Positions 1 through 64,000 of a stretch of 64,000 nt of DNA are shown here, piece by piece. Source of the stretch: Microtetraspora fusca. GTDB taxonomy: Bacteria > Actinomycetota > Actinomycetes > Streptosporangiales > Streptosporangiaceae. A program made the translations under genes and the position numbers. Position 1 is the first letter of the stretch. The number at the start of each line of letters is the position of its first letter. The DNA lies in contig NZ_BBYK01000069.1 in the NCBI RefSeq assembly GCF_001570365.1, positions 1 to 64,000 on the forward strand, given 5' to 3'. The notes beneath the pieces are model-generated. The model did no database searches. It was given only the letters and a program-made list of their open reading frames with translations, and had not been told where the DNA came from.

Positions 1-20
1 CCGGCTGAGCCGGGCACTCC

Positions 21-52
21 GGGCCGGTGAGGAGCCTGCGGAGCATCGGCCC
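21..52. terminator. Candidate hairpin at the left edge
   Basis: Arms GGGCCGGTG and CATCGGCCC pair over 9 positions with one G-T wobble around a 14-nt loop. There is no T-tract. It may terminate a gene lying off the left edge. Nothing coding is convincing between here and the TetR gene. Confidence 0.25.
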
Positions 53-185
53 GGCTTCGCTCTGAAGGGCGTTCTCGAATCCGATTCCCGGCCTCGTGGC
101 CTATATCCCAATTTATCCGGTTAGTCCTGGCGTGGGGGTACCGGCCATTCCGGCGAACCAAATGGCCGTACCGGTCCGGCAGCCC

Positions 186-941
186 TCACCAGCCGGCGTC
201 GTCGCGGACCGAAAAGCCGTACGCCGAAGGCTGCTGAATCTGGGGCCGGAATTGATTCTCCATCGGCGAATTCGCCAGCCGAGCGAAGACGTCGATGGCC
301 CGGGCCACCAATTCCTCGGCCTCCTCACGGGTGGCGCAGGCGGCCACCTCCCGGCATATCCCGCCCATGGCGTCGGTGACGATCGCGACGATCGCGCGGA
401 CGGCCAGTGGATCGTCGTGTCCCGGGGCATTCGCGCTGTCGCGAAGCAGTGCGGAATTCTGCCGGAACCAGTCCTGGTTGATGCGACGCATGCGTAGCCC
501 GAACCCCGGCGGCGTGTCCCCGTCCGCGACGAGTCGCACCACGTCACGGTGTTCCCACGCCCCGAGCAGGTAGGCCCGGGTCCCGGCGAGGAACAACCGG
601 AGTCCGTTGGTGACCCCGGCGGCCCGTACGGCGGTGACCGTTTCCCTGGCCCGCGCCTCCTGGCTGCGTTGGTACCGCAGCCAAATGGCGACGTAAACGT
701 TGGTCTTACTGCCGTAGTGGTAATAGAGCGACCCCACGCTCATGCCCGCACGCTCGGTGATATCGCTCACGCTGGTCGCGGAGAACCCTTTCTTCGCGAA
801 AAGCTCTCGGGCCGCTTCCGCCAGGCCGCGTGCGGCCTCGGTCTGCAGCCTCGGGTCGTCGAGATCGATGAGCGTCTCGGCGTCTTCCCCCACTTGGGGC
901 AATGCCTCCTGCTTTCTCGCCTTCGTACCGGACTTCGCCAT
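186..941 (-). CDS. TetR/AcrR family transcriptional regulator
   Basis: DNA-binding repressor of about 251 residues. After a charged, Lys-rich start (MAKSGTKARK) the N-terminal helix-turn-helix runs from about residue 35 to 85, with the classic TetR pattern ARELFAKKGF, ITERAGMSVGSLYYHYGSK. The C-terminal ligand pocket is family-specific and gives no ligand. The reading frame stays open upstream to 1115, but that extension (MAGSGGHRCRARTG) is low-complexity and unlike the family, so the internal ATG is preferred; the Shine-Dalgarno there is only a G-run. No adjacent partner gene is obvious: the left neighbour is off the window and the DUF262 gene lies 240 bases upstream. The target is unknown. 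Confidence 0.85.
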   Translation of the reverse strand: MAKSGTKARKQEALPQVGEDAETLIDLDDPRLQTEAARGLAEAARELFAKKGFSATSVSDITERAGMSVGSLYYHYGSKTNVYVAIWLRYQRSQEARARETVTAVRAAGVTNGLRLFLAGTRAYLLGAWEHRDVVRLVADGDTPPGFGLRMRRINQDWFRQNSALLRDSANAPGHDDPLAVRAIVAIVTDAMGGICREVAACATREEAEELVARAIDVFARLANSPMENQFRPQIQQPSAYGFSVRDDAGW

Positions 942-1181
942 GTGTGCCCCCAACCAGGCCCAACCGATCCGCGTGAACCGGGAGATCTGAATGGCATTCA
1001 GTCTATGGCACGCGGCGGACCCTCTGCCAGGACGCGGGACTCGGACCGATAGAGGCCCGGCGAACCCCGCGTATCCGGTCCGAGCACGACAGCGATGTCC
1101 GCCGCTGCCCGCCAAGCCTCCCCGCTGTCAGTCGAACTGAGAAAGGCCGGCGAAGCAGCCAGGGCGTCGGCTCACCTTCGC

Positions 1182-3710
1182 TCAGGTGGCGGCGTTCACC
1201 TGAGCGGCGAACCAGTCGAGTACGCCGACAACGACGTCGAAGACGGCGTCGTTCGCGAGCAGAGTGGCCTTGAACGAGGGATACAACTCCAGCTTTCCGA
1301 CGGGGATGTCCACGCCCGGTGCGCCGTTGATCCGTTGTCTCAGCTCCTCACGCAACGCCGGGTCGTCGAACGGGGTGCGTCGCTTGAGCGTCCCGAAGGG
1401 AATCGACACCGTGTCGGCGTAGAAGCGGACCGCGTGGATCGTCTTGCCGGCCACCTTCATGATGGGAGCGCACGAGGCACCCGCCGAGGTGCCGAACTCA
1501 ACCTCTCCGCCATGTGCCCGCCAATGCTCCAGCGCCCGCTGGACCGCACCGGCCGCCTGGGGGCCACTCTGCTCGTTGAGCTGCTCGACGAAGCGCCGCT
1601 CACGTTCCCCGACGACCTCGGAGTCCGATGCGGTCTCCCCGCTCAGCTCGTTCTCCGTCATGTCGGCCGCGCCGGGAAGTCCGAGCAACTCGGCGAGCTC
1701 CCGGGCACTCATGTGCTGTCCGGGGTCGGCGTAACCGGCCTCGTCGAACCTGATCCCCTCTGCACGAAGGACCTCATGCACATCTCTGTCGTCCTCGGGG
1801 TCCGTCCAGCGGAAGCTCCCGGACACCTGCCCGGTCTTGGTCAGCACCCGATGGGCGTTGAGCACCGGGACGGTGGCCAGATGCACCCCGACAGGAACCG
1901 CGTGCGAGCCGATCAGCTCGGCTACATCCGAGTAGGAGGTCCAGGTGGCGGGCGGGAGGGCTGCCAGGGCGTTGTGCAACAGCGTCCAGTCGCGGGAGGC
2001 GGCGGTGCCGCGGTCGGTCTCCACGGGCCCGGGCCAGATCTCGATCGCACGATCAGCCAGCAGGTCGGCCCGGGCGAGAATCTGCGCCTTGCCCCAGGAT
2101 TCGGCGGCGGCGATCTCCTGGTTCATCACCAGTCCGCTCTTCGCCAGCAGCTCGCGCTTCGTGCTGAAGGATCCGTTGCTGAGCTCTGAGTTGTACCCGG
2201 TGAGCGTGAGGTTGCCGAGGGTGTGCACGAGCTGCCGGTGCAGCAGGCCGGGGTCGTCGCTGTCGGCGGACAGCTCACGGAGCCAGTCGGCGGTCAGAGT
2301 CTGCGGCAGAACATGCTCGATGCTGATTCCCTTGTCCGACAGGACCACTCGTTCCTTCCCGCCGAGCGATGCCTCGAGGCGGCGCAGGATCAGCTTCTGT
2401 TGTGCCGCGCGCCCCTGCCAGTAGAACGCCCGGCTCCGGATCTCCTCACGAAGCTGATCATCGGATGGCCAGTACAGTCTCGCGGGTGACAGGGCCGTGC
2501 GAACGGCCTGCGGTATCGACTCCTCATCGGACGACAGCTGCACGGCGAGCCGCTGAAAGATCCTGTTCAGGTTGCCGGTGGTCACCCCCGCGATCAAGCG
2601 GCGAACAAGGAAGCTCTCCACATACAGAAGGGTTTCGGCGACTTCGTCGTCGTCGATCACGTGGTCCTCGCGGAGCTCCAGCAGGCGCATCACCAGCGGA
2701 TAGGCGGTGGTGGCCTGCCAATCATTGAGGAACCGCAGCCGTCGCCCTGTCGAGGAGTCCTCCGCAGGTTTGAGGATCTGCTCCAGGTGCCGGGCACGGC
2801 GGTGGAGCTCCTCGACGTACTCCTCCACCCTCGCCTCGTCGCCCGCCAGCTCCAGCAGAATCTGCTGATGCCCCCGGTAGACGGCGTTGTACTGCGCCTC
2901 GTCCCCCTCCCTGAGAACCAGAACCAGGTACATCAGCTGTTCCATCGCCTTGGGCGACAGCCGCTTCTGCATCGGCAGCCAGTAGTCGTCATAGACGTCC
3001 TGGCCCCGCCTCGGCAGACACATGAACACGTAGTTGCGGATCAGGTCGACCTGGCTGAGCCGGGTGCCCGTGTTGTTGATCGACTCGAAGATGCGGAACG
3101 CGTTGTCGTCCTTCTCCACCAGAATCTGCACCAGGTTGAGCCGGTCCAGCAGCACCGACTCCACCCGCTCGATATCGTGCGGATCGGCCGGATCGTCGAA
3201 CTCCACCAGCATGCTCTTGAAGAACTGGTACGCGTTGCCGACGAGGCTGTCGGCGGCCCCTCCCTCCGGTGCCCCGTCCACGCACGCGATGAACGCCGCC
3301 CGGTCGCTCTGCGTCGGCAGCAACCGGTAACGCATCTCTCCGTGCTGCCATCTGTTGATCAGGTGGAGCTCGTTGATCCGCTCGCGGTGAATCGGGTCCT
3401 CCGCCACCAGATAGTCCCTGATGGCGCACAGCGCCAGCATCAGGGTCGTCAAGCGCTGCTGACCGTCCACCACGATCCACTGCGACCGGCTCGGCGCCAG
3501 GTCCGGGCCGGGCGCCAGCACCACCGAGCCCAGGAAGTGGCTAGGCGCCGACTGCCTGCCCTCGGCCAGCACATCCACCTGGACCTTGATGTCAGCCCAC
3601 AGCTGCGCGAGCTGCGGGCGCTCCCAGGTGTACTGGCGCTGGTACAGCGGGACCAGCAGCTGCTGGTCGCCCTGGATGAGTCGGCGAAGTGTGGTCTCGT
3701 TCGCTTTCAC
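1182..3710 (-). CDS. DUF262/GmrS-like protein with HNH (DUF1524) and alkyltransferase-like domains
   Basis: 842-residue multidomain protein that is probably a phage-defence nuclease or type IV-like restriction factor. Residues 1-230 form a DUF262 (ParB/Srx-fold NTPase) domain with the diagnostic VDGQQRLTTL at 81-90 and FRIFESINNTGTRLSQ near 205-220. A DUF1524 HNH nuclease follows with EHVLPQT at 465-471 and LGNLTLTGYN at 498-507. Residues about 573-660 (PATWTSYSDVAELIG, then NAHRVLTKTGQVSG) resemble the DNA-binding half of O6-alkylguanine transferase and ATL proteins, without the PCHR cysteine. A conserved-looking C-terminal block follows. The GTG start has a strong AAGGAGATGCC ribosome site. 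The gene is monocistronic. Restriction of modified DNA is known for GmrSD/BrxU relatives; that role here is inference. Confidence 0.8.
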   Translation of the reverse strand: MKANETTLRRLIQGDQQLLVPLYQRQYTWERPQLAQLWADIKVQVDVLAEGRQSAPSHFLGSVVLAPGPDLAPSRSQWIVVDGQQRLTTLMLALCAIRDYLVAEDPIHRERINELHLINRWQHGEMRYRLLPTQSDRAAFIACVDGAPEGGAADSLVGNAYQFFKSMLVEFDDPADPHDIERVESVLLDRLNLVQILVEKDDNAFRIFESINNTGTRLSQVDLIRNYVFMCLPRRGQDVYDDYWLPMQKRLSPKAMEQLMYLVLVLREGDEAQYNAVYRGHQQILLELAGDEARVEEYVEELHRRARHLEQILKPAEDSSTGRRLRFLNDWQATTAYPLVMRLLELREDHVIDDDEVAETLLYVESFLVRRLIAGVTTGNLNRIFQRLAVQLSSDEESIPQAVRTALSPARLYWPSDDQLREEIRSRAFYWQGRAAQQKLILRRLEASLGGKERVVLSDKGISIEHVLPQTLTADWLRELSADSDDPGLLHRQLVHTLGNLTLTGYNSELSNGSFSTKRELLAKSGLVMNQEIAAAESWGKAQILARADLLADRAIEIWPGPVETDRGTAASRDWTLLHNALAALPPATWTSYSDVAELIGSHAVPVGVHLATVPVLNAHRVLTKTGQVSGSFRWTDPEDDRDVHEVLRAEGIRFDEAGYADPGQHMSARELAELLGLPGAADMTENELSGETASDSEVVGERERRFVEQLNEQSGPQAAGAVQRALEHWRAHGGEVEFGTSAGASCAPIMKVAGKTIHAVRFYADTVSIPFGTLKRRTPFDDPALREELRQRINGAPGVDIPVGKLELYPSFKATLLANDAVFDVVVGVLDWFAAQVNAAT

Positions 3711-3904
3711 GGCATCTCCTTCTTCGCCGTTCTCGTCGATCAGACGCTCAGTGCGTTAGCGATCATGCCGAAGCGTAGGCCGCTGTGCTGTCGCCCGTCA
3801 GCGGGATGGCGAATTTGCCGACGATCACGACCGACGCCCCTGCCCAGGACGTGTACGACCGTCGAAATGAAGGAACGAGGCTCCCGGCCGTGGACGGCCG
3901 ATGG

Positions 3905-5923
3905 TCAGCGGGCCGCGCCGGTCTCGACGGGATCGAGGAGGAGCTCCCGGCGTAGCCGGGCCAGGTACGTTCCGCTTCCGGTGGACGAGCGGCTGTAGCG
4001 GTCGACGTCGTGGAAGGCGCGCCAGCCAGGCAGCCGGTCTCGGACAAGGCGAAGGAGGCCGACTACCGGCACGGCGTCGGCGCCCTCGGCGGGCCACAGG
4101 CTTGCGGGCACGGAGGTGAGTATGGCGTCCATCTGGGCGTAGCCGTCCTCGACCCGGCGGGTCACCTCGTCGATCGCCTCCTGTCTGGTGCAGCCGGTCG
4201 CGTGGCGGAGCACCCTGACCAGGTTGTAGGGAGCGCCGGCGGCCTCGTCGTGCTCCAGGGTCCGCAGGTCGTTGTCCGCGAGTACGGTGGCCGTGCCGAG
4301 GTCCAGCAACCGCCGGAAGAGCGGATGGTCGCGTACCGACGGCTCGAGCTCCCTGCCGTACACGATCTCGAAGCCGCCCAGGAAGAGGGGCACACCGGCA
4401 CTGCCCAGGCGCAGCGGGACCTGGTCCCGCAGGCCGGGGACGAACCCGCTGAGCCGGTGGCATGCCTCGCGCTCGGCTGCCTCCAGCCATTCCAAGAGGT
4501 GGTCGAGGGCGCGCGTCCGCCACGATGGCGGCTGGGTCAGGCGGATCCGCTCCCAGGTCTGGGCCAGGGCCGTAGCGACCGCTCCACCGGTCGGCGGCGT
4601 GTCGTCGAGCCCGCGGATGAGGAGCGCGAGCCGGCGTCGCAGCCGGACGACCTCCCCGGTGTCGGCGAGCCCCGGCTCGTCGAAGAGGTCGTCGAGCACG
4701 AAGCAGACCAGCAGCCACCGGGCCAGCGTCTCGAGTTGCTCGGGGTCCGCGCCCGGCCACATCAGCGCGGTGGTCGAGGCCATGCCGCGCCATCGCGGGT
4801 GGCGGACCTCCTCCGGCGTGGCGGCGAGTCCGGTGTCCAGCAACCAGGCGTCCAACCGCTCCTGCACCCGGGCCCGGACGTCGGCCTGAGCGGGAGCGGG
4901 AGAGGGCGGGGGCGCGGGCGGGGGCGCAGTGACGAGAGCCGGCCCGGCGTGCCCGGCGGAGCTCATGATCGACCGGACGTAGTCGGCCAGCCCCTCCCGT
5001 GACCGCGGATCGCCGAGGCCGTCGAGTTGCCGGAGAGCCGTCTCCATGTGGGCGTCGGCGACCGTCCGCGCCTCGTCCACGGCTCCGCAGGAAAGGACCA
5101 GTCGCCGCGCGCGCTCGGCGTCGGCCGCCGTGACGCCGCGGCGCAGCAGCCGGGCGAGCGCGGGTTCGCGGGCCAGGGCCTTGATCACGGGGAGCGTGTA
5201 AACGCCTTCTGGGATGTCGGAGTTGGCCGGCTTCCCGAGTTCCCCGCTCGTCGCGGTCAGGTCGAGGATGTCGTCGCGCACCTGGTACGCCATGCCGATA
5301 TGCCAGCCGAACCGTGCCAGGGCCTCCTCCGCCTCGGGACCCCGCCCCGCCTGCATCGCGCCCAGCCTGCAGGCCACGGACAGCAACTCGGCCGTCTTGG
5401 CTCCGGTCACCTCCAGGTAGGCATCCTCGGTGCGGGAGAGCAGGAAGCGGTCGGCGGTCTCGGCGATCATCCCCGAGCAGGTCCGTTGGACGGTCTCGGC
5501 GACCGCCAGGGCCTCACGCCGGCCCAGCTCGACGAGGATCCGGGTGCCGCTGACGCACAGGAGGTCACCCGCCAGGACCGCCAGGCGCTCGCCCCACACG
5601 CTGTTGGCGCTCGGTCTGCCCCTGCGCTGCCGTGCGTCGTCGATGACGTCATCGTGGTAGAGCGACGCCGTGTGCAGCAGCTCGACGGCCGCCGCGGCCT
5701 TGACGGCGCGGACGTCGGCGGCCCGCTCCGGGGCGGCGAGCAGGTAGTACGACAGCAGCGCCAGGGTGGGGCGGATCAGGCGGCGGTGCCCCCCGGGCGG
5801 CTCCCTGGTCAGCGCCGCCAGATCGGACCGGCCCGGTATGCCTGCCCGGCCGAGGATCTCCCGTACCCGTTCCAGGTCGGACTCCAATGCGGGGAAGGCA
5901 CGGGATGCGCTTGCGGATGTCAT
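3905..5923 (-). CDS. Bifunctional polyprenyl synthase-class I terpene cyclase fusion
   Basis: 672-residue chimera. Residues 1-325 are a trans-isoprenyl diphosphate synthase: GGHRRLIRP at 44-52, first Asp-rich motif DDVID at 91-95 followed by RQRR, second Asp-rich motif DDILD at 217-221. A Pro/Ala linker spans about 332-346. Residues 350-672 are a class I terpene cyclase: DDLFDE at 411-416, NSE-type metal motif NDLRTLEHD at 551-559, and a C-terminal RY pair at 642-643. All metal-binding motifs are intact, so one chain should elongate prenyl diphosphates and cyclise the product. Prenyl length and skeleton cannot be read from sequence. The order is prenyltransferase then cyclase, opposite to the fungal chimeras. 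The start is backed by AGGAGGATCC. It is the last gene of the operon, 18 bases after the ABC permease. Confidence 0.9.
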   Translation of the reverse strand: MTSASASRAFPALESDLERVREILGRAGIPGRSDLAALTREPPGGHRRLIRPTLALLSYYLLAAPERAADVRAVKAAAAVELLHTASLYHDDVIDDARQRRGRPSANSVWGERLAVLAGDLLCVSGTRILVELGRREALAVAETVQRTCSGMIAETADRFLLSRTEDAYLEVTGAKTAELLSVACRLGAMQAGRGPEAEEALARFGWHIGMAYQVRDDILDLTATSGELGKPANSDIPEGVYTLPVIKALAREPALARLLRRGVTAADAERARRLVLSCGAVDEARTVADAHMETALRQLDGLGDPRSREGLADYVRSIMSSAGHAGPALVTAPPPAPPPSPAPAQADVRARVQERLDAWLLDTGLAATPEEVRHPRWRGMASTTALMWPGADPEQLETLARWLLVCFVLDDLFDEPGLADTGEVVRLRRRLALLIRGLDDTPPTGGAVATALAQTWERIRLTQPPSWRTRALDHLLEWLEAAEREACHRLSGFVPGLRDQVPLRLGSAGVPLFLGGFEIVYGRELEPSVRDHPLFRRLLDLGTATVLADNDLRTLEHDEAAGAPYNLVRVLRHATGCTRQEAIDEVTRRVEDGYAQMDAILTSVPASLWPAEGADAVPVVGLLRLVRDRLPGWRAFHDVDRYSRSSTGSGTYLARLRRELLLDPVETGAAR

Positions 5924-5941
5924 GGATCCTCCTGACGGGAC

Positions 5942-6730
5942 TCACGGGCGCGCCGTCACCGGCGCGCCTGCCGGCTGGTGCGCGCCCCTGCGGCTGACGA
6001 AGGCGGAGACGCCGAGGGCCGCCGTGCCCAGTGCCCAGCACGCGGCGGGGGCGACGGCATGCCAGGGCACCGTGTCCAGGGCGATGGCCGCGACGGCCGA
6101 CTGCATCGGTCCGAAGTCGGGCAGGTAGCGCACCAGGACACTGCCCGCGGCGGTGGTGGCGAGCGGGCTCTGCAGGGCCAGGTCGGCCGAGCAGATCACG
6201 ATGACGAGGAACATGCCGGCCAGGTCGCTGGTCAGCACGGCGGCGAGCACGATGCCGATCCCGCCGTAGATCAGCGCCCCGCCCGCGAGGGCCGCGGCGA
6301 GCAGCAGGGGCTGCGCGGGCCGGTGGGTCAGGCAGATCAAGCCGGTCGCGTAGAGCGCGACGGAGACCGCGACCACCGCCAAGGCGGTGAGTTTGGCCGC
6401 GATCAGACACAGCTGCGGGAAACCGGACCGCACCAGCCGGCGGTCGAAGGATGCCGAGCGCATCGTGGTCACGAACATCATGAATCCGGTGATCAGCGCC
6501 AGGATCTGCAGCGCCCCGCCGATCTGGTTCAGGACGTTGGCCGGTACGGTGACGGACCGGCCGGCGGCGCGGACGTGGAACGGGAGAGGGATCTCCAGGG
6601 ACAGGACGTAGATGAGGATGGTCCAGACCGGGATGAAGAGCACGACGATCACCAGCGCAAGGCGGTTGCGCAGGTGCTCCACGAACGTCATCCGCAACGC
6701 GGTGGCGTAGCAGTCCCATTGGCGTTTCAC
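5942..6730 (-). CDS. ABC-2 type transporter permease
   Basis: 262-residue integral membrane protein with about six hydrophobic segments (for example LALVIVVLFIPVWTILIYVL near the N-terminus and paired segments around residues 110-170), matching an ABC-2 export permease. The GTG start overlaps the stop of the ATPase gene (GTGA), indicating translational coupling. The terpene synthase fusion begins 18 bases downstream. By position it forms an exporter with the ATPase and probably moves the terpenoid or protects the producer. That substrate assignment is inference from the operon only. Confidence 0.8.
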   Translation of the reverse strand: MKRQWDCYATALRMTFVEHLRNRLALVIVVLFIPVWTILIYVLSLEIPLPFHVRAAGRSVTVPANVLNQIGGALQILALITGFMMFVTTMRSASFDRRLVRSGFPQLCLIAAKLTALAVVAVSVALYATGLICLTHRPAQPLLLAAALAGGALIYGGIGIVLAAVLTSDLAGMFLVIVICSADLALQSPLATTAAGSVLVRYLPDFGPMQSAVAAIALDTVPWHAVAPAACWALGTAALGVSAFVSRRGAHQPAGAPVTARP

Positions 6731-7380
6731 GGCGCACCCACCCTGTCCCCGCTCTCGGCGGCGTCGCGTTCCTGCTCCCGCAGCACGCCGTCCTCCAGCC
6801 GGTGGAGTGTGTCGAGGCGGCCCGCGTCGTAGGCGAGGTGCGAGACCACCAGCACGGAGCGGCCACGCGCGCGCAGCTCCTCGGCCAGGTCCCAGAACCG
6901 CACGTAGGTCTCCCAGTCGAAGCCCTGGTAGGGCTCGTCGAGCAGGAGCACATCCGGGTCGTGCATCAGGGCCAGGACGAGGTTCAGCTTCTGGCGGGTG
7001 CCGCCGCTCAGCGTGCCGGGGCGGGCTCGGCGGCGGGCGGGGAACCGCAGCACCTCCATCAGCTCCTCGGCCCTGCGCAGGCTTTCCAGCCCGTAGGCGA
7101 CCTGGAAGAACCGCAGGTGCTGCTCGACCGTGAACGCGTCGTGCAGCACCGTCTCCTGCGGGCAGTGGCCGATGCGCCCGCCGCAGTGCACCGACCCGCC
7201 GTCCGGCCGCAGGTCGCCCGCGAGGACGCGCAGCAGTGTGGTCTTGCCCGCGCCGTTCTCCCCGACGATCCCCGCCACCCGGCCCGGCGGCAGAGCGAGA
7301 TCCACCCCGCGCAGGACCGGGACCTGTCGGTAGCCCTTCCGCACGTTCCGCACCCGCAGTACGGGCTCATCTGACGGCAT
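6727..7380 (-). CDS. ABC transporter ATP-binding protein
   Basis: 217-residue nucleotide-binding subunit: Walker A GENGAGKTT, signature LSGGTRQKLNL, Walker B DVLLLDEPYQGFD and the switch histidine in VVSHLAYD. Length and the single domain fit ATPases that pair with ABC-2 permeases. The ATG (MPSDEPVLRVRN) was chosen because an AGGGAAG ribosome site lies just upstream; the open frame continuing to 7752 encodes only low-complexity Arg/Ser-rich sequence. First gene of the ATPase-permease-terpene synthase operon. It acts at the inner face of the membrane. Confidence 0.88.
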   Translation of the reverse strand: MPSDEPVLRVRNVRKGYRQVPVLRGVDLALPPGRVAGIVGENGAGKTTLLRVLAGDLRPDGGSVHCGGRIGHCPQETVLHDAFTVEQHLRFFQVAYGLESLRRAEELMEVLRFPARRRARPGTLSGGTRQKLNLVLALMHDPDVLLLDEPYQGFDWETYVRFWDLAEELRARGRSVLVVSHLAYDAGRLDTLHRLEDGVLREQERDAAESGDRVGAP

Positions 7381-7555
7381 GTGCCACTTCCCTGACCTCG
7401 TTCCCGACCCGTTTCGCCGACCTGGTCTGATCTCCTGACACGCACATGGGGAGAGGGGACGCAAAGGAAGGCTCAAGAGGTGCGCCCGTTCGCCACGATA
7501 GCGCAATGTAATCGCACAGTTGCTCAAAGTATTGGAGGCGCGCCCCTCCCCAAGC

Positions 7556-7996
7556 TCAGACGAGCACGACCCTGCGCCCGCGCGTGTGACCGGCTTGGCT
7601 GTCGATATGCGCCGCCGCGGCCTCGGCGAGCGTGTACGACTTCTCGACCGGGATGTGGAGCTTTCCCCGCGAGATGAGGTCGACGGCCTCGGCGAGCGCT
7701 TCCGGCATACTCCCGGCCACACCGGAGAATCGGACACCGAGCTCCGGCGCACCGAGATCGGCGATGGAGATCACCTTCTGCGGATCCCCGGTCAGCTCGA
7801 CGAGCTCGCGGATCACGCCCGAGCCGGCCAGATCGAGAGCTGCGTCGACATGGCCGAGCTGCCGCACCCGCTCGACCCAGGCCGCGGTGGACGAGATCTT
7901 CCGGATGATCGAGGCGGCCTGGGAGGTCGCCTGCCCTTCTCGACCTGCGTGAGGAACTGTTCCTCCAGGTAAGACAGGGGCCGGTCGGGCTGTCAC
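7556..7996 (-). pseudogene. C-terminal remnant of a zinc-type (MDR) NAD(P)H dehydrogenase
   Basis: The segment from WVERVRQLG onward (DAALDLAGSG, LVELTGDPQKVISIADLGA, then AHIDSQAGHTRGRRVVLV at the end) is the C-terminal third of a quinone reductase/alcohol dehydrogenase-like protein of the medium-chain superfamily. The catalytic domain and the Rossmann glycine motif are missing, and the first 35 residues of the open frame do not belong to the family. It is a truncated, non-functional copy next to other decayed sequence. Confidence 0.7.
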
Positions 7997-8402
7997 GCGT
8001 CGCTGAACGCTTGTTTTCGACTTCGACCTGCTCGAGCAACTGGTTCACGTCGTCCCGGATGAGGAGCTTCAGCTTGCCGGTGCCGACCTTGGTGAACCGT
8101 GACCACCTTCTTGCCGCAGTCGACGCCGCCGCCCGCGTCGACCTCGGCGGCGGCCCGGGCCTCGCCGACCGCCGGTGATTTGATCGCCGTCGCGAACCGG
8201 GTTTCGGACAGGACCTCCACGACTTCCTCGCCGTCCGGCTCCAGCGGTCCGGAAGGTCGGCCAAGTGGCGACGACCAGGGCCGTTACGGCATGTCAGGGC
8301 ATGCCAGGGCACGCTCCACGACGAATGATGGACGCCGAGGGGGTGGCATTTCCGACATTTGCACCATGACGGCCACTAATGCCGCTTCTAGAGTCATGGC
8401 CA
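7997..8402. other. Decayed stretch without a recognisable gene
   Basis: Short minus-strand open pieces with plausible protein character (SETRFATAIKSPAVGEAR; LKLLIRDDVNQLLEQVEVEN) lie in different frames and look like a frameshifted remnant. I do not recognise the family. The right part presumably holds the promoter of the first LVIVD gene, but no clear -35/-10 pair was found. Confidence 0.4.
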
Positions 8403-8424
8403 CGTGCGACTTTTCGGTCGCATG
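8403..8424 (+). promoter_or_regulatory. Leader inverted repeat before the first LVIVD gene
   Basis: TGCGAC and GTCGCA form a perfect 6-bp inverted repeat around TTTTCG, with one extra C-G pair outside a G-T wobble. It lies about 40 bases upstream of the GTG start. It could be an operator or a leader hairpin; nothing in the sequence separates these. Confidence 0.35.
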
Positions 8425-8463
8425 GTTCCAACCTGCACTGAGGGCCCCTTAAGGGAGGGTGTA

Positions 8464-9942
8464 GTGAAAACGAAATCCCTCATGGCGGGTGCGGCCGCTC
8501 TTGCTACGGCTGTGTTATTACAGCTGTCTGGAGTTGGCGCAGCATTCGCCGACACGCCGTCCGACTCGAGCCCGTCGGACAACTCCGCCCATGGCGGTCC
8601 GATCCTCGATGACGTGCACAACGCCCCGACGACCGCTGTCGCAGGCAACGTCACGTTCATCGACAACGTCAGAGGGGTCAGCGGCTACTCGGCGCTGAAC
8701 TTCATCCACTACGACAAGTACGGCTACGACTTCATGTTCGCCAACGGCACCGGCGGGCTCGCCGTCTGGTCGCTGAAGGACCCCGAGCACCCGGCCCTGA
8801 TCTCGAAGATCACGGCAGCCGAGCTGCGCCTGCCGGGGGACACCCAGGACAGGTTCTGGGAAGGCGAGAACATTACCGTCGACCCGAAGCGCAAGCTGGT
8901 CTTCCTCACCCGGGACCCGCGCGGCTTCGGCGGCACCGTCAAAACCGGTCAGTCCGGCGTCTACATCGTCGACGTCAAGAATCCGTGGAAGCCGGAGACG
9001 GTCATCTTCCACCCGGTCCCGGCCGGACACACGGCCACCTGCATCAACGACTGCAAGTACCTGTGGTCGGTCGGTCCGGCCAACACGGGCACGCCAGGCC
9101 AGGACCCCTCCTGGAACGGCGTGCCGGTGCGGGTGACCGACATCCACGACATCAAGCACCCGTACACCTTCGACCGGGCGGTCGATCTCGGCCGGCACGA
9201 CGGGGTCACGGACTACGTGCACAGCGTCGACGTCGACAAGAACGGCATCGCCTGGGCCTCCGGTGAGGGCGGCGTACGCGGCTACTGGACCGAGGGCAAC
9301 CACTACGACCCGGTGCAGAAGCGCAACCGCGTCGCGACGGCGTACGACCCGGTGCCGTACGCGGGCGGGACCGTCGTTGCCACCAACCCGGCGGGCACCG
9401 ACTTCTTCGACTACTTCGACCACAATGCCTACCACAACACCGAGAAGCTCGGCTCCTTCGACAAGGGCGAGCTGCTCTACATCACCAACGAGAACATCAC
9501 GACCTGCTCACAGGCGGGCGAGTTCAAGATCGCCTCGCTGAAGGGCAGCTACGACGGTGAGGGCTGGCGTTCCACGCCGGAGAAGCCGTTCCGGCTGGAA
9601 CTGATCAGCCACTGGTCGCCGTGGGGCAAGGAGGGGTCGGCCACCAGCGGTAGCTGCTCCGCGCACTGGTTCACGGTGAACGGCAACATCCTGGCGCAGG
9701 CGTGGTACGGGCAGGGCACCCGCTTCATCGACGTGTCGGACCCGAGGAACCCGACCCAGGTCGGCTACTTCCGCGTGCCGTCGGGGCAGGGCGTGACCGG
9801 CGGCTCGGCGTCGGCCGCCTACTGGCACGACGGGCTGGTCTACGTCGCGGACTACAACCGGGGCGTCGACGTCCTGCGGTTCGACGGGAAGCTGGCCGGA
9901 GAGCCGGACAAGAAGATCTGTTGGAACTCGTGCGACAAGTAA
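8464..9942 (+). CDS. Secreted LVIVD repeat protein (copy 1)
   Basis: 492 residues with a Sec signal peptide (MKTKSLMAGAAALATAVLLQ, cleavage near AFA-D) and no membrane anchor, so exported. The body carries LVIVD-type beta-propeller repeats: GGLAVWSLKDPEHP, GVYIVDVKNPWKPE, TRFIDVSDPRNPTQ, GVDVLRFDG. Paired cysteines (CINDC, the CSAHWF motif and a terminal CWNSC) suggest disulphides or metal ligands. The GTG start is fixed by AGGGAGGGTGTA immediately before it and by the signal peptide; the frame is open 60 bases further up. LVIVD proteins are surface or extracellular and mostly of unknown function. It heads the first cassette and is followed by a strong hairpin and a binding-protein gene. A longer homologue lies at 13797. 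Confidence 0.85.
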   Translation: MKTKSLMAGAAALATAVLLQLSGVGAAFADTPSDSSPSDNSAHGGPILDDVHNAPTTAVAGNVTFIDNVRGVSGYSALNFIHYDKYGYDFMFANGTGGLAVWSLKDPEHPALISKITAAELRLPGDTQDRFWEGENITVDPKRKLVFLTRDPRGFGGTVKTGQSGVYIVDVKNPWKPETVIFHPVPAGHTATCINDCKYLWSVGPANTGTPGQDPSWNGVPVRVTDIHDIKHPYTFDRAVDLGRHDGVTDYVHSVDVDKNGIAWASGEGGVRGYWTEGNHYDPVQKRNRVATAYDPVPYAGGTVVATNPAGTDFFDYFDHNAYHNTEKLGSFDKGELLYITNENITTCSQAGEFKIASLKGSYDGEGWRSTPEKPFRLELISHWSPWGKEGSATSGSCSAHWFTVNGNILAQAWYGQGTRFIDVSDPRNPTQVGYFRVPSGQGVTGGSASAAYWHDGLVYVADYNRGVDVLRFDGKLAGEPDKKICWNSCDK

Positions 9943-9951
9943 CCGTTTGAG

Positions 9952-10001
9952 CGAAAGCACCGGCTCGAGCGTGGCGACCGCTGCGCTCGAACCGGCTTTC
10001 G
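9952..10001 (+). terminator. Long hairpin between LVIVD copy 1 and the binding-protein gene
   Basis: Outer arms CGAAAGC and GCTTTCG pair perfectly and enclose CCGGCTCGAGCG against CGCTCGAACCGG, giving a near-continuous stem of about 19 bp with a GC-rich loop. It starts 10 bases after the LVIVD stop. With no T-tract it could act as a partial terminator or an mRNA-stabilising barrier inside the operon. Confidence 0.6.
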
Positions 10002-10026
10002 ATGGTGACGGGCGTGGAGGTAGAGG

Positions 10027-11202
10027 GTGCGACGCAGAGGTGCCGTGCGCGCGGTCGCGCTGGGCGCGGCCGCCCTGGTGGTGAGCGGTCTGCTCGATGC
10101 GTGCTCTGCCTCGGATGAGGGCGGCGGCGCCCCGAGGCCGCAGGGCGAGATGACATTCGGGGTACTGGCCCCACTCTCGGGCGACATGGCCGAGCGTGGG
10201 CAGGACCTCGTCGACGGGGCGCAGCTGGCTGCCGCTGAGATCAACGAACAGGGCGGGGTTCTGGGGCGGCAGGTGACGCTGGCCGTCGAGGACGGCGGCT
10301 GCGCGTCGGCGACCGGCGAGCAGGCGGCGACGGGGCTGGCCGCCAAGAGCGTCGTCGGGGTGGTCGGCGGGCTGTGCGAGGACGCGGCGGTGACGGCGGC
10401 GAAAACCGTGGCCGCGGATGGCACGCCGTTCCTGGTCTCCTCCGCCCGCGCCGACCGGCTGGTCGGGGCCGGGCTGCCGTCGGTGTTCCCGATGGAGGGC
10501 ACGGTCTACCAGGAGGCGCTGGCCGCGGTGCACTGGATGGGCTACCGGAGCCCGCAGCGGGTGGCGGTGCTCGGTGACGGCTCGCCGGCCTCGCAGCGGC
10601 TGTCCGGCCTGGTGACCGACCGGGTCAAGGCCGACGGCCTGAAGGTGAGCAGGCGAAGCGCCGAAGCGAAGGGTCCTGACCTCGCGGAGCTCGCCCGCAC
10701 CGTCACCGGTTTCAAGGCGGACTTCGTCTACTGGACGGGGGCGGCGGAACCGGGTGGACGGCTCGTGGGCGCACTACGTCACGTCGGCTACACCGGCTAT
10801 TTCATGGCCTCCTCGGAGTCGGACAGCCCCGAGTTCCTGCAGGCGGCGGGAGGAGCGGCCGAGGACGCGTTCCTCACCACGTCCGCGGGCCCGCGACTTC
10901 TCCCGGCAGCGGCGGACTGGGCCGCGCGCTTCAAGGACCGCTACCGGCGGGACCCGGGCCGTGACGCGATGCAGGCCTACGACGCGCTCCGCGCGCTGGC
11001 GCAGGCGGTGCGCCAGGCGGGGGACACGGCTCCCTCCAAGATCGTCGACAACCTCCCGCGGCTCGCGGACTTCACCACCTTCACCGGGGCACTCCGCTTC
11101 GCCGCCGATCACTCGCTGGCGTATGACAACTACGTCATCGCCCAGGTCAGGGGCGGCACGTTCACCCTGGCCAGCAAGCTGCGTACGGACCCGGTCGGAT
11201 GA
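10027..11202 (+). CDS. Liv-type ABC substrate-binding lipoprotein (copy 1)
   Basis: 391 residues. The N-terminal lipobox SGLLDAC (Cys 26) marks a membrane-anchored lipoprotein. The mature part is a type I periplasmic binding fold: FGVLAPLSGDMAERGQDLVDGAQLA, GVVGGLCEDAAV, FLVSSARADRL, GRDAMQAYDALRALAQA. The GTG start has GGAGG seven bases upstream. No permease or ATPase of a branched-chain amino acid transporter is nearby, so it is an orphan receptor for an unknown ligand. The CopC-CopD gene overlaps its stop codon, so the two are translationally coupled. A close paralogue is at 15811. Confidence 0.85.
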   Translation: MRRRGAVRAVALGAAALVVSGLLDACSASDEGGGAPRPQGEMTFGVLAPLSGDMAERGQDLVDGAQLAAAEINEQGGVLGRQVTLAVEDGGCASATGEQAATGLAAKSVVGVVGGLCEDAAVTAAKTVAADGTPFLVSSARADRLVGAGLPSVFPMEGTVYQEALAAVHWMGYRSPQRVAVLGDGSPASQRLSGLVTDRVKADGLKVSRRSAEAKGPDLAELARTVTGFKADFVYWTGAAEPGGRLVGALRHVGYTGYFMASSESDSPEFLQAAGGAAEDAFLTTSAGPRLLPAAADWAARFKDRYRRDPGRDAMQAYDALRALAQAVRQAGDTAPSKIVDNLPRLADFTTFTGALRFAADHSLAYDNYVIAQVRGGTFTLASKLRTDPVG

Positions 11203-12992
11203 TGCGCGGCATGCACCCCGCGGGACATCGTCGGGTCCGGCTGATCGCGCGGCTGGCGATGGTCGCGTTCCTCGTGGCCGGCGGCCTGGTCGCGGACCTC
11301 GTCTCCGTCGTGGCCACGCATCCGGCGCACGCGCATGCCTACCTGCTGGAGACCTCGCCTGTCGATGGCGAGGTGCTGGCCTCGCCCCCGGCCGAGGCCC
11401 GGCTCCGCTTCAACGAGGCGGTGAGCTTCAACCAGCGGTCGATCCAGTTGCTCGACGTGACCGCGAAGAAGCTGGCGATCGGTACCCCGGGGCACGTGGA
11501 CGGGAAGGCCAACACGGCGAGGGTGAGCCTGCCCACGGATCTGGCCGAGGGAACCTACGTCCTGGCCTGGCGAGTCACGTCCGCTGACTCGCACGTGGTG
11601 TCGGGTGCGTTCAGCTTCAGCATCGGCCACCCGAGCGCGCTGGCCGCACCGGTGGAGCAGGATGCCGATCCCGCCGTCCCCGTCGTCGACGCGGTCGGCC
11701 GCGGCCTTGCCTTTCTCGGTGTGGCCCTCGCCCTCGGTGGTGCGCTGTTCGTGGCCGTGCTCTGGCCCGCGGGCCGCGATGACCGCCGCGCCCGGCGCAT
11801 CGTGTGGTCCGGCTTCGCCGCGCTGACGGCCGGCACCGTGGTGGTCCTGCTCGTACAGGGGCCGTACGCCGCCGGCACGTCGCTGACAGGGGTGTTCGAC
11901 CCTGAACTGCTCAGCACGACGCTGTCCACGCGGTTGGGCCAGGCGCTGCTGGTGCGGCTGGTGATCGTGCTCGCCCTCGGTGTGGCCTTCGGGGTCGCCG
12001 TGCGCCCCGCCCCGCCCCCTGCCGGCGCCGGGGCGGCCGGCCTTACCCGCCGGATCGTCCTGCCCGCGGTCGCCGCGGCCGGCGCCGTCGCCCTGACGTT
12101 GACCTGGACGCTGGCGGATCACGCACAGACCGGCGTGCAGACCTGGCTGGCCGTGCCGGCGACGAGCCTGCACCTGCTCGCCATGGCCCTGTGGCTGGGC
12201 GGCCTGATCCCGCTCGCGGCCGGCGTGCTCATCCCGGCGGGGAGACGGGAGCCCACCCGCGCCATCTCCCTGGAGCCCGCGCTCCCGAGGTTCTCCCAGC
12301 TCGCGCAGATCTGCTTCGCCGTGATCGCGGTGACCGGCGTATACCTGTCCTGGCGGCAGGTGGGGACGTGGGGTGCGCTCGGCGGGACCGACTTCGGGCG
12401 GCTGCTTCTCGGCAAGCTCGCCGCCGTCCTCGCCGTGGTGGGTCTTGCCGCCGGAGCGCGGCGCTTCGTGCGGCGGCACAGCCGCGAACCTCTCGGCCTC
12501 GACACCGCGCCTTCCGCCGCGGTGCGCCGGCTGCGCCGCTCGGTCGTGACTGAGGTCGTGCTCGGGGTCGCCGTCGTGTCGATCACGGCCGTCCTGGTCG
12601 ACACCGCCCCGGCCCGCACCAGCTACGCGCCGCCGGCGCACACCAAGGTCCCTGTTCCCGCCGCCGCGGACGGGGCCGACCCGGCCACCGGGCCGCGGGG
12701 CGGCTCCGTCGAGGTGAAGATCGAGCCGGCGAGGCCGGGAAGCAACGTGGCCGACATCTACATCACCGGGCGGGATGGCTCGCTGGTCGCGGTGCCCGAG
12801 GTCTCCGGCGAGCTCGAGTCGCGCGACCGCAGTGTCCCGGCGTTCCCCGTCAAGATCTCCGCAGCCGAACCAGGCCACTACGTGGCGAACTCGATGTCCA
12901 TCCCCTACCCGGGGGCGTGGGTGCTGCGACTGGACATCCGAGTCTCCGACTTCGATGAGACACCCGTGCGTGTCCCGTTCACAGCACGCTGA
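11199..12992 (+). CDS. Copper resistance CopC-CopD fusion protein
   Basis: 597 residues. After a signal-anchor (LIARLAMVAFLVAGGLVADL) comes a CopC beta-barrel starting at HAHAYLLETSPVDGEVL, which places a histidine at the mature N-terminus, with the second Cu(II) ligand pair in SADSHVVSG. Residues about 165-490 are a CopD membrane domain with roughly eight segments containing LHLLAMALWLGG and GVYLSWRQVG. A periplasmic tail (about 500-597) resembles an Ig-like domain. CopC/CopD proteins bind copper outside the membrane and move it across. The ATG overlaps the stop of the binding-protein gene. It is the gene in this region most directly tied to copper. Confidence 0.88.
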   Translation: MMRGMHPAGHRRVRLIARLAMVAFLVAGGLVADLVSVVATHPAHAHAYLLETSPVDGEVLASPPAEARLRFNEAVSFNQRSIQLLDVTAKKLAIGTPGHVDGKANTARVSLPTDLAEGTYVLAWRVTSADSHVVSGAFSFSIGHPSALAAPVEQDADPAVPVVDAVGRGLAFLGVALALGGALFVAVLWPAGRDDRRARRIVWSGFAALTAGTVVVLLVQGPYAAGTSLTGVFDPELLSTTLSTRLGQALLVRLVIVLALGVAFGVAVRPAPPPAGAGAAGLTRRIVLPAVAAAGAVALTLTWTLADHAQTGVQTWLAVPATSLHLLAMALWLGGLIPLAAGVLIPAGRREPTRAISLEPALPRFSQLAQICFAVIAVTGVYLSWRQVGTWGALGGTDFGRLLLGKLAAVLAVVGLAAGARRFVRRHSREPLGLDTAPSAAVRRLRRSVVTEVVLGVAVVSITAVLVDTAPARTSYAPPAHTKVPVPAAADGADPATGPRGGSVEVKIEPARPGSNVADIYITGRDGSLVAVPEVSGELESRDRSVPAFPVKISAAEPGHYVANSMSIPYPGAWVLRLDIRVSDFDETPVRVPFTAR

Positions 12993-13008
12993 AAGGCTGG
13001 TGGCACAC

Positions 13009-13761
13009 ATGCGAGGCGTTGACCGGAAGGCATCCCGGCGCCGGGTGAGCGGGGCCGCCGCCGGCATGCTCGCCCTCGGCGTCCTGACGGGCTGCTCCAG
13101 CGGTGCTCCGCAGCCGTTGACCAAGCCGCCCTACACCCTGGACTCCATCCGGTACGGCCTCGTCAGCCCCGGAGACCTGGGCGAAGGCGCGACCGAGTTC
13201 AAGGACAACGGCCACGCCTCCCACGTCGTCTACACGCCCCCGAACAGCATCCCGACCTGTCCGTACGTCCAGCGCTCCGAGGATGTCGAGGTCGATGTGC
13301 GGCCGGCGGTCGAGCCGGTGGGTGGGATGCCGACCGGGCGGTTCATCGTCGGCCCGCAACTCGCGGGTACGTCGTCGCTTCCGGTCGTCACACAGGGCGC
13401 GGCGGTCTTCAAGAGCTCCTCGCTCGCCGACAACACGATGGACACCGTCGTGGCCGAGTCGGCCAAGTGTCCGGAGACGTTCGGCGTGCTCGGCGGACCG
13501 CCGTCCGTCGTGGGCGATTACAAGGTCGGCAGCCGGCAGATCGAGATGGACGGCTGGAAGGGGTTCGCCCAGCATCTCGTGCACACCTCGCCCCCGGAGG
13601 TGAACCCGGACACCTACGACGACCTGGTCACCGTCGTGGTGCACAAGGCCAACGCCATCATCTACGTCGGCTATGCGCAGATCAAGGCGGTCGGCCAGCG
13701 GGCCGACTCCGACGAGAAGGTCAAGGCGTTGATGAAGACGACGCTGGCCCGCCTCGGCTAG
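13009..13761 (+). CDS. Conserved lipoprotein, cassette copy 1
   Basis: 250 residues with a lipobox (LGVLTGCSSG). I do not recognise a named family. Marks shared with its paralogue at 17064: LxxPxYTxDxxxxxY, an NSIPTCPYVQRS segment, VEPVGGxPxGxF, VTQxAxVF, WKGF/YxQxLxHT, and a final region ending in an ADSxxKxxxxxxxxLxRLG helix. A GTG three codons upstream is an alternative start; ATG is preferred although its GAAAGG site is 12 bases away. It follows CopC-CopD by 16 bases and sits at the membrane surface with the other exported products. Function unknown. Confidence 0.75.
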   Translation: MRGVDRKASRRRVSGAAAGMLALGVLTGCSSGAPQPLTKPPYTLDSIRYGLVSPGDLGEGATEFKDNGHASHVVYTPPNSIPTCPYVQRSEDVEVDVRPAVEPVGGMPTGRFIVGPQLAGTSSLPVVTQGAAVFKSSSLADNTMDTVVAESAKCPETFGVLGGPPSVVGDYKVGSRQIEMDGWKGFAQHLVHTSPPEVNPDTYDDLVTVVVHKANAIIYVGYAQIKAVGQRADSDEKVKALMKTTLARLG

Positions 13762-13796
13762 CGCCGCGTCCACATCTATTGGAGGTTTGAGGAACG

Positions 13797-15671
13797 GTGA
13801 GATTCTTACCTGTTGGAGGAGCTCTGAAGGGCAGAGCCCTCCTGGCCGGCACGGCCGCGCTCGTCACGGCGGTCGTGCTGCAGACGGCGAGCCTCGGCCC
13901 GGCGTACGCGGATCCGTCCGGTCCGGTCAACCCCGGCACGGTCGGGCACGCCAGGGCCGAGGCGACCAGCCTGCAGAACCGGGCGGACGCGGCCGCGAAG
14001 GACGCCGCCAGGGCAGCCGCTCGTCTGGACGAGGCCAAGGCCAAGGCTGAGGAGGAGGCGCAGAAGGCCGCCGACGCCGCCGCCAAGGCTGAGGAGTCGG
14101 GCAAGGTCTCCGACAAGAACAAGGCGGAGTCTGCCGCCGCCAAGGCCGCGGAAGCATCCGCCAAGGCGGCGCAGGCGCAGCTGGAGTACAACGAGAAGGC
14201 CGCCGCGTCGGCGGCGGCGGAAGCGGCCGCGGCGGAAGCGGCCAACAACGCCGAGCGTGAGGCCGCGTCGCTGGCCGGCGTCACCGACGGCACCCGCACC
14301 GAGGGGACGCAGACCCTCCCGGACACCGGGGTGTTCCCCGACAACGCGACGCACAGCGACAACGTCGAGGTCGTCGGCCACGTGCGCGGGGTGCTGTCCG
14401 GCAACTCGAGCTGCCCCGCCTTCAAGCCGTCGAAGTGCCCCGCGTTCTCGTCGCTGAACTTCGTGCACTACGAGAAGCTCGGCTACGACGTCATGGTCGC
14501 CAACGGCACCGGCGGCCTGGCCATCTGGTCGCTGAAGGACCCCGAGCACCCGACGTACATCTCTGAGGTCACCGTCAACCAGCTGAAGCAGCCGGGCGAG
14601 ACCATGACCCAGTTCTGGGAGGGCGAGAACCTCACGGTCGACAGCAGGCGCAAGCTCGTCTTCATGACCCGCGACTCGGGTCAGAAGGGCCTGTTCGTCA
14701 TCGACATCAAGGACCCGTGGCACCCGGTGCTGCTGGGCTTCCACCCGGTCCCGCTCGGCCACACCGCGACCTGCATCAACGACTGCCGTTTCATCTGGTC
14801 GGTGGGGTCGGGCGTGCGCGGCGTGAGCTCCCCCGTCTACGTGACCGACGTACGTGACGTCAACCACCCGTTCACCTACAGCCAGGCCGTCGTCTCCGAC
14901 GTCCGGCGCACCGGTGCGACGAGCGGCTCCACGCACAGCGTCGACGTCGACTTCGACGGCGTCGTCTGGGTCTCGGGCAGCGGCGGCGTACGCGGCTACT
15001 GGACGGACGGGAAGCACTTCGACCCGGCCACGCAGACCGAGCGCTACGCGACGGCCTATGACCCGATCCCGTACGCGGGCGGGAGCGTCGGCGGCTCGGA
15101 GGGCTCCTTCCTGCACAACGCCTACCGCTTCCCGAACACCCTGGGAGATCGCCCCAAGGGTGACGTGCTCCTCATCACCAACGAGAACAACAACCAGAAC
15201 TGTGCGAAGGCCGGCGTGTTCATCCTGGCGTCGCTCGAGGGGACACACGACGCCGACGGGATCACCTCCACTCCGGAGAACCCGGTCAAGATGACACGGC
15301 TCGCCACGTACAGCCCCGGGGGCAAGCCCGGCCACTACGTCGACCCGACGGGTAAGGCCGGCGACTGCTCCGCGCACTGGTTCACGGTGAACGGCAACAT
15401 CGTCGTCGGCGGCTACTACGAGCAGGGCGTCCGGTTCCTGGACATCTCCGACCCGAGGAACCCGCAGCAGGTCGGCTGGTTCCGGGTGCCGGACCGAGCC
15501 GCCGGCCCCGACGGCCCGGCGATCATCGGGAGCAACGCCTCCTCGGCCTACTGGCACAACGGGTACGTCTACGTCCCCGACTACGGCCGTGGCGTCGACA
15601 TCCTGAAGTTCACCGGCGACATCCCCGGCAAGCAGGAGAAGAAGGTCTGCTGGAACTCCTGCGAGAAGTAG
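13797..15671 (+). CDS. Secreted LVIVD repeat protein with Ala-rich coiled coil (copy 2)
   Basis: 624 residues. Signal peptide (ALLAGTAALVTAVVLQ, cleavage near AYA-D), then residues about 45-160 are an Ala/Lys/Glu-rich helix (EAKAKAEEEAQKAADAAAKA) predicted to be a long coiled coil. The LVIVD propeller follows, parallel to copy 1: GGLAIWSLKDPEHP, GLFVIDIKDPWHP, CINDC, CSAHWF, VRFLDISDPRNPQQ, and the terminal KKVCWNSCEK. The GTG start is preceded by GGAGG and GAGGAA. The coiled coil is absent from copy 1 and may span cell wall or oligomerise the propeller. A perfect 18-bp hairpin follows the stop. Confidence 0.85.
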   Translation: MRFLPVGGALKGRALLAGTAALVTAVVLQTASLGPAYADPSGPVNPGTVGHARAEATSLQNRADAAAKDAARAAARLDEAKAKAEEEAQKAADAAAKAEESGKVSDKNKAESAAAKAAEASAKAAQAQLEYNEKAAASAAAEAAAAEAANNAEREAASLAGVTDGTRTEGTQTLPDTGVFPDNATHSDNVEVVGHVRGVLSGNSSCPAFKPSKCPAFSSLNFVHYEKLGYDVMVANGTGGLAIWSLKDPEHPTYISEVTVNQLKQPGETMTQFWEGENLTVDSRRKLVFMTRDSGQKGLFVIDIKDPWHPVLLGFHPVPLGHTATCINDCRFIWSVGSGVRGVSSPVYVTDVRDVNHPFTYSQAVVSDVRRTGATSGSTHSVDVDFDGVVWVSGSGGVRGYWTDGKHFDPATQTERYATAYDPIPYAGGSVGGSEGSFLHNAYRFPNTLGDRPKGDVLLITNENNNQNCAKAGVFILASLEGTHDADGITSTPENPVKMTRLATYSPGGKPGHYVDPTGKAGDCSAHWFTVNGNIVVGGYYEQGVRFLDISDPRNPQQVGWFRVPDRAAGPDGPAIIGSNASSAYWHNGYVYVPDYGRGVDILKFTGDIPGKQEKKVCWNSCEK

Positions 15672-15692
15672 GCCTCCGGCAGATACCTCCGC

Positions 15693-15737
15693 CCCGCTCG
15701 CGGGCTCGCGTCACCACGGCGCGAGCCCGCGAGCGGG
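15693..15737 (+). terminator. Perfect 18-bp hairpin between LVIVD copy 2 and binding protein 2
   Basis: Arms CCCGCTCGCGGGCTCGCG and CGCGAGCCCGCGAGCGGG pair without mismatch around a 9-nt loop, 21 bases after the LVIVD stop. It occupies the same place as the hairpin in the first cassette. There is no T-tract, so it is either an intrinsic terminator of the GC-rich type or an mRNA processing/stability element. Confidence 0.65.
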
Positions 15738-15810
15738 CACCCGGGGTTCCCTTCCCGTTCCCCGGGCCCCGCCCCCCTTCAACACGTACCGGAGCCGAGA
15801 GAAGCACCCC

Positions 15811-17019
15811 ATGCAGCTTCCGACGAACCTCGACCGCCGTGGCCGGACCCGCCACATCCGCTGGCTCGTACCGTTGGCCCTCACCGTCCTCACGCTCCCG
15901 GCCGCAGGCGGGTGCAGCTCAGGCGGCGCCACGCCGGCCGCCCCCAGGGGGGACATCGCCTTCGGTGTGATCGCCCCGCTGTCCGGACCGGAAAGCGCGC
16001 GCGGGCAGGACCTGGTGGATGGGGCGCAGATGGCCGCGAACGACCTCAACGTCCGGGGCGGGGTCATCGGGCTGCACGTCTCCCTGGTCACCGTCGACGA
16101 CGAGTGCCTCGACGACAGCGGCAAGGAGGCCGCGAAGCGGCTCCACCTCACCGAGAGCGTCGCCGGCGCGATCGGAGGCGTCTGCGACGACGCCGCCGAG
16201 GCCGCCGCGCGGGTCCTCGGCGGCAACGGAGTGCCGTTCCTCATCACCTCCGCCAACTCGCCCACGTCGGTCAGCGCGGAGGACACTCCTACGGCTTATC
16301 TCACCAACGGCACGCCGTACCAGGAAGCGCTGGCGACAGTGCACTGGATGGCCTACAACACCGCCCAGCGGCTCGCGGTGATCGCTGATGACACCCCGCA
16401 GTCCGCATACCTGGTCAAACAGGTGATCTCGGTGGCCTCGCCCGTCCCCAAGGTGGTCAGCAAGCAGACCCTGACGGCCGGGCGGCAGGACATCGCCGCA
16501 GCCGCGGCCACCGCGCTGGCCGCCGACCCCGACGTCGTGTACTGGGCCGGCTCCGCCCAGGAATCCGGCCGGCTCGCCGCAGCGCTACGGAAGGCCGGGT
16601 ACAAGGGCATGTACATCGCCTCCGCGCAGTCGGAGAGCCCCGATTTCCTGTCAGCCGCCGGCACTGACGGCGCCGAGGGCGCATACGTGATCGCCACGGC
16701 CAGCCCGCAGAACCTCCCCGCCGCCGAGGCGTGGACCAAGCGTTTCACCAAGGCCTTCGGCCGCGCACCGGGGCGGGACGCGCTGCAGGCCTATGACGCG
16801 CTGCGCGCCCTGGGGCAGGCCGTGACGCAGACGGGAAAGGTGGACCGCGCACTGAACAGCGAGCAGTTGACCAAGCTCGAAGACACCTTCACCACGTTCA
16901 TGGGTGCGCTCAGGTTCGCTCCCGACCACACGGTCAAATACGACAACCATCTCGTGCTGACCGTCAAAAGCGGTGCCTTCACCCTCGCCAACATGCTGCG
17001 TCCGGACAACGACATCTGA
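15811..17019 (+). CDS. Liv-type ABC substrate-binding lipoprotein (copy 2)
   Basis: 402 residues, paralogue of the protein at 10027. Lipobox PAAGGC gives Cys 35 as the lipid site. Conserved positions match copy 1: FGVIAPLSGPESARGQDLVDGAQMAAND, AGAIGGVCDDAAE, PFLITSANS, YIASAQSESPDFL, GRDALQAYDALRALGQAV. There is again no cognate permease or ATPase nearby. It stands between the LVIVD copy 2 hairpin and the second small lipoprotein. The ligand is unknown; the context suggests a metal complex or small chelator, which is inference. Confidence 0.84.
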   Translation: MQLPTNLDRRGRTRHIRWLVPLALTVLTLPAAGGCSSGGATPAAPRGDIAFGVIAPLSGPESARGQDLVDGAQMAANDLNVRGGVIGLHVSLVTVDDECLDDSGKEAAKRLHLTESVAGAIGGVCDDAAEAAARVLGGNGVPFLITSANSPTSVSAEDTPTAYLTNGTPYQEALATVHWMAYNTAQRLAVIADDTPQSAYLVKQVISVASPVPKVVSKQTLTAGRQDIAAAAATALAADPDVVYWAGSAQESGRLAAALRKAGYKGMYIASAQSESPDFLSAAGTDGAEGAYVIATASPQNLPAAEAWTKRFTKAFGRAPGRDALQAYDALRALGQAVTQTGKVDRALNSEQLTKLEDTFTTFMGALRFAPDHTVKYDNHLVLTVKSGAFTLANMLRPDNDI

Positions 17020-17063
17020 CGGCCGTGGTCGATCGCAGCCTCCCCCGACGAAGTGAGCCATCC

Positions 17064-17792
17064 GTGACCTTGCGCCCCCGTGTCGCCCTCGCGCTGGCCG
17101 CCGTCTGCGCCGCCCTCACCGGCTGTTCCGGCACCGCGGACGCCACAGCGACCAAGCCGCACTACACGGCCGACGAAGTCAAGGCCGCGTACTACACCGC
17201 CAAGGACGCCGGCGAAGGCGCGCGCGACTACTGGTATGACCGGAACTTCCACTCGCATACCAACTACGTGCCGCCGAGCGCCATACAGACCTGCCCGTAC
17301 GTCCAGCGTTCGGACGCGGCCAATGCGCCGTCCAACGTGGTGCAGCCGGTCGGCGGCGAGCCCGTGGGGCAGTTCGCCGTGGAGCCCGCTCGATCGACCG
17401 ACTCGCGCGTCCCGTACGTGACCCAGAACGCCCTTGTCTTCGGCTCGGGCGCCATCGCCGATGGCGCGATGGACGAGGTCGGCTCCGGGCTGGCCAAGTG
17501 CCCCGGGTCGTATGCGGTGAACGGGGGGCCGCCGGTCATCCTCGGCACCTACAGCGTGACAAGCCGCCCGCTCGAGGTGTTCGGGTGGAAGGGGTACGTG
17601 CAGCAACTCGCCCACACATTCCCCCCGGGCATGGACGACGTCTACTACGAGGACATCGCCATCGTGGTGCTCCATCGGGCGAATCTCATCCTCTATCTCG
17701 ACCTCACCCAGACGAAGATCGTCGGAGACCGCGCCGACTCCGCGGACAAGGCCAGGGGCGCCGTGGAGAAGGTGCTGCGAAGACTGGGCTGA
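17064..17792 (+). CDS. Conserved lipoprotein, cassette copy 2
   Basis: 242 residues from a GTG preceded by GAAGTGAG; an ATG 13 codons upstream lacks a ribosome site. Lipobox CAALTGCSG. It is a clear paralogue of the lipoprotein at 13009: KPHYTADEVKAAYY, IQTCPYVQRS, VQPVGGEPVGQF, YVTQNALVF, FGWKGYVQQLAHT, and the closing VGDRADSADKARGAVEKVLRRLG. No recognised domain. Two cysteines besides the lipid Cys (TCPYV and LAKCPGS) are kept in both copies and probably form a disulphide. A hairpin follows. Confidence 0.74.
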   Translation: MTLRPRVALALAAVCAALTGCSGTADATATKPHYTADEVKAAYYTAKDAGEGARDYWYDRNFHSHTNYVPPSAIQTCPYVQRSDAANAPSNVVQPVGGEPVGQFAVEPARSTDSRVPYVTQNALVFGSGAIADGAMDEVGSGLAKCPGSYAVNGGPPVILGTYSVTSRPLEVFGWKGYVQQLAHTFPPGMDDVYYEDIAIVVLHRANLILYLDLTQTKIVGDRADSADKARGAVEKVLRRLG

Positions 17793-17800
17793 ACCGAGAC

Positions 17801-17825
17801 CGGCGGGCCGGACCGCAGCCCGCCG
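17801..17825 (+). terminator. Hairpin after lipoprotein copy 2
   Basis: CGGCGGGC and GCCCGCCG form a perfect 8-bp stem with a 9-nt loop, followed ten bases later by TTTATT. It is the best intrinsic terminator candidate of the cassette region, lying 9 bases after the stop. Confidence 0.55.
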
Positions 17826-17893
17826 CACGCGAGCTTTATTCGACCAAACAGCACAGTCGCGATTCCTGATCGCCAGCACGAAGGAGAATGCAT

Positions 17894-18613
17894 ATGCTGC
17901 GCCGCGCGATACGTGGCCTCGTAACCGTGGGGATGGCGGCCTGCCTGATCGGCATCATGCCGGCGGTGGCGTTCGCACACGTGAAAGTGACCGCGGACTC
18001 GGCCACCCAGGGTGGCTACGCCGCCTTGACGTTCCGCGTCCCCAACGAGCGCGACAACGCGAGCACGACCAAGATCGAGGTTCAGCTGCCGACCGACACC
18101 CCGCTCGCCTCGGTCTCGGTGAAGCCACACCCGGGTTGGTCGTACGAGATCACCAAGACCAAGCTGGCCGCGCCGATCGAGGCGCACGGCGCGCAGATCA
18201 GCGAGGTCGCCGGCCAGATCACCTGGACTGCGACGGATGCGAAGTCAGGCGTCCAGCCGGGTGAGTACGAGGAGTTCTCCGTGAGTGCCGGACCGCTGCC
18301 CAATACCGACCGGATGGTGTTCAAGACGCTCCAGCACTACAGCGACGGCGAGATCGTGCGCTGGATCCAGGATCCGTCCTCCGACGGCGACGAGCCGGAG
18401 CGGCCCGCGCCGGTACTCCGGCTCGTGCCCAAGGGCGACGCGGCGTCGTCCCCGTCGACCGGAACCGACCGGGTGTCTCTGACCGCGGACAGCACGCCCG
18501 CGACCGGATCGGGTGTGGGGAGTGCGTGGGCGGTCGGGCTGTCCGCGGCCGCGCTGGTGATCTCCCTCGCGTGCGCTGCGACGATGGTCGTGCGGACCCG
18601 CCGGACGCGATAG
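17894..18613 (+). CDS. YcnI family copper-associated membrane protein (DUF1775)
   Basis: 239 residues: signal peptide ending AFA, then HVKVTADSATQGGYAALTFRVPNER. The histidine at the mature N-terminus is the known Cu(II) ligand of YcnI proteins. The DUF1775 domain (about 30-175) ends near QHYSDGEIVRWIQDPSSDGDEPERPAPVL, and a C-terminal membrane helix (AALVISLACAATMVV) anchors it facing outside. The second ATG is preferred because AAGGAGA lies seven bases before it; the first ATG is too close. YcnI genes usually neighbour CopC/CopD, in line with the fusion gene 5 kb upstream. It closes the putative copper region. Confidence 0.85.
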   Translation: MLRRAIRGLVTVGMAACLIGIMPAVAFAHVKVTADSATQGGYAALTFRVPNERDNASTTKIEVQLPTDTPLASVSVKPHPGWSYEITKTKLAAPIEAHGAQISEVAGQITWTATDAKSGVQPGEYEEFSVSAGPLPNTDRMVFKTLQHYSDGEIVRWIQDPSSDGDEPERPAPVLRLVPKGDAASSPSTGTDRVSLTADSTPATGSGVGSAWAVGLSAAALVISLACAATMVVRTRRTR

Positions 18614-18618
18614 CCGCC

Positions 18619-18635
18619 ACGGTCACGCGGACCGT
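18619..18635 (+). terminator. Short hairpin after the YcnI gene
   Basis: ACGGTC and GACCGT pair perfectly around ACGCG, five bases after the stop codon and followed by CTCT. Weak, but well placed for termination. Confidence 0.35.
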
Positions 18636-19222
18636 CTCTACCGCCGCCTGATCAGGAAGAACAAGAAAGGGGCACCGCCCGTATCGAGGGACCGTGACGC
18701 GCTGCCGGCGCGGCTCGCACAGTGCGACCCGCGCCGCGGCCGCCCGGCACCTCATTCCGGTCGGACGTACCTCGTTCGCGACCTGGACAGCGCTCGGCCG
18801 GCCTGACGTGACGCGCACGACCCGGCAGTCAGCTGCGAGCGAGTCGGTCTTCCCAGGCGGCGGCTCACGTGCCGACAGTTCTCCATGGCGAATCTCGGGG
18901 GGACCGCCCGGCCCAGATAGCGCCGAACCGGGCGCAGGGCAACTGATCCCCTGCACCCGGTTCGATGATGAAATCAGCGCCCGCGCGTTCTCCGCCGTCC
19001 CGGTACGAACTTCTCGCGCCGCACGGCATGGGCTCGAAGGCGACGTCCGCGCTCCGCCGGGCTCAGGCTGACCGACCCCGGCGAGTCCGGCCAGGTGGCG
19101 CCGCTCGACCGGGAGTTCGCCGGACTGTACCTGCCGGGGGGCGAGCCGGCGCTGCTGTGGGTGCTACCCGGAACAGCAGCGCCGGCACGCCACCTGATCG
19201 ACACGCGCGTTGCCGCCGGCCG
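18636..19222. other. 587-base stretch without a supported gene
   Basis: Open frames occur on both strands but show no family signature, ribosome site or consistent codon bias. A plus-strand piece near 19070-19220 (SGQVAPLDREFAGLYLPGGE) has protein-like composition and may be a remnant; I do not recognise it. Confidence 0.4.
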
Positions 19223-20497
19223 TCACCAGTTGGCCGGCAGCCCCGGCGTGGTGGGAGGCAGCGGGTGACCCTGCTTCGGGTGGATGACGTACACGATCCC
19301 GCCGCTGCCGGTGCTGCGCAGCCAGACGTTCTCGAAGTTCGCCCGCGGGTAGACCCGGCGCACCGCGTCGTTGTTCGGCGAGGCGGGGTCGTTGGCGATC
19401 ACGTCACCGGTGGCGGTGAAGCCGACGATGACCATGAGGTGGCCGTTGGTGCTGTACCCGGCGCCGGGCAGTTCCGCCGCCTTGAACGACTGGGAGGTGA
19501 CGACCGGGATGCCGGCGCGGATCAGCCGCTCCAGCTCGGTCAGCGATCGGAGCCGGGTGACGAACCCCTCCACCCCGTACCGTCCCGCGTAGGCCGCGTT
19601 GAACGGCCAGTTGCCCGCTCCCTCGTAGGCGTAGTCGTAGGTGTACCGGGCGGCGTAGTCGACCTCGGGGTTGGGATCGGTGACGTCCACCCAGGAGGTT
19701 TCCTGCTTACTGGGCCACTTGTTCCAGTAGCCGAGGACCATGGTGGTCGAGGTCGGGCTGCACCACGCCTCTCCCCCGCCGTCCCACTCGGGGTAGTGGC
19801 CCTCGTGGACGTTCTGCGAGCGGCGCGGCACGGGCAACTCGACGCCCCAGGCGATGCCGCCGGGGCTGACCGGGACGGTCGTCCGGTCGGGCACGGCGGA
19901 GGCCATCGCGCCGAGCGTGCGCACGACCGGCGTCACGGACGAGCCCGGCGTACGGTACAGCGTGGCGCGCAACTGGTACGCGGTGATCGCCTTGCCCGCC
20001 GCGGCCACGAACGTGTCGACCGAGACCGTGCCGTCGGCGTCGCGCTGCCCCGGCAGCGACGTGCGGCGGATGTCCTCGTCGCCGTACGCCCAGCGGCCGA
20101 GCACGTACCACTTCGTCAGCCCGGCAGCGTTGCGGCCGCGCATCTCGACCTGCAGCCAGCTTCCGGTCGGCACGTCGGCGTTCCAGGAGGCCACCAGTTC
20201 GGTGGCCGCGAACCCGATCGGCCGCTCAGGGCCGGTCCACCGGGCGTACTCCCAGCTCTTCGTGCCCAGCGCGTCGGTGTAGGAGATCGTGCCTACGGGG
20301 GCGTCGAAGGACAGGGTGTGTCCTCCCTTGACGCCCTCGCGGGTACCGGGGCCGAAGTTGGCCCGCTCGTAGACGACGTCGACTGCGGCGGGTGGGGATT
20401 GGGTGTCGGCCTCGGCTGCAGCGGAGGTGACGGTGAGGGCGGATGTCGTCAGGACAGCGGACAGGAACACGGGCAGGAACACGCTCGGCACGCGCAT
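19223..20497 (-). CDS. Secreted C39-like (papain-fold) peptidase family protein
   Basis: 424 residues with a signal peptide (VFLPVFLSAVLTTSALTVTSAAA). Residues about 40-200 form a beta-rich N-terminal region (FDAPVGTISYTDAL, WTGPERPIGFAATELVASWNA). The C39_2-type catalytic domain follows: PVPRRSQNVHEGHYPEWDGG, catalytic Cys in GEAWCSPTSTTMVLGYW, catalytic His in NGHLMVIVGFT and Asp in VIANDPASP. It is therefore probably an extracellular cysteine peptidase, or a catalytic-fold protein processing cell-wall or peptide substrates. It stands alone on the minus strand. The substrate is unknown. Confidence 0.8.
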   Translation of the reverse strand: MRVPSVFLPVFLSAVLTTSALTVTSAAAEADTQSPPAAVDVVYERANFGPGTREGVKGGHTLSFDAPVGTISYTDALGTKSWEYARWTGPERPIGFAATELVASWNADVPTGSWLQVEMRGRNAAGLTKWYVLGRWAYGDEDIRRTSLPGQRDADGTVSVDTFVAAAGKAITAYQLRATLYRTPGSSVTPVVRTLGAMASAVPDRTTVPVSPGGIAWGVELPVPRRSQNVHEGHYPEWDGGGEAWCSPTSTTMVLGYWNKWPSKQETSWVDVTDPNPEVDYAARYTYDYAYEGAGNWPFNAAYAGRYGVEGFVTRLRSLTELERLIRAGIPVVTSQSFKAAELPGAGYSTNGHLMVIVGFTATGDVIANDPASPNNDAVRRVYPRANFENVWLRSTGSGGIVYVIHPKQGHPLPPTTPGLPANW

Positions 20498-20606
20498 GGC
20501 TCACCTCGGGGTGTTGTCGGCGTCCCCGACGGTAGAGATCTCCGCCCGTCCGCACATCGGCAGGAATACGTATTACTGACCTATCTGGGCAGCCTTCGGG
20601 TACCTC

Positions 20607-20697
20607 GTGGCGCGCCCCCGGCGGATCCGGCCGGTCACGCAGGTTCTGGTGCTCGGCTACCACCACCCGCTCGCGATCGCCAAGCGGTTCTCACCAT
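20607..20697 (+). pseudogene. Fragment of a luciferase-like flavin monooxygenase
   Basis: VTQVLVLGYHHPLAIAKRF matches the conserved strand-helix region of luciferase-like (F420- or FMN-dependent) monooxygenases, but the frame breaks on both sides after about 30 residues. It is a decayed remnant in the intergenic stretch before the hydrolase gene; the rest of that stretch shows nothing beyond the operator. Confidence 0.5.
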
Positions 20698-20829
20698 GGC
20701 GCAGGCAGAGTGCGTGCGTATGCCGGAACGAGACGATCGCCGGCGGACGGCGTCGTGGCTCCTTCGCAGTCGATCTGGTCGAGCAGCCGGCCCGAACGCC
20801 ACCGCCGCAGTCGGCCCCGCGCCTTGTTA

Positions 20830-20845
20830 GGATACGACTGTATCC
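20830..20845 (+). promoter_or_regulatory. Palindromic operator candidate for the hydrolase-TetR operon
   Basis: GGATAC, four bases, GTATCC: a perfect 6-bp inverted repeat ending 20 bases before the hydrolase ATG and overlapping a TAGGAT -10-like element. TetR genes usually autoregulate from such sites, and the TetR gene lies second in this operon. Confidence 0.55.
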
Positions 20846-20865
20846 ATTCGGGAGATGAGGTCACG

Positions 20866-21786
20866 ATGCGCATCCCTGACCGGCCGTCCGCCTTCACCAG
20901 CGACTCTGCCCGTGACAAGTACTACACCGTCTATGACCGAGTGCTCGGCGAGCTGTGGCCGGTGCCGGTGGACGCCATCGACGTGGAGACCCGCGCCGGC
21001 ATTGTGCGGATCCACCGGGCCGGGCCCGCCGAGGGGGATCCCATAGTCCTCCTGGCCGGTGCCGGCGGGAACGCGCTGGCCTGGTACCGCTACATCGAGC
21101 CGCTGGCGCGCACGCGCCCGGTCCTTGCCGTCGACCCTCTCGGCGAACCAGGCCGCTCGGTTCAGAGGCGGCCGCTCGCGACCGGCGCCGAGGTCGGCGG
21201 CTGGGTCACCGACGTCCTGGCCGCAGTCGGAGCCGAGCGCGCGCATGTGGCGGGTTTCTCTGCCGGCGGCTGGGCCGCAGTCGAACAGCAACTCGGCGGG
21301 GGCGGCCGGGTCGCGGCGCTGACGCTGGTGGACCCGGGCGGCTTCGCGCCGTTGCCCAGGCGGTTCATCCGGTGGGCCCTTGCCGGGGCCATCGCCTCCA
21401 TGCTTCCTCGTACGTTGCGACACCGCATGGCCGGCGTAGTGGACAACGGAGTGCTGCGCGAGGATGGGCTGGTGGAGCTGATGCGGGCCGGCTGGTCCTT
21501 CCGCCGGCGTGTGCCCATCCCGCCCGCCTACACCGACGAGCAGATACGCGAGGTGTCCGTCCCCGTGCAGGTGCTGCTGGGCGCCCGCAGCGCGCTGCTC
21601 GACGCGCAGGCGCTGGCCGCGCGGCTGGCCGACATCGCGCCGTCCTGGCGCGTGGAGATCGTGCCCGGCACCGGACATTCGCTGCCCGTCGAAGCTCCGG
21701 ACCTGGTCGCCGAGCGGATCCTCACCTTTCCCGGCCAGGCGCGGCCCGGGACCGCAACGCCGAAGCACAGCACGAACAACAGGTAG
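20866..21786 (+). CDS. Alpha/beta hydrolase
   Basis: 306 residues with the alpha/beta hydrolase fold: oxyanion strand VLLAGAGGNALAWYRY, nucleophile elbow GFSAGGWAA (Ser in GFSAG), an acid region near VLLGARSALLD and the catalytic His in GTGHSLPVEAP. A lid of about 60 residues lies after FAPLPRRFIRWAL. ATG chosen after GGGAGATGAGG; an ATG 11 bases earlier is out of frame. The TetR regulator starts 9 bases after its stop, so hydrolase and repressor are co-transcribed from the operator-bearing promoter. The substrate is probably a small ester, lactone or epoxide; it cannot be specified. Confidence 0.85.
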   Translation: MRIPDRPSAFTSDSARDKYYTVYDRVLGELWPVPVDAIDVETRAGIVRIHRAGPAEGDPIVLLAGAGGNALAWYRYIEPLARTRPVLAVDPLGEPGRSVQRRPLATGAEVGGWVTDVLAAVGAERAHVAGFSAGGWAAVEQQLGGGGRVAALTLVDPGGFAPLPRRFIRWALAGAIASMLPRTLRHRMAGVVDNGVLREDGLVELMRAGWSFRRRVPIPPAYTDEQIREVSVPVQVLLGARSALLDAQALAARLADIAPSWRVEIVPGTGHSLPVEAPDLVAERILTFPGQARPGTATPKHSTNNR

Positions 21787-21795
21787 AAAACGGAT

Positions 21796-22416
21796 ATGCC
21801 CCGACAGGTGGATCATGATGAGCGGCGGCGCCATTTGACCGAGGCGCTGCTGCGCATCGCCAGCACCCGCGGCCTGCAGGCAGTGTCGATGCGTGAGATC
21901 GCCGCCGAGGCCGGGGTCTCGCTGCGCGTCGTCCAGTACTACTTCACCAACAAGCAGGCCCTGCTCGAGTCCGGCCTCACCGAGCTGGGTGCCCGCATGG
22001 ACCGCCGAGTCAAGCAGCGGGCCGCCGCCACCGCGGGCGAGCTGACACCGCGAGGCGTTTTCGCCGCCGTCCTCGGCACGATCCTGCCCTTCGACGAGCA
22101 GAGCAAATTGGACTCTATGGCCTGGACCGCCTACTACACCGCCGCCCTCACTGACCCGGCGCTCGCCGCAGTCGGGCTCACCCTGCCCAACGCACTGGAA
22201 GACTTCCTCACCGCAAGGTTGACCGCCGCGCAGCAGGCCGGGGACATCGCCCCCGATCGTGACCCGCGTACCGAAGTCGCCGGCCTTCTGGCTCTCGCCA
22301 ACGGCCTGACCCACAGTGTCCTCAGCCGACAGCGCAGCCACGAGGCCGCCACCAAGATCATCGACTACCACCTGGACCGCCTGTTCGGGCCGGCAGCGGC
22401 TTGGCCCAGCAAGTGA
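21796..22416 (+). CDS. TetR family regulator (BetI-like)
   Basis: 206 residues. N-terminal helix-turn-helix: [44 protein letters not shown]. The C-terminal half ([39 protein letters not shown]) matches the BetI-type C-terminal domain. It lies 9 bases after the hydrolase and probably represses that operon through the GGATAC-GTATCC site, with the hydrolase substrate or product as inducer. The regulator-operator link is inference from position. Confidence 0.88.
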
Positions 22417-22626
22417 TCGAGGAGCACAAGGCCCGCCAGACCCACAGAATGATCGGCCAGACCACAACCTGTCCGAGGCGGTCGACGCCGCCCGCCTTTC
22501 TCATTCGCCGGATTGCCAGATAACAGCGGATCGATCCGTCCGCACGGAGTGGGGGGCTCCCAGCTCGCGACAGCCTGCTGATCGCGTTTTCGCCGGGTGA
22601 CTTCGGTCGCGCGACTCGCGAGCCTG

Positions 22627-23247
22627 TCAGCTACCCGTCGTGGACCCGCCGGTGGGCGGCGTGGTCGGCCTGCCAGGTGGTTGCCAGCCGCGGGCGAGAA
22701 TGTCGAAGATCGTTTCGACGGCGGCGCGGCGGTCCTGGCGGCCTCGGGCGAGGGCGGGGATTTCGAGGACGTATCGAGCGAGGGTCGTGCAGGCGAGGTC
22801 GTCGTGGCCCACGCCGAGTTCGTCGGCGATGGCCGCAGCGAGGGCGTCGGTGTGCCGGGTCCACATGTGTTCGGCGTAGGCGCGCAGTTCCGGTGTGGAG
22901 TCCACCAGTTGGGTGAACCCGGCCCGCTGCGGGTGCGCCTCGATCGGCAGCCAGGTGTCCAGGACGTGCCGGCGCAGAGCCTCGGGGATGCTCTGACCGG
23001 CGGGCCGCTGCCGGACCGCGGCGACCAGCTCGGTTTCCCGCTCCTCGTCCTGATCGAAGACGAGGGCCTCCTTGCCGGTGAAGTGCTTGAACACCGTGGT
23101 GGTCGACACATCGGCCGCCTCGGCGATGTCGCGGATGCTCACCTGGTCATAGCCGCGCTCGAGGAAGAGCTCCAGGGCGGCGTCGGCGATCGCTTGACGG
23201 GTGGCCGCCTTCTTGCGTTCGCGGCGGCTGACAGGTGACACGGTCAT
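22627..23247 (-). CDS. TetR family regulator, divergent to the monooxygenase
   Basis: 206 residues. Helix-turn-helix RQAIADAALELFLERGYDQVSIRDIAEAADVSTTTVFKHFTGKEALVF; the C-terminal part (PIEAHPQRAGFTQLVDSTPELRAYAEHMW) follows the pattern of actinobacterial regulators placed beside flavin monooxygenases. It is transcribed away from the FAD monooxygenase gene, with 263 bases between the starts, the usual layout for a repressor controlling a divergent oxidoreductase. Confidence 0.88.
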   Translation of the reverse strand: MTVSPVSRRERKKAATRQAIADAALELFLERGYDQVSIRDIAEAADVSTTTVFKHFTGKEALVFDQDEERETELVAAVRQRPAGQSIPEALRRHVLDTWLPIEAHPQRAGFTQLVDSTPELRAYAEHMWTRHTDALAAAIADELGVGHDDLACTTLARYVLEIPALARGRQDRRAAVETIFDILARGWQPPGRPTTPPTGGSTTGS

Positions 23248-23301
23248 GAGTTGAGCATATCCGATAGTTGCATCACGACAATCATGGCATCAGTTGTTTA
23301 G

Positions 23302-23330
23302 TTGACTCATTGCACTTTCCTACTTAGTGT
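23302..23330 (+). promoter_or_regulatory. Candidate promoter of the FAD monooxygenase gene
   Basis: TTGACT, a 17-base spacer, then TAGTGT in a locally AT-rich patch of the divergent intergenic region. AGTTG recurs three times just upstream and could belong to the TetR operator. The transcript would carry a leader of roughly 170 bases. Confidence 0.45.
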
Positions 23331-23510
23331 GATGAGTGGAGCTGCGAGAGCCCGGGCGGCGCAGGATCCAGGCGCTTTCGCCCGGCACCGCTTTTGTCCG
23401 CCGCGGCCCTGCCACTCACGGGTCCTGTCCGCGCGCCGCCGGGCCGGACGCCCGGCTCAGGGCCCCGAGCCCCCCGAATCCCGCTCTTCATTGATCCAAA
23501 GGAACCAGCC

Positions 23511-24656
23511 ATGACGTCTCCTGCACCCGCCCACGCCCGCATCAGCATCATCGGCGCCGGACCCGGTGGCCTGACCTGCGCCCGCATCCTGCAGCGGCAC
23601 GGTTTGGCGCTCACCGTCTACGACCACGACAGCGGCCCGCACGCCCGCAACCAGGGCGGCACCCTGGACCTGCACGCCGACAACGGCCAGATCGCGCTGC
23701 GCGAAGCCGGCCTACTGGAGGAGTTCTTCGCCCTCGCCCGCCCTGAGGGGCAGGAGATGCGCCAGATGAACCCCGCCGGCGAGATCCTGTTCCATCACGT
23801 CCCCGAGGACGGCGAGCTGTTCAAGCCGGAGATCAACCGCGGTGACCTGCGAGACCTGCTGCTGGGCTCGCTGCAGCCGGGAACCGTGGAGTGGCGCCGT
23901 GCCCTCACGTCGATCAGCGGGCCCGCCGACGGGCCGCGCCTGCTGCGCTTCGCCGACGGCACGACCGTCGAAACCGACCTGGTCATCGGCGCCGACGGCG
24001 CCTTCTCCCGGGTCCGCCAGGCCGTCTCGCCCGCCGTCCCGCAATACAGCGGGGTGAGCTTCCTGGAGGCGTGGTTCTCCGACGTCCAGACCCGGCACCC
24101 CGAGATCGCCGACCTGGTCGGCCAGGGCGGCGCCGCCGCGGCCGACGGCGAGCGAGGACTGTTCGCCCAACGCAACAGCGGCGACCACATCCGCGTCTAC
24201 ATCATCCGGCGCGTCCCGGCCGACTGGATCAAGCGAAACCGCCTCACCATCGACGACACCGGCGCCATTCGCGCCCAGCTCCTTGAGGAGTACGCCGGCT
24301 GGTCACCGCACATGCGCCGACTGATCAGCGACAACGACGGCCTCTACGTCGACCGCCCCATCTTCGCCCTGCCGGTCCCGCACGCCTGGGAGCACAACCC
24401 CACCGTCACCCTGCTCGGCGACGCCGCCCACCTCATGCCCCCGCTCGGCGTCGGCGTCAACCTCGCCATGCTGGACGCCGGCGAGCTCGCCCTCGCCCTG
24501 GCGCAGTCCGCCACCGTCGCCGACGCGGTCCGCGCCTACGAGGCGACCATGCTGCCCCGCTCGACCGAGACAGCCAAGCTCCTGGAAGGCGGCGCCGAGC
24601 AACTGCTGTCCGACGAACTCCCCGACTTCGCCCAGAACGACGACACCCGGCCGTGA
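23511..24656 (+). CDS. FAD-dependent monooxygenase, TetX-like group
   Basis: 381 residues of the class A flavoprotein hydroxylase fold: dinucleotide motif GAGPGG at 15-20, the RGDLRDLLL FAD-contact segment, DG motif TDLVIGADGAFSRVR, and GD motif LLGDAAHLMPPLGVGVNLAM. Overall pattern and length (TetX-type proteins are about 380) suggest hydroxylation of an aromatic or polyketide substrate; some relatives inactivate tetracyclines, but activity cannot be inferred from motifs alone. The ATG follows AAAGGAACC. It is monocistronic and probably controlled by the divergent TetR. Confidence 0.85.
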   Translation: MTSPAPAHARISIIGAGPGGLTCARILQRHGLALTVYDHDSGPHARNQGGTLDLHADNGQIALREAGLLEEFFALARPEGQEMRQMNPAGEILFHHVPEDGELFKPEINRGDLRDLLLGSLQPGTVEWRRALTSISGPADGPRLLRFADGTTVETDLVIGADGAFSRVRQAVSPAVPQYSGVSFLEAWFSDVQTRHPEIADLVGQGGAAAADGERGLFAQRNSGDHIRVYIIRRVPADWIKRNRLTIDDTGAIRAQLLEEYAGWSPHMRRLISDNDGLYVDRPIFALPVPHAWEHNPTVTLLGDAAHLMPPLGVGVNLAMLDAGELALALAQSATVADAVRAYEATMLPRSTETAKLLEGGAEQLLSDELPDFAQNDDTRP

Positions 24657-25012
24657 ACACCACCGACATCACTCCCGGTGAGCCGCCCCCCTGCAAGCCT
24701 TTCCTTGGCCTTGGTGAGGCTGACCTGAAGGCCTCGGACCTCACCGAGCCGGCCATTCATGCGGGCTTCGGCGACGCACGGGGCTCGGCCAGGTTGTGGA
24801 TGATCTCGACGCCGCCGCCTGCGGCGCTGGTGCCGGCTGTGGCCTGCCAGCCAGACGGGACTGCAGTGCGGTCATCGAGGTGCTCCTTTCCTCCGTCGCG
24901 AACGCTCCAGGGTTGATGGTTCGCGACGGTGTCTGCGCAGAGAGGCTGCGCGGGATCGACACCCGACGAGTTGCGTGCTGATGCAGCCTGGCGGGCAACC
25001 CGCGTGGGCAGA
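24657..25012. other. 356-base stretch without a supported gene
   Basis: Both strands have short open frames. Minus-strand pieces (GGGVEIIHNLAEPRASPKP and LGEVRGLQVSLTKAKERL) look like parts of one frameshifted protein of unknown family. No promoter or repeat stands out. Confidence 0.35.
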
Positions 25013-25894
25013 TCAGCTGAGGCGTGCGGCCCAGACGGTGCGTTCGGTGCGTACCGAGAGGTCGTCGCGGCGCAGGATGCTGTGAGGGCTGTCTGTGTCG
25101 AGCAGCCGGTCGAGCGCGGCGAGATCCGCGGCCGGAAGCGCTTGTGCGGCGGCACCGCGGATGCGTAGCAGACTGCTGAATGCGTAGCGGCCGATGGCCT
25201 CGCTGTCGGAGCCTTCGATGTTCACGGCGATGGTGCGCTCGCCTTCGAGGGTGAACCCGGCGGCGATCAGCATCGGCCCCCAGTCGGCGCCGCGGTGGGG
25301 TACGTGTTCGGCGTGGAAGTGCTCGGTCGCAGCGTGGCAGCGGTCTTCCAGGCCGGGCCGGTCCTCCGGGGCGTTCTCGGGCAGGAAACGGGGGAATCCG
25401 GCCAGCTCGACGACGGCGAACAGGCCGCCGGGCGCGAGCATGTCGTGGACGTTGCGCAGGGCGTGGTCGGGGTCGGCCATGTGGTGCATCGAGGCCGAGG
25501 CCCAGACCAGGTCCGGCGTGCCGAGGTCGGGCCAGTCGGTGGCGTCGAGGTCGGCCTGCACGGTGCGCACGCGGTCATCCGCTTCCTGGGCGCATGCCTT
25601 CTGCCGCAGGCGCTGAAGGTGTCCGAGTGAGGCGTCGACGGCGATGACGTGAGCCTCGGGGAAACGGTTCAGGAGGGCGAAGGTGCCCGCTCCCGTGCCG
25701 CAGCCCAGGTCGACGATCTGGCGCGGGCTGGTTTTCAGGGGCAGCCATGCGGTGATGGCGGCGATGTGCTCGGCGAGGACTTCCGCGTCCAGATCGAGGA
25801 TTTCCGCCTGGCCGGCGTCGTCCTGCTGCTGCTGGTGGTGGTGGTGGCCGCGCTGCGCGCCGTGGTGGAGGGTGTGCGGGTGTGCGTGGGTCAT
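25013..25894 (-). CDS. Class I SAM-dependent methyltransferase
   Basis: 293 residues. Motif I VDLGCGTGAGTFALL, acidic loop VIAVDAS, motif II region VQADLDATDWPDLGTPDLVWASASMHHMADP and motif III MLAPGGLFAVVEL define a Methyltransf_11/25-type enzyme of unknown acceptor. The N-terminus is unusual: about 25 residues rich in His and Gln (HHHHQQQQDD), which could bind metal or be disordered. It lies 119 bases downstream of the XRE-cupin regulator on the same strand with a hairpin between, so it is probably transcribed separately. No clear ribosome site precedes the ATG. Confidence 0.82.
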   Translation of the reverse strand: MTHAHPHTLHHGAQRGHHHHQQQQDDAGQAEILDLDAEVLAEHIAAITAWLPLKTSPRQIVDLGCGTGAGTFALLNRFPEAHVIAVDASLGHLQRLRQKACAQEADDRVRTVQADLDATDWPDLGTPDLVWASASMHHMADPDHALRNVHDMLAPGGLFAVVELAGFPRFLPENAPEDRPGLEDRCHAATEHFHAEHVPHRGADWGPMLIAAGFTLEGERTIAVNIEGSDSEAIGRYAFSSLLRIRGAAAQALPAADLAALDRLLDTDSPHSILRRDDLSVRTERTVWAARLS

Positions 25895-25980
25895 GCCGTC
25901 ACCGTAAGGCGGACTTGCTTACCCGGCGAGACGGCTCCCGGGATGCGCAAGATGTCGGCGCGTAGTGCTGCCCGACGCGC

Positions 25981-26009
25981 AAGGCGCGCCCGTACCGAGG
26001 GTGCGCCTT
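25981..26009 (-). terminator. Hairpin after the XRE-cupin gene
   Basis: AAGGCGC and GCGCCTT pair, extended inward by CCC with GGG after one mismatch, around a 7-nt loop; it begins four bases past the regulator stop. No T-tract on the minus strand, so a factor-assisted or GC-type terminator. Confidence 0.5.
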
Positions 26010-26013
26010 GCCG

Positions 26014-26619
26014 TCATTCGCCGATGCCAGGGGTGTCGCCGTCGCCGCCGATGTCGCGCTGGTGTCCACGGCGGGCATCGCGGTCGAAGATGCCCAGGAT
26101 TTCACACGGTCCGCCTTCGGCGCCGATGGCGTGCGGCATCATGGTGGGGAACTCGGCGGCCTGGTTGGTCTCGAGGCGGAAGCGCCGGTGGCCCAGCATG
26201 AGGATCGCGGTGCCGGAGAGTACGACCAGCCATTCCCGGCCGGGGTGGGCGCGCATGCGGGCCGGGTTGTCGGGCGGTGGCTCGGTCATGCGCTGGCGTA
26301 CGACGCTCATGCCGGGGTCGCCCTTCACGGGCCAGCGCATCAGGCCGTGGGTGCCGTCGATCATCGGGCTGGTGACGACGTCGTCGGTGGCGGTCTCGAC
26401 GAGCTGGTCGAGGGTGGTGTCCAGGGCGCGGGCGAGGGTGACGAGCTGGTCCAGGGCGAGGCGGCGCTGACCGTTCTCGATGCGGCTCAGTGAGGACTGG
26501 CTGAGGTTGGCGCGGCCGGCCAGTTCTTCCAGGGACCAGCCCTGCGCGACCCTCAGGGCGCGGATGCGTTTGCGTACGAGGCTGTCCAGCTCTCCACTTT
26601 CTTGCGTCATGCGCAACAT
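26014..26619 (-). CDS. XRE family regulator with C-terminal cupin domain
   Basis: About 201 residues. Helix-turn-helix (residues 12-70): RIRALRVAQGWSLEELAGRANLSQSSLSRIENGQRR. The C-terminal small cupin barrel (about 100-190) contains RMRAHPGREWLVVLSGTAILMLGHRRFRL and FPTMMPHAIGAEGGPCEIL. Three in-frame ATGs are possible; the second of the MM pair is preferred because AAGGAG lies six bases before it. These regulators sense a small ligand through the cupin and often control a neighbouring catabolic or detoxification gene. The divergent gene is now a remnant, so the original target may be lost; the methyltransferase downstream is the other candidate. Confidence 0.85.
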   Translation of the reverse strand: MLRMTQESGELDSLVRKRIRALRVAQGWSLEELAGRANLSQSSLSRIENGQRRLALDQLVTLARALDTTLDQLVETATDDVVTSPMIDGTHGLMRWPVKGDPGMSVVRQRMTEPPPDNPARMRAHPGREWLVVLSGTAILMLGHRRFRLETNQAAEFPTMMPHAIGAEGGPCEILGIFDRDARRGHQRDIGGDGDTPGIGE

Positions 26620-26704
26620 CATATGCTCCTTCCGCAATGCGGCTTCAACGTCGTGTCCAGAAGGCCCGAATCGGCTGATGCCACGCACGAGGAAAGGGCA
26701 CGAC

Positions 26705-26780
26705 ATGTCTACGCAGACCTCCCGTTACGCGAGCGACGCACTGCCTGGTGAGACCGTGGACGTTGTGGTGATCGGCGCGC
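26705..26780 (+). pseudogene. N-terminal remnant of a FAD/NAD-binding oxidoreductase
   Basis: MSTQTSRYASDALPGETVDV followed by VVIGA is a typical start of a flavin-dependent oxidoreductase with its first beta strand, but the GxGxxG loop is cut off at GAPRRC. It begins divergently from the XRE-cupin regulator, consistent with having once been its target. Only about 25 codons survive. Confidence 0.5.
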
Positions 26781-26952
26781 CACGCAGATGCAGGCCCGCG
26801 AGCACCTGAACGGCCTGAAGCTGCCGCTGGAGCATGGGCATCAAGGCCGGCACCGGGGAGTCGGTCGCCTCGTACGCGTGGATCAACCGCTGGGGGCGCG
26901 GGGAAGCCGAACAGACGGCGGTCGGCACAGCCCAGCCCGACGGCCAGCAGAG

Positions 26953-27108
26953 CCTTGGGAGACCGGACCGAAGGACGCAGTCGTTGCCGACTCGAAGGAG
27001 ATTGCGCGGATAGTCGCTGTATTCGAGCCCAGTCTGTTCGTCTGGCACTGCCACATGCTGGAACACGAGGGCGGCGAGATGATGTCCACGTATCGCGTCG
27101 GCCCCTGA
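26953..27108 (+). pseudogene. C-terminal remnant of a multicopper oxidase
   Basis: About 51 codons ending in FVWHCHMLEHEGGEMMSTYRV carry the HCHxxxHE copper motif that ends the last cupredoxin domain of multicopper oxidases. All upstream domains are missing. The preceding bases (26785-26950) encode nothing I recognise and join two unrelated remnants. Confidence 0.7.
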
Positions 27109-27120
27109 CTTGTTCCTCGG

Positions 27121-29841
27121 TTATTTGCGGAGCGGCTTCAGCCGTACGGCGGTGACCTTGTACTCCGGGCACGAGGTCTCGGTGTCCGAATGGCCGGACG
27201 TGACGGTGTTCACCTGGCTGGACGGGAAGTGGAAGGAGCAGAAGACCTGCCCCTGCGCCGCCTCGTCGGTGAGGCGGGCGGTCAGCGTCGCCTGGCCGTG
27301 CCGGCTCTCCACCAGGACCGGATCGCCGTCGCGCAGCGCGTACCGGACGGCGTCGGACGGGTGCAGGTCAAGCCGGTCCTCGGCGTCGAGCCGCAGGTTG
27401 TCGGTCCTGCGGGTCATGCTGCCCGAGTTGTAGTGCGCCCAGCGGCGGCCGGTGACCAGTACGAGCGGATAGTCCTCGTCCGGCGACTCCCCCGGCGGCA
27501 GGTACGGGACGGCGGCGAGGCGGGCCCGCCCGTCGGGGGTGGCGAACCGCTCCCGGTACAGCGTGGCCTCGCCGGGGCGATCGGGATCCGGGCAGGGCCA
27601 GGGGATCGCGCCCTCCCGGTCGAGGCGGGCGTGCGAGAGCCCGGCGAACATGGGCGCCACCCGGGCGCACTCGGCCAGCGCGTCGGCGGGGGTCACGCAG
27701 CCGAGATCGACCCCGAGCGCCGCGGCGACGGCGTGGACGGCGGCGAAGTCCGTCCCGGCCTCGCCGGGAAGCGGCAGGGCGGGCCGCACCCGCTGGAACC
27801 TGCGGTCGAAGTTGACGAAGGTGCCGTCCTTCTCCAGCCAGGAGGCGGCGGGCAGCACGACGTCGGCCCGGCGGGCGGTCTCGCTGAGGAACAGCTCCTG
27901 GCAGACGACGAGCGGGCAGGCGTCCAGCGCCTCGGCGACCCGGGTGGCGTCGGGGTCGGTCGCGCACACGTCCTCGCCGATGATCCACAGCGCGCCGAGG
28001 CGGCCGGCCCGCGCCGCCGCGAACATCTCCGGGATGCGCAGGCCGGGGCGGGTGGGGACCGGGACGCCCCAGACCTCGGCGGCGCGGGCGGTCGCGACGG
28101 GATCGGTCACCTTGCCGTAGCCCGGCAGGCTGTCCGGCAGTGCTCCCATGTCGGAGGCGCCCTGGACGTTGTTCTGCCCGCGCAGCGGGTTCACGCCGTA
28201 CCCGCGGCCGATGCCGACCGCCCCGCGCAGGATCGCCAGGTTGGCCAGCGCCCGCACGCCGTCCGTGCCGTGCAGGTGCTCGGTCACGCCCAGGCCGTAC
28301 ACGATCGCGGGCCGCTCGGCTCGTCCGTACAGCCGGGCCGCCTCGACCACGTCGGCGGCGGGGACGCCGGTGAGGACGGCCACCCTGTCGGGCGGATATT
28401 CCGCGAGCAGGCCGGTCAGCTCGGGCAGCCCGGCCGCGTGCAGCCGCAGGAACTCCTCGTCGGCCAGCCCCTCGGCGAGCAGGACGTGCGCGAGGCCGTG
28501 GAAGAGCGCGACGTTGGTTCCGGGGTGGGGCCGCAGGTGGACGTCCGCGTGCCGGGCCAGCCCCACGGCCCGCGGGTCGACGGCTATCAGCCGGGTCCCG
28601 CGCAGGACGCGCTGGAGCAGCCGGGCGCCGACCACGGGGTGCGCCTCGACCGGGTTCGCGCCGACGAGGAGCAGGCAGTCGGCCCGCTCGACGTCGTCGA
28701 AGGAGTCCGTCCCGCCGGCCAGCCCGAACGAGGCGGTCAGTCCGGCGGCCGAGGGCGCGTGGCACAGGCGGGAGCAGTTGTCCACGTTGTTGGTGCCGAT
28801 CACGACCCGCATGAACTTCTGCACCAGGTAGTTCTCCTCGTTGGTCGCCCGCGCCGAGGAGATCGCCGCCACCGCGTCGGGTCCGCCCTCCGCGACGGCG
28901 GCGCGCAGCCCCCGGGCCACCCGGTCGAGCGCCTCCGCCCAGCTCGCCGGCTCCAGGCGTCCGTCGCGGCGCACGAGCGGGCGGGTGAGCCGCTCCGGCG
29001 AGCGGACGAACCCGTGCGCGAACCTGCCCTTCACGCAGGCGTGGCCGCGGTTGACCGGCCCGTCGAGATCGGGCAGGACGGCGGTGATCTCGCCGTCGCG
29101 GGTGAGCACCTCCAGCGAGCACCCCACGCCGCAGTATCCGCAGGTCGTACGCGTTCGGGTCAGGTCGGGACGCGGAGCACGGGCGGGCAGCCCCGGTTCG
29201 GTGAGCGCCCCGGTGGGGCACGTCGTGACGCAGCCGCCGCAGGCGACGCAGTCGGAGTCCGCCCACGCCCCGCCGGTGCCCGGGGCGACGACGGTGTCGG
29301 CTCCCCTGCCGGTCAGCGTCAGGGCGAACGTGCCCTGCACGTCCGCGCACATGCGCACGCAACGGCCGCACGCGATGCACAGATCCCGGTCGAGGCGGAT
29401 GTAGGGGTGGCTGTCGTCCCGCCCCCGGCCTCCCGCGCCGCGCGCGACGTCCGGCGCGACACCGAGCTCGGCGCAGACCTGGGCCAGCTCGCCGCCGCCC
29501 ATGTCATCCTCCAGGCCGCGCGGGGACGGCGCGGGCGAGGGCGGGACCGCTCCCGGCGGCAGCGCCGAGACGATCACCTCGACGGCGTCGCGGCGCAGCG
29601 CCCGCAGCTCCTCGGCCGCGACCTCGATCTCGGCGCCGTCCGACGCCGGGGTCACGCACGCCGCGACCACGTGCCCGAAGGCCCGCACCAGGCACGTACG
29701 GCAGGAGCCGGCCGGGGGCAGCCGGTCGTCGTGGCACAACGTCGGCACGTCGACGCCCGCCGCGCGCACCGCGTCGAGCAGCGAAGCGCCCTCGGCGATC
29801 TCGACGGGCACGCCGTCCACGCGTACCCTCACCGGTCCCAC
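27121..29841 (-). CDS. fdhA: NAD-dependent formate dehydrogenase, molybdopterin alpha subunit
   Basis: 906 residues. N-terminal [2Fe-2S] ferredoxin domain (Cys 36, 47, 50, 62); two [4Fe-4S] clusters from Cys 155/158/161/165 and 198/201/204/208; catalytic-domain [4Fe-4S] motif CGYCGVGC with a fourth Cys in NRGHACVKGRF; the Mo/W ligand is Cys 360 in SRLCHAPS, not selenocysteine. The C-terminal guanine dinucleotide domain includes LVLVTGRRWAHYNSGSMTRR. It oxidises formate to CO2 in the cytoplasm and passes electrons to the NAD-reducing subunit. The GTG start overlaps the end of the upstream FdsG-FdsB gene by 13 bases. FdhD and cofactor genes are not in the window. Confidence 0.9.
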   Translation of the reverse strand: MGPVRVRVDGVPVEIAEGASLLDAVRAAGVDVPTLCHDDRLPPAGSCRTCLVRAFGHVVAACVTPASDGAEIEVAAEELRALRRDAVEVIVSALPPGAVPPSPAPSPRGLEDDMGGGELAQVCAELGVAPDVARGAGGRGRDDSHPYIRLDRDLCIACGRCVRMCADVQGTFALTLTGRGADTVVAPGTGGAWADSDCVACGGCVTTCPTGALTEPGLPARAPRPDLTRTRTTCGYCGVGCSLEVLTRDGEITAVLPDLDGPVNRGHACVKGRFAHGFVRSPERLTRPLVRRDGRLEPASWAEALDRVARGLRAAVAEGGPDAVAAISSARATNEENYLVQKFMRVVIGTNNVDNCSRLCHAPSAAGLTASFGLAGGTDSFDDVERADCLLLVGANPVEAHPVVGARLLQRVLRGTRLIAVDPRAVGLARHADVHLRPHPGTNVALFHGLAHVLLAEGLADEEFLRLHAAGLPELTGLLAEYPPDRVAVLTGVPAADVVEAARLYGRAERPAIVYGLGVTEHLHGTDGVRALANLAILRGAVGIGRGYGVNPLRGQNNVQGASDMGALPDSLPGYGKVTDPVATARAAEVWGVPVPTRPGLRIPEMFAAARAGRLGALWIIGEDVCATDPDATRVAEALDACPLVVCQELFLSETARRADVVLPAASWLEKDGTFVNFDRRFQRVRPALPLPGEAGTDFAAVHAVAAALGVDLGCVTPADALAECARVAPMFAGLSHARLDREGAIPWPCPDPDRPGEATLYRERFATPDGRARLAAVPYLPPGESPDEDYPLVLVTGRRWAHYNSGSMTRRTDNLRLDAEDRLDLHPSDAVRYALRDGDPVLVESRHGQATLTARLTDEAAQGQVFCSFHFPSSQVNTVTSGHSDTETSCPEYKVTAVRLKPLRK

Positions 29842-31499
29842 CCCCGGAGCCGCTCGCCGTACGCGCGGGCGAGGCCGCGCACCGCGGCGGGCACACGCTT
29901 ACCGAAAGCGCACAGGCTCGCCTGGCTCATCAGCCGCAGCAGCCGGGCGTACTCCTCGCCGGGCGGCGCGCCGGACGCGGCGATCTCCAGGCCGCGGCGG
30001 GACCCGACGCGGCACGGCGAGCAGGCGCCGCAGCTCTCGGCGGAGGCGAACTCCCAGATGTGCCGCAGCACCTGCTCCGGGGTCACACTCCGGTCGAAGG
30101 CGACCAGCCCGGCGTGGCCGAGCGCGGCGCCGCGGGCGCTCAGCCCGGCTTCGGTCAGCGGCACGTCCAACTCTTGGGCGGCGAGGAACCCGCCCAGCGG
30201 CCCGCCCACCTGCAGGACGTCCAGTTCCGCGCCGTCACGCAGCCCACCGCCCAGCTCGTAGACGATCCCTCGCACCGGTGTCCCGAGCTCGACCTCGTAG
30301 CAACCTGGGCGGGCGAACCGCTCGGACAGGCAGACGAGCTTGGTGCCGGTCTCCTCCGGCGTGCCGCGCCGGGCGTACACGTCGCCGCCGCAGCGCATGA
30401 TCCACGGGATGGCCGCCAGGGTCTCGACATTGTTGACCACGGTCGGCGCGTCCCACAGCCCCCGGTCCGTCGGATAGGGAGGGCGGGGCAGGGCACAGCC
30501 GCGCCCGCCCTCCAGCCCGGCGATGAGCGCCGTCTCCTCGCCGGCCACATAGGACCCGGCGCCCTCCACCACCTCGATGTCCACGTGCACGTCTCGGCCG
30601 TGGATCCGGTGCCCGAGATGCCCGGCCGCGTACGCCTCGCCGAGCGCGGCGCGCATCCGGGCCAGCGCACGCGGGTACTCCGAGCGCACCAGCACGACGC
30701 CCCGCCGCGCCCCGCAGGCGAGGCAGGCCAGGGCCAGCCCCTCCAGCACCCGCCCGGGATCCTCCTCCATCAGCAGCCGATCGGCGTACGAGCCGGGGTC
30801 GCCCTCGTCCCCGTTGGCCACCACGACGGTGTCCGATGAGCCGCCCGCCGCCGCCCACTTCGCGGCCACGGGGAACCCTGCCCCGCCGCGCCCCCGCAGC
30901 CCGGAGGCCGCCACTTCGGCCCGGACCCGCTCGCCGCCCGGCCCGCGCACGACATCCGGCCACACCCGCCAGGCGGCCTCCCCCTCCAGGACACCGGCGA
31001 GAACCACCGGATCCCCGGTGGCGTCAGCGGCCGGAATCGTCGGCGCGTACGGCGGTGCCCGGCCGGAGAGCTGATCGGCGAGGTTCTGCCCGGTGCACGG
31101 CGTGTCACCGTCCATGGCCGCCGGTCCCGTGTAGCAGTAGCCGAGGCATCGCACGCACTGCAGGGAGACGCCCGCCTCGGGGTCGGCGTGGCCGGTCGCG
31201 ACGCCGACCGCGTTCTCGACCTCCGCGAGATGACGTCCCGCGCGGGCCGCGAAGCACGCGGTGGCACCGCAGACCCGGACGTGGCGCGGGGCGTGCGGGG
31301 TGGCGAGGTCTGCGTAGTAGGTGGCGGGCCCGAGTCCCGCCGCGGCCGGCAGGCCGAATCCCCGCGCGACGTCGGGCGCCCACGATCTCGGGTCCTCCGC
31401 CGTACGGTCGGCAGTTTCGGCGAGGGCTTCCATCAGCCGGACGCCGGGACGTCCCCGCCGGTCGGCCAGTGCCCTGAACGCAGCGAAACGTTCAGACAT
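29829..31499 (-). CDS. Formate dehydrogenase fused gamma-beta subunit (NuoE-NuoF type)
   Basis: 556 residues. Residues about 1-150 are the thioredoxin-fold [2Fe-2S] domain: VCGATACF then LQCVRCLGYCYTGPA. The remainder is NuoF/FdsB-like: RGRGGAGFPVAAKW (NADH/FMN site), GDEGDPGSYADR, VVNNVETLAAIPW, and the [4Fe-4S] set ESCGACSPCRVG with a later Cys in SQASLCAFGKR. Fusion of gamma and beta chains occurs in other soluble formate dehydrogenases and hydrogenases. It reduces NAD with electrons from the alpha subunit. The ATG at MSERFAAFRAL is preferred; the ribosome site (GATGGGAA) is weak. First gene of the operon, divergent from the V/A ATPase. Confidence 0.9.
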   Translation of the reverse strand: MSERFAAFRALADRRGRPGVRLMEALAETADRTAEDPRSWAPDVARGFGLPAAAGLGPATYYADLATPHAPRHVRVCGATACFAARAGRHLAEVENAVGVATGHADPEAGVSLQCVRCLGYCYTGPAAMDGDTPCTGQNLADQLSGRAPPYAPTIPAADATGDPVVLAGVLEGEAAWRVWPDVVRGPGGERVRAEVAASGLRGRGGAGFPVAAKWAAAGGSSDTVVVANGDEGDPGSYADRLLMEEDPGRVLEGLALACLACGARRGVVLVRSEYPRALARMRAALGEAYAAGHLGHRIHGRDVHVDIEVVEGAGSYVAGEETALIAGLEGGRGCALPRPPYPTDRGLWDAPTVVNNVETLAAIPWIMRCGGDVYARRGTPEETGTKLVCLSERFARPGCYEVELGTPVRGIVYELGGGLRDGAELDVLQVGGPLGGFLAAQELDVPLTEAGLSARGAALGHAGLVAFDRSVTPEQVLRHIWEFASAESCGACSPCRVGSRRGLEIAASGAPPGEEYARLLRLMSQASLCAFGKRVPAAVRGLARAYGERLRGWDR

Positions 31500-31599
31500 G
31501 TTCCCATCATGCCCCCGCACCCGATTCGCCGAGCTCAGGGGGCATGGCCCTATGCAGACGAGAGGCACTTGCCGGACAGGCGGCCTCCAGCCCATTCAT

Positions 31600-31625
31600 G
31601 ACATATATCCGCATTTCGGACATAT
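31600..31625. promoter_or_regulatory. Repeated GACATAT motif between fdh and the V/A ATPase
   Basis: GACATAT occurs twice, 19 bases apart, in the only AT-rich patch of the divergent region. It overlaps an imperfect inverted repeat, TATATCCG and CGGACATA (7 of 8). The spacing puts both copies on nearly the same DNA face, as for a dimeric regulator that could control both divergent operons. Confidence 0.45.
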
Positions 31626-31631
31626 TTAAGC

Positions 31632-31662
31632 CCCCTGTCGGCGATATCAACGTGTACAGGGG
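31632..31662 (+). promoter_or_regulatory. Leader inverted repeat before the ATPase operon
   Basis: CCCCTGT and ACAGGGG form a perfect 7-bp inverted repeat with a 17-base spacer, about 50 bases before the first ATPase gene. It could fold in the leader or be an operator. Confidence 0.35.
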
Positions 31663-31714
31663 CATCACCTCCAATGACGGCTCATACATGCGACCGGCGT
31701 CGACGGAGGTGACG

Positions 31715-32149
31715 ATGGCCCGACTGAGTGATTTCCTGCAGCGGTTCCGCCCTGCCGTGGTACCGGGCGCGGCGGCGCCGTCCGCGGTTCCGGCCGACTA
31801 TGCCGCGGACCGGAGCCCCGAGCTCGACGTGGTCTTCTCCGCCCTCGCAGAGGTGCGGTCCGCGTGCGCCGCCGAGCGCTCGCGAGCGGAGCAGCGCGCC
31901 GAGGAGATACGGGAACAGGCCCGCGTCCAAGCCGCCGTTGTCATCTCGGCGGCCCGGCGGGCGGCCGCGACCGAGAAAGCGCGGGCCTCGGCCGCCGCAC
32001 TGCGGGAGGCCGACGAGGAGAGCCGGGCCGCCACCCGCGCCGCAGAGCGCGCCGCGAGCGATGTCCGCGCGCGGGCCGAAGCCCGGATGCCGGACGAGGT
32101 GGCGCGAATCGTCGCCCAGGTGAAGGCGCTGGCCGGTGATCCATCATGA
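31715..32149 (+). CDS. V/A-type ATPase peripheral stalk subunit H/G-like
   Basis: 144 residues. After about 45 residues the chain is one long charged Ala-rich helix (RAEQRAEEIREQARVQAAVV, then AARRAAATEKARASAAALRE), as expected for the small stalk subunit (archaeal AhaH, V-ATPase G). The start was chosen for GGAGGTGACG just upstream; an ATG nine codons earlier has no ribosome site. Its stop overlaps the start of the subunit C gene (ATGA). The identification rests on coiled-coil character plus first place in the operon; sequence motifs alone would not prove it. Confidence 0.65.
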   Translation: MARLSDFLQRFRPAVVPGAAAPSAVPADYAADRSPELDVVFSALAEVRSACAAERSRAEQRAEEIREQARVQAAVVISAARRAAATEKARASAAALREADEESRAATRAAERAASDVRARAEARMPDEVARIVAQVKALAGDPS

Positions 32150-33057
32150 CCGCCGCCTGGGTCGCCGGTTCGACGCGGGCCAGAGCCCTGGCCCGCCGGA
32201 GGGTGGGCCGGGCCGCCGCCCGCCGGGTCGCGGCCTGCCGCTCGGCCGACGAGGCGGTGGCCGTCCTGGCCGACACCCCCTACGGGCACGACGTACGGCG
32301 CGGCCAGAGCCTGGCCCAGGCCCAGTGGGCGGTGCTCGCCACGCTGCTGTGGCATCTGCGCGTGCTCGCCGGATGGCTTCCCCGGGAGGGCGGGCAGGCG
32401 ATCCGCGTCCTGGTCCGGTGGTTCGAGATCGCCAACGTGGACGAACTCATGTGCCGGCTGTCCGGTGTGCCCGCCGACCCCGAGTTCGTCCTCGGTTCGG
32501 CGGGTACGGCATGGCCGCGTCTGCGGCGGAGCGCGTCGCTCGCCGAGCTCCGGACCACGCTGGCCGCCTCCGCGTGGGGGGACCCGGGCGGCGCGGGCCG
32601 CCGGGAGATCCAGCTCGGCATGCGCGTCGCCTGGGCCGGGCGTGTCGCCGACGCGATGCCCACCGCCGGCGCGTGGGTCCTGGGTGCAACGGCGCTGCTG
32701 GCCGCCCGCGAGCGGTATGCCGAGGCACGTGACCTGCCGGCCGGGATCCGGGAGCGCTGCCGTGCTCTGCTCGGCGTCGGGGCCGTCGAGGCTGCCTCGC
32801 TCCCGGAGATGGCCGAGCGTCTGGCCCCGCCCGCCCGCTGGGTGCTGCGCGACATCGACCATCCCCGGCAGCTATGGGAGGGCGAGGAGCGCTGGTGGAC
32901 GAGGGTGGAGGAGGACGGCCGCGACCTGCTGGCCGGCTCGGGGTTCTCCATGGGCCCTGTCCTGGGAGCCGTCGCCGTTCTCGCCGCGGATGCCCGGCGG
33001 GTCCGCGCCGCGCTCGAACTCGCCGCGCGAGGTGGTGACGGCGATGCCCCTGTCTGA
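32146..33057 (+). CDS. V/A-type ATPase subunit C (AC39-like)
   Basis: 303 residues, all-helical with no membrane segment. Features such as STRARALARRRVG, LRVLAGWLPREGGQAIRVLVRWFEIANVDELM and GMRVAWAGRVADAMP fit the funnel-shaped C/d subunit that links the central rotor stalk to the membrane ring. It lies between the stalk and membrane subunits as in archaeal-type operons. It overlaps the preceding gene by four bases. The sequence is divergent, so the call leans partly on operon order. Confidence 0.75.
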   Translation: MTAAWVAGSTRARALARRRVGRAAARRVAACRSADEAVAVLADTPYGHDVRRGQSLAQAQWAVLATLLWHLRVLAGWLPREGGQAIRVLVRWFEIANVDELMCRLSGVPADPEFVLGSAGTAWPRLRRSASLAELRTTLAASAWGDPGGAGRREIQLGMRVAWAGRVADAMPTAGAWVLGATALLAARERYAEARDLPAGIRERCRALLGVGAVEAASLPEMAERLAPPARWVLRDIDHPRQLWEGEERWWTRVEEDGRDLLAGSGFSMGPVLGAVAVLAADARRVRAALELAARGGDGDAPV

Positions 33058-33096
33058 CCTGTCGGGGCGGCGGGGCCCGCGGACGCGGCGGCGATC

Positions 33097-34691
<1,595 letters not shown>

Positions 34692-34697
34692 CCGTTC

Positions 34698-34910
34698 ATG
34701 GCGAGCATCGCGATCATCGGAGAGACCGTCCGCGTGGCCGGGTACGGCCTGGCGGGCGCGCTCGTCCTGCCCGCCGAGAACGCCGACGAGGTCCGTACGG
34801 CGTGGCGGGGTCTGGGGCCCGAGGTGGCCGTGGTGATCCTCACACCCGCGGCGGCCGCCTCCCTCGGCGACGCGAGCGGCGGGCCGCTGAGGGTGGTGAT
34901 GCCGGTGTGA
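34698..34910 (+). CDS. V/A-type ATPase subunit F, short form
   Basis: 70 residues, shorter than the usual 100 or so. The start is typical: ASIAIIGETVRVAGYGLAGA, then a second strand VAVVILTPAAAASLG. The C-terminal helix that inserts into the A3B3 head in other F subunits is missing or reduced. It sits between K and E, as in other operons of this type, and its stop overlaps the GTG of subunit E. Confidence 0.75.
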   Translation: MASIAIIGETVRVAGYGLAGALVLPAENADEVRTAWRGLGPEVAVVILTPAAAASLGDASGGPLRVVMPV

Positions 34911-35419
34911 CCGGGATCAGGGACGCGCTGGCGCCCGTTTCCGCGGCCCTGCTCAAGGGGGCACGGCTCGACGCGGACGCGACGCTCGCCGAGGCCGAGC
35001 ACGACGCCGCGCGGACGTTGGCCGCCGCCCGGCGGACGGCGCAGGACATCATCGACGAGGCCCGCGAGAGCGGGACGGCTGACGCCCGGGCTCGGGCGGA
35101 CGCCGTACGGGCCCGGGCCAGGCGGCGCGCCCGCGGCATCGAGCTGGCCGCCCGGCGGGAGGCCCTGCTGGAGCTGCGCAGGCGCGCGATGGCGGCGGTT
35201 CTGGCGCTCCGGGACGACCCCTGCTATCCCCGCCTGGTCGAGCGCCTTCGCGAGCTGGCCCGCGAGTCGGGCGGCGACGACCTGATCGTGCGCGAGCATC
35301 CCGCCGGTGGCGTCGTGGGTGAAGGGCGGGGCCACCGCGTCGACTGCTCGCTCGGCGCGCTCGCGGACCGAGCCGTCGACGCGCTCGGAGCGGAGGCGGA
35401 ACGGCTGTGGGCACGGTGA
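34907..35419 (+). CDS. V/A-type ATPase peripheral stalk subunit E
   Basis: 170 residues. The N-terminal half is a charged coiled coil (TLAEAEHDAARTLAAARRTA, then DARARADAVRARARRRARG), and the C-terminal half is a globular domain binding the A/B head (LRDDPCYPRLVERLRELARE, GVVGEGRGHRVDCSLGALAD). This layout matches E subunits. The GTG start overlaps the F stop by four bases, and the gene overlaps subunit A by 13. Confidence 0.8.
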   Translation: MTGIRDALAPVSAALLKGARLDADATLAEAEHDAARTLAAARRTAQDIIDEARESGTADARARADAVRARARRRARGIELAARREALLELRRRAMAAVLALRDDPCYPRLVERLRELARESGGDDLIVREHPAGGVVGEGRGHRVDCSLGALADRAVDALGAEAERLWAR

Positions 35420-37083
35420 CGAGGGTCAACGGGCCGCTGGTCGAGGTCGACGGTCTCGCCGGAGCGGCGATGTTCGAGCTGGTCGATCTGGGGCCCCACC
35501 GGCTGCCCGGCGAGGTCGTCTCCCTGCGCGGCGGCCGGGCCACCGTCCAGGCCTACGAGTACACCGGTGGGCTGGCTCCCGGCCATCCCGCCGAGCGCCG
35601 GGGAGCACCCCTGTCGGCCCTGCTCGGACCGCACCTGCTCGGCGGGGTGTTCGACGGCCTGCTCCGCCCCCTCAGCGGCGCGGGCCTGTGGCTTGACCCG
35701 GCCGCGCCGCGCCCGATGGGCGCCGACCGTTCCTGGCGGTTCACCCCACTGGTCGAGCAGCGTGCCCTGACGGGGAGAGGAACGGCCATCGGCCGTGTCG
35801 AGAGCGGCACGTCGCTCCCCTACCTGGTGCTGTCGCCGGGCGGCGAAGTCTCCGCGATCCGGGGGGCGGGCCCCTGCTCGGCCCGGGCCCCGGTCGCGGT
35901 CGTCGGTGGCGTCGAGGTCACCCTGGAAAGTGAGCGGCCGGTACGGCAGGCGCTGCCGTACTCCGCGCGTCTCGACGAGGTGGTCCCCCTCACGACCGGT
36001 CAGCGGGTGATCGATCTGCTCCTGCCGGTCTCCCTCGGCGGCACGGTGGCCGTTCCCGGCGGGTTCGGCACCGGCAAGACCGTGCTCCTCCAGCAGATCG
36101 CGAAATGGTGCGACGCGGACGTGGTGGTGTACATCGGCTGCGGGGAGCGTGGCAACGAGATGGCCGACGTCGTCGCCGAGCTGGCCCGGCTGTCCGACCC
36201 GCGGACCGGAGGGCGGCTCGCGGACCGGACCGTGGTGATCGCCAACACCTCCAACATGCCGATGATGGCCCGGGAGTCCAGCATCTACACCGGCGTCACG
36301 GTCGCCGAGCACTTCCGGGACATGGGCTACGACGCGGTGGTCATCGCGGACTCGACGTCCCGGTGGGCGGAGGCCCGGCGTGAGCTCGGCTCCCGCAGCG
36401 GAGCGCTTCCCGTCGAGGAAGGGTATCCCGCCGATCTCGCCTCCGCGCTGGCGGCCTTCTACGAGAGGGCGGGCCGCGTCACCACGCTCGGCGGCGACAC
36501 CGGCTCGGTGACGATCATCGGTGCCGTCTCGCCGCCCGGAGGCGACATGACGGAGCCGGTCACCACGCTCACCCAGCGGTTCGTACGGTCCCAGTGGACG
36601 CTCGACCGCGACCTCGCCTACGCGCGCCACTATCCCGCGGTGTCCTGGAGCGGCTCCTTCGCCCGTGACGCCGACGCGCTGATGGCCGGGACCCCGGAGG
36701 GCGCGGCGCGACGGGCGCGGATGGCGGGGCTGCTGGCCGAGGCGGACCGCCTGTCCACGCTGGCCGAGCTGGTCGGGACCGGGACGCTCCCTCCGCACGA
36801 ACGCGTGGTCCTGCTCGGCGGCCGGCTGGTCCGCGAGGGCTTCCTCCAGCAGAGCGCGCTCAGTCCCGCCGACGCCTACAGCCGGGCCGAGCGCACGGCC
36901 GCGCTCGCCGACGCTCTTCTCGTAGTTGTGGACGGTTGCCAGGCCCTGGTCGAGCGCGGGGTGCCGGTGGCTTCTATCGAGGCCCGCGACTTCTCCCCCG
37001 TGCTGCGTGCGAAGGACGCGCCCGAGGAGGAGATCCCCGCGCGGCGTGACGCCGTACTGGGCGAGCTGAAGGAGGCGCGGTGA
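35407..37083 (+). CDS. V/A-type ATPase catalytic subunit A
   Basis: 558 residues, slightly below the usual 580-600. N-terminal barrel VTRVNGPLVEVDGLAG; non-homologous insert region near 100-180; P-loop GGFGTGKT at 218-225; catalytic Glu in GCGERGNEMADV at 245-255; conserved PVEEGYPADLAS and GSVTIIGAVSPPGGDMTEPV. All catalytic residues are present, so it should hydrolyse or make ATP. The GTG start lies 13 bases inside the end of the E gene. In most bacteria with these operons the enzyme pumps ions or makes ATP; the direction here is not shown. Confidence 0.93.
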   Translation: MGTVTRVNGPLVEVDGLAGAAMFELVDLGPHRLPGEVVSLRGGRATVQAYEYTGGLAPGHPAERRGAPLSALLGPHLLGGVFDGLLRPLSGAGLWLDPAAPRPMGADRSWRFTPLVEQRALTGRGTAIGRVESGTSLPYLVLSPGGEVSAIRGAGPCSARAPVAVVGGVEVTLESERPVRQALPYSARLDEVVPLTTGQRVIDLLLPVSLGGTVAVPGGFGTGKTVLLQQIAKWCDADVVVYIGCGERGNEMADVVAELARLSDPRTGGRLADRTVVIANTSNMPMMARESSIYTGVTVAEHFRDMGYDAVVIADSTSRWAEARRELGSRSGALPVEEGYPADLASALAAFYERAGRVTTLGGDTGSVTIIGAVSPPGGDMTEPVTTLTQRFVRSQWTLDRDLAYARHYPAVSWSGSFARDADALMAGTPEGAARRARMAGLLAEADRLSTLAELVGTGTLPPHERVVLLGGRLVREGFLQQSALSPADAYSRAERTAALADALLVVVDGCQALVERGVPVASIEARDFSPVLRAKDAPEEEIPARRDAVLGELKEAR

Positions 37084-38453
37084 CGTCCTGGGCTCCGGTG
37101 GAGTACACCGACGTGGCGGAGCTGCGCGGCCCGCTGATCGTGGTCCGGGGCGTGCGCGGCGTCGGCTGGGACGAGTACGCGTCGATCGAGCTGGAGACGG
37201 GGCAGCGCAGGCACGGCCTGGTCCTGGAGGCCGACCGCGACCTGGCCGTCGTCCAGGTGTTCGAAGGGACCGCGGGGCTGCGGGCCGAGGGCACCCGTGT
37301 GACCTTCGCCGGGTGCCCGCTCCGAATCCCGGTGGGCGCGGGCTGGCTGGGCAGGGTGTGCGACGGGCGCGGCCGGCCGCTGGACGGCGGGCCGCCCGTC
37401 TTCGGCACGGCCGACGCCGCGGTGACGGGCTTCCCACTCAACCCGACCCGGCGCGAGCCTCCCTCCGAGCCCGTGCTCACCGGAGTGTCCGTCATAGACG
37501 CCCTCACCACGCTGGTCCGCGGGCAGAAGATCGCCGTGTTCTCCTCCGGCGGCCTGCCCCATCTGGAGCTCGCCGCGCAGATCGCCGCGCAGGCCAATGC
37601 CGGCGGCACGCCGTTCAGCGTGGTCTTCGCCGCCATCGGCCTGACCCACGCCGACGCGGCGACCGTACGGGACACCCTGGAGGAGCGTTCGGCGGCCGGG
37701 GAGCTGACGCTGCTGCTCAACCTCGCCGACGACCCGGTGATCGAGCGGGTGCTCACCCCGCGGCTCGCCCTGACCGTCGCCGAGCACCTCGCCTTCGTTC
37801 TGGGACGGCACGTCCTCGTGGTGCTGGCCGACATGACGAGCTACTGCGAGGCCCTGCGGGAGGTGTCCGCCGCGCGCGGTGAGATCCCGGCGCGGCGCGC
37901 GTACCCGGGCTATCTGTACAGCGACCTCGCCTCCCTGTACGAGCGGTGCGGGCGGGTGCCGGGCCTGCCCGGCTCGGTGACCGTGCTGCCGGTGCTCACC
38001 ATGCCCGCGGGGGACATCACGCATCCGGTGCCGGACCTCACCGGATACATCACGGAGGGCCAGATCCTGCTGACCCGGGACGTCCCCGTCTATCCGCACA
38101 TCGACCCGCTCTCCTCGCTGTCGAGGATGATGCGAGCAGGGGTCGGGCCCGGCAGGACCCGGCCCGAGCACATGGATCTGGCCGCCCAGATCCTCGCCGC
38201 GCTGGCCCGCGCCCGGCAGGCGGCGGAGCTCGCCGAGATCGTCGGTGAGGGCGCCCTCAGCGACACCGACCGCCGCTACCTCGCCATGGCGGACGCGTTC
38301 ACGCGGCGGCTACTGGCCCAGCGGCCGGACGAGGCGCGTTCCCTCGACGAGACCTTCGATCGTGCGTGGGGGGTCGTGTCGGTGCTGCCCCGGCGGGAGC
38401 TGTCCATGCTGTCACCGGCGGCGCTCGACGCCGGATACGGGGAGGAGACGTGA
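37080..38453 (+). CDS. V/A-type ATPase regulatory subunit B
   Basis: 457 residues. B-subunit marks: RGVRGVGWDEYASIEL near the start, degenerate P-loop region GQKIAVFSSGGLPH, VVFAAIGLTHADAATV, VLADMTSYCEALREV, PARRAYPGYLYSDLASLYERCG, and PLSSLSRMMRAGVG carrying the arginine that reaches the catalytic site. The GTG overlaps the stop of A by four bases, and its own stop overlaps the GTG of D. Confidence 0.93.
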   Translation: MTSWAPVEYTDVAELRGPLIVVRGVRGVGWDEYASIELETGQRRHGLVLEADRDLAVVQVFEGTAGLRAEGTRVTFAGCPLRIPVGAGWLGRVCDGRGRPLDGGPPVFGTADAAVTGFPLNPTRREPPSEPVLTGVSVIDALTTLVRGQKIAVFSSGGLPHLELAAQIAAQANAGGTPFSVVFAAIGLTHADAATVRDTLEERSAAGELTLLLNLADDPVIERVLTPRLALTVAEHLAFVLGRHVLVVLADMTSYCEALREVSAARGEIPARRAYPGYLYSDLASLYERCGRVPGLPGSVTVLPVLTMPAGDITHPVPDLTGYITEGQILLTRDVPVYPHIDPLSSLSRMMRAGVGPGRTRPEHMDLAAQILAALARARQAAELAEIVGEGALSDTDRRYLAMADAFTRRLLAQRPDEARSLDETFDRAWGVVSVLPRRELSMLSPAALDAGYGEET

Positions 38454-39088
38454 CGCTCAAGGTTCCGCCCGGGCGGGCCGGGCGTCTGTGGCTCCGGCAC
38501 CGCCTCGCCGCTCTGCGGCGCGGGCTTGCCGTCCTCGACCGCAAGCGGCGCATCCTGCGGCAGGAGCGGGACCGTCTCATGCGGCTCGCTGCGCGTACCG
38601 GCGAGGAATGGGAGGCGGCGTGCCGGGAGGCCGACACCTGGCTGCTGCGCGCCTCGTTGCTGGGCGGCCGCCGAACGGTCCGGCTCGCCGGTGGCGGCCC
38701 TCTCGCCGAGGTGCGGGTGGAGTGGATCGACGCCATGGGGACGAGCTATCCGGGCAGGTCCGCCTTCCGCCCGCCCGCGCCGGTCGCGTCGCCTCCGCTC
38801 ACGCTCACGGCGGCGCTCGTCCCGGCCAGGGAGGCCTGCCTCGCCGCCCTGCGCGCCGGGGTCGAGCACGCGGTGGCCGCGGAGGCCGCGCGGATCGTCA
38901 CCGCGGAGGAGGCGATGACCGGCCGGCGGATCCGGGCGCTGCGCGACCTCCTCCTCCCCCGTCTCGAAGAGGCGCTGGCCGCCGTGGAACTGGCCCTCGA
39001 CGAGATGGAACGGTCCGACGGCGCACGGGTCCGCCGCGCCCTGGCCGCCGCCGAGACTCGTGATCGCTCGGGTCCCGCTCAGCAATGA
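38450..39088 (+). CDS. V/A-type ATPase central stalk subunit D
   Basis: 212 residues. N-terminal helix VPPGRAGRLWLRHRLAALRR followed by a long helix with KRRILRQERDRLMRLAA, and a C-terminal helix ALRDLLLPRLEEALAAVELALDEMER; the pair forms the rotating coiled coil of the D subunit. The usual TK.L motif is replaced by GRLWLRHRLAALRRG, but the pattern holds. Last gene of the operon; no terminator hairpin is evident right after it. Confidence 0.85.
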   Translation: MTLKVPPGRAGRLWLRHRLAALRRGLAVLDRKRRILRQERDRLMRLAARTGEEWEAACREADTWLLRASLLGGRRTVRLAGGGPLAEVRVEWIDAMGTSYPGRSAFRPPAPVASPPLTLTAALVPAREACLAALRAGVEHAVAAEAARIVTAEEAMTGRRIRALRDLLLPRLEEALAAVELALDEMERSDGARVRRALAAAETRDRSGPAQQ

Positions 39089-39312
39089 CGTCGCTGCTCC
39101 CACCGACCTGCGGATTCACGGGCCATCCGGGGGCCGCTGTGCACGCTACCCAATTGGATCATTGGCCTGGGCCACCTGAGACCTGGCGATGCGTCGCCGT
39201 CGGCAGACGCCTGATCATCGCGATCGGCGAGGGCACAGACACGCGGTCACCGATCGGCGCGGCCACCGACGGCGTCGACTCGGCCGATCGAGCCCCTGCC
39301 GTCCATCTGTGG

Positions 39313-39567
39313 CTAAGCGGGCGCATACGTGAGGCAATCGGCGGCGTCCTGCGCGTATCCGACGACGATGCCAGAGGCCTGGCATTCGAGCTGGACGTTG
39401 TGCCGGCAATCGGACATCTTGCACGCGCCGACACGGCCGGTGACGGATGGGTCGCCTCCCTTGGAGGGGACGCTGAAGAACGTGTCGCAGTGTGCGTGCT
39501 GATTTGCCTGCCCGTCCGGCCCCCGTTCGAGTATCACGGCCTCCACCCCGGGAAGCGGTCGCCCCAT
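39313..39567 (-). pseudogene. DUF1540 Cys-rich protein, probably 5'-truncated
   Basis: The segment CDTFFSVPSKGGDPSVTGRV then GACKMSDCRHNVQLECQASG and DAADCLTYAP is the C-terminal two thirds of an actinobacterial DUF1540 protein, a small Cys-rich protein likely to bind metal. The usual N-terminal CxxxxCxYN unit is not visible, and the first 25 residues do not fit. It might be a short functional form, but its neighbours are also remnants, so truncation is more likely. Confidence 0.5.
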
Positions 39568-39717
39568 GGAGCGTCAGATCAAGACGTTGATCGTCCCTGC
39601 TCCCGATGCGCTGCGCGCGAGGTTGCGGGCAGCGCATCGAGATGTGCGCCGCATTCCGTCTGCCGCCCGCGCGAGTGGACTGAGGCTCTTTCGTCGATTG
39701 CCATGGGGCCGGTGATA

Positions 39718-39900
39718 TCAGTGGGAGGTTGCCGAGATGGCTTCCACCAACTCGCCGACCTTGTCCTCGGGCAGCTTCGCCGCGAGATCGGCCTGACTGA
39801 TGATGCCGACCAGTTCCTCGTTCTCCAGCACCGGCAGCCGACGGATCTTGTGCTCGGCCATCTGGTGCAGGACCTCCTCGATGTCCGCGGGCACCGGAGC
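39718..39900 (-). pseudogene. C-terminal fragment of a CBS-domain protein
   Basis: 60 codons encode a CBS half-domain: PADIEEVLHQMAEHKIRRLP, VLENEELVGIISQADLAAKL, then PEDKVGELVEAISATSH and a stop. An in-frame stop immediately precedes it and no proper start is available, so the first CBS motif has been lost. An intact CBS-BON protein is encoded at 43276. Confidence 0.65.
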
Positions 39901-40165
39901 CCATCAGCTGCGAGATCTTCGATCCCTGGGCCTCGCGCCGGTTCCTGCTGCCGCCCCAGCGACCCGCACTCGCGGAGAACGCGGATTCTCCAGATCACGA
40001 CCCCGGGAACAGAATCGGCGCTCGCCATGCTCTATTGAATAGCCGGTGTTCAGAGTTCCCCGGGTTACAGAACAATTTGATGTTGCCCTGCGGAGGTCGT
40101 TGGAGCCGCATCGGGCGTTGGCCGAGATGTCACCTGAACATCGGCTTTCCCGTCAGACGCTTTCG

Positions 40166-40266
40166 GGGGCCGGGCGAGGAGTCGAACCTCGCATGTAGGC
40201 GCCGGGGAGAAAGTCCCTCGGGTTCGCCTCACCCTGTTCGGGCAGTTACCGTATATCTACCGGCCC
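40166..40266 (-). tRNA. tRNA-like structure, probably degenerate
   Basis: Read on the minus strand, the 101-nt element begins GGGCCGGT and ends CCCGGCCC plus one discriminator base, giving 7 of 8 acceptor pairs. Next to it is a perfect T-arm: CGAGG, loop TTCGACT, CCTCG. An 8-bp acceptor with a 5-bp T-stem and this length recall bacterial tRNA-Sec, and GGTGAGGCG resembles part of the E. coli selC D-arm. However, no UCA anticodon loop is visible: central hairpins GGGT/ACCC and GGGA/TCCC have loops without U33. No CCA end is encoded. It may be a decayed or rearranged tRNA gene. Confidence 0.35.
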
Positions 40267-40645
40267 ACGCCTTCGAACGGTTCGCGCCGCTTTTCAGGCG
40301 CATAGCATTCTGCATTGGTCAACGGAGCCCGATACCAGCGTATTCCTCGGCCCCTCCGCTCCTTAGGCCATGAAGACCGCATCCCAAGCAGCCCAGTCCG
40401 GTTGCCTCATCGGATCAGACGCCGTCGCCTGGTCGGCGTGCGGCGATGCCGCGAGAGGGCCCGCTGGTCGATCGACGCCGGTCCCTTTGTTCTGGAACTG
40501 GTGACGGGCGCACGCGCAAGGTCCGACAGACCCAGGACCCGCCACAGCCACTCACTTCCTGGCGCGAATTGTCCCGGTTTGAAAGCGCGGTTCACGGTCC
40601 AAGCATGCGGACGCCGGTTGGGGCTCGAGAGCCAGATTGTCATGC

Positions 40646-40810
40646 ATGGCCCTCGGGGAGTATCCGAACGGCGAAGCGGAGCTGCGGGAGTTTCTGGCGG
40701 CGCGGGTGTGGTCGTCGTTGGAGGGTCCGCGCGCATTGTTCGACCGGGCTGTGGTGTGGCTGGTGAACAACCGGGTGTTGCTTCCCGGCGTGACGACGCT
40801 GGCCCGGAAG
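40646..40810 (+). mobile_element. N-terminal fragment of a Tn3-family transposase
   Basis: MALGEYPNGEAELREFLAAR then VWSSLEGPRALFDRAVVWLV and NNRVLLPGVTTLARKV match the DUF4158 N-terminal domain of Tn3 transposases. The match ends at about 40810 where unrelated sequence begins, so only about 55 of nearly 1000 residues remain. No terminal inverted repeats were found. Confidence 0.6.
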
Positions 40811-41000
40811 GTCGGTCGACGTCGGCGAAGACGGTCAGAATCTGCTGGTGGGCGGGGTGGTCGGGCAGCGCGGGAGGTGGTGCGGCCGGCTCGGTGTCGT
40901 CTTCGTCGGCGAGCAAGACGAGGGTCTTCAACGTCAGCCTCGGACCACCTACCGCGTACACCACCGCCGGCCGGTCGCAGTACACCTCGCGGAGGCACAC
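40811..41000 (-). pseudogene. Unrecognised protein fragment on the minus strand
   Basis: The open frame reading VYCDRPAVVYAVGGPRLTLK then TLVLLADEDDTEPAAPPPAL and HPAHQQILTVFADVDRP has good protein composition and codon bias up to the junction with the Tn3 fragment, where it loses sense. I do not know the family. It is probably the N-terminal part of a gene cut by the same rearrangement. Confidence 0.35.
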
Positions 41001-41030
41001 GACGCCGGATGATCTTATAGCGGCTGATCA

Positions 41031-41915
41031 TCACTCCCGCGCAGTCGACATCGCCTGAGGACCGCGCACGACAGCTACAGGCCCTTTCGCATAGTGGAGG
41101 ACGGCGTGGCTGATCGAGCCGAGGCGGAGCCCAGGGAAACCGCCGCGCCCTCGGGCACCGACGACGAGGAGTTCCGCATCTCCGGAAGCGTCGGCCAGAA
41201 CCGGCACAGGAGCGCCTTCGACCACCTGCTCGATGACTGGGACGTCGGGATACTGCGCCTTCCATCCCGCCAGGGACTCCGAGAGGAGCCTGGCACCTTC
41301 CTGTTCGACCGCCGTCGTGTCGTAGCGGGCGGCGCGCATCTCCTGTGGGTAAGCCGGGTGAGCCCAGGCGTGAATGGCGCGCAGGCCGACCGAGCATAGG
41401 GACGCCTCCTCGAACGCGAAACCCACGGCATCGACGGAGGCCTCAGAGCCGTCAATGCCGACGACGATCCCCGATCGGCCGGGTCGGGTATCGGATTCCT
41501 GGGGCACGATGACGACGGGACACGAGGCGTGTTCCGCCGCTTGGCGACTCACCGAGCCGAGCAGCAGCCGGGGAAAGCCCCCGATTCCATGCGGGCCCAG
41601 CACCAGCAGGGCGGCGTCGGCCGCCTCCTGAAGGAGCGTGGCGGGGATGGGGCCGATGCCGAGCCGACAACTGACATCGACGGATGCGAAGGTCCGGGCA
41701 CGTTCCTCGGCGATCTCGAGGACCTCCAGTCCCGCAGCCTCTGGCCGTGGGGCCTCCAAGCCTGGTTCCTTGATCGCGATGCTGTACTCCCAGCGGACCG
41801 CGATATGCACGATGCGCAACGGCAGGCGTCTCCGTCCGGCTTCGGCGGCGGCCCAGTCCACGGCGCGTAGAGCTTGTGCCGATCCGTCCACGCCGACCAC
41901 GATGGGCTTGCTCAC
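41031..41915 (-). CDS. Universal stress protein with two USP domains
   Basis: 294 residues: two tandem UspA domains. The first begins PIVVGVDGSAQALRAVDWAA and ends LGPHGIGGFPRLLLGSVSRQ; the second begins GIVVGIDGSEASVDAVGFAF and ends VGARGRGGFPGLRLGSISHA. Both carry the G-2x-G-9x-G(S) ATP-binding pattern. The GTG start at VSKPIVV is supported by GGGAGGACAGACCT; the longer frame to 42014 encodes an Arg-rich non-conserved leader. It is a cytoplasmic stress protein. It stands alone in a region with CBS proteins and stress-type genes. Confidence 0.9.
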   Translation of the reverse strand: MSKPIVVGVDGSAQALRAVDWAAAEAGRRRLPLRIVHIAVRWEYSIAIKEPGLEAPRPEAAGLEVLEIAEERARTFASVDVSCRLGIGPIPATLLQEAADAALLVLGPHGIGGFPRLLLGSVSRQAAEHASCPVVIVPQESDTRPGRSGIVVGIDGSEASVDAVGFAFEEASLCSVGLRAIHAWAHPAYPQEMRAARYDTTAVEQEGARLLSESLAGWKAQYPDVPVIEQVVEGAPVPVLADASGDAELLVVGARGRGGFPGLRLGSISHAVLHYAKGPVAVVRGPQAMSTARE

Positions 41916-42435
41916 AGGTCTGTCCTCCCATCTCGGCCACCGGACGTGATCGAGGCCCGGAGCCCTCCGCCGACGTTCTGTCCTCGCCCGGGCCTGGTCC
42001 GGTTCGACGGACATCCGAGACCAGAGGGTGTTCCCCAGAAGACGTCCGTCATGGAGAACACGAGGAAGAAGCCCTGTTCACGACGCTGGCACACCCAAGC
42101 AGGCCCTGCGGTCCGGTCGCCAGAGCGGCACACCGCGGCGCGCATGTTTCGAGTCGAGGGCCCGGGTAGGCGTTGGGGAAGGCCTCCCGATGAAAGGAAG
42201 GCCATGACGTTGACCGTTGGCTGCGTGCTGCTGTCGATGTTGCCTTCCGCCACGGCGAACTACGAGATCATCGGGCCTGTACACCGGCTGTTGTCCCATT
42301 ACCGGGCGGACATGCGGGGCGCCTTCGGCCACCGCCCCAAGTGGGCTCGGAGGGCCAGATCGTCATCGGCGTCGGGACACCGATGAAGGTGTACATCGGG
42401 CACGAAAGGCTCACTATCGAGGGATTACCACAGTA
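41916..42435. other. 520-base stretch without a supported gene
   Basis: It contains the promoter region of the stress protein gene. A small plus-strand frame from 42204 (MTLTVGCVLLSMLPSATANY) follows AAAGGAAGG but loses sense after about 30 codons. A second frame ending 42436 (GQIVIGVGTPMKVYIGHERL) also looks protein-like. They may be parts of one decayed gene. Confidence 0.35.
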
Positions 42436-43110
42436 ATGATAGGGGTCTGGATCGACGCCTCAGACGACGACCCGCAAGAGAGGTACGGTCAGCGGCTCCG
42501 CGCATGGAGCCACGCCTTCGCCGCCGCGAGCGGCGAACCTCAGGCGGGCGGCATCACCTTGGACGCGTTGCACTACGCCGTCGCGGCCTGGGATTCGTCG
42601 GTGTCCAAACCGCCGTATGTCCGATTCAATCCACGGGTGCTGGATGCGACCTGCCATCGGTGGGAGGACACGTACATCGCCCTGGCGGCCGTCGAACTGG
42701 CTGCTCCACCACAGGTGCGGATCCCCGACGGATGGCTCGGCTGGCAGCAGGACAAATCAGGATTCCCCTGTATGGCCCCGCCGTACAACCAGAAGGCCGC
42801 ACTGTGCACCCTCGAGCTTCGGACCCCCATCTCCGCAGATCGGCTACCGACCCCCACCCGACCGGAGGCCGACGGATTACCGAATCTCGCCGACGCCCAA
42901 GCGGCCCTGGAGGCGCTGATCCAGGAGATCAATACCGTTGTGGTGCCGTTCCTACTGGTTCTGGAGGGAAACACTGATCAAGCGCAAACGCAGATCGAGA
43001 TCGAGATCGAGATCGACAAGACGGACTTCGAGGAGGCGGAGGCCGTGTTTCTAGCTATTCGCGCACGTTCGACGTCGATGGCGGGACCGCAGTTACGGTT
43101 TTGGAACTGA
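42436..43110 (+). CDS. Hypothetical protein
   Basis: 224 residues, no recognised family, no signal peptide or membrane segment. Protein-like features: Trp-rich centre (CHRWEDTYIALAAVELA, RIPDGWLGWQQDKSGF) and a C-terminal half that could be helical (ADAQAALEALIQEINTVVVP). An (Ile-Glu) tract near residue 190 comes from a short DNA repeat. The codon bias and GC level are lower than in neighbouring operons, suggesting acquired DNA. The ATG at MIGVWIDASDDD is the only plausible start, though no good ribosome site precedes it. Confidence 0.5.
   Translation: MIGVWIDASDDDPQERYGQRLRAWSHAFAAASGEPQAGGITLDALHYAVAAWDSSVSKPPYVRFNPRVLDATCHRWEDTYIALAAVELAAPPQVRIPDGWLGWQQDKSGFPCMAPPYNQKAALCTLELRTPISADRLPTPTRPEADGLPNLADAQAALEALIQEINTVVVPFLLVLEGNTDQAQTQIEIEIEIDKTDFEEAEAVFLAIRARSTSMAGPQLRFWN
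42994..43017 (+). repeat. Tandem ATCGAG hexamer repeat
   Basis: Four near-perfect hexamers, the last ending GAC, encode alternating Ile and Glu or Asp inside the hypothetical gene. The repeat is in frame, so length changes would add or remove Ile-Glu pairs without frameshift. Confidence 0.7.
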
Positions 43111-43275
43111 ACGAGTTGCGCCCTGCGGCTGGAGACCGGCTCGCCGCATCGTTACCAGTCATGGCTTCGCCATAACCAATCGTCGGAAATGGGCCTGATC
43201 AGTCTGCTTCCTCGTCCTCGCTACGCGCGTGAGGCCACACGGCGGCGGGCTCGGCTGAACCGGAAGGAGTCGATC

Positions 43276-43959
43276 GTGCACAAGAAGGTACGTGACGTCA
43301 TGACGCGTGAGGTGGCCTCCGTCAACGGCAGCACTCCGTTCAGGGATGTCGCCGAGGTGCTGATGACACACGGGGTGAGCGCGGTCCCCGTCGTGGACGG
43401 CGAAGGGCACGTCATCGGCGTGATCTCGGAGGCCGACCTGCTACACAAGGAGGAGTTCAGGGAGCAGTTCTACCAGGAGGGCTACCAACCGCCGCTCCGC
43501 GTGCGACTCCGCGAAGGCCTCGGCGGACGGGACGCGGCGGAGAAGGCCCGCGGACATACCGCGGCCGAACTGATGACCGCTCCCGCTGTCACGGTCAGGC
43601 CGTACACCAGCGTCGTGGGCGCCGCCCGGGTGATGAACCAGAAGGGCGTGAAGCGGCTGCCCGTCGTCGACGACGATGGACGGCTTGAGGGGATCGTCAG
43701 CCGGCACGACCTCCTCAAGGTCTTCGTACGCCGCGACGACGACATCGCCCGCGAAGTGCGCGACGAGATCGTCGACGGCGCCCTGTGGACGGACACCTCC
43801 GGCGTCCATGTCCTGGTGACCAACGGCATCGTGACGCTGGACGGCCGGATGGAACGTCACAGCGACGCACGGATCCTGGTACGGATGGCCGAGCGGGTCA
43901 ACGGGGTCACGGAGGTCGTCGACAAACTGGGATGGGTGGAAGACGACCTTTCCGGCTGA
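43276..43959 (+). CDS. CBS domain pair with C-terminal BON domain
   Basis: 227 residues. Two CBS motifs (about 5-60 and 95-150): VRDVMTREVASVNGSTPFRD, GVSAVPVVDGEGHVIGVISE, then AAELMTAPAVTVRPYTSVVG, GVKRLPVVDDDGRLEGIVSR. The BON domain (160-225) reads VHVLVTNGIVTLDGRMERHS to VNGVTEVVDKLGWVEDD. CBS pairs bind adenine nucleotides; BON domains bind surfaces or lipids. Proteins of this type are common stress-associated genes in actinobacteria. The GTG start is set by GGAAGGAG six bases upstream. Confidence 0.9.
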   Translation: MHKKVRDVMTREVASVNGSTPFRDVAEVLMTHGVSAVPVVDGEGHVIGVISEADLLHKEEFREQFYQEGYQPPLRVRLREGLGGRDAAEKARGHTAAELMTAPAVTVRPYTSVVGAARVMNQKGVKRLPVVDDDGRLEGIVSRHDLLKVFVRRDDDIAREVRDEIVDGALWTDTSGVHVLVTNGIVTLDGRMERHSDARILVRMAERVNGVTEVVDKLGWVEDDLSG

Positions 43960-44166
43960 GCCGACACCACCTCCACCACGGACGATGCTTCGTGCTGTCC
44001 AAGTGCCGCCGCCCGGCAGCCAATCCAGCGTGGTCCCGAGCCATCGGCTGTTCCCTTCCGCATGGCACTGATTCGGCTGACACGGCTCGAGGGCGGGAAC
44101 ATCGCAGACCTCCCATCCTGGGTGGCCACCGGGGTGGCTACCTGCGCAGGCGCTCACCGACGGCTT

Positions 44167-45345
44167 TCAGGCGAAGAGATTCGGCCAATTGCCGCCGCGA
44201 AGCCTTACGTCCGCGGCCACCTCTTTCACCGACCGGCCGTCGGTGTCGACGCGCAGATCACCTGACCCCGCGCGGTCGAGCGCCTTGGCCTCACGCGCCG
44301 CTCGTTCGGCGATACGGTGCAGGGCATCCGAGTCCAGCCCTCTCAGCTCGTCACCCGGTGTGGCCGGCCCGCCTCCCCGGCCACGCCGCCCGACGCGCTC
44401 GGACAGCGTTGCCGGCCCAGCGTGAAGACGACACACGGTCAATGCCATTCCGGGCAGCAGCTCGGCGTAGCCACGGACAGTGTCATCGGAGTCGGCCTCT
44501 CCGGAGACGATCAGGCACTGGGCACCCACCACGCGATATCCGGCCCAGATGGCCGCAAGGTTGCGCGCCTTGAGGCGATGACTGTCCACGTCGTCGTCCG
44601 CGACGGGACGCAGCGCGCCGATCTGCTTCACATCGACATAGGCGGCTCGCACGCCGGTCCGGTAGACCTGCATGAAGATCTCGTAGCCGACCGTCGACTT
44701 CCCGACCGCAGTAGCACCGCGGAGCCACAGCACGGGTACTGGCGTCGAAGTGGGTGCGGTATCCACCTGTGCTATCGGCGGGTGGCTCCGTCGGTCAACG
44801 AAGCCGAGGAACGTCGCGGCGGGGAGGGCGCCTGGCCATCCCCCAGCTCGCTCACGGATCAGCTGGGCTGTCTCGGACGCCGCCAAGCCATCGGTGTCCA
44901 TGCACATGTCGGCGTAGTCGCTCCGATCCAGGGCCTCCGCTTCAGCGACCGCCTCCTCCACCAGTTCCGGACGCCACCCCCGCCCGATGAAACGTTCCTT
45001 GAGCTCAGCGCTGTCGACGCGCAGTCGGCACAACGTGAACGCGGCCTCGGGAAGAAGGGCTGTGTATTCACGAACCTCCTCGGGAGTGTCGACAAAGCCC
45101 GCAAGGACCAGACACTGCACCCCTTCCTGCCGAAAGTGCGGCCACATCGCGGCCAGATTCCGCGCTCGGACGTGATGCGTCATGCCCTCCGGCATGGGGT
45201 AACACAGGCTGATCTGGTCAGCGTCAACGAACGCCACCTTGACGCCACCGCGACTCAGCTGTGCAAACACTTCCCAGCCAGCCGAGGACTTCCCGACACC
45301 CGTAGGTCCCGACAGCCATAACAGAGGCAGAGGAACGTCACTCAT
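44167..45345 (-). CDS. Tandem P-loop kinase-like protein
   Basis: 392 residues made of two homologous P-loop modules. Module 1: GPTGVGKS at 13-20, FVDADQISLCYP near 40-50, HHVRARNLAAMWPHFRQEG, LCRLRVDSAELKERFIGRG. Module 2: GATAVGKST at 210-218, YVDVKQIGALRP, HRLKARNLAAIWAGYRVVG, VCRLHAGPATLSERVGRRG. The pattern (P-loop, D-x-D/K-QI strand, nucleoside-like region, R-x-R lid) suggests small-molecule kinases of the AAA_33/zeta-toxin/APS-kinase type. Substrate unknown; no antitoxin gene lies alongside. The start at MSDVPLPLLW is preferred although the ribosome site is weak; upstream sequence is not conserved-looking. Confidence 0.75.
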   Translation of the reverse strand: MSDVPLPLLWLSGPTGVGKSSAGWEVFAQLSRGGVKVAFVDADQISLCYPMPEGMTHHVRARNLAAMWPHFRQEGVQCLVLAGFVDTPEEVREYTALLPEAAFTLCRLRVDSAELKERFIGRGWRPELVEEAVAEAEALDRSDYADMCMDTDGLAASETAQLIRERAGGWPGALPAATFLGFVDRRSHPPIAQVDTAPTSTPVPVLWLRGATAVGKSTVGYEIFMQVYRTGVRAAYVDVKQIGALRPVADDDVDSHRLKARNLAAIWAGYRVVGAQCLIVSGEADSDDTVRGYAELLPGMALTVCRLHAGPATLSERVGRRGRGGGPATPGDELRGLDSDALHRIAERAAREAKALDRAGSGDLRVDTDGRSVKEVAADVRLRGGNWPNLFA

Positions 45346-45474
45346 CCACGCGACAGTAACGGGCTCCTGATGAAGCGAGCGAGCGCATTTCGCCGCGCGC
45401 AGCCCCGCGCCCACGACACCGCCGAAGACGTTGTCGAGGGGCCGAGAACATCCTGAGGTGGGAGGCGGACGGCC

Positions 45475-45590
45475 ACCCGCACCACGACGTTGTTGCCGTT
45501 CCTCGTCCTGACCGGTCTCGGCACCGGTGTGGTGTCGCCGGTGCTGCCGGCCGTCGCGATCGCCTCCGTTGCGGCCGGTGTGGGGCAGAA
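45475..45590 (+). pseudogene. Fragment of an MFS transporter
   Basis: A plus-strand piece reading TTLLPFLVLTGLGTGVVSPV then LPAVAIASVAAGVGQ matches a transmembrane pair of drug-efflux MFS proteins of the EmrB/QacA type. It is cut on both sides. It lies in the intergenic gap between the kinase and AraC genes. Confidence 0.5.
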
Positions 45591-45640
45591 ACAGGATCAC
45601 ACATGGACGCGACCCGAGCGGAGCCAGGAAGGCGGCTGAT

Positions 45641-46402
45641 CTATTTCGCGGCCAGCGCGGAAGGAGCGAATCCGAACGCGCGCGAGAAGGCCGCGGTGAA
45701 CGACGCCGGCGAGGAGTAGCCCAGGCGGCTCGCGACCTGAGAGATCGTGGACGTGCGCAGCAGCGGCACCGAGGCGACAAGCCGAGCGCGCGTCCGCCAG
45801 GCGGCCGGACTGATGCCTGTCTCACGACGGAAGCGACGGGTGAAGGCGCGCTCGCTCATGACCAGGCGGCGCGCCCAGTCCTCGTTGGTGACCTGGACAT
45901 CAGGGTCGGCGAGGTACTCGCGGCAGAGGTCCGTCAGGTCCGGCGACGAGGGCAGCCCGACGTGGAGCGGCACCGGGCTCAGGCGGGTGATCTCGTGCAG
46001 CAACAGTGCCGCGATCGCCCCCTCGCGGCCGGCGAGGTCGTACTCGGCCTCGAAGTCGACGGCGACGAGCAACAGCTCACGGAGAAGAGCCGTGACGTCG
46101 ACGACGGTGCACACGTGGGGCCACCAGGGCACCGCGTCCGGCTCGATGTAGAGGCTGCGGGTGCTGACGTCGAGCATCCTGACGCGGTGGCGGGTGTCCG
46201 CCGGGATGAGGACGGCGCGGTCGGTCGGCACCGTCCACGTCCCGTCGTCGGTCTCGACGATCATCACGCCCGTGGCGCCGTACAGGAACTGCGCGCGCCG
46301 ATGCCGATGCCAGTCGAGAACCTGTCCCGGGGCATAGTCCGTCCCGATGGGCAGCACGGCTCTCGCGACCTGATCGACGTCGGCGAGTTGAACGTTCCGC
46401 AC
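45641..46402 (-). CDS. AraC family transcriptional regulator
   Basis: About 253 residues. N-terminal cupin (PGQVLDWHRHRRAQFLYGATGVMIVET, VLIPADTRHRVRMLD) and C-terminal double helix-turn-helix (about 165-253: VTNEDWARRLVMSERAFTRR, STISQVASRLGYSSPASFTA). It resembles the AraC group that controls a neighbouring efflux or permease gene. The open frame continues to 46471, but that would overlap the divergent TSUP gene; GTG at VRNVQLADVD is preferred and leaves room for a promoter containing the 10-bp inverted repeat. It likely regulates the divergent permease and itself. Confidence 0.85.
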   Translation of the reverse strand: MRNVQLADVDQVARAVLPIGTDYAPGQVLDWHRHRRAQFLYGATGVMIVETDDGTWTVPTDRAVLIPADTRHRVRMLDVSTRSLYIEPDAVPWWPHVCTVVDVTALLRELLLVAVDFEAEYDLAGREGAIAALLLHEITRLSPVPLHVGLPSSPDLTDLCREYLADPDVQVTNEDWARRLVMSERAFTRRFRRETGISPAAWRTRARLVASVPLLRTSTISQVASRLGYSSPASFTAAFSRAFGFAPSALAAK

Positions 46403-46420
46403 ACGCCCAGCGTAGTGGCT

Positions 46421-46455
46421 GACAATCGAAATATATGGACCGAGCTTCGATTGTC
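46421..46455. promoter_or_regulatory. 10-bp perfect inverted repeat between araC-type and TSUP genes
   Basis: GACAATCGAA and TTCGATTGTC pair without mismatch across a 15-base AT-rich centre that contains the annotated ATG of the permease. It is a strong operator candidate for the AraC regulator, overlapping a TATATT -10-like element on the minus strand. If it is an operator, the permease start could lie further downstream. Confidence 0.6.
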
Positions 46456-47313
46456 CGCCAGAAGCTGGCATTGCTTGACTCGTGGCTCGTGAGCGTCCTC
46501 GTGCTGGCCGGGATCGGCCTCCTCACCGGCCTGACCACCGTGCTGTTCGGATTCGGCGGCGGATTCGTCACCGTTCCGGTCATCGTGTGGGCCGACGCGC
46601 GTCTCGGCGCCGACGCGGCCCATGTCGCGGTCGCGACATCCGCCGTGGTCATGATCTTCAACGCGTGCGTCGCGACCGTCGCGACCGACCGCGCCGTCCT
46701 GAACCTGCTGCGCCGGAGCACGCCCCTGCTGGCCCTCCTCGCCGTCGGTGGCGCGATCGGCGCCCTCGCGAGCCGATGGACCCCCGCGTTCGTGACGCAG
46801 TGGGCCTTCATCGCCTACCTCGTCGCCACGATCGTCGACGTACTCGTGCGGCCCGGCTTCCTTCACCGCCGAGCGGAAAGCGCGGTCACGGGCTCCGGCC
46901 GCAGAGGGGAGACCGGTCGAATCCGTGCCGCGCTCGGCATTCCCATCGGCGCGACGGCGTCGTTCCTCGGTGTCGGGGGCAGCGTCATGACCGTTCCCCT
47001 GCTTCGCAGGCTGGGCCATGACATGCGCACGGCCACCACGCTGGCCAACCCGCTGACGCTCGCCGTCGCGACGCCGGCGCTCGTTCTCTTCGGCACGGAG
47101 AACGCAGGGAGCCCCGCGTCCGCGGGCGTCTTCCTCTATGGTCCGGTCGACCTCGGCGCCGCTGCGGTGCTCCTCGCCGGCGCCCTGCCGGTGATCGTCG
47201 TCATGCGCCGCCGTCCGCCGCGCGTCTCCGACAGGCTCCACGCATGGAGCTACCTGGCGCTTCTCATCCTCGTCACCGCCACGATGGCCGGCCTCTCCCT
47301 CGACGACGCCTGA
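46435..47313 (+). CDS. TauE/SafE (TSUP) family membrane permease
   Basis: 292 residues with about eight transmembrane helices in two related halves. Family motifs: GFGGGFVTVPVIVWADARLG in half 1 and GVGGSVMTVPLLRRLGHDMR in half 2, both followed by ATS/ATTLANPL-type helices. TSUP proteins export sulfite, sulfonates or other organic anions. It is divergent from an AraC regulator, so probably substrate-inducible. The ATG sits within the loop of the inverted repeat and has no ribosome site; a downstream GTG near residue 19 is possible but would cut into the first helix. Confidence 0.85.
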   Translation: MDRASIVRQKLALLDSWLVSVLVLAGIGLLTGLTTVLFGFGGGFVTVPVIVWADARLGADAAHVAVATSAVVMIFNACVATVATDRAVLNLLRRSTPLLALLAVGGAIGALASRWTPAFVTQWAFIAYLVATIVDVLVRPGFLHRRAESAVTGSGRRGETGRIRAALGIPIGATASFLGVGGSVMTVPLLRRLGHDMRTATTLANPLTLAVATPALVLFGTENAGSPASAGVFLYGPVDLGAAAVLLAGALPVIVVMRRRPPRVSDRLHAWSYLALLILVTATMAGLSLDDA

Positions 47314-47469
47314 GGGAGGCATCCCGAAGGCTTCGGGTGCGCCGGTGCACGGGGCCCGGGGGCCGGGGTGTGCCTGCGGTGCACGGGGACGTGCGGTCCG
47401 CTCACATGGAGGTTCTTCACCATCGCGGTGGTGGAGCGTCTCAAGGAGGAGCGCGCCCGCATCGACGGT

Positions 47470-48585
47470 TCAAGCTATGAGCAGGCGGAGGCCGAGATCT
47501 GCCGCGTCGAGGTCGGCGAGGTCGCTGTTGCGCTCGGCCCACCGGCCGGAGTCGAGGTCGTCGCTGAGGCTTCGCACCGCCCGCTGCTCGGCCTCCGGCC
47601 CGACCCTCGTCCACACCGACATCGCACGGCGCACGTGATCCTCCAGGTACGCCGCCGGTCGGCGCCAGTACGCCTCGAACAGGCCATCAGCGCAGTCCCA
47701 CGGGATGGGCACCGGCTCAGCGCGGGCGCCGATCGCGTCGACCATCCCAGCAAGCGAGGGAAATTCTGCGAGGACGGCGGCGAACTCGGGCAGGTAGTCG
47801 CGGGTAAGCCAGAACCGGTCCTGCCATCCGGGCTCGTCGGTGTCGAACGTGAGCACCACCACGCGGTGGGCCACGCGCCGCATCTCGCGCAGCCCGGCTA
47901 TCGGGTCCCCCCAGTGGTGAACGGTGGAGACGGCCATCGCGACGTCGAAGGACCGGTCCTCGAACGGCAGGCTCTCCGCGGCGGCGGCCACGCACGGCGC
48001 CGAGTCGGCAGGCCGCTGCCCCCGCATGACCGCCGATGGCTCCACCGCGGTCACGTCGCGATCAGCGGGCTCGTAGGAGCCGGTGCCGGCCCCGACGTTC
48101 AGCACCGTCTGCGCGTCCCCGAGCGCGTCCCAGATCTGCGCGGCGATCCGCGGCTCGGTACGCCGTGTCGCGGTGTAAGCGCCGCCGATCGCGTCGTACA
48201 GCCGTGCACCGAGCATCCCCAGTTGCTCCTCCGGTGTCACCTTCAGTCCCTTCGCCCGTGCCTCAAGTTCCCTGTCGATGGCCGCCACCATGGCATCAGC
48301 GCGATCACGCCGCTCCAGCAGCAGGCCGCGCAGTCGGCGCAGGTGCGCGACCACGTCGGTGGACGGGTCGCCGACCAGTTCCGCGACCTCCCGCAGCCCG
48401 AAGCCCAACCGCCGATAGGCCAGCACCTCCCGCAGCCGCTCCACGTCGTCCGCCGAATAGGCCCGGTACCCGGCCGCGGTCCGCGCCGACGGCCGAACGA
48501 GCCTGATCTCGTCATAGTGATGCAGCGTGCGGACGCTCACGCCGGCCAGCTCGGCCACGTGTCCCACGGTCCAGTGATCCTCCAC
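47470..48585 (-). CDS. MerR family regulator fused to a SAM methyltransferase
   Basis: 371 residues. N-terminal MerR domain: TVGHVAELAGVSVRTLHHYD, VRPSARTAAGYRAYSADDVE, then a dimerisation helix with LRRLRGLLLERRDRADAMVA and a TPEEQ-containing linker. From about residue 125 a class I methyltransferase: VLNVGAGTGSYEP (motif I), VTAVEPSAVMRGQR, FDVAMAVSTVHHWGDP, VVVLTFDTDEPGW. The GTG start gives the standard MerR N-terminus; the frame is open to 48798 but the extension is not family-like. The MT half could sense SAM or a ligand, or methylate a substrate. The gene is monocistronic and divergent from hyuA, with about 300 bases between. Confidence 0.85.
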   Translation of the reverse strand: MEDHWTVGHVAELAGVSVRTLHHYDEIRLVRPSARTAAGYRAYSADDVERLREVLAYRRLGFGLREVAELVGDPSTDVVAHLRRLRGLLLERRDRADAMVAAIDRELEARAKGLKVTPEEQLGMLGARLYDAIGGAYTATRRTEPRIAAQIWDALGDAQTVLNVGAGTGSYEPADRDVTAVEPSAVMRGQRPADSAPCVAAAAESLPFEDRSFDVAMAVSTVHHWGDPIAGLREMRRVAHRVVVLTFDTDEPGWQDRFWLTRDYLPEFAAVLAEFPSLAGMVDAIGARAEPVPIPWDCADGLFEAYWRRPAAYLEDHVRRAMSVWTRVGPEAEQRAVRSLSDDLDSGRWAERNSDLADLDAADLGLRLLIA

Positions 48586-48818
48586 GGCACCGACTATGCA
48601 GCCTGACGCCACGTGAGACTCAAGAGCCTCACTCACGGCGGCAACAGCCGAACGCGAAGCCGCGGTCCGAGGCGACTCCTGCAAGCCGGAGCGATGGTCT
48701 GGTGCAGAGAAGCGGGCGTGCTCGTGCGCCCGCCCGGCGATCCCGCACTGGTCAGTGCCCCGCCCGAGTAGCACTCGTTGCTCCATCAAGAGGCGCAATA
48801 AAAAACGGCAACGTAGGG

Positions 48819-48847
48819 TTGCTGATATCTTAACTGCCTCCTACTGT
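48819..48847 (+). promoter_or_regulatory. Promoter and operator of the hyuA operon
   Basis: TTGCTG, a 17-base spacer and TACTGT form a good -35/-10 pair. The spacer contains TGATATCTTAAC (48823-48834), which matches 11 of 12 bases of a motif before the aminotransferase gene next to the GntR regulator (59175-59186). Occupation of the spacer is typical for a repressor site. Confidence 0.55.
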
Positions 48848-48882
48848 AATCCCAGTCGCCTCATTGAGCGAAGGAGATCTCA

Positions 48883-50961
48883 GTGCCCCCCAGTCACGAT
48901 CCTCGACCGGCCGGCTGGCGAGTCGGCGCCGATATCGGCGGCACGTTCACCGATGTCATCGCGCTGGGTCCGGCCGGAGAGGTCGTACCGATGAAGGTTC
49001 CGTCCACCCCGCCCGATTACGGCGCGGGCGTTGTGACGGCGACCACTGCCGTGCTTTCCTCGGCCGGCGCCCAGCCGGAGGCCGTGGTTGCGATGCTGCA
49101 TGGCACGACCGTGGCCACCAACGCGATCCTGTCGATGAGCGGCGTCCGCACAGCGGTGGTCACGACCCGTGGTTTCCGCGACGTGCTGGAAATCGGGCGC
49201 CTGCGCCGGCCGGTGCTCTACGACCTGTCATGGTCCAAGCCCGAGCCCCTCGCCCGACGGCGGAATCGGTACGAACTCGGCCAGCGGATCATGGCCGACG
49301 GACGTCTCGACCCACCGGCCAGTGAAGACGAGGTTCGCACGTTGGCCGCGCGGCTGCGTGCGGACGGAATCGAAGCGGTGGCCGTGTGCCTGCTCAACTC
49401 CTATGTCCGCCCTGATGAGGAGCGGCGGGTCGCCGAGCTGTTGCGAGCCGAACTGCCCGGTGTGTACGTCACGGCGTCGGTCGATGTTTCTCCGCAGCCG
49501 CACGAGTTCGAGCGCACGAGCACCGCGACGGTCAACGCCTACGTCGGTCCCGCCGTGCACGGTTACCTCACCCGTCTGGAAGCAGGGTTGCGGGCCGAGA
49601 AGGTGAGCGCGCCGCTGCTGGTCATGCAATCCAGCGGGGGGCTGCTCGATGCGGCCTCGGTCGCGCAACGGCCGGTGCAGATCATCGAGTCCGGTCCCGC
49701 GGCCGGTGTCACCGCCGTGCAGAAGCTCGCTCAGCTGATGGGCTTGTCCACGGTGGTCGCGTTCGACATGGGAGGGACCACGGCGAAGGCGTCCCTGATC
49801 GAGCACGGCGAACCGTTCGTCTCGGCCGACTACGAGGTCGGGGGCGGCATGAATGGCGCCCGTGGCCTCAGCTCCGGCGCCGGGTATCCGGTGCGGGCAC
49901 CGTCGATCGACATCGCCGAGGTCGGCTCCGGAGGCGGCAGCATCATCTCCGTCGACGCGGCGGGCGCGCTCCATGTGGGGCCTGCCAGCGCGGGTTCTCG
50001 CCCTGGCCCCGCCTGCTACGGCCAGGGCGGTGAGCTGCCGACCCTGACCGACGCCAACGTGACGCTCGGATACCTCAGCCCGCGGGCGCTCGCCGGTGGC
50101 CGCGTGGCGATTCACCCGAATCTGGCCGCGAAGGCGCTGTCACCGGTGGCCGAGCAGCTTGGTGACGACGTGCCGGGTACCGCGCGCGGCGCGTACCAGG
50201 TGGCTGTGTCGAACATGACGACCGCGGTCAAGGCAGTGACCAGCGAACGGGGCCGTGACCCGCGGGAGGCCACCATGGTCGCTTTCGGTGGCGCGGGTCC
50301 TCTCTATGCCGCCGCGCTGGCCCGCGAGCTGGGTATCTCGACCGTGATAGTGCCTGTGTATCCGGGCCTGTTCAGCAGCCTGGGCCTGCTCGTGGCCGAC
50401 ACCGAACGCCACGAACTCACCCCGTACCGGCCCGAGTTCGCCGAGGTGAGCGCGCTCGCCGCGGAGTTCGCGCGGCTGTCCGCGAAGGTGAGCGTGGAGC
50501 TGGGATCCGACGCCGTCGTGGATCGGCTCCTGGACATGCGCTACCGCGGCCAGCGATTCGAACTGCGGATCCGGGTGCCCGACGGCGACCTCACCGACGA
50601 CCTGCTCGCCGAGACGCGGGCGCGGTTTCACGCCGAGCACAAGCGCACCTACGGCCGGGCCGGCACGGACGAACTGGTCGAGCTGGTCAATCTCCGGGTA
50701 CGCGGCCGGCTCCTCACCTCGGTGTCCATCGAGGACGTGCTGAGCCTTCCCGTCGTCGTCGGCGGCGAGCCCACCACCCGCGAATGCCGGTTCGCCGAGA
50801 CCGTGCCCACGCCCGTCGTAGGGCGGTCCGACCTCGGCACCGAGCCCGTCGAGGGACCGATGGTCATCGAGGACATGGACGCCACCACCCTCGTCCCACC
50901 GGGTGCCCGGGTACACCGCGACCGGTTCAACAACATCGTCATCACCTGGGGTGCCTCATGA
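48883..50961 (+). CDS. hyuA: Hydantoinase/oxoprolinase family protein, subunit A (HyuA)
   Basis: 692 residues. Actin/hexokinase-type ATPase core: WRVGADIGGTFTDVIALGPA at the N-terminus, HGTTVATNAILSMSGVRTAV, then MQSSGGLLDAA, IESGPAAGVTA, VAFDMGGTTAKASLIEHGEP, and VAFGGAGPLYAAALARELGI. With HyuB it forms ATP-dependent cyclases that open hydantoins, N-methylhydantoin, 5-oxoproline or lactams, or carboxylate ketones. The exact substrate is not readable. The GTG start has AAGGAGATCTCA before it. Its stop overlaps the ATG of hyuB. First gene of a seven-gene catabolic operon. Confidence 0.9.
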   Translation: MPPSHDPRPAGWRVGADIGGTFTDVIALGPAGEVVPMKVPSTPPDYGAGVVTATTAVLSSAGAQPEAVVAMLHGTTVATNAILSMSGVRTAVVTTRGFRDVLEIGRLRRPVLYDLSWSKPEPLARRRNRYELGQRIMADGRLDPPASEDEVRTLAARLRADGIEAVAVCLLNSYVRPDEERRVAELLRAELPGVYVTASVDVSPQPHEFERTSTATVNAYVGPAVHGYLTRLEAGLRAEKVSAPLLVMQSSGGLLDAASVAQRPVQIIESGPAAGVTAVQKLAQLMGLSTVVAFDMGGTTAKASLIEHGEPFVSADYEVGGGMNGARGLSSGAGYPVRAPSIDIAEVGSGGGSIISVDAAGALHVGPASAGSRPGPACYGQGGELPTLTDANVTLGYLSPRALAGGRVAIHPNLAAKALSPVAEQLGDDVPGTARGAYQVAVSNMTTAVKAVTSERGRDPREATMVAFGGAGPLYAAALARELGISTVIVPVYPGLFSSLGLLVADTERHELTPYRPEFAEVSALAAEFARLSAKVSVELGSDAVVDRLLDMRYRGQRFELRIRVPDGDLTDDLLAETRARFHAEHKRTYGRAGTDELVELVNLRVRGRLLTSVSIEDVLSLPVVVGGEPTTRECRFAETVPTPVVGRSDLGTEPVEGPMVIEDMDATTLVPPGARVHRDRFNNIVITWGAS

Positions 50962-52673
50962 TCCGCGACGCCGTGACCTTCGAGGTCTTCCGCAATGCCG
51001 TCACCGGGATCGCCGACGAGATGGCGATCACGATCCTGCGCACGGCGCACTCGCAGCTCGTCGCGTCCAGCATGGACTTCTCCGCTGCTCTGTGCGACGC
51101 CCACGGCAGGGTGATCGCCCAGGCCAACACCCTGCCAGTGCACCTGGGGTCCATTCCTGACGCGATGGAGGCGATCTTCGACGAGTTCGGCGACCGGATC
51201 CGGCCAGGAGACATCTACCTGCTCAATGACCCATCCCTGGGCGGCATGCACCTGCCCGACATCTTCGCGGTCGCCCCGGTGTTCGCCGGAGAAGCCCTCC
51301 TGGGCTTCGCGGTCACGGTCGTCAACCACACCGACGTCGGCGGCTGGGCGGCCGGTTCGATGGCCGTGCAGTCGACGAGCATCTTCGCCGAAGGGGTGCA
51401 GATCCCGCCGTCGCGCCTGGTCGAGGCCGGCACCATGAACGAGACGTTCCTGCGGCTGATCCTGCGCAACGTCCGCGAACCCGAGCTGCTGCGCGGCGAC
51501 CTCGAATCCCAGCTGGCGGCCTGCCACACCGGGGCCGAAGGCCTGCGCGCCCTCGCGGCGCGGCACGGTGCCGAACGCCTCGCCGGCCTCATCGACGAGC
51601 TGCTCGACTACTCCGAAACCCTGCTGCGCGCCGCGCTCGCCGAGGCCGTCCCCGGCACCTACGAGTTCATCGACCACATCGACGACGACGGCCTCGGGTC
51701 CGGGCCTATCCCGATCCACGTGAAGGCCACGCTGTCCGAGTCCGGGATAGAGCTCGACTTCACCGGCTCCTCGCCGCAGGTCGGCTCCGCGCTCAACGCG
51801 ACGGCCTCGTTCACCCGCTCCGCCGCCTACGCCGCCCTGCAGGGTGTCCTCGCCTCGGACATCCCGGCCAACAGTGGCTTCTACCGGCCGTTCAGTTTCG
51901 TCATCCCGGAAGCCTCCATCCTCAACGGGCAGCGGCCTGCCGCGCGCGGCGCCCGTGGCCTCGTCGGCTTCCGGATCATCGACGCGGTGCTCGGGGCGCT
52001 CGCCCCGGTGTTCCCCACCCGGGTGCCCGCCGCCGGCGACGGCGGACCTGACGGGATCGCGATCGGCCTCGTCGGGCCGGACGGAGAATCCATGGTGCTG
52101 TGGGATCCCCTGGCCGGAGCGTGGGGTGCCCGGCCCGACCGTGACGGCGTGGACGGGATCAGCTCGCTGGGCGCGAACCTGACCAATACGCCGGTCGAGG
52201 AGCTGGAACGCTCCGGTCACATCCGCATTGACGGCTACGGCTACCTCCCCGACAGCGGCGGAGCGGGCCGCTGGCGTGGTGGCCTGGCGACCTTCCGGGA
52301 CATGACGGTGCTGGCGCCCGAGGCCAGCGTGCAGATCAGGTCCGACCGGCGGAAGTTCCTGCCCTACGGGCTGGCAGGCGGTGCGCAGGGGACTCCCTCG
52401 CTCAACGTGCTCGACCTCGGCGGGCCCGGTGAACGAGTGTTGGAGTCCAAGCCGCACTTCGTGATGACCGCGGGAACCCGTCACCGGCATGTGACCGCCG
52501 GCGGGGGCGGGCACGGCATCCCCTTCGAGCGCATCCCGGAACGGGTCCTCGAAGACGTCCTCGACGGCAAAGTAACCCACGAGGGAGCCGAAAGGGACTA
52601 CGGCGTCGTGATCACCGAAGACGGCCTGATCGACGCGAGCGCCACCGCCAGGTTGCGCGGCCAAGCCCGCTGA
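50958..52673 (+). CDS. hyuB: Hydantoinase/oxoprolinase family protein, subunit B (HyuB)
   Basis: 571 residues. HyuB marks: TFEVFRNAVTGIADEMAITI, SSMDFSAALCDAHGRVIAQA, PGDIYLLNDPSLGGMHLPDI, VVNHTDVGGWAAGSMAVQST, ARGARGLVGFRIIDAVLGAL, SGGAGRWRGGLATFRDMTV. The fold pairs with HyuA to bind the substrate and metal. The ATG overlaps the hyuA stop (ATGA). Full length for the family. An MFS carrier starts 101 bases downstream. Confidence 0.9.
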   Translation: MIRDAVTFEVFRNAVTGIADEMAITILRTAHSQLVASSMDFSAALCDAHGRVIAQANTLPVHLGSIPDAMEAIFDEFGDRIRPGDIYLLNDPSLGGMHLPDIFAVAPVFAGEALLGFAVTVVNHTDVGGWAAGSMAVQSTSIFAEGVQIPPSRLVEAGTMNETFLRLILRNVREPELLRGDLESQLAACHTGAEGLRALAARHGAERLAGLIDELLDYSETLLRAALAEAVPGTYEFIDHIDDDGLGSGPIPIHVKATLSESGIELDFTGSSPQVGSALNATASFTRSAAYAALQGVLASDIPANSGFYRPFSFVIPEASILNGQRPAARGARGLVGFRIIDAVLGALAPVFPTRVPAAGDGGPDGIAIGLVGPDGESMVLWDPLAGAWGARPDRDGVDGISSLGANLTNTPVEELERSGHIRIDGYGYLPDSGGAGRWRGGLATFRDMTVLAPEASVQIRSDRRKFLPYGLAGGAQGTPSLNVLDLGGPGERVLESKPHFVMTAGTRHRHVTAGGGGHGIPFERIPERVLEDVLDGKVTHEGAERDYGVVITEDGLIDASATARLRGQAR

Positions 52674-52774
52674 AGGCTACTACCGGTCCAGAAAACATGC
52701 GCGGTCCAGCACCTGGTCGAGCTCGGGCACCGCGCCGTGATCCCATCCTCACTGACCGATTGGACTTTCCCCCC

Positions 52775-54103
52775 ATGAGTTCAAACGTCGCGACCACCCA
52801 GAGCACCGTCACACCCCGCACCTGGCGCAAGGTCGGCATCCGGATCATCCCGCTGGTCGGCCTCGCCTACGTGGCGAGCTACATCGACCGCGCCAACGTC
52901 GGCTACATCGCTGCCCCCATGTCGCGTGACATGCACCTCAGCAGCAGCCAGATCGGCCTCGCCGCCGGACTGTTCTTCGTCGGCTACGTCCTGTTCGAAG
53001 TGCCGAGCAACATGATGCTGAGCCGGTTCGGTGCACGGAAATGGATCGCCCGGATCATGATCACGTGGGGACTGGTCACGGCGGCGACCGCGGCCGTGAA
53101 CTCCCCGACCACCCTGTTCATCGCGCGGCTCCTGCTCGGGTTCGCCGAAGCCGGTCTGGCCGCCGGGATCCTGCTCTACCTGACGTTCTGGTTCCCGCGC
53201 CGGCAGCGTTCCTGGGCGCTGTCGACCTTCATCATGATGATCCCACTGTCCTCGATCGTCGGCTCTCCTCTGGCCGCCGCGCTGCTCGAGTGGGGCCAGA
53301 GACTGTTCGGTATCGCAGGCTGGCGGGCGCTGTTCCTCGTCGAGGGCGTCTTGACGGTCGTCGTCAGCATCCTGATCTTCTTCTTCCTGCCCAACCGCCC
53401 GAGAGACGCGCGCTGGCTCGACGACGAGGAGAAGGCCGCCATCGAGAACATCCTTGCCGCCGAGGCCGCCGAACAGCGCGCCCACGGGGCACTGACCGGC
53501 CTGCGCCAGGCGTTGACCAGCGGCCGGGTCTGGGCGATGGCCGTGACGTGGTTCGCGATCGCGTTCGGGCTCTATCCGCTGCAGTTCTTCCTGCCCACGA
53601 TGATCAGGTCCATCTCGCACAGCATCGGTAACGCCGCCGACGTCAGCAGCGTGCTGCTGTCCGCGATCCCCTACGCGGTGGCTCTGGTCGCCCTGCTCAC
53701 CTGGGCTCGCTTCGCCGCGCGCCGGACGGCGGTCACGGCCACGGTCGTGCCGATGGCCCTCGGGGTGGTGGGGCTGCTCCTGGCGACCTTCACCAGCAGC
53801 GGCACGCTGTTCGTGCTCGCGGTCTGCCTGAGTGTCTCCGGGATCATCACCGCGATGCCTCAGTTCTGGCGGATACCGGCGATCGGCCTGACCGAAGCGG
53901 CCGCCGCCTCCGGCATCGCTCTGATCAACTCTGTCAGTAATATCAGCGGATTCATCGGTCCCTACTTCACCGGGACCATCGCGTCCGCGACCGGCAGCTT
54001 CACCTACGCGCTGCTGGCCATCGCAATCATCATGGCCGCCGGACTGGCTGTCCTGCTCACCGCGGGGCGCCGGATGGAGCGGCTGGACTGGAGCATCTCA
54101 TGA
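52775..54103 (+). CDS. MFS transporter, anion:cation symporter (ACS) type
   Basis: 442 residues, 12 predicted membrane helices. The N-terminal signature GLAYVASYIDRANVGYIAAP with GYVLFEVPSNMMLSRFGARK and helix-5 region AGLAAGILLYLTFWFPRRQR is that of the ACS family, which imports organic anions such as hexuronates, tartrate, phthalate and allantoate. As the only carrier of the operon it should bring in the substrate of the HyuAB route. Its stop overlaps the ATG of the next gene. Confidence 0.88.
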   Translation: MSSNVATTQSTVTPRTWRKVGIRIIPLVGLAYVASYIDRANVGYIAAPMSRDMHLSSSQIGLAAGLFFVGYVLFEVPSNMMLSRFGARKWIARIMITWGLVTAATAAVNSPTTLFIARLLLGFAEAGLAAGILLYLTFWFPRRQRSWALSTFIMMIPLSSIVGSPLAAALLEWGQRLFGIAGWRALFLVEGVLTVVVSILIFFFLPNRPRDARWLDDEEKAAIENILAAEAAEQRAHGALTGLRQALTSGRVWAMAVTWFAIAFGLYPLQFFLPTMIRSISHSIGNAADVSSVLLSAIPYAVALVALLTWARFAARRTAVTATVVPMALGVVGLLLATFTSSGTLFVLAVCLSVSGIITAMPQFWRIPAIGLTEAAAASGIALINSVSNISGFIGPYFTGTIASATGSFTYALLAIAIIMAAGLAVLLTAGRRMERLDWSIS

Positions 54104-54654
54104 CCACCGCACTGATCATCGGCGACGTCCAACGGGGCATCACGGGCAGCTACCCGTTCGCCAGGCAAGTCGTGCCGCCGCTCACCGAACTGCTCCCGCG
54201 CGCCCGCGCGGCCGGTGCGCTTGTTGTGTTCGTCCACTTCGCCTTTCGGGGCAACGGGGCCGACCTGCTGCCGGACAACGCGTTGTACCGGTCGTTCTAC
54301 GACGCCGGGGACGCCTTCCACGAGGGATCGGCCGGAACCGAGATCGATCTGCCGGTCGCCGACGAGGACGTCATCGTGCTGAAGCGCCGCGCCAGCGCGT
54401 TCGCCGGCACGGATCTCGACCTCGTGCTCCGTGCCCGCGGCGTCGACACGATCGCGATCGCCGGAGTCGCGACCAGTGCGATGGTGACCGCGACGTGCTA
54501 CGACGCGGCGGACCGTGGCTACCACGTGACCGTGCTGCGCGACGGTTGCGCCGACGGGGATCCGGCGATGCACGACTTCTTCATGGACACCGTCTTCCCC
54601 AGCCGGGGATTCGAGGTCGTGCCCTGCGCCGGGTGGCATGGAGGAAAAGCGTGA
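54100..54654 (+). CDS. Isochorismatase-fold (cysteine hydrolase-like) protein without the Cys
   Basis: 184 residues. Family motifs: LIIGDVQRG (Asp 9), VLKRRASAFAGTDLDLVLRA (Lys 95) and the cis-peptide region GVATSAMVTATCYDAADRGY. At the place of the nucleophilic Cys in amidases of this fold (TNxCV) there is Met 128, so it is not a standard N-carbamoylsarcosine or ureidoacrylate amidase. True isochorismatases also lack Cys there and cleave vinyl ethers by acid catalysis. Full length; both ends overlap neighbours by four bases. Its step in the pathway is uncertain. Confidence 0.8.
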   Translation: MTTALIIGDVQRGITGSYPFARQVVPPLTELLPRARAAGALVVFVHFAFRGNGADLLPDNALYRSFYDAGDAFHEGSAGTEIDLPVADEDVIVLKRRASAFAGTDLDLVLRARGVDTIAIAGVATSAMVTATCYDAADRGYHVTVLRDGCADGDPAMHDFFMDTVFPSRGFEVVPCAGWHGGKA

Positions 54655-55835
54655 ACGCCGCGTTGCTGGACCGGCTCCGGACGGAGCTCGACGAACGCCG
54701 GATGACCTCTGGGCTTCGCCGCGACCTCGTGGTCTCGGGCGCCCAGGGGACGACGCTCGGCGTGGACGGCGAGACGCTCGTGAACTTCGCCTCCAACGAC
54801 TACCTCGGGCTCGCCGGTGATCCGGAGGTCCTCGATTCGGCGCGGCGGGCGCTGCGCGACATGGGGCTCGGGGTCGCAGCGGGACGCGTGCTCTGCGGCA
54901 CGCGGGCGATCCACGGCGAGCTCGAGGCGGGCATCGCCGAGCTGGTCGGAGCCGAGGACGCCGTGCTCTACAACTCGTGCTTCGATGCGAACCTCGGCGT
55001 CTTCGACGCCCTGCTCGGCCCGGACGACGTAGTCCTCAGCGACGCGCTCAATCACGCCAGCCTGATCGACGGCATCCGCCTGACGCGGGCCCGGCGGCGC
55101 GTGTTCGCTCACGCCGACCTCGACGAACTCGAGCGCCGCCTCGCCGAGTGCCCGGAGGCGCGCCACCGGCTCATCGTCACCGACGGCGTCTTCAGCATGG
55201 ACGGCGACGTCGCCGCGCTGCCCCAGCTCTCCGCGCTGGCGGAGCGCTACGACGCGGCGCTCATGGTCGACGACTCGCACGCCACGGGTGTGCTGGGCGC
55301 GACCGGCGCGGGCACCGCCGAGCACTGCGGACTGGAGGGCCGCGTCGACGTGCTGACGGGGACGCTCGGCAAGGCGCTGGGCGGCGGGGCCGGGGGTTTC
55401 GTCGCCGGCTCCCGTGCGGTCGTGGAGACGCTGCGCCAGGTCTCGCGTCCCTATATCTTCACCAACGCGATGGCTCCCCCGCTGGCCATGGCCGCGCTGG
55501 CGGCGATCCGCATCGCGCGGGGGCGTCCCGAGCTGCGGGAGCGCCTGGCCGCCAACACCGCCTGGCTCCGTGGGGCGTTGCGCGACCTCGGCTACGAGGT
55601 GCTGCCGGGGGAACACCCGATCACCCCCGTGATGCTGCGCGGCGGCACGCTGGCCCGTGACGTGGCGGCGGCGCTCCGCCGCGAGGGCGTCCTCGTCTTC
55701 GCGCTTTCGTATCCGGTCGTCCCGGCCGGAGAGGAGCGGATCCGGGTGCAGGTCTCGGCGTCGCACACGGCCGACCAGCTCGAACTCGCGGCAGCCGCCT
55801 TCGGTCGCGCGCGCGCCGTCCTGGCCGGCTCATGA
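54651..55835 (+). CDS. Kbl-like glycine C-acetyltransferase / alpha-oxoamine synthase
   Basis: 394 residues, PLP-dependent alpha-oxoamine synthase. It follows 2-amino-3-ketobutyrate CoA ligase throughout: NFASNDYLGLAGDPEVLDSA, RVLCGTRAIHGELEAGIAEL, YNSCFDANLGVFDALLGPDD, SDALNHASLIDGIRLTRARR, TDGVFSMDGD, and the PLP lysine in TGTLGKALGGGAGGF. It would cleave a 2-amino-3-oxo acid with CoA to glycine plus an acyl-CoA, or run in reverse. The nearby SDR, not a classical Tdh, could make the oxo acid. The GTG overlaps the previous stop. A BioF-type role cannot be excluded but is less like the sequence. Confidence 0.85.
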   Translation: MNAALLDRLRTELDERRMTSGLRRDLVVSGAQGTTLGVDGETLVNFASNDYLGLAGDPEVLDSARRALRDMGLGVAAGRVLCGTRAIHGELEAGIAELVGAEDAVLYNSCFDANLGVFDALLGPDDVVLSDALNHASLIDGIRLTRARRRVFAHADLDELERRLAECPEARHRLIVTDGVFSMDGDVAALPQLSALAERYDAALMVDDSHATGVLGATGAGTAEHCGLEGRVDVLTGTLGKALGGGAGGFVAGSRAVVETLRQVSRPYIFTNAMAPPLAMAALAAIRIARGRPELRERLAANTAWLRGALRDLGYEVLPGEHPITPVMLRGGTLARDVAAALRREGVLVFALSYPVVPAGEERIRVQVSASHTADQLELAAAAFGRARAVLAGS

Positions 55836-56626
55836 CCGCCGCCGAGGAGCTCCGGGCGCCCACCAGTGCCGACAGTCGCGAACTCGAGGGCCGGGTCGCG
55901 ATCGTGACCGGCGGCGCGAGCGGCATGGGCCTGGCGGCCGCGCACGCCCTGGCCCGCCGCGGAGCGACCGTCGCGGTGTTCGATCTCGCCGCGCCCGACC
56001 CCAGCGAGCTGGCGTCGACGCTGGCGGTGGCGGCGGACCGCGTCCGGTCGGTCGCGGTGGACGTCACGGACGGCGACCAGGTCCACCGTGCGTTCGCCTC
56101 ACTGCTGGCGGAGCGATCGCGGCTCGACATCCTGGTCAACGCGGCGGGCATCGCACCGCCGACCGCGTTCGAGGACATCAGCGAGGCCGAGTGGAACCGC
56201 GTGCTCGCGGTCAACGTGCACGGGACGTTCCTGTGCTGTCAACAAGGGCTTCCCGCGATGCGCGGCGGCCGCTGGGGCCGCATCGTCAACTTCTCCTCTA
56301 CCGCCGGCAAGACCATCAGCACCGCCGGTGGCGCTCATTACACGACGGCGAAGCACGGCGTCCTCGGACTCACCCGGCACCTGGCGAAGGCCTACGGACC
56401 CGACGGGGTCACGGTGAACGCCGTCTGCCCGGGCCTCATCGACACGCCGATGGCCCGCGCCCTGCTGCCCGAAGAGGCGCTCGAGCGCGCCACCCGGTCG
56501 TTCCCGGTGCCCCGCGTCGGGCAGCCCTGGGAGGTCGCCGAACTCGTCGCGTTCCTCGCCTCCGACCGCGCGGCGTACATCACGGGTGCGGCCATCGACA
56601 TCAACGGCGGCGACCTGATCGTCTGA
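55832..56626 (+). CDS. SDR family oxidoreductase
   Basis: 264 residues of the classical short-chain dehydrogenase type: [20 protein letters not shown] (NAD(P) site), [20 protein letters not shown] (NAAG), catalytic Ser in [13 protein letters not shown] (Tyr and Lys), and [17 protein letters not shown]. FabG-like in sequence, so it oxidises or reduces a hydroxyl-oxo pair, most likely at C3 of an acid or amino acid given the neighbouring Kbl-like enzyme. ATGA overlap with the preceding gene; 79 bases separate it from the mmsA-like gene. Confidence 0.88.
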
Positions 56627-56705
56627 TGCGACAGCACGCGGGCCAGGCACGCGAGACACAGCCGGCAGACCTACCGAGCACCCCGACGAGAAAGGTGAGC
56701 TCTCT

Positions 56706-58220
56706 GTGAGCACAGGGATAGTCAGGACGGTCCAGCACCGAATCGGCGGCCGCGAGACCGTCGGCGAGTCGAGCCGCACCGCCCCGGTGTGGAACCCCGC
56801 GACCGGCGAGCGCCAGGCCGACGTGCTGCTGGCCGAGCCCGCAGACATCGACGCCGCGGTGCAAGCGGCGCGCGCCGCCCTGCCGGGCTGGGCCGACACC
56901 TCCGTCATGCGCCGGTCGCGGTTGATGTTCGCCTTCCGCAATCTCGTCGAGAAGCACCTCGACGACCTCGCGCGGATCGTCTCCGCCGAGCACGGCAAGG
57001 TCCTCGAGGACGCCAAAGGCGAGCTCATCCGCGGCCTGGAGGTGATCGACTTCGCCTGCGGCATCCCGCACCTCCTGAAGGGTGAGTACTCCGACCAGGT
57101 CTCGACCGACGTCGACCTCTTCTCGTTTCGCCAGCCACTCGGCGTCTGCGCCGGGATCACGCCGTTCAACTTCCCCGCGATGGTCCCGATGTGGATGCAC
57201 CCGATCGCGATCGCGACCGGCAACACGTTCGTGCTCAAGCCCTCCGAGCGCGACCCGTCGGCGTCCAACTTCGTCGCCGAGCTCTACGCCGAAGCGGGCC
57301 TGCCCGACGGCGTCTTCAACGTCGTCCACGGCGACAAGGTCGCGGTCGACGCGATCCTCGACCACCCGGACATCGCAGCGGTGTCGTTCGTCGGCTCGAC
57401 GCCGATCGCGCGGTACGTACACGAGCGCGCGACCGCCGGCGGCAAGCGCGTGCAGGCGCTCGGTGGCGCCAAGAACCACGCCGTCGTGCTGCCCGACGCC
57501 GACCTCGACTACGCCGCCGACCATCTGATCGCGGCCGCGTACGGCTCGGCGGGCCAGCGCTGTATGGCGATCTCGGTCGCCGTCGCGGTCGGCGACGTGG
57601 CCGAGCCGCTCGTCGAGCTCGTGCGCGACAAGGCGCAGGCGATCAAGGTCGGGCCAGGACTGGAGGCCGGGTCCGAGATGGGCCCGGTCGTGTCGCCGGA
57701 GGCGCTCGAGCGGATCAGGGGTTACATCGGCTCCGGCATCGACGCGGGCGCCGAACTCGTGGTCGACGGGCGCGGACTCGACGTCCAGGGCGACGGATTC
57801 TTCGTCGGCCCGACGTTGTTCGACCACGTCACGCCCGAGATGGACATCTACCGCGACGAGATCTTCGGCCCCCTGCTCGTCGTCGTGCGCGTCAATTCGC
57901 TCGAGGAGGCGATCGACCTCATCAACGACAACAACTGGGCCAACGGCACAGCGATCTTCACCGCCAGCGGCCAGGCGGCCCGCCTCTTCCAGCGCTCCGT
58001 GCAGGTCGGGATGATCGGCGTCAACGTCCCGATCCCGGTGCCCATGGCCTTCTACTCGTTCGGCGGCTGGAAGCAGTCACTGTTCGGCGCCCATCACATC
58101 CACGGCCCCGAGGGCGTCGCGTTCTACACGCGCGCGAAGGCCGTCACCAGCCGCTGGCCCGAGGAGACGAAGGACGGCCCGCACCACCGCAGCCACCTCC
58201 ACTTCCCAACGGCGGTCTGA
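56706..58220 (+). CDS. mmsA: CoA-acylating methylmalonate-semialdehyde dehydrogenase
   Basis: 504 residues. The sequence follows Mms[79 protein letters not shown], catalytic Cys 286 in [11 protein letters not shown], and [20 protein letters not shown]. Members oxidise malonate or methylmalonate semialdehyde with CoA and NAD to acetyl- or propionyl-CoA. The GTG start has AAAGGTGAG seven bases upstream. It is the last gene of the operon and is followed by a 20-bp perfect hairpin. It provides the likely exit of the pathway into central metabolism. Confidence 0.92.
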
Positions 58221-58279
58221 CCGGACGACCAGGCCCCCGGATCGGCATCGCGCCGGGCCCCGGGGGCCTGGTCGTCCGG
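58221..58279. terminator. 20-bp perfect hairpin between convergent mmsA and gntR
   Basis: CCGGACGACCAGGCCCCCGG and CCGGGGGCCTGGTCGTCCGG pair completely with a 19-base loop. It begins right after the mmsA stop and faces the 3' end of the GntR gene 40 bases away, so it can terminate both transcripts. No T-tract, as usual in GC-rich actinobacteria. Confidence 0.75.
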
Positions 58280-58319
58280 CGGCCCCACAGCGGACGTCGC
58301 CGATCTGATGCCCGCGGCA

Positions 58320-59093
58320 CTAGGCCGGCGGGAGCGACGGCGCCGGCAGCTCAATGTGCGCCCTGCTCACGGACGTACTCTTCGCCAGAACCTGAAGCAC
58401 GTCGCGACGCACGCGCTCGCACCGCGCGCGCATCGCGTCCTGGGCACCGTCAGCATCCCCCGCGCGCAGTTGCTCGAAGATGGCCTCCAGTTCTCCGGGC
58501 GGGCTCGCGATGCCGGGATCGATCAACGCGGCCATCCGCAGGACACGCTCCAGCTCGTCGAGCACGTCGACGATCGCCTTGCCGAGACGGCTGTTGCCGC
58601 TGAAGTTGGCGATGATGCCCTCGAACTCGATCCCGGCCTGAAGCGACTCCTCTTGTTCCACTTCGCCCGCCGCGAGTGCGAAGGGCACCTTGGACAGCAC
58701 TTCGAGCCGCTCGAGCGCCGGCGCCGCGACGCCCAGGCGCGCCGCGGCGCCGGCGGCCTCACCGGACAGCAGCGACCGCAAGGCACAGAGATCGTCGGTG
58801 TCCTGGAGCGTGATCGGGCTGACGACGTAGCCCGCGCGCGGAAGCGCGGTCACGAGCCCGTCGCGCCTCAACCGCGCGAGCGCCTCGCGCACCGGCGTCT
58901 TGCTGGTGCGCCATTGCTGCGCGAGCGACGTCTCAGTGAAGCTGCTGCCGGGCGGTAGCGTCAGGTCGATGATCTGGCGCCTGATCGCCCGGTAGGCCTG
59001 GCTCGTGCGGTCGAGGCCGGTCTCGTCCCTGCCGACCAACAGCAGCGCGGGGATATGCGGCGTTCCGGTGACCACGCTATGGATATCTGACAC
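58320..59093 (-). CDS. GntR family regulator, FCD subfamily
   Basis: 257 residues. Winged helix (about 28-95): RTSQAYRAIRRQIIDLTLPP, ETSLAQQWRTSKTPVREALA, RDGLVTALPRAGYVVSPI. The FCD ligand domain (100-235) has the helical pattern with LRSLLSGEAAGAAARLG and NSRLGKAIVDVLDELERVL. It ends convergently with the catabolic operon and starts divergently from the aminotransferase. Sites in its promoter and before hyuA share a half-site, so it is the probable repressor of the whole cluster. The GTG at VSDIHSV is the start; the ribosome site is weak. Confidence 0.88.
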   Translation of the reverse strand: MSDIHSVVTGTPHIPALLLVGRDETGLDRTSQAYRAIRRQIIDLTLPPGSSFTETSLAQQWRTSKTPVREALARLRRDGLVTALPRAGYVVSPITLQDTDDLCALRSLLSGEAAGAAARLGVAAPALERLEVLSKVPFALAAGEVEQEESLQAGIEFEGIIANFSGNSRLGKAIVDVLDELERVLRMAALIDPGIASPPGELEAIFEQLRAGDADGAQDAMRARCERVRRDVLQVLAKSTSVSRAHIELPAPSLPPA

Positions 59094-59103
59094 CTCGTCA
59101 GGA

Positions 59104-59124
59104 TACCAACGCGAATCGTTGATA
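59104..59124. promoter_or_regulatory. GntR operator candidate, site 1
   Basis: TACCAACG, five bases, CGTTGATA: an inverted repeat matching at 7 of 8 positions, 11 bases upstream of the GntR gene. The half-site GTTGATA recurs at the second site nearer the aminotransferase. Position fits autoregulation. Confidence 0.5.
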
Positions 59125-59172
59125 CAGCAGGAACGGCTGATCGAGAGCAGCTAGAGATATTTTATCATTGCC

Positions 59173-59186
59173 GTTGATATCTCAAC
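59173..59186 (+). promoter_or_regulatory. GntR operator candidate, site 2
   Basis: GTTGA, TATC, TCAAC is a perfect 5-bp inverted repeat 17 bases before the aminotransferase ATG. Its TGATATCTCAAC core matches the hyuA promoter element at 11 of 12 bases. An outer GAGATAT/ATATCTC repeat also spans back to 59154. Confidence 0.5.
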
Positions 59187-59202
59187 ATGCCATGCTTTCT
59201 CT

Positions 59203-60375
59203 ATGCAGCGATGCACCTCGAACTCTTGGGCCCTCCCCGCCGCGAGCGACCTCCCGGCTCTGGGCGCGATGAACACGCGCGACCGCGCGGCGCGGAGCGC
59301 CCGCGACGGCGTACGCGTCCTTCCGCTCGTGGGCGCCCCGATCCTTCCCATGCCCGAGCACGTGAGGCGGGCGGTCGCACAGGCGATGGACCAGCCCGAC
59401 CCGCGTGACACCCGCGGCCTCCCTGAACTCCGAGCCGCGATCGCGGCCGAACTGGAGCGCGAGCACGGCCTGCGCATCGATCCCGAGCGTCGTCTCCTGA
59501 TCACCCACGGAGCGATGCACGGCCTCTCCCTCGTGCTGCGCACGGTGCTCGCTCCCGGCGACGAGGTGATCGTGCCGACGCCCACCTACTTCTTCGACGG
59601 TGCCATCCGCGAGGCCGGCGCGACGCCCGCCTACGTCCCGTCCCGCGAGTGCGATGGCTGGGCACTCGACCTCGCCGGCATGGAGGCCGCTGTCACATCC
59701 CGCAGCCGCGCCATACTCCTGTGCAACCCGAACAACCCGACGGGCTACCTGCCCGACGCCGCGACCGTCGCGGCCGTGGTGGACATCGCCGCGCGTCACG
59801 GCCTACTCGTCATCTCCGACGACTCATGGCAGCACTTCACGTTCGACGGCCGTCAGTACCACCCGGTGGAGGCCCTTGCCGATCGCTGGCCGCACCTGGT
59901 CACCGTCACCAGTCTCAGCAAGTACTACGCGCTCGCGAGCTGGCGGCTCGGCTACGTCCTGGCGCCGCCGCCGATCCTCGACGCGCTCGAACGCCGTTTC
60001 CAGTGGGAGGCGGTGTGCTGCGGAGCGGTTCCGCAGCGGGCCGCGGTCGCCGCCCTCACCGGGCCTCGCGACTGGCTCGACCGGGCGCTTTCCACCTACC
60101 AGGCGAAGCGCGACCTCGTATGCGACGGCATCGCCGCGAGCGGCCTCCCCGAGCCCGTGCGGCCCGGGGCCGGCGCTTTCCTGCTCGTCGACTGCTCCCG
60201 CCTCGGCGACACACCGGCCGACATCGACCGCGTACTCCTGCGGAATGGCATCGCGACGGTACGCGGCGCCGACATGCACGCCCCCGACACGCATGTCCGC
60301 CTCACGTTCGGCTCGGACGAGCACCTGCTCGGCGAGCTGATCCGCGGCCTCGGGCAGGCCTGTCGAGAGTCCTAG
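59203..60375 (+). CDS. Class I/II PLP-dependent aminotransferase
   Basis: 390 residues. Fold type I marks: PDPRDTRGLPELRAAIAAEL, ITHGAMHGLSLVLRTVLAPG, ILLCNPNNPTGYLP, DDSWQHFTFDG, PLP lysine in TVTSLSKYYALASWRLGYV. The first 22 residues (MQRCTSNSWALP) are not conserved-like; the ATG at MNTRDRAARS is an equal candidate start, and neither has a ribosome site. Divergent from the GntR regulator and carrying its operator motif, so likely co-regulated with the hyuA operon, perhaps to remove the amino group of a pathway amino acid. Confidence 0.87.
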   Translation: MQRCTSNSWALPAASDLPALGAMNTRDRAARSARDGVRVLPLVGAPILPMPEHVRRAVAQAMDQPDPRDTRGLPELRAAIAAELEREHGLRIDPERRLLITHGAMHGLSLVLRTVLAPGDEVIVPTPTYFFDGAIREAGATPAYVPSRECDGWALDLAGMEAAVTSRSRAILLCNPNNPTGYLPDAATVAAVVDIAARHGLLVISDDSWQHFTFDGRQYHPVEALADRWPHLVTVTSLSKYYALASWRLGYVLAPPPILDALERRFQWEAVCCGAVPQRAAVAALTGPRDWLDRALSTYQAKRDLVCDGIAASGLPEPVRPGAGAFLLVDCSRLGDTPADIDRVLLRNGIATVRGADMHAPDTHVRLTFGSDEHLLGELIRGLGQACRES

Positions 60376-60407
60376 GGGGCCGCCCATGGACGACGTCGCC
60401 CCCGGCG

Positions 60408-60500
60408 CCCGGTCAACGGCGGTCGCCGGATCGGCGTGGACGTTGGCAGGACCTTCACCGACGTGGTCGCGCGCGACCGGGTTGGGTTGACCTCGTGGGT
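60408..60500 (+). pseudogene. N-terminal remnant of a second HyuA-like gene
   Basis: GGRRIGVDVGRTFTDVVARD is the start of a HyuA ATPase domain, with the first Gly-Gly changed to Gly-Arg, and it degenerates after about 30 codons. Near 60590 another frame has INMGGAEDPECVVP, possibly more of the same decayed gene. The rest of the 330-base gap between the aminotransferase and the nucleotidase holds nothing recognisable. Confidence 0.55.
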
Positions 60501-60705
60501 GCTGTTCGCGAGCTCCGGACCACTGGCCAAGGCGGTGATGGCGGTGGGCAGGTCCCCGGCCGCGGCCGGCGGGCCCACCGGGACATCAACATGGGCGGTG
60601 CTGAAGATCCCGAGTGCGTGGTGCCATGAGCGCGCGAGGGGCGGCGGCGCAGAACGTTTTCCACGCCACCGCCCCTGATCCGACTTGGACTACCGCATCA
60701 GCGGG

Positions 60706-63129
60706 TCAAAGCCCCTTGCACTGTCCCGTCCTGGGACCGGACACGGTGTTGATCTTGCCGTCATTCGCCGGTGCCGGGGAGTTTCCGCTGCAGCTCAACG
60801 GCCCGCTGATCCGGTTACCGGACACGACCGGCGCGTCGGTCACCCGGTTGTCGGTCAAGCTGACCGGACCGATCACCGTGGAGTCCACGATGGTGAGCTT
60901 GTCGGTGGCACCGTTGACCGTCACCGGACCACTGACAGTCGTCCGGTTCAGCGAGACACCGGCGGCCTTCGAGGCGCTGATCGGCCCGCTGACATTGGCG
61001 CCGGTCGCGTAGAGGCTCGCGCCCTTCTGCACCGTGACCGGCCCGGAGACCACTGCTCCGTCCAGGCAGGTGACGCCGGAACTCGCCGTGAGGGGTCCAG
61101 CGTGGCGGCCGGTGATCGTGACCGTGCACGCGGGCCTGGTGTCCGCCAGCGGGATCGCTACGGTGACCGTCGTGCCGGTCGTCTCGCCGGCGATGACGAG
61201 GTCCGCGCTCGTCGCGCCCTCCTGCGCTGGGTCAGCGGGCACCGCGAACCCGACGGTCGCACGGCCGACCTCGTCGGTGTTGTCGGTGTTCGCGCCGGCC
61301 GTGGCGTCGACCGCGAACGTGCCGATCTTTTGGCCGGCGAACGTAGCCGTGACCTTCTCATCCTTCGGCTCGTTGCTGGTGAACGCCAGCGACGACAGGT
61401 TGACCGTCACCGTGTCACCCGCCTTGAAGCCACCCTGCGGCGCGTCGAACCGCACACCGACCGCGCGCTGCGCGTAATCCGGAGCGACGGGGGTGTTCTC
61501 GCCCAGGTAGGCGACCATGGACTGAAGGTCGACCTGGCCGGTGTCCCGCTTGTCCGCCCCTTCGTTCAGGGTGCTGAAGTTGTCCCCTCCCGAGGCGAGG
61601 AACGAGTTCACTACCACGCGGTAGGACTTGGCCGGGTCCAGCGGCTTTCCGCCGAGGGTGACCGAGGTGACGTGCCGGCCCTTGGGCGCGGTCGGGTCGT
61701 AGGTGTAGAAGAGTCCCTTGGACACGCCGAGCTTGAGGAACGGCCGGCTGGCACCCTCGGGCTGCCACTGCTCCTCGAGCACCTTGGCGATCTGCTCACC
61801 GGTCAGGGTCATCGTGACCAGGGTGTTGGCGAACGGCTGGACCTCGGCCGCCTCCTTGTAGGTGACGGTGCCGTCTTCCTTGCCTCCGGCCCGGTACTTC
61901 ATGTCCGTACGGAGCCCGCCCGGGTTCATGAAAGCGATCTCAGTGGATGGGTCGGTGGTGCGAGCACCCGCGAGTTGCGCGTCGGCGACGAGGTTGCCCA
62001 GGGTCGATTCGCCACCGCGGTTCTCGGTCGTGCCGTTGGCCTGGCGGGCCCGGTTGAAGTCCGCGGTGATCTCACCGAGCTTGCGCGCGCCCTCCCTCTT
62101 GGCCACCTCGACGGCGTCATCCACGATTCCCTTGACCGTCGGATCCACGCCGTAGAGGGGCTTCCACGAGCCGTCCGCCTGTTTCTCGGTCAGCGGGACG
62201 ATCTTCGAGTCGACGTTGACCGCTTGCTTCTTGGTCTTGTCGTACGTGAACGTGATCTTGTTGAGGTTGTAGCCGTACTGACCCGCCGACACGACCGGGC
62301 GCACGGTCACCGGACGCTTCTCGTCCTGCCACTCCTTGACCGGGACCTTGTGGTCGTATGCCAGATGGGTGTGGCCGGAGATGATCGCGTCGAAGTTCTT
62401 GTCGACCCCGTTCACGATCTTGCCGAAGTCGCTCGTCGGGTCGGTTGCCGACCCGTATTGCGTGGTGGCGGCACCCTCGTGGACGAGCAGCACGACGATG
62501 TCGGCCCCCTCCTTGGCCTTCAGCTCGTCGGCGACCTGGTTGACCGCGCTTGGGATGTCCAGGATGTCGAGCATGGAGATGCCCGCGGGGGTGACGAGTT
62601 CGTCGAGGTGCTCGGTCACCGCGCCGACGAAGCCGACCTTGACCCCGTCGACCTCCTTGACCCAGGACTCGGTGAGCTCCTTGTACCTGTCCTGGAGCTC
62701 CTTCTTGACCTTGACATTGGCGCCGATGTATTCCCACGTGGCCCGCGGGATGACCCGGTTCATCAGATCGTCGTAGCCCCGGTCGAACTCGTGGTTGCCG
62801 ACCGCACTGACCTCGAGACCGGCCGCGTTGAGCGCGTCGATGGTCGGGTTGTCCTGCTGGATGAACGAGGTGAACGTCGAGGCACCGATCAGGTCCCCCG
62901 CCGCGGCGAAGACGGTATTGGGGTTTTCTGCCCTCATCCCCTTGACCGCGGTCGCCAGCGCTGCGGCTCCCGCTTCCTGACCGTTCGCCTCCAGCCGGCC
63001 ATGGAAGTCGTTGATCCCGAGGATGTCGATCTTGACAGAGTCATCGGCGAGCGCCGGCGGCGCGCCGACCAGGCCCCCCGCCATCGTGGCCATCGCGACC
63101 AGCGGAGCCAGACGCCTCCGCAGGCGCAT
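60706..63129 (-). CDS. Secreted UshA-like 5'-nucleotidase/metallophosphatase
   Basis: 807 residues from the ATG at MRLRRRLAPL; a start 15 codons upstream is possible. Signal peptide ends near ALADD. Metallophosphatase domain: DILGINDFHGRLE, AAGDLIGAST, SAVGNHEFDRGY, IISGHTHLAYDHK. 5'-nucleotidase C domain (about 330-530): GESTLGNLVADAQLA, FMNPGGLRTDM, SFLASGGDNFSTL. Then a beta-sandwich near 535-640 and a C-terminal tail of SGPVTV/SGPISA-like short repeats with two Cys and an ending SGPRTGQC. It hydrolyses nucleotides or UDP-sugars outside the cell to scavenge nucleoside and phosphate. Monocistronic. Confidence 0.9.
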   Translation of the reverse strand: MRLRRRLAPLVAMATMAGGLVGAPPALADDSVKIDILGINDFHGRLEANGQEAGAAALATAVKGMRAENPNTVFAAAGDLIGASTFTSFIQQDNPTIDALNAAGLEVSAVGNHEFDRGYDDLMNRVIPRATWEYIGANVKVKKELQDRYKELTESWVKEVDGVKVGFVGAVTEHLDELVTPAGISMLDILDIPSAVNQVADELKAKEGADIVVLLVHEGAATTQYGSATDPTSDFGKIVNGVDKNFDAIISGHTHLAYDHKVPVKEWQDEKRPVTVRPVVSAGQYGYNLNKITFTYDKTKKQAVNVDSKIVPLTEKQADGSWKPLYGVDPTVKGIVDDAVEVAKREGARKLGEITADFNRARQANGTTENRGGESTLGNLVADAQLAGARTTDPSTEIAFMNPGGLRTDMKYRAGGKEDGTVTYKEAAEVQPFANTLVTMTLTGEQIAKVLEEQWQPEGASRPFLKLGVSKGLFYTYDPTAPKGRHVTSVTLGGKPLDPAKSYRVVVNSFLASGGDNFSTLNEGADKRDTGQVDLQSMVAYLGENTPVAPDYAQRAVGVRFDAPQGGFKAGDTVTVNLSSLAFTSNEPKDEKVTATFAGQKIGTFAVDATAGANTDNTDEVGRATVGFAVPADPAQEGATSADLVIAGETTGTTVTVAIPLADTRPACTVTITGRHAGPLTASSGVTCLDGAVVSGPVTVQKGASLYATGANVSGPISASKAAGVSLNRTTVSGPVTVNGATDKLTIVDSTVIGPVSLTDNRVTDAPVVSGNRISGPLSCSGNSPAPANDGKINTVSGPRTGQCKGL

Positions 63130-63227
63130 ACGGGGTGCCCCGTGAGTTCGGGCAGATCTAGCAAACGTAAACATAAGGCATAGCATTGCCAGGGCGCAGC
63201 AAAAGGGCCAGTTTACGGTGCGAGTCA

Positions 63228-63350
63228 GCCGTCCTGGACTTCAAGGTCAAAATGCACGATTTCCACCACGCCCACGCCTCCTGGCTGCTCGCCGGCGGCG
63301 CCGACCTGCAGATGGTGAAGGAACGGCTGCACGACGAGTTGCTCAAGGGC
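63228..63350 (+). pseudogene. C-terminal remnant of a tyrosine recombinase (integrase)
   Basis: MHDFHHAHASWLLAGGADLQ then MVKERLHDELLKG is the H-x-x-R box region of a phage-type integrase. The invariant Arg is replaced by His in HDFHHAH and the sequence breaks before the active-site Tyr, so it is dead. It lies just upstream of the nucleotidase start on the opposite strand. Confidence 0.65.
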
Positions 63351-63394
63351 CCCAGAGGAGCGGGCCACGCTGCTGGTCGGGCCCGACAACGTCG

Positions 63395-63775
63395 CAGATC
63401 CTGCGCAGCCTGGTCGCGCCGGTCCAGGTGCCGCCGCGGGCGGTGTGGGGCAAGGCGGGCCAGACCACCTACGCCACGGCCGAGGAGTGGCTAAAACGGG
63501 AGCTGCACGCCTTGCCGTCCCTCGAGGAGCTCGTCCTCCGTTACCTGCGGGCTTTTGGTGCACATGGGCGCGGCCGTGAAACCTCGGCGCGGCCCGAGCG
63601 GGTTTTCCAGGCGCTGGTCGGCTGGCCGCGCCATCACGAATGGATGCATCAGATGGAGGGGTCCGGGTGGTTCGCCCAGGACGTACCGGTCCCCCGGCGG
63701 CGGGCGACGACCGACTCGGTGTACGGGTGGCGGGCCGGCCTGCAACAGCGGCTACGAGACGGCTTCCAGCGGTAG
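63395..63775 (+). pseudogene. Remnant of a winged-helix (HTH_42/AlkZ-like) gene with foreign tail
   Basis: SLVAPVQVPPRAVWGKAGQT, TYATAEEWLKRELHALPSLE and ELVLRYLRAFG match the central part of HTH_42 (YcaQ/AlkZ-type) DNA-binding proteins. After about 55 codons the same frame continues into ARPERVFQALVGWPRHHEWM, which looks like the start of a SRPBCC/polyketide cyclase-type domain. Neither family is complete. The 3' end overlaps the convergent XRE gene, so this is a fused remnant. Confidence 0.5.
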
Positions 63776-64000
63776 GTCGTTGCCGCGCCAGGTAGCTGCC
63801 AACTCCTGAACCGGCACGTTGAGTGCCTCGCCGAGGCAGACGATCGTGCCGAATCCGGGGGACGGCAGTCGTCCGGTCTCAATCTTGCGCAGGGTTTCCG
63901 GCGAGATACCGGCCGCGTGCGCGACTTCCGCCAGGTCGCGTCCCGCTCGCGCCTGACGCAGCAGGGTGCCGAGACGCCTGCCGGCTTCGATCTGCTCAGG
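63752..64000 (-). CDS. XRE family regulator, partial at the right edge
   Basis: 82 residues up to the stop, start beyond the window. Helix-turn-helix: AGRRLGTLLRQARAGRDLAE, VAHAAGISPETLRKIETGRL, then TIVCLGEALNVPVQELAATW. It is a short Xre/SinR-like protein; the frame is intact, so probably a functional gene ending here. Its target is unknown. Confidence 0.75.
   Translation of the reverse strand, partial: PEQIEAGRRLGTLLRQARAGRDLAEVAHAAGISPETLRKIETGRLPSPGFGTIVCLGEALNVPVQELAATWRGNDLPLEAVS

Follow-up and report, generated by a model that had tools for sequence, protein, structure and literature searches.

A candidate horizontally mobile Cu(II) module with a putative metallo-propeller in Microtetraspora fusca

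Genes and RNA features of the locus

The window, the whole 64,000-nucleotide stretch of Microtetraspora fusca DNA that we analysed, contains a locus of eight genes on the + strand, as are its leader and hairpins. The first gene encodes LVIVD-1, a predicted exported beta-propeller (8464..9942). We chose its start by conservation and rejected a start at 8404, since the sequences of relatives carry indels before 8464 that disrupt this frame. There follow a Liv-type solute-binding lipoprotein, SBP-1 (10027..11202, with an alternative start possible at 10045; Peripla_BP_6, 4.6e-51), a YcnJ-like fusion of CopC and CopD in one open reading frame (CopCD, 11199..12992), the start of which overlaps the SBP-1 stop, and a small lipoprotein with an LTGC lipobox, LP-1 (13009..13761). 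Downstream lie LVIVD-2 (13797..15671), which has about 130 additional N-terminal residues rich in Ala, Lys and Glu, SBP-2 (15811..17019; Peripla_BP_6, 4.1e-47) and LP-2 (17025..17792, with an alternative start possible at 17064). The final module gene encodes YcnI, a DUF1775 protein with a C-terminal membrane anchor (17888..18613). All assignments of signal peptides, lipoboxes and membrane anchors are by eye.

An initial annotation of this DNA had described a duplication of the LVIVD protein, the binding lipoprotein and the small lipoprotein, all paralogous. We recovered all eight genes at their annotated positions and found 50% identity between the LVIVD copies (460 aligned positions), 46% between the SBP copies (391) and 45% between the small lipoproteins (225). 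Pfam matches to CopC (7.5e-21), CopD (8.4e-23) and DUF1775 (3.1e-50) also agreed with the placement of CopC-CopD within copy 1 and of YcnI after copy 2. The copies are not strictly parallel, as CopCD lies between SBP-1 and LP-1 in copy 1 and is absent from copy 2.

The leader/promoter region (8281..8463) was examined in an alignment of 23 upstream regions. By eye, we noted sigma-70-like boxes (ATGACG at 8366-8371 and TAGAGT at 8389-8394, with 17 nt spacing), which were not seen in the leader of locus L047, and a possible ribosome-binding site at 8451-8459; the same inspection yielded no known copper operator in the leader. A conserved RNA hairpin lies immediately 3' of LVIVD-1 (9953..10000; z -3.2 in the window). 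In an alignment of 20 sequences (L038, L045, L047 and L064 were left out), 97.1% of cells were paired, 8 of the 17 pairs had changes on both sides and none of 500 shuffles scored as high. Two hairpins are also predicted 3' of LVIVD-2 (15691..15768), within a region of z -6.7 (15669-15810). The sequence of the first stem is, by eye, kept in L033, L034 and L051 and not in L043.

Recurrence and mobility of the module

One genome scan revealed 23 loci in seven genera, 21 of which contain a complete module, LVIVD-(SBP)-CopCD-LP-YcnI. The core order LVIVD-CopCD-LP-YcnI was conserved and most flanks varied, even between Planotetraspora species. Since 21 of the 23 loci from one scan share this order, we do not attribute it to chance. 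Recurrence in other genomes had been set beforehand as part of the test that could refute the initial annotation, which thus passed it in part. The unit is a single module rather than paired cassettes: we discarded a two-cassette basic unit because 17 of the 21 complete named loci carry one cassette. The second cassette is a diverged insert of patchy distribution: besides the window, it occurs in three other Microtetraspora and one Micromonospora. Of the 21 loci, 11 have no intact SBP, which had previously been listed as a core component. Among gene calls of at least 60 aa inside the 21 complete modules, the only extra gene was an 89-residue SBP remnant in L047. The sequence of L064 is the same as that of L047, and L064 was dropped from trees and residue-conservation counts.

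Searching 149 genomes for LP gave 12 matched places, 11 of them beside other module genes, in seven genomes of four genera; six of these seven genomes share contigs with the named loci. The twelfth match (genome G090, E 5.8e-4) was treated as spurious. Among 396 genomes drawn from the phylum, we found no LP beyond the window's own. The source genome encodes three other CopC proteins and one other DUF1775 protein elsewhere.

When loci from different genera, or from different Planotetraspora species, are compared, homology stops some 180-300 nt before the LVIVD start, and we placed the left edge of the locus (8281) at the Planotetraspora break point. Trees, which for LVIVD comprised 32 of 38 rows (L058 and L060-L063 were left out in addition to L064), suggest horizontal transfer between related soil bacteria. 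Within the stretches read, a tRNA that might mark an insertion site occurred in only one of 21 loci (L051). No clean empty site emerged from a comparison of the flanks of L036 with congeners. Of the 1261 bases of the upstream flank, no more than 128-166 matched in three of four congeners; the downstream flank had one congener match, at 97% over bases 27-1261, and its remaining matches were short and diverged. All four main flank matches were on contigs other than the module-bearing ones.

Beyond the module, nine distant LVIVD loci (L055-L063) had no CopCD, LP or YcnI in the stretches read, and a copper-type neighbour was present only at L056, where a DUF305 gene lies about 3 kb away. In a separate LVIVD branch, DUF305 lies within 4 kb at 27 of 29 LVIVD places, two of which (G003:C28) are probably fragments of one gene. 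This count used 78 of 91 DUF305 places; the 13 weakest were omitted, and the contigs that carry the two unpaired LVIVD places contain none of them. The DUF305 family protein CopM binds copper and acts in copper resistance (PMC4335983).

Putative metal sites and the binding protein

The copper-protein parts retain their candidate ligands. CopC H46, D130 and H132 are kept in 22 of 22 sequences, and we take the Asp-x-His of CopC to be part of a Cu(II) brace. In an alignment with the YcnJ CopC structure 9c14, residue 46 falls on the first residue, and His24 of YcnJ CopC is a Cu(II) ligand (PMC13344008). In CopD, H308 and H325 are invariant among module sequences, and one of them may correspond to the essential YcnJ His295. 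The C-terminal region of CopCD may be YtkA/FixH-like (FixH, E 0.046, 14.1 of 23 bits). YcnI H31, E54 and W159 are likewise kept in 22 of 22 sequences, and alignment with PDB 3esm and 7me6 showed that they meet the YcnI ligands His27, Glu50 and Trp137, which predicts a Cu(II) site by homology to published ligand roles in YcnI and YcnJ (PMC8424229, PMC13344008 and PMC12154828). We found no YcnK-like copper-responsive repressor inside the 21 complete modules. YcnK does not appear to be a general requirement, because only about 20% of the CopCD-linked set has a YcnK-like or HTH gene nearby (PMC8424229).

The initial annotation implied a firmer LVIVD label than the scores give. LVIVD-1 has no match to Pfam LVIVD (PF08309) and LVIVD-2 scores 14.1 bits against a cut-off of 20.2, but two homologues exceed it, L072 with 36.4 bits and L074 with 26.9. 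The family is also less of a blank than had been claimed, because it resembles a binuclear-metal phosphotriesterase. The top Foldseek PDB match of the LVIVD-1 model (pLDDT 75, pTM 0.81) was 5hrm, the phosphotriesterase of Sphingobium TCM1 (Sb-PTE; 2.4e-12, TM 0.53-0.55), and the first other protein scored 3.7e-8. A profile match to Sb-PTE (4.8e-8) ran through a local repeat.

We take the binuclear-metal ligands of Sb-PTE to be E201, H258, H389, E407 and H475; the residue types at these positions agree with its sequence. Using 16 chosen rows of 38, with N-terminal parts trimmed, and bridging homologues, we found that six Glu/His residues of Sb-PTE are retained in 14 or more of the 16 LVIVD rows, and five of the six are these ligands. 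All 16 rows match Sb-PTE at four of the ligands whichever of the three alignment modes is used; for E201 the counts are 14, 14 and 16. In this bridged alignment, full identity was thus seen for 4 of 5 ligands (linsi, ginsi; Fisher p = 5.9e-4) or 5 of 5 (einsi; p = 2.5e-5), versus 1 of 28 other His/Glu residues. Without bridging sequences, the counts out of 16 rows were 14-16 for E201, 16 for H258, 16 for H475, 0-7 for H389 and 0 for E407. The bridging rows are themselves incomplete: H389 is missing from those of Paraburkholderia and Variovorax and E201 from the two of the DUF305 branch, whose E407 is also left unaligned by ginsi. The putative ligands are E133 or E135, H189, H320, E343 and H401 in LVIVD-1, with H253 also conserved, and E275 or E277, H322, H440, E463 and H527 in LVIVD-2, with H380. 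The propeller may thus carry a two-metal active site like that of Sb-PTE and, by analogy, the protein is probably an enzyme. Sb-PTE is not a known copper enzyme, and the metal in the propeller may therefore be Zn, Mn or Fe.

The nearest solved chains to SBP-1 are amino-acid binding proteins. Where S79, T102 and E226, presumably the amino-acid ligand residues of LivJ, align (2liv), SBP-1 has E118, R141 and S263. As the initial annotation had noted for the binding proteins, no permease or ATPase is present inside the module, here in 21 loci. We excluded Liv-type amino-acid import because the permease is absent and SBP-1 lacks these LivJ residues. Outside the module, the window encodes a divergent ABC ATPase (6727-7353) next to an ORF that has no Pfam match, and both share clusters with L033 alone; L039 and L052 have a LivH-like gene with its own SBP about 3 kb downstream.

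Proposed function and related systems

We favour, at a probability of roughly 0.55, the reading that the locus is a horizontally mobile YcnI/YcnJ-type extracytoplasmic Cu(II) module with a secreted metallo-propeller that is probably an enzyme. YcnI and the CopC domain would capture and exchange Cu(II) at the outer face and CopD would pass it onward, as proposed for YcnI/YcnJ. The exported propeller, with its Sb-PTE-like binuclear site, would either need the copper handled by the system or free copper from an organic ligand. LP would be the constant lipoprotein partner and SBP an optional part binding some organic ligand; the hairpin after the LVIVD gene may raise propeller expression above that of the downstream genes. 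Points against this reading are the absence of a copper regulator from the module, the additional CopC and DUF1775 genes of the genome, the dependence of the H389 and E407 matches on bridging sequences, the chance that the propeller uses a metal other than copper, and the nine distant LVIVD loci that lack CopCD, LP and YcnI in the stretches read. Of the surface copper module first proposed, the recurring neighbourhood, the kept CopC and YcnI metal residues and the DUF305 pairing of the sister branch speak in its favour; the two-cassette unit and SBP as a core part fell away.

Copper might instead be only a neighbour, with LVIVD a Zn-, Mn- or Fe-dependent hydrolase (of a phosphoester or similar) scavenging phosphate or an organic compound, CopCD and YcnI serving, for example, a respiratory oxidase, and the linkage having other reasons. 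The hydrolase with a binuclear centre that is the closest solved LVIVD relative, the organic-ligand family of SBP and the nine distant loci without the copper genes fit this explanation, which we nevertheless consider rather unlikely: the four core genes remain linked while most flanks change and the other LVIVD branch is paired with DUF305, which together point to a shared copper function. DUF305 itself, through the resistance role of CopM (PMC4335983), would also suit surface proteins that hold copper outside the cell for resistance rather than acquisition. We judge this improbable, as the module has no efflux ATPase, multicopper oxidase or regulator, and B. subtilis YcnJ and YcnI support growth at copper limitation (PMC13344008 and PMC12154828). 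Co-inheritance by chance, in an operon without joint function, would account for the frequent loss of SBP and the patchy second cassette, but seems very improbable given that four genes keep their order at 21 of 23 loci, most of the flanks differing, and that LP adjoins other module genes at every one of its 11 credible places.

The favoured Cu(II) module combines YcnI/YcnJ-type parts and a candidate metalloenzyme and so points to a particular client, and the LVIVD family gains a putative metal site and another, distinct partner among copper proteins. A wider proposal, possible but doubtful, is that LVIVD proteins form a class of exported dinuclear beta-propeller enzymes, so far unrecognised, that depend on copper and receive it from dedicated surface copper machinery: the mobile CopCD-LP-YcnI module would serve one branch and a copper-binding DUF305 partner another.

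Several known systems resemble parts of the locus. A PknH_C/PsbP-like fold is suspected for LP from a weak Pfam match to PknH_C (E 0.02-0.05) and weak fold matches of LP-2 to PsbP and Apa (E 1e-3 to 1e-2, TM (query) 0.23-0.26; best E-value 2qpv, 3.2e-4, TM 0.19), but the Pfam score is below the cut-off (13.9-15.1 of 27 bits) and the model is of low confidence (pLDDT 54). Leu/Ile/Val-type ABC binding proteins belong to the same family as SBP and share two conserved Cys, whereas the module has no transporter partners and SBP-1 does not keep the presumed LivJ ligand residues. The Sphingobium sp. TCM1 phosphotriesterase/haloalkylphosphorus hydrolase (5hrm, 5ioj) is the best fold match and its ligand positions fall on conserved LVIVD His/Glu, but identity in the fold alignment is 13-15% and no CopCD or YcnI lies in the 6.2-kb plasmid stretch examined. 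The LVIVD-DUF305 pair of actinobacteria, present also in Paraburkholderia (L074), likewise places LVIVD beside a member of a copper-binding family; it belongs to the other LVIVD branch, both of its aligned sequences lack the first Glu ligand, and no module genes adjoin it in the short stretches read at L072 and L079. Bacillus subtilis ycnKJI shares the CopC-CopD fusion, the DUF1775 protein and the conserved Cu(II) ligands of CopC and YcnI, whereas the module dispenses with a YcnK-like repressor and adds the LVIVD propeller, LP and SBP.

Gene content and recurrence of the module

The genes that the initial annotation had placed at window 8464–18613 (+) were all present there. A family profile search found, above cut-off, Peripla_BP_6 in both Liv-type binding lipoproteins (SBPs), CopC and CopD in a single open reading frame (CopCD) and DUF1775 in YcnI; in the same search, neither the LVIVD-like proteins nor the small lipoproteins (LPs) had a match above cut-off. 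The proposed paralogy of the LVIVD, SBP and LP pairs was borne out, with 45–50% identity in each of the three. At its N terminus, LVIVD-2 (13797–15671) is extended by about 130 residues that LVIVD-1 lacks; this Ala-, Lys- and Glu-rich extension bears a weak likeness to TolA (NCBIfam E 0.032, far below cut-off). Elsewhere in the window are a GmrSD-type restriction endonuclease with both domains (1182–3710, −), the C terminus of which matches a 6-O-methylguanine methyltransferase DNA-binding domain (1.2e-6), and a single open reading frame with polyprenyl synthetase and terpene synthase domains (3905–5923, −), near an ABC ATPase gene (6727–7353).

A single scan of genome contigs with LVIVD-1, followed by gene calling and clustering, yielded 23 loci. 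The order LVIVD-(SBP)-CopCD-LP-YcnI was complete in 21 of them, and the neighbourhood therefore recurs in other genomes, which was one of the checks that the initial annotation had proposed. The two incomplete loci were one at which the contig ends just after LVIVD (L045) and a 44% relative without the module (L055). The complete loci came from Microtetraspora, Planotetraspora, Microbispora, Nonomuraea, Streptosporangium, Actinomadura and Micromonospora. Among 149 relatives of the window's genome, we observed LVIVD matches in 14 (E up to 1e-20) and LP matches in 8 (E up to 0.001). One LP match (G090, 5.8e-4) was taken as spurious. The remaining 11 LP places (7 genomes, 4 genera) all adjoin other module genes. 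Six of the seven genomes coincide with records behind the named loci, which means that the two samples cannot be counted as independent. Among 396 genomes drawn from the phylum, LP was found only in the window's own genome, indicating that the module is rarely found beyond these groups. A literature search, mostly outside subscription journals, returned no account of the module and no described link between LVIVD proteins and copper.

The LVIVD propeller and a DUF305-associated branch

The best fold match of an LVIVD-1 model built from 26 sequences (pLDDT 75, pTM 0.81) was the Sphingobium sp. TCM1 phosphotriesterase Sb-PTE (5hrm, 2.4e-12), and the first match to another protein was a WD40-type propeller (3.7e-8). 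A profile also matched 5hrm (4.8e-8), through a local repeat. By the title of its 2016 structure paper, Sb-PTE is reportedly a seven-bladed propeller with a binuclear metal centre. We take its ligands to be E201, H258, H389, E407 and H475, and the Sphingobium plasmid gene encodes E, H, H, E and H at these positions. When homologues bridging Sb-PTE and LVIVD were included, three MAFFT modes aligned the five ligands with E133 or E135, H189, H320, E343 and H401 of LVIVD-1, and LVIVD-2 had matching residues at all five. Four (linsi, ginsi) or all five (einsi) of the ligands were identical in 16/16 LVIVD rows, compared with 1 of 28 other Sb-PTE His/Glu residues (H317; p 5.9e-4 or 2.5e-5, respectively). 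E201, H258 and H475 still aligned when the bridging rows were left out. H389 then aligned in only 0–7 and E407 in 0 of the 16 LVIVD rows, which counts against a binuclear site, as does the lack of Sb-PTE ligands in some of the bridging rows themselves.

The window's genome also encodes a single member of a second LVIVD branch (L072), oriented divergently to a DUF305 gene (2.5e-45). Across 41 genomes we found 29 places of this branch, spread over 18 of the genomes; DUF305 was within 4 kb at 27 and within 1 kb at 23 of these places. The same pair occurs in Nonomuraea gerenzanensis (L079), and a Paraburkholderia LVIVD homologue (L074) is likewise followed by DUF305. CopM of Synechocystis, a Cu(I)-binding protein, contains two DUF305 domains (PMC4335983). 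By this analogy, the LVIVD–DUF305 branch may represent a second copper link of LVIVD proteins. CopCD, LP and YcnI were all absent from the stretches examined around nine proteins distantly related to the module LVIVD (L055–L063); at one of these loci (L056), DUF305 lies about 3 kb from LVIVD. At G011:C17:13392–18072, three consecutive LVIVD matches, two with one internal stop, lie beside a single DUF305 gene.

Variable parts, hairpin and flanks

SBP was intact in 10 of the 21 complete loci (three Microtetraspora, seven Micromonospora) and not intact in 11. Between LVIVD and CopCD, tblastn detected SBP pieces in L036, L047 and L048, and inspection by eye added short pieces in L037, L038, L049, L053 and L054 (very short in the last two); inspection of the same interval in the three Microbispora loci revealed nothing convincing. 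An 89-residue open reading frame (L047:11518–11787) consists of the SBP lipobox start and C-terminal end, with the middle gone. In L039 and L052, genes for a separate Liv-type SBP (31–32% identical) and a LivH-like permease lie roughly 3 kb downstream of the module; the genes preceding them resemble, by eye, ornithine cyclodeaminase and aconitase X. The second cassette (LVIVD-2, SBP-2, LP-2) was found in the window and 4 of 21 named loci (L033, L034, L051, L043). In their respective trees, the LVIVD-2 and the LP-2 sequences each make up a distinct, long-branched clade (100/100 in both), so the second cassette is a diverged insert, not a recent copy.

Directly 3′ of LVIVD-1, we found a hairpin in all 20 aligned sequences (19 loci and the window), with 97.1% of cells paired and both-side changes in 8 of 17 pairs. 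On each of five measures, none of 500 shuffles reached the observed value, and shifting the partner by one column lowered pairing to 48–53%. Folding z-scores were −3.1 to −6.1 for this region in six single sequences, −6.7 for the stretch after LVIVD-2 and −0.1 for a control stretch after YcnI. We infer that the propeller and the importer may be expressed unequally through this hairpin.

Five Planotetraspora loci are 84–98% identical over about 180 nt before LVIVD-1. Further upstream they gave no blastn match at E 1e-20, save a 420-nt stretch common to L037 and L038, and they diverge within about 35 nt past the YcnI stop. Flank sequences of one species were found in congeners on contigs other than the module's. 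Some flanks are nevertheless alike: flanking genes are common to L046 and L050 (Microbispora), to several Micromonospora loci, to L033 and L051 (777 nt downstream), and to the window and L033. Microtetraspora grouped with Micromonospora in the LP tree (98/96), against family lines, as it did in the LVIVD tree (84/94), which supports a probable transfer of the module between families.

Copper machinery

Candidate copper residues were invariant throughout the 22 sequences compared, those of the 21 loci plus the window: H46, D130 and H132 of CopC, H308 and H325 of CopD, and H31, E54 and W159 of YcnI. In alignment, the three residues of the window's YcnI correspond to His27, Glu50 and Trp137, the copper site of Bacillus subtilis YcnI (PMC8424229). 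When copper is limiting, YcnJ requires His24 in its CopC domain and His295 in CopD (PMC13344008), and Cu(II) is exchanged between YcnI and YcnJ (PMC12154828). The window's genome contains one other DUF1775 gene and three other CopC genes, and the module is thus an additional set, which we file as belonging to the YcnI/YcnJ kind of copper uptake.
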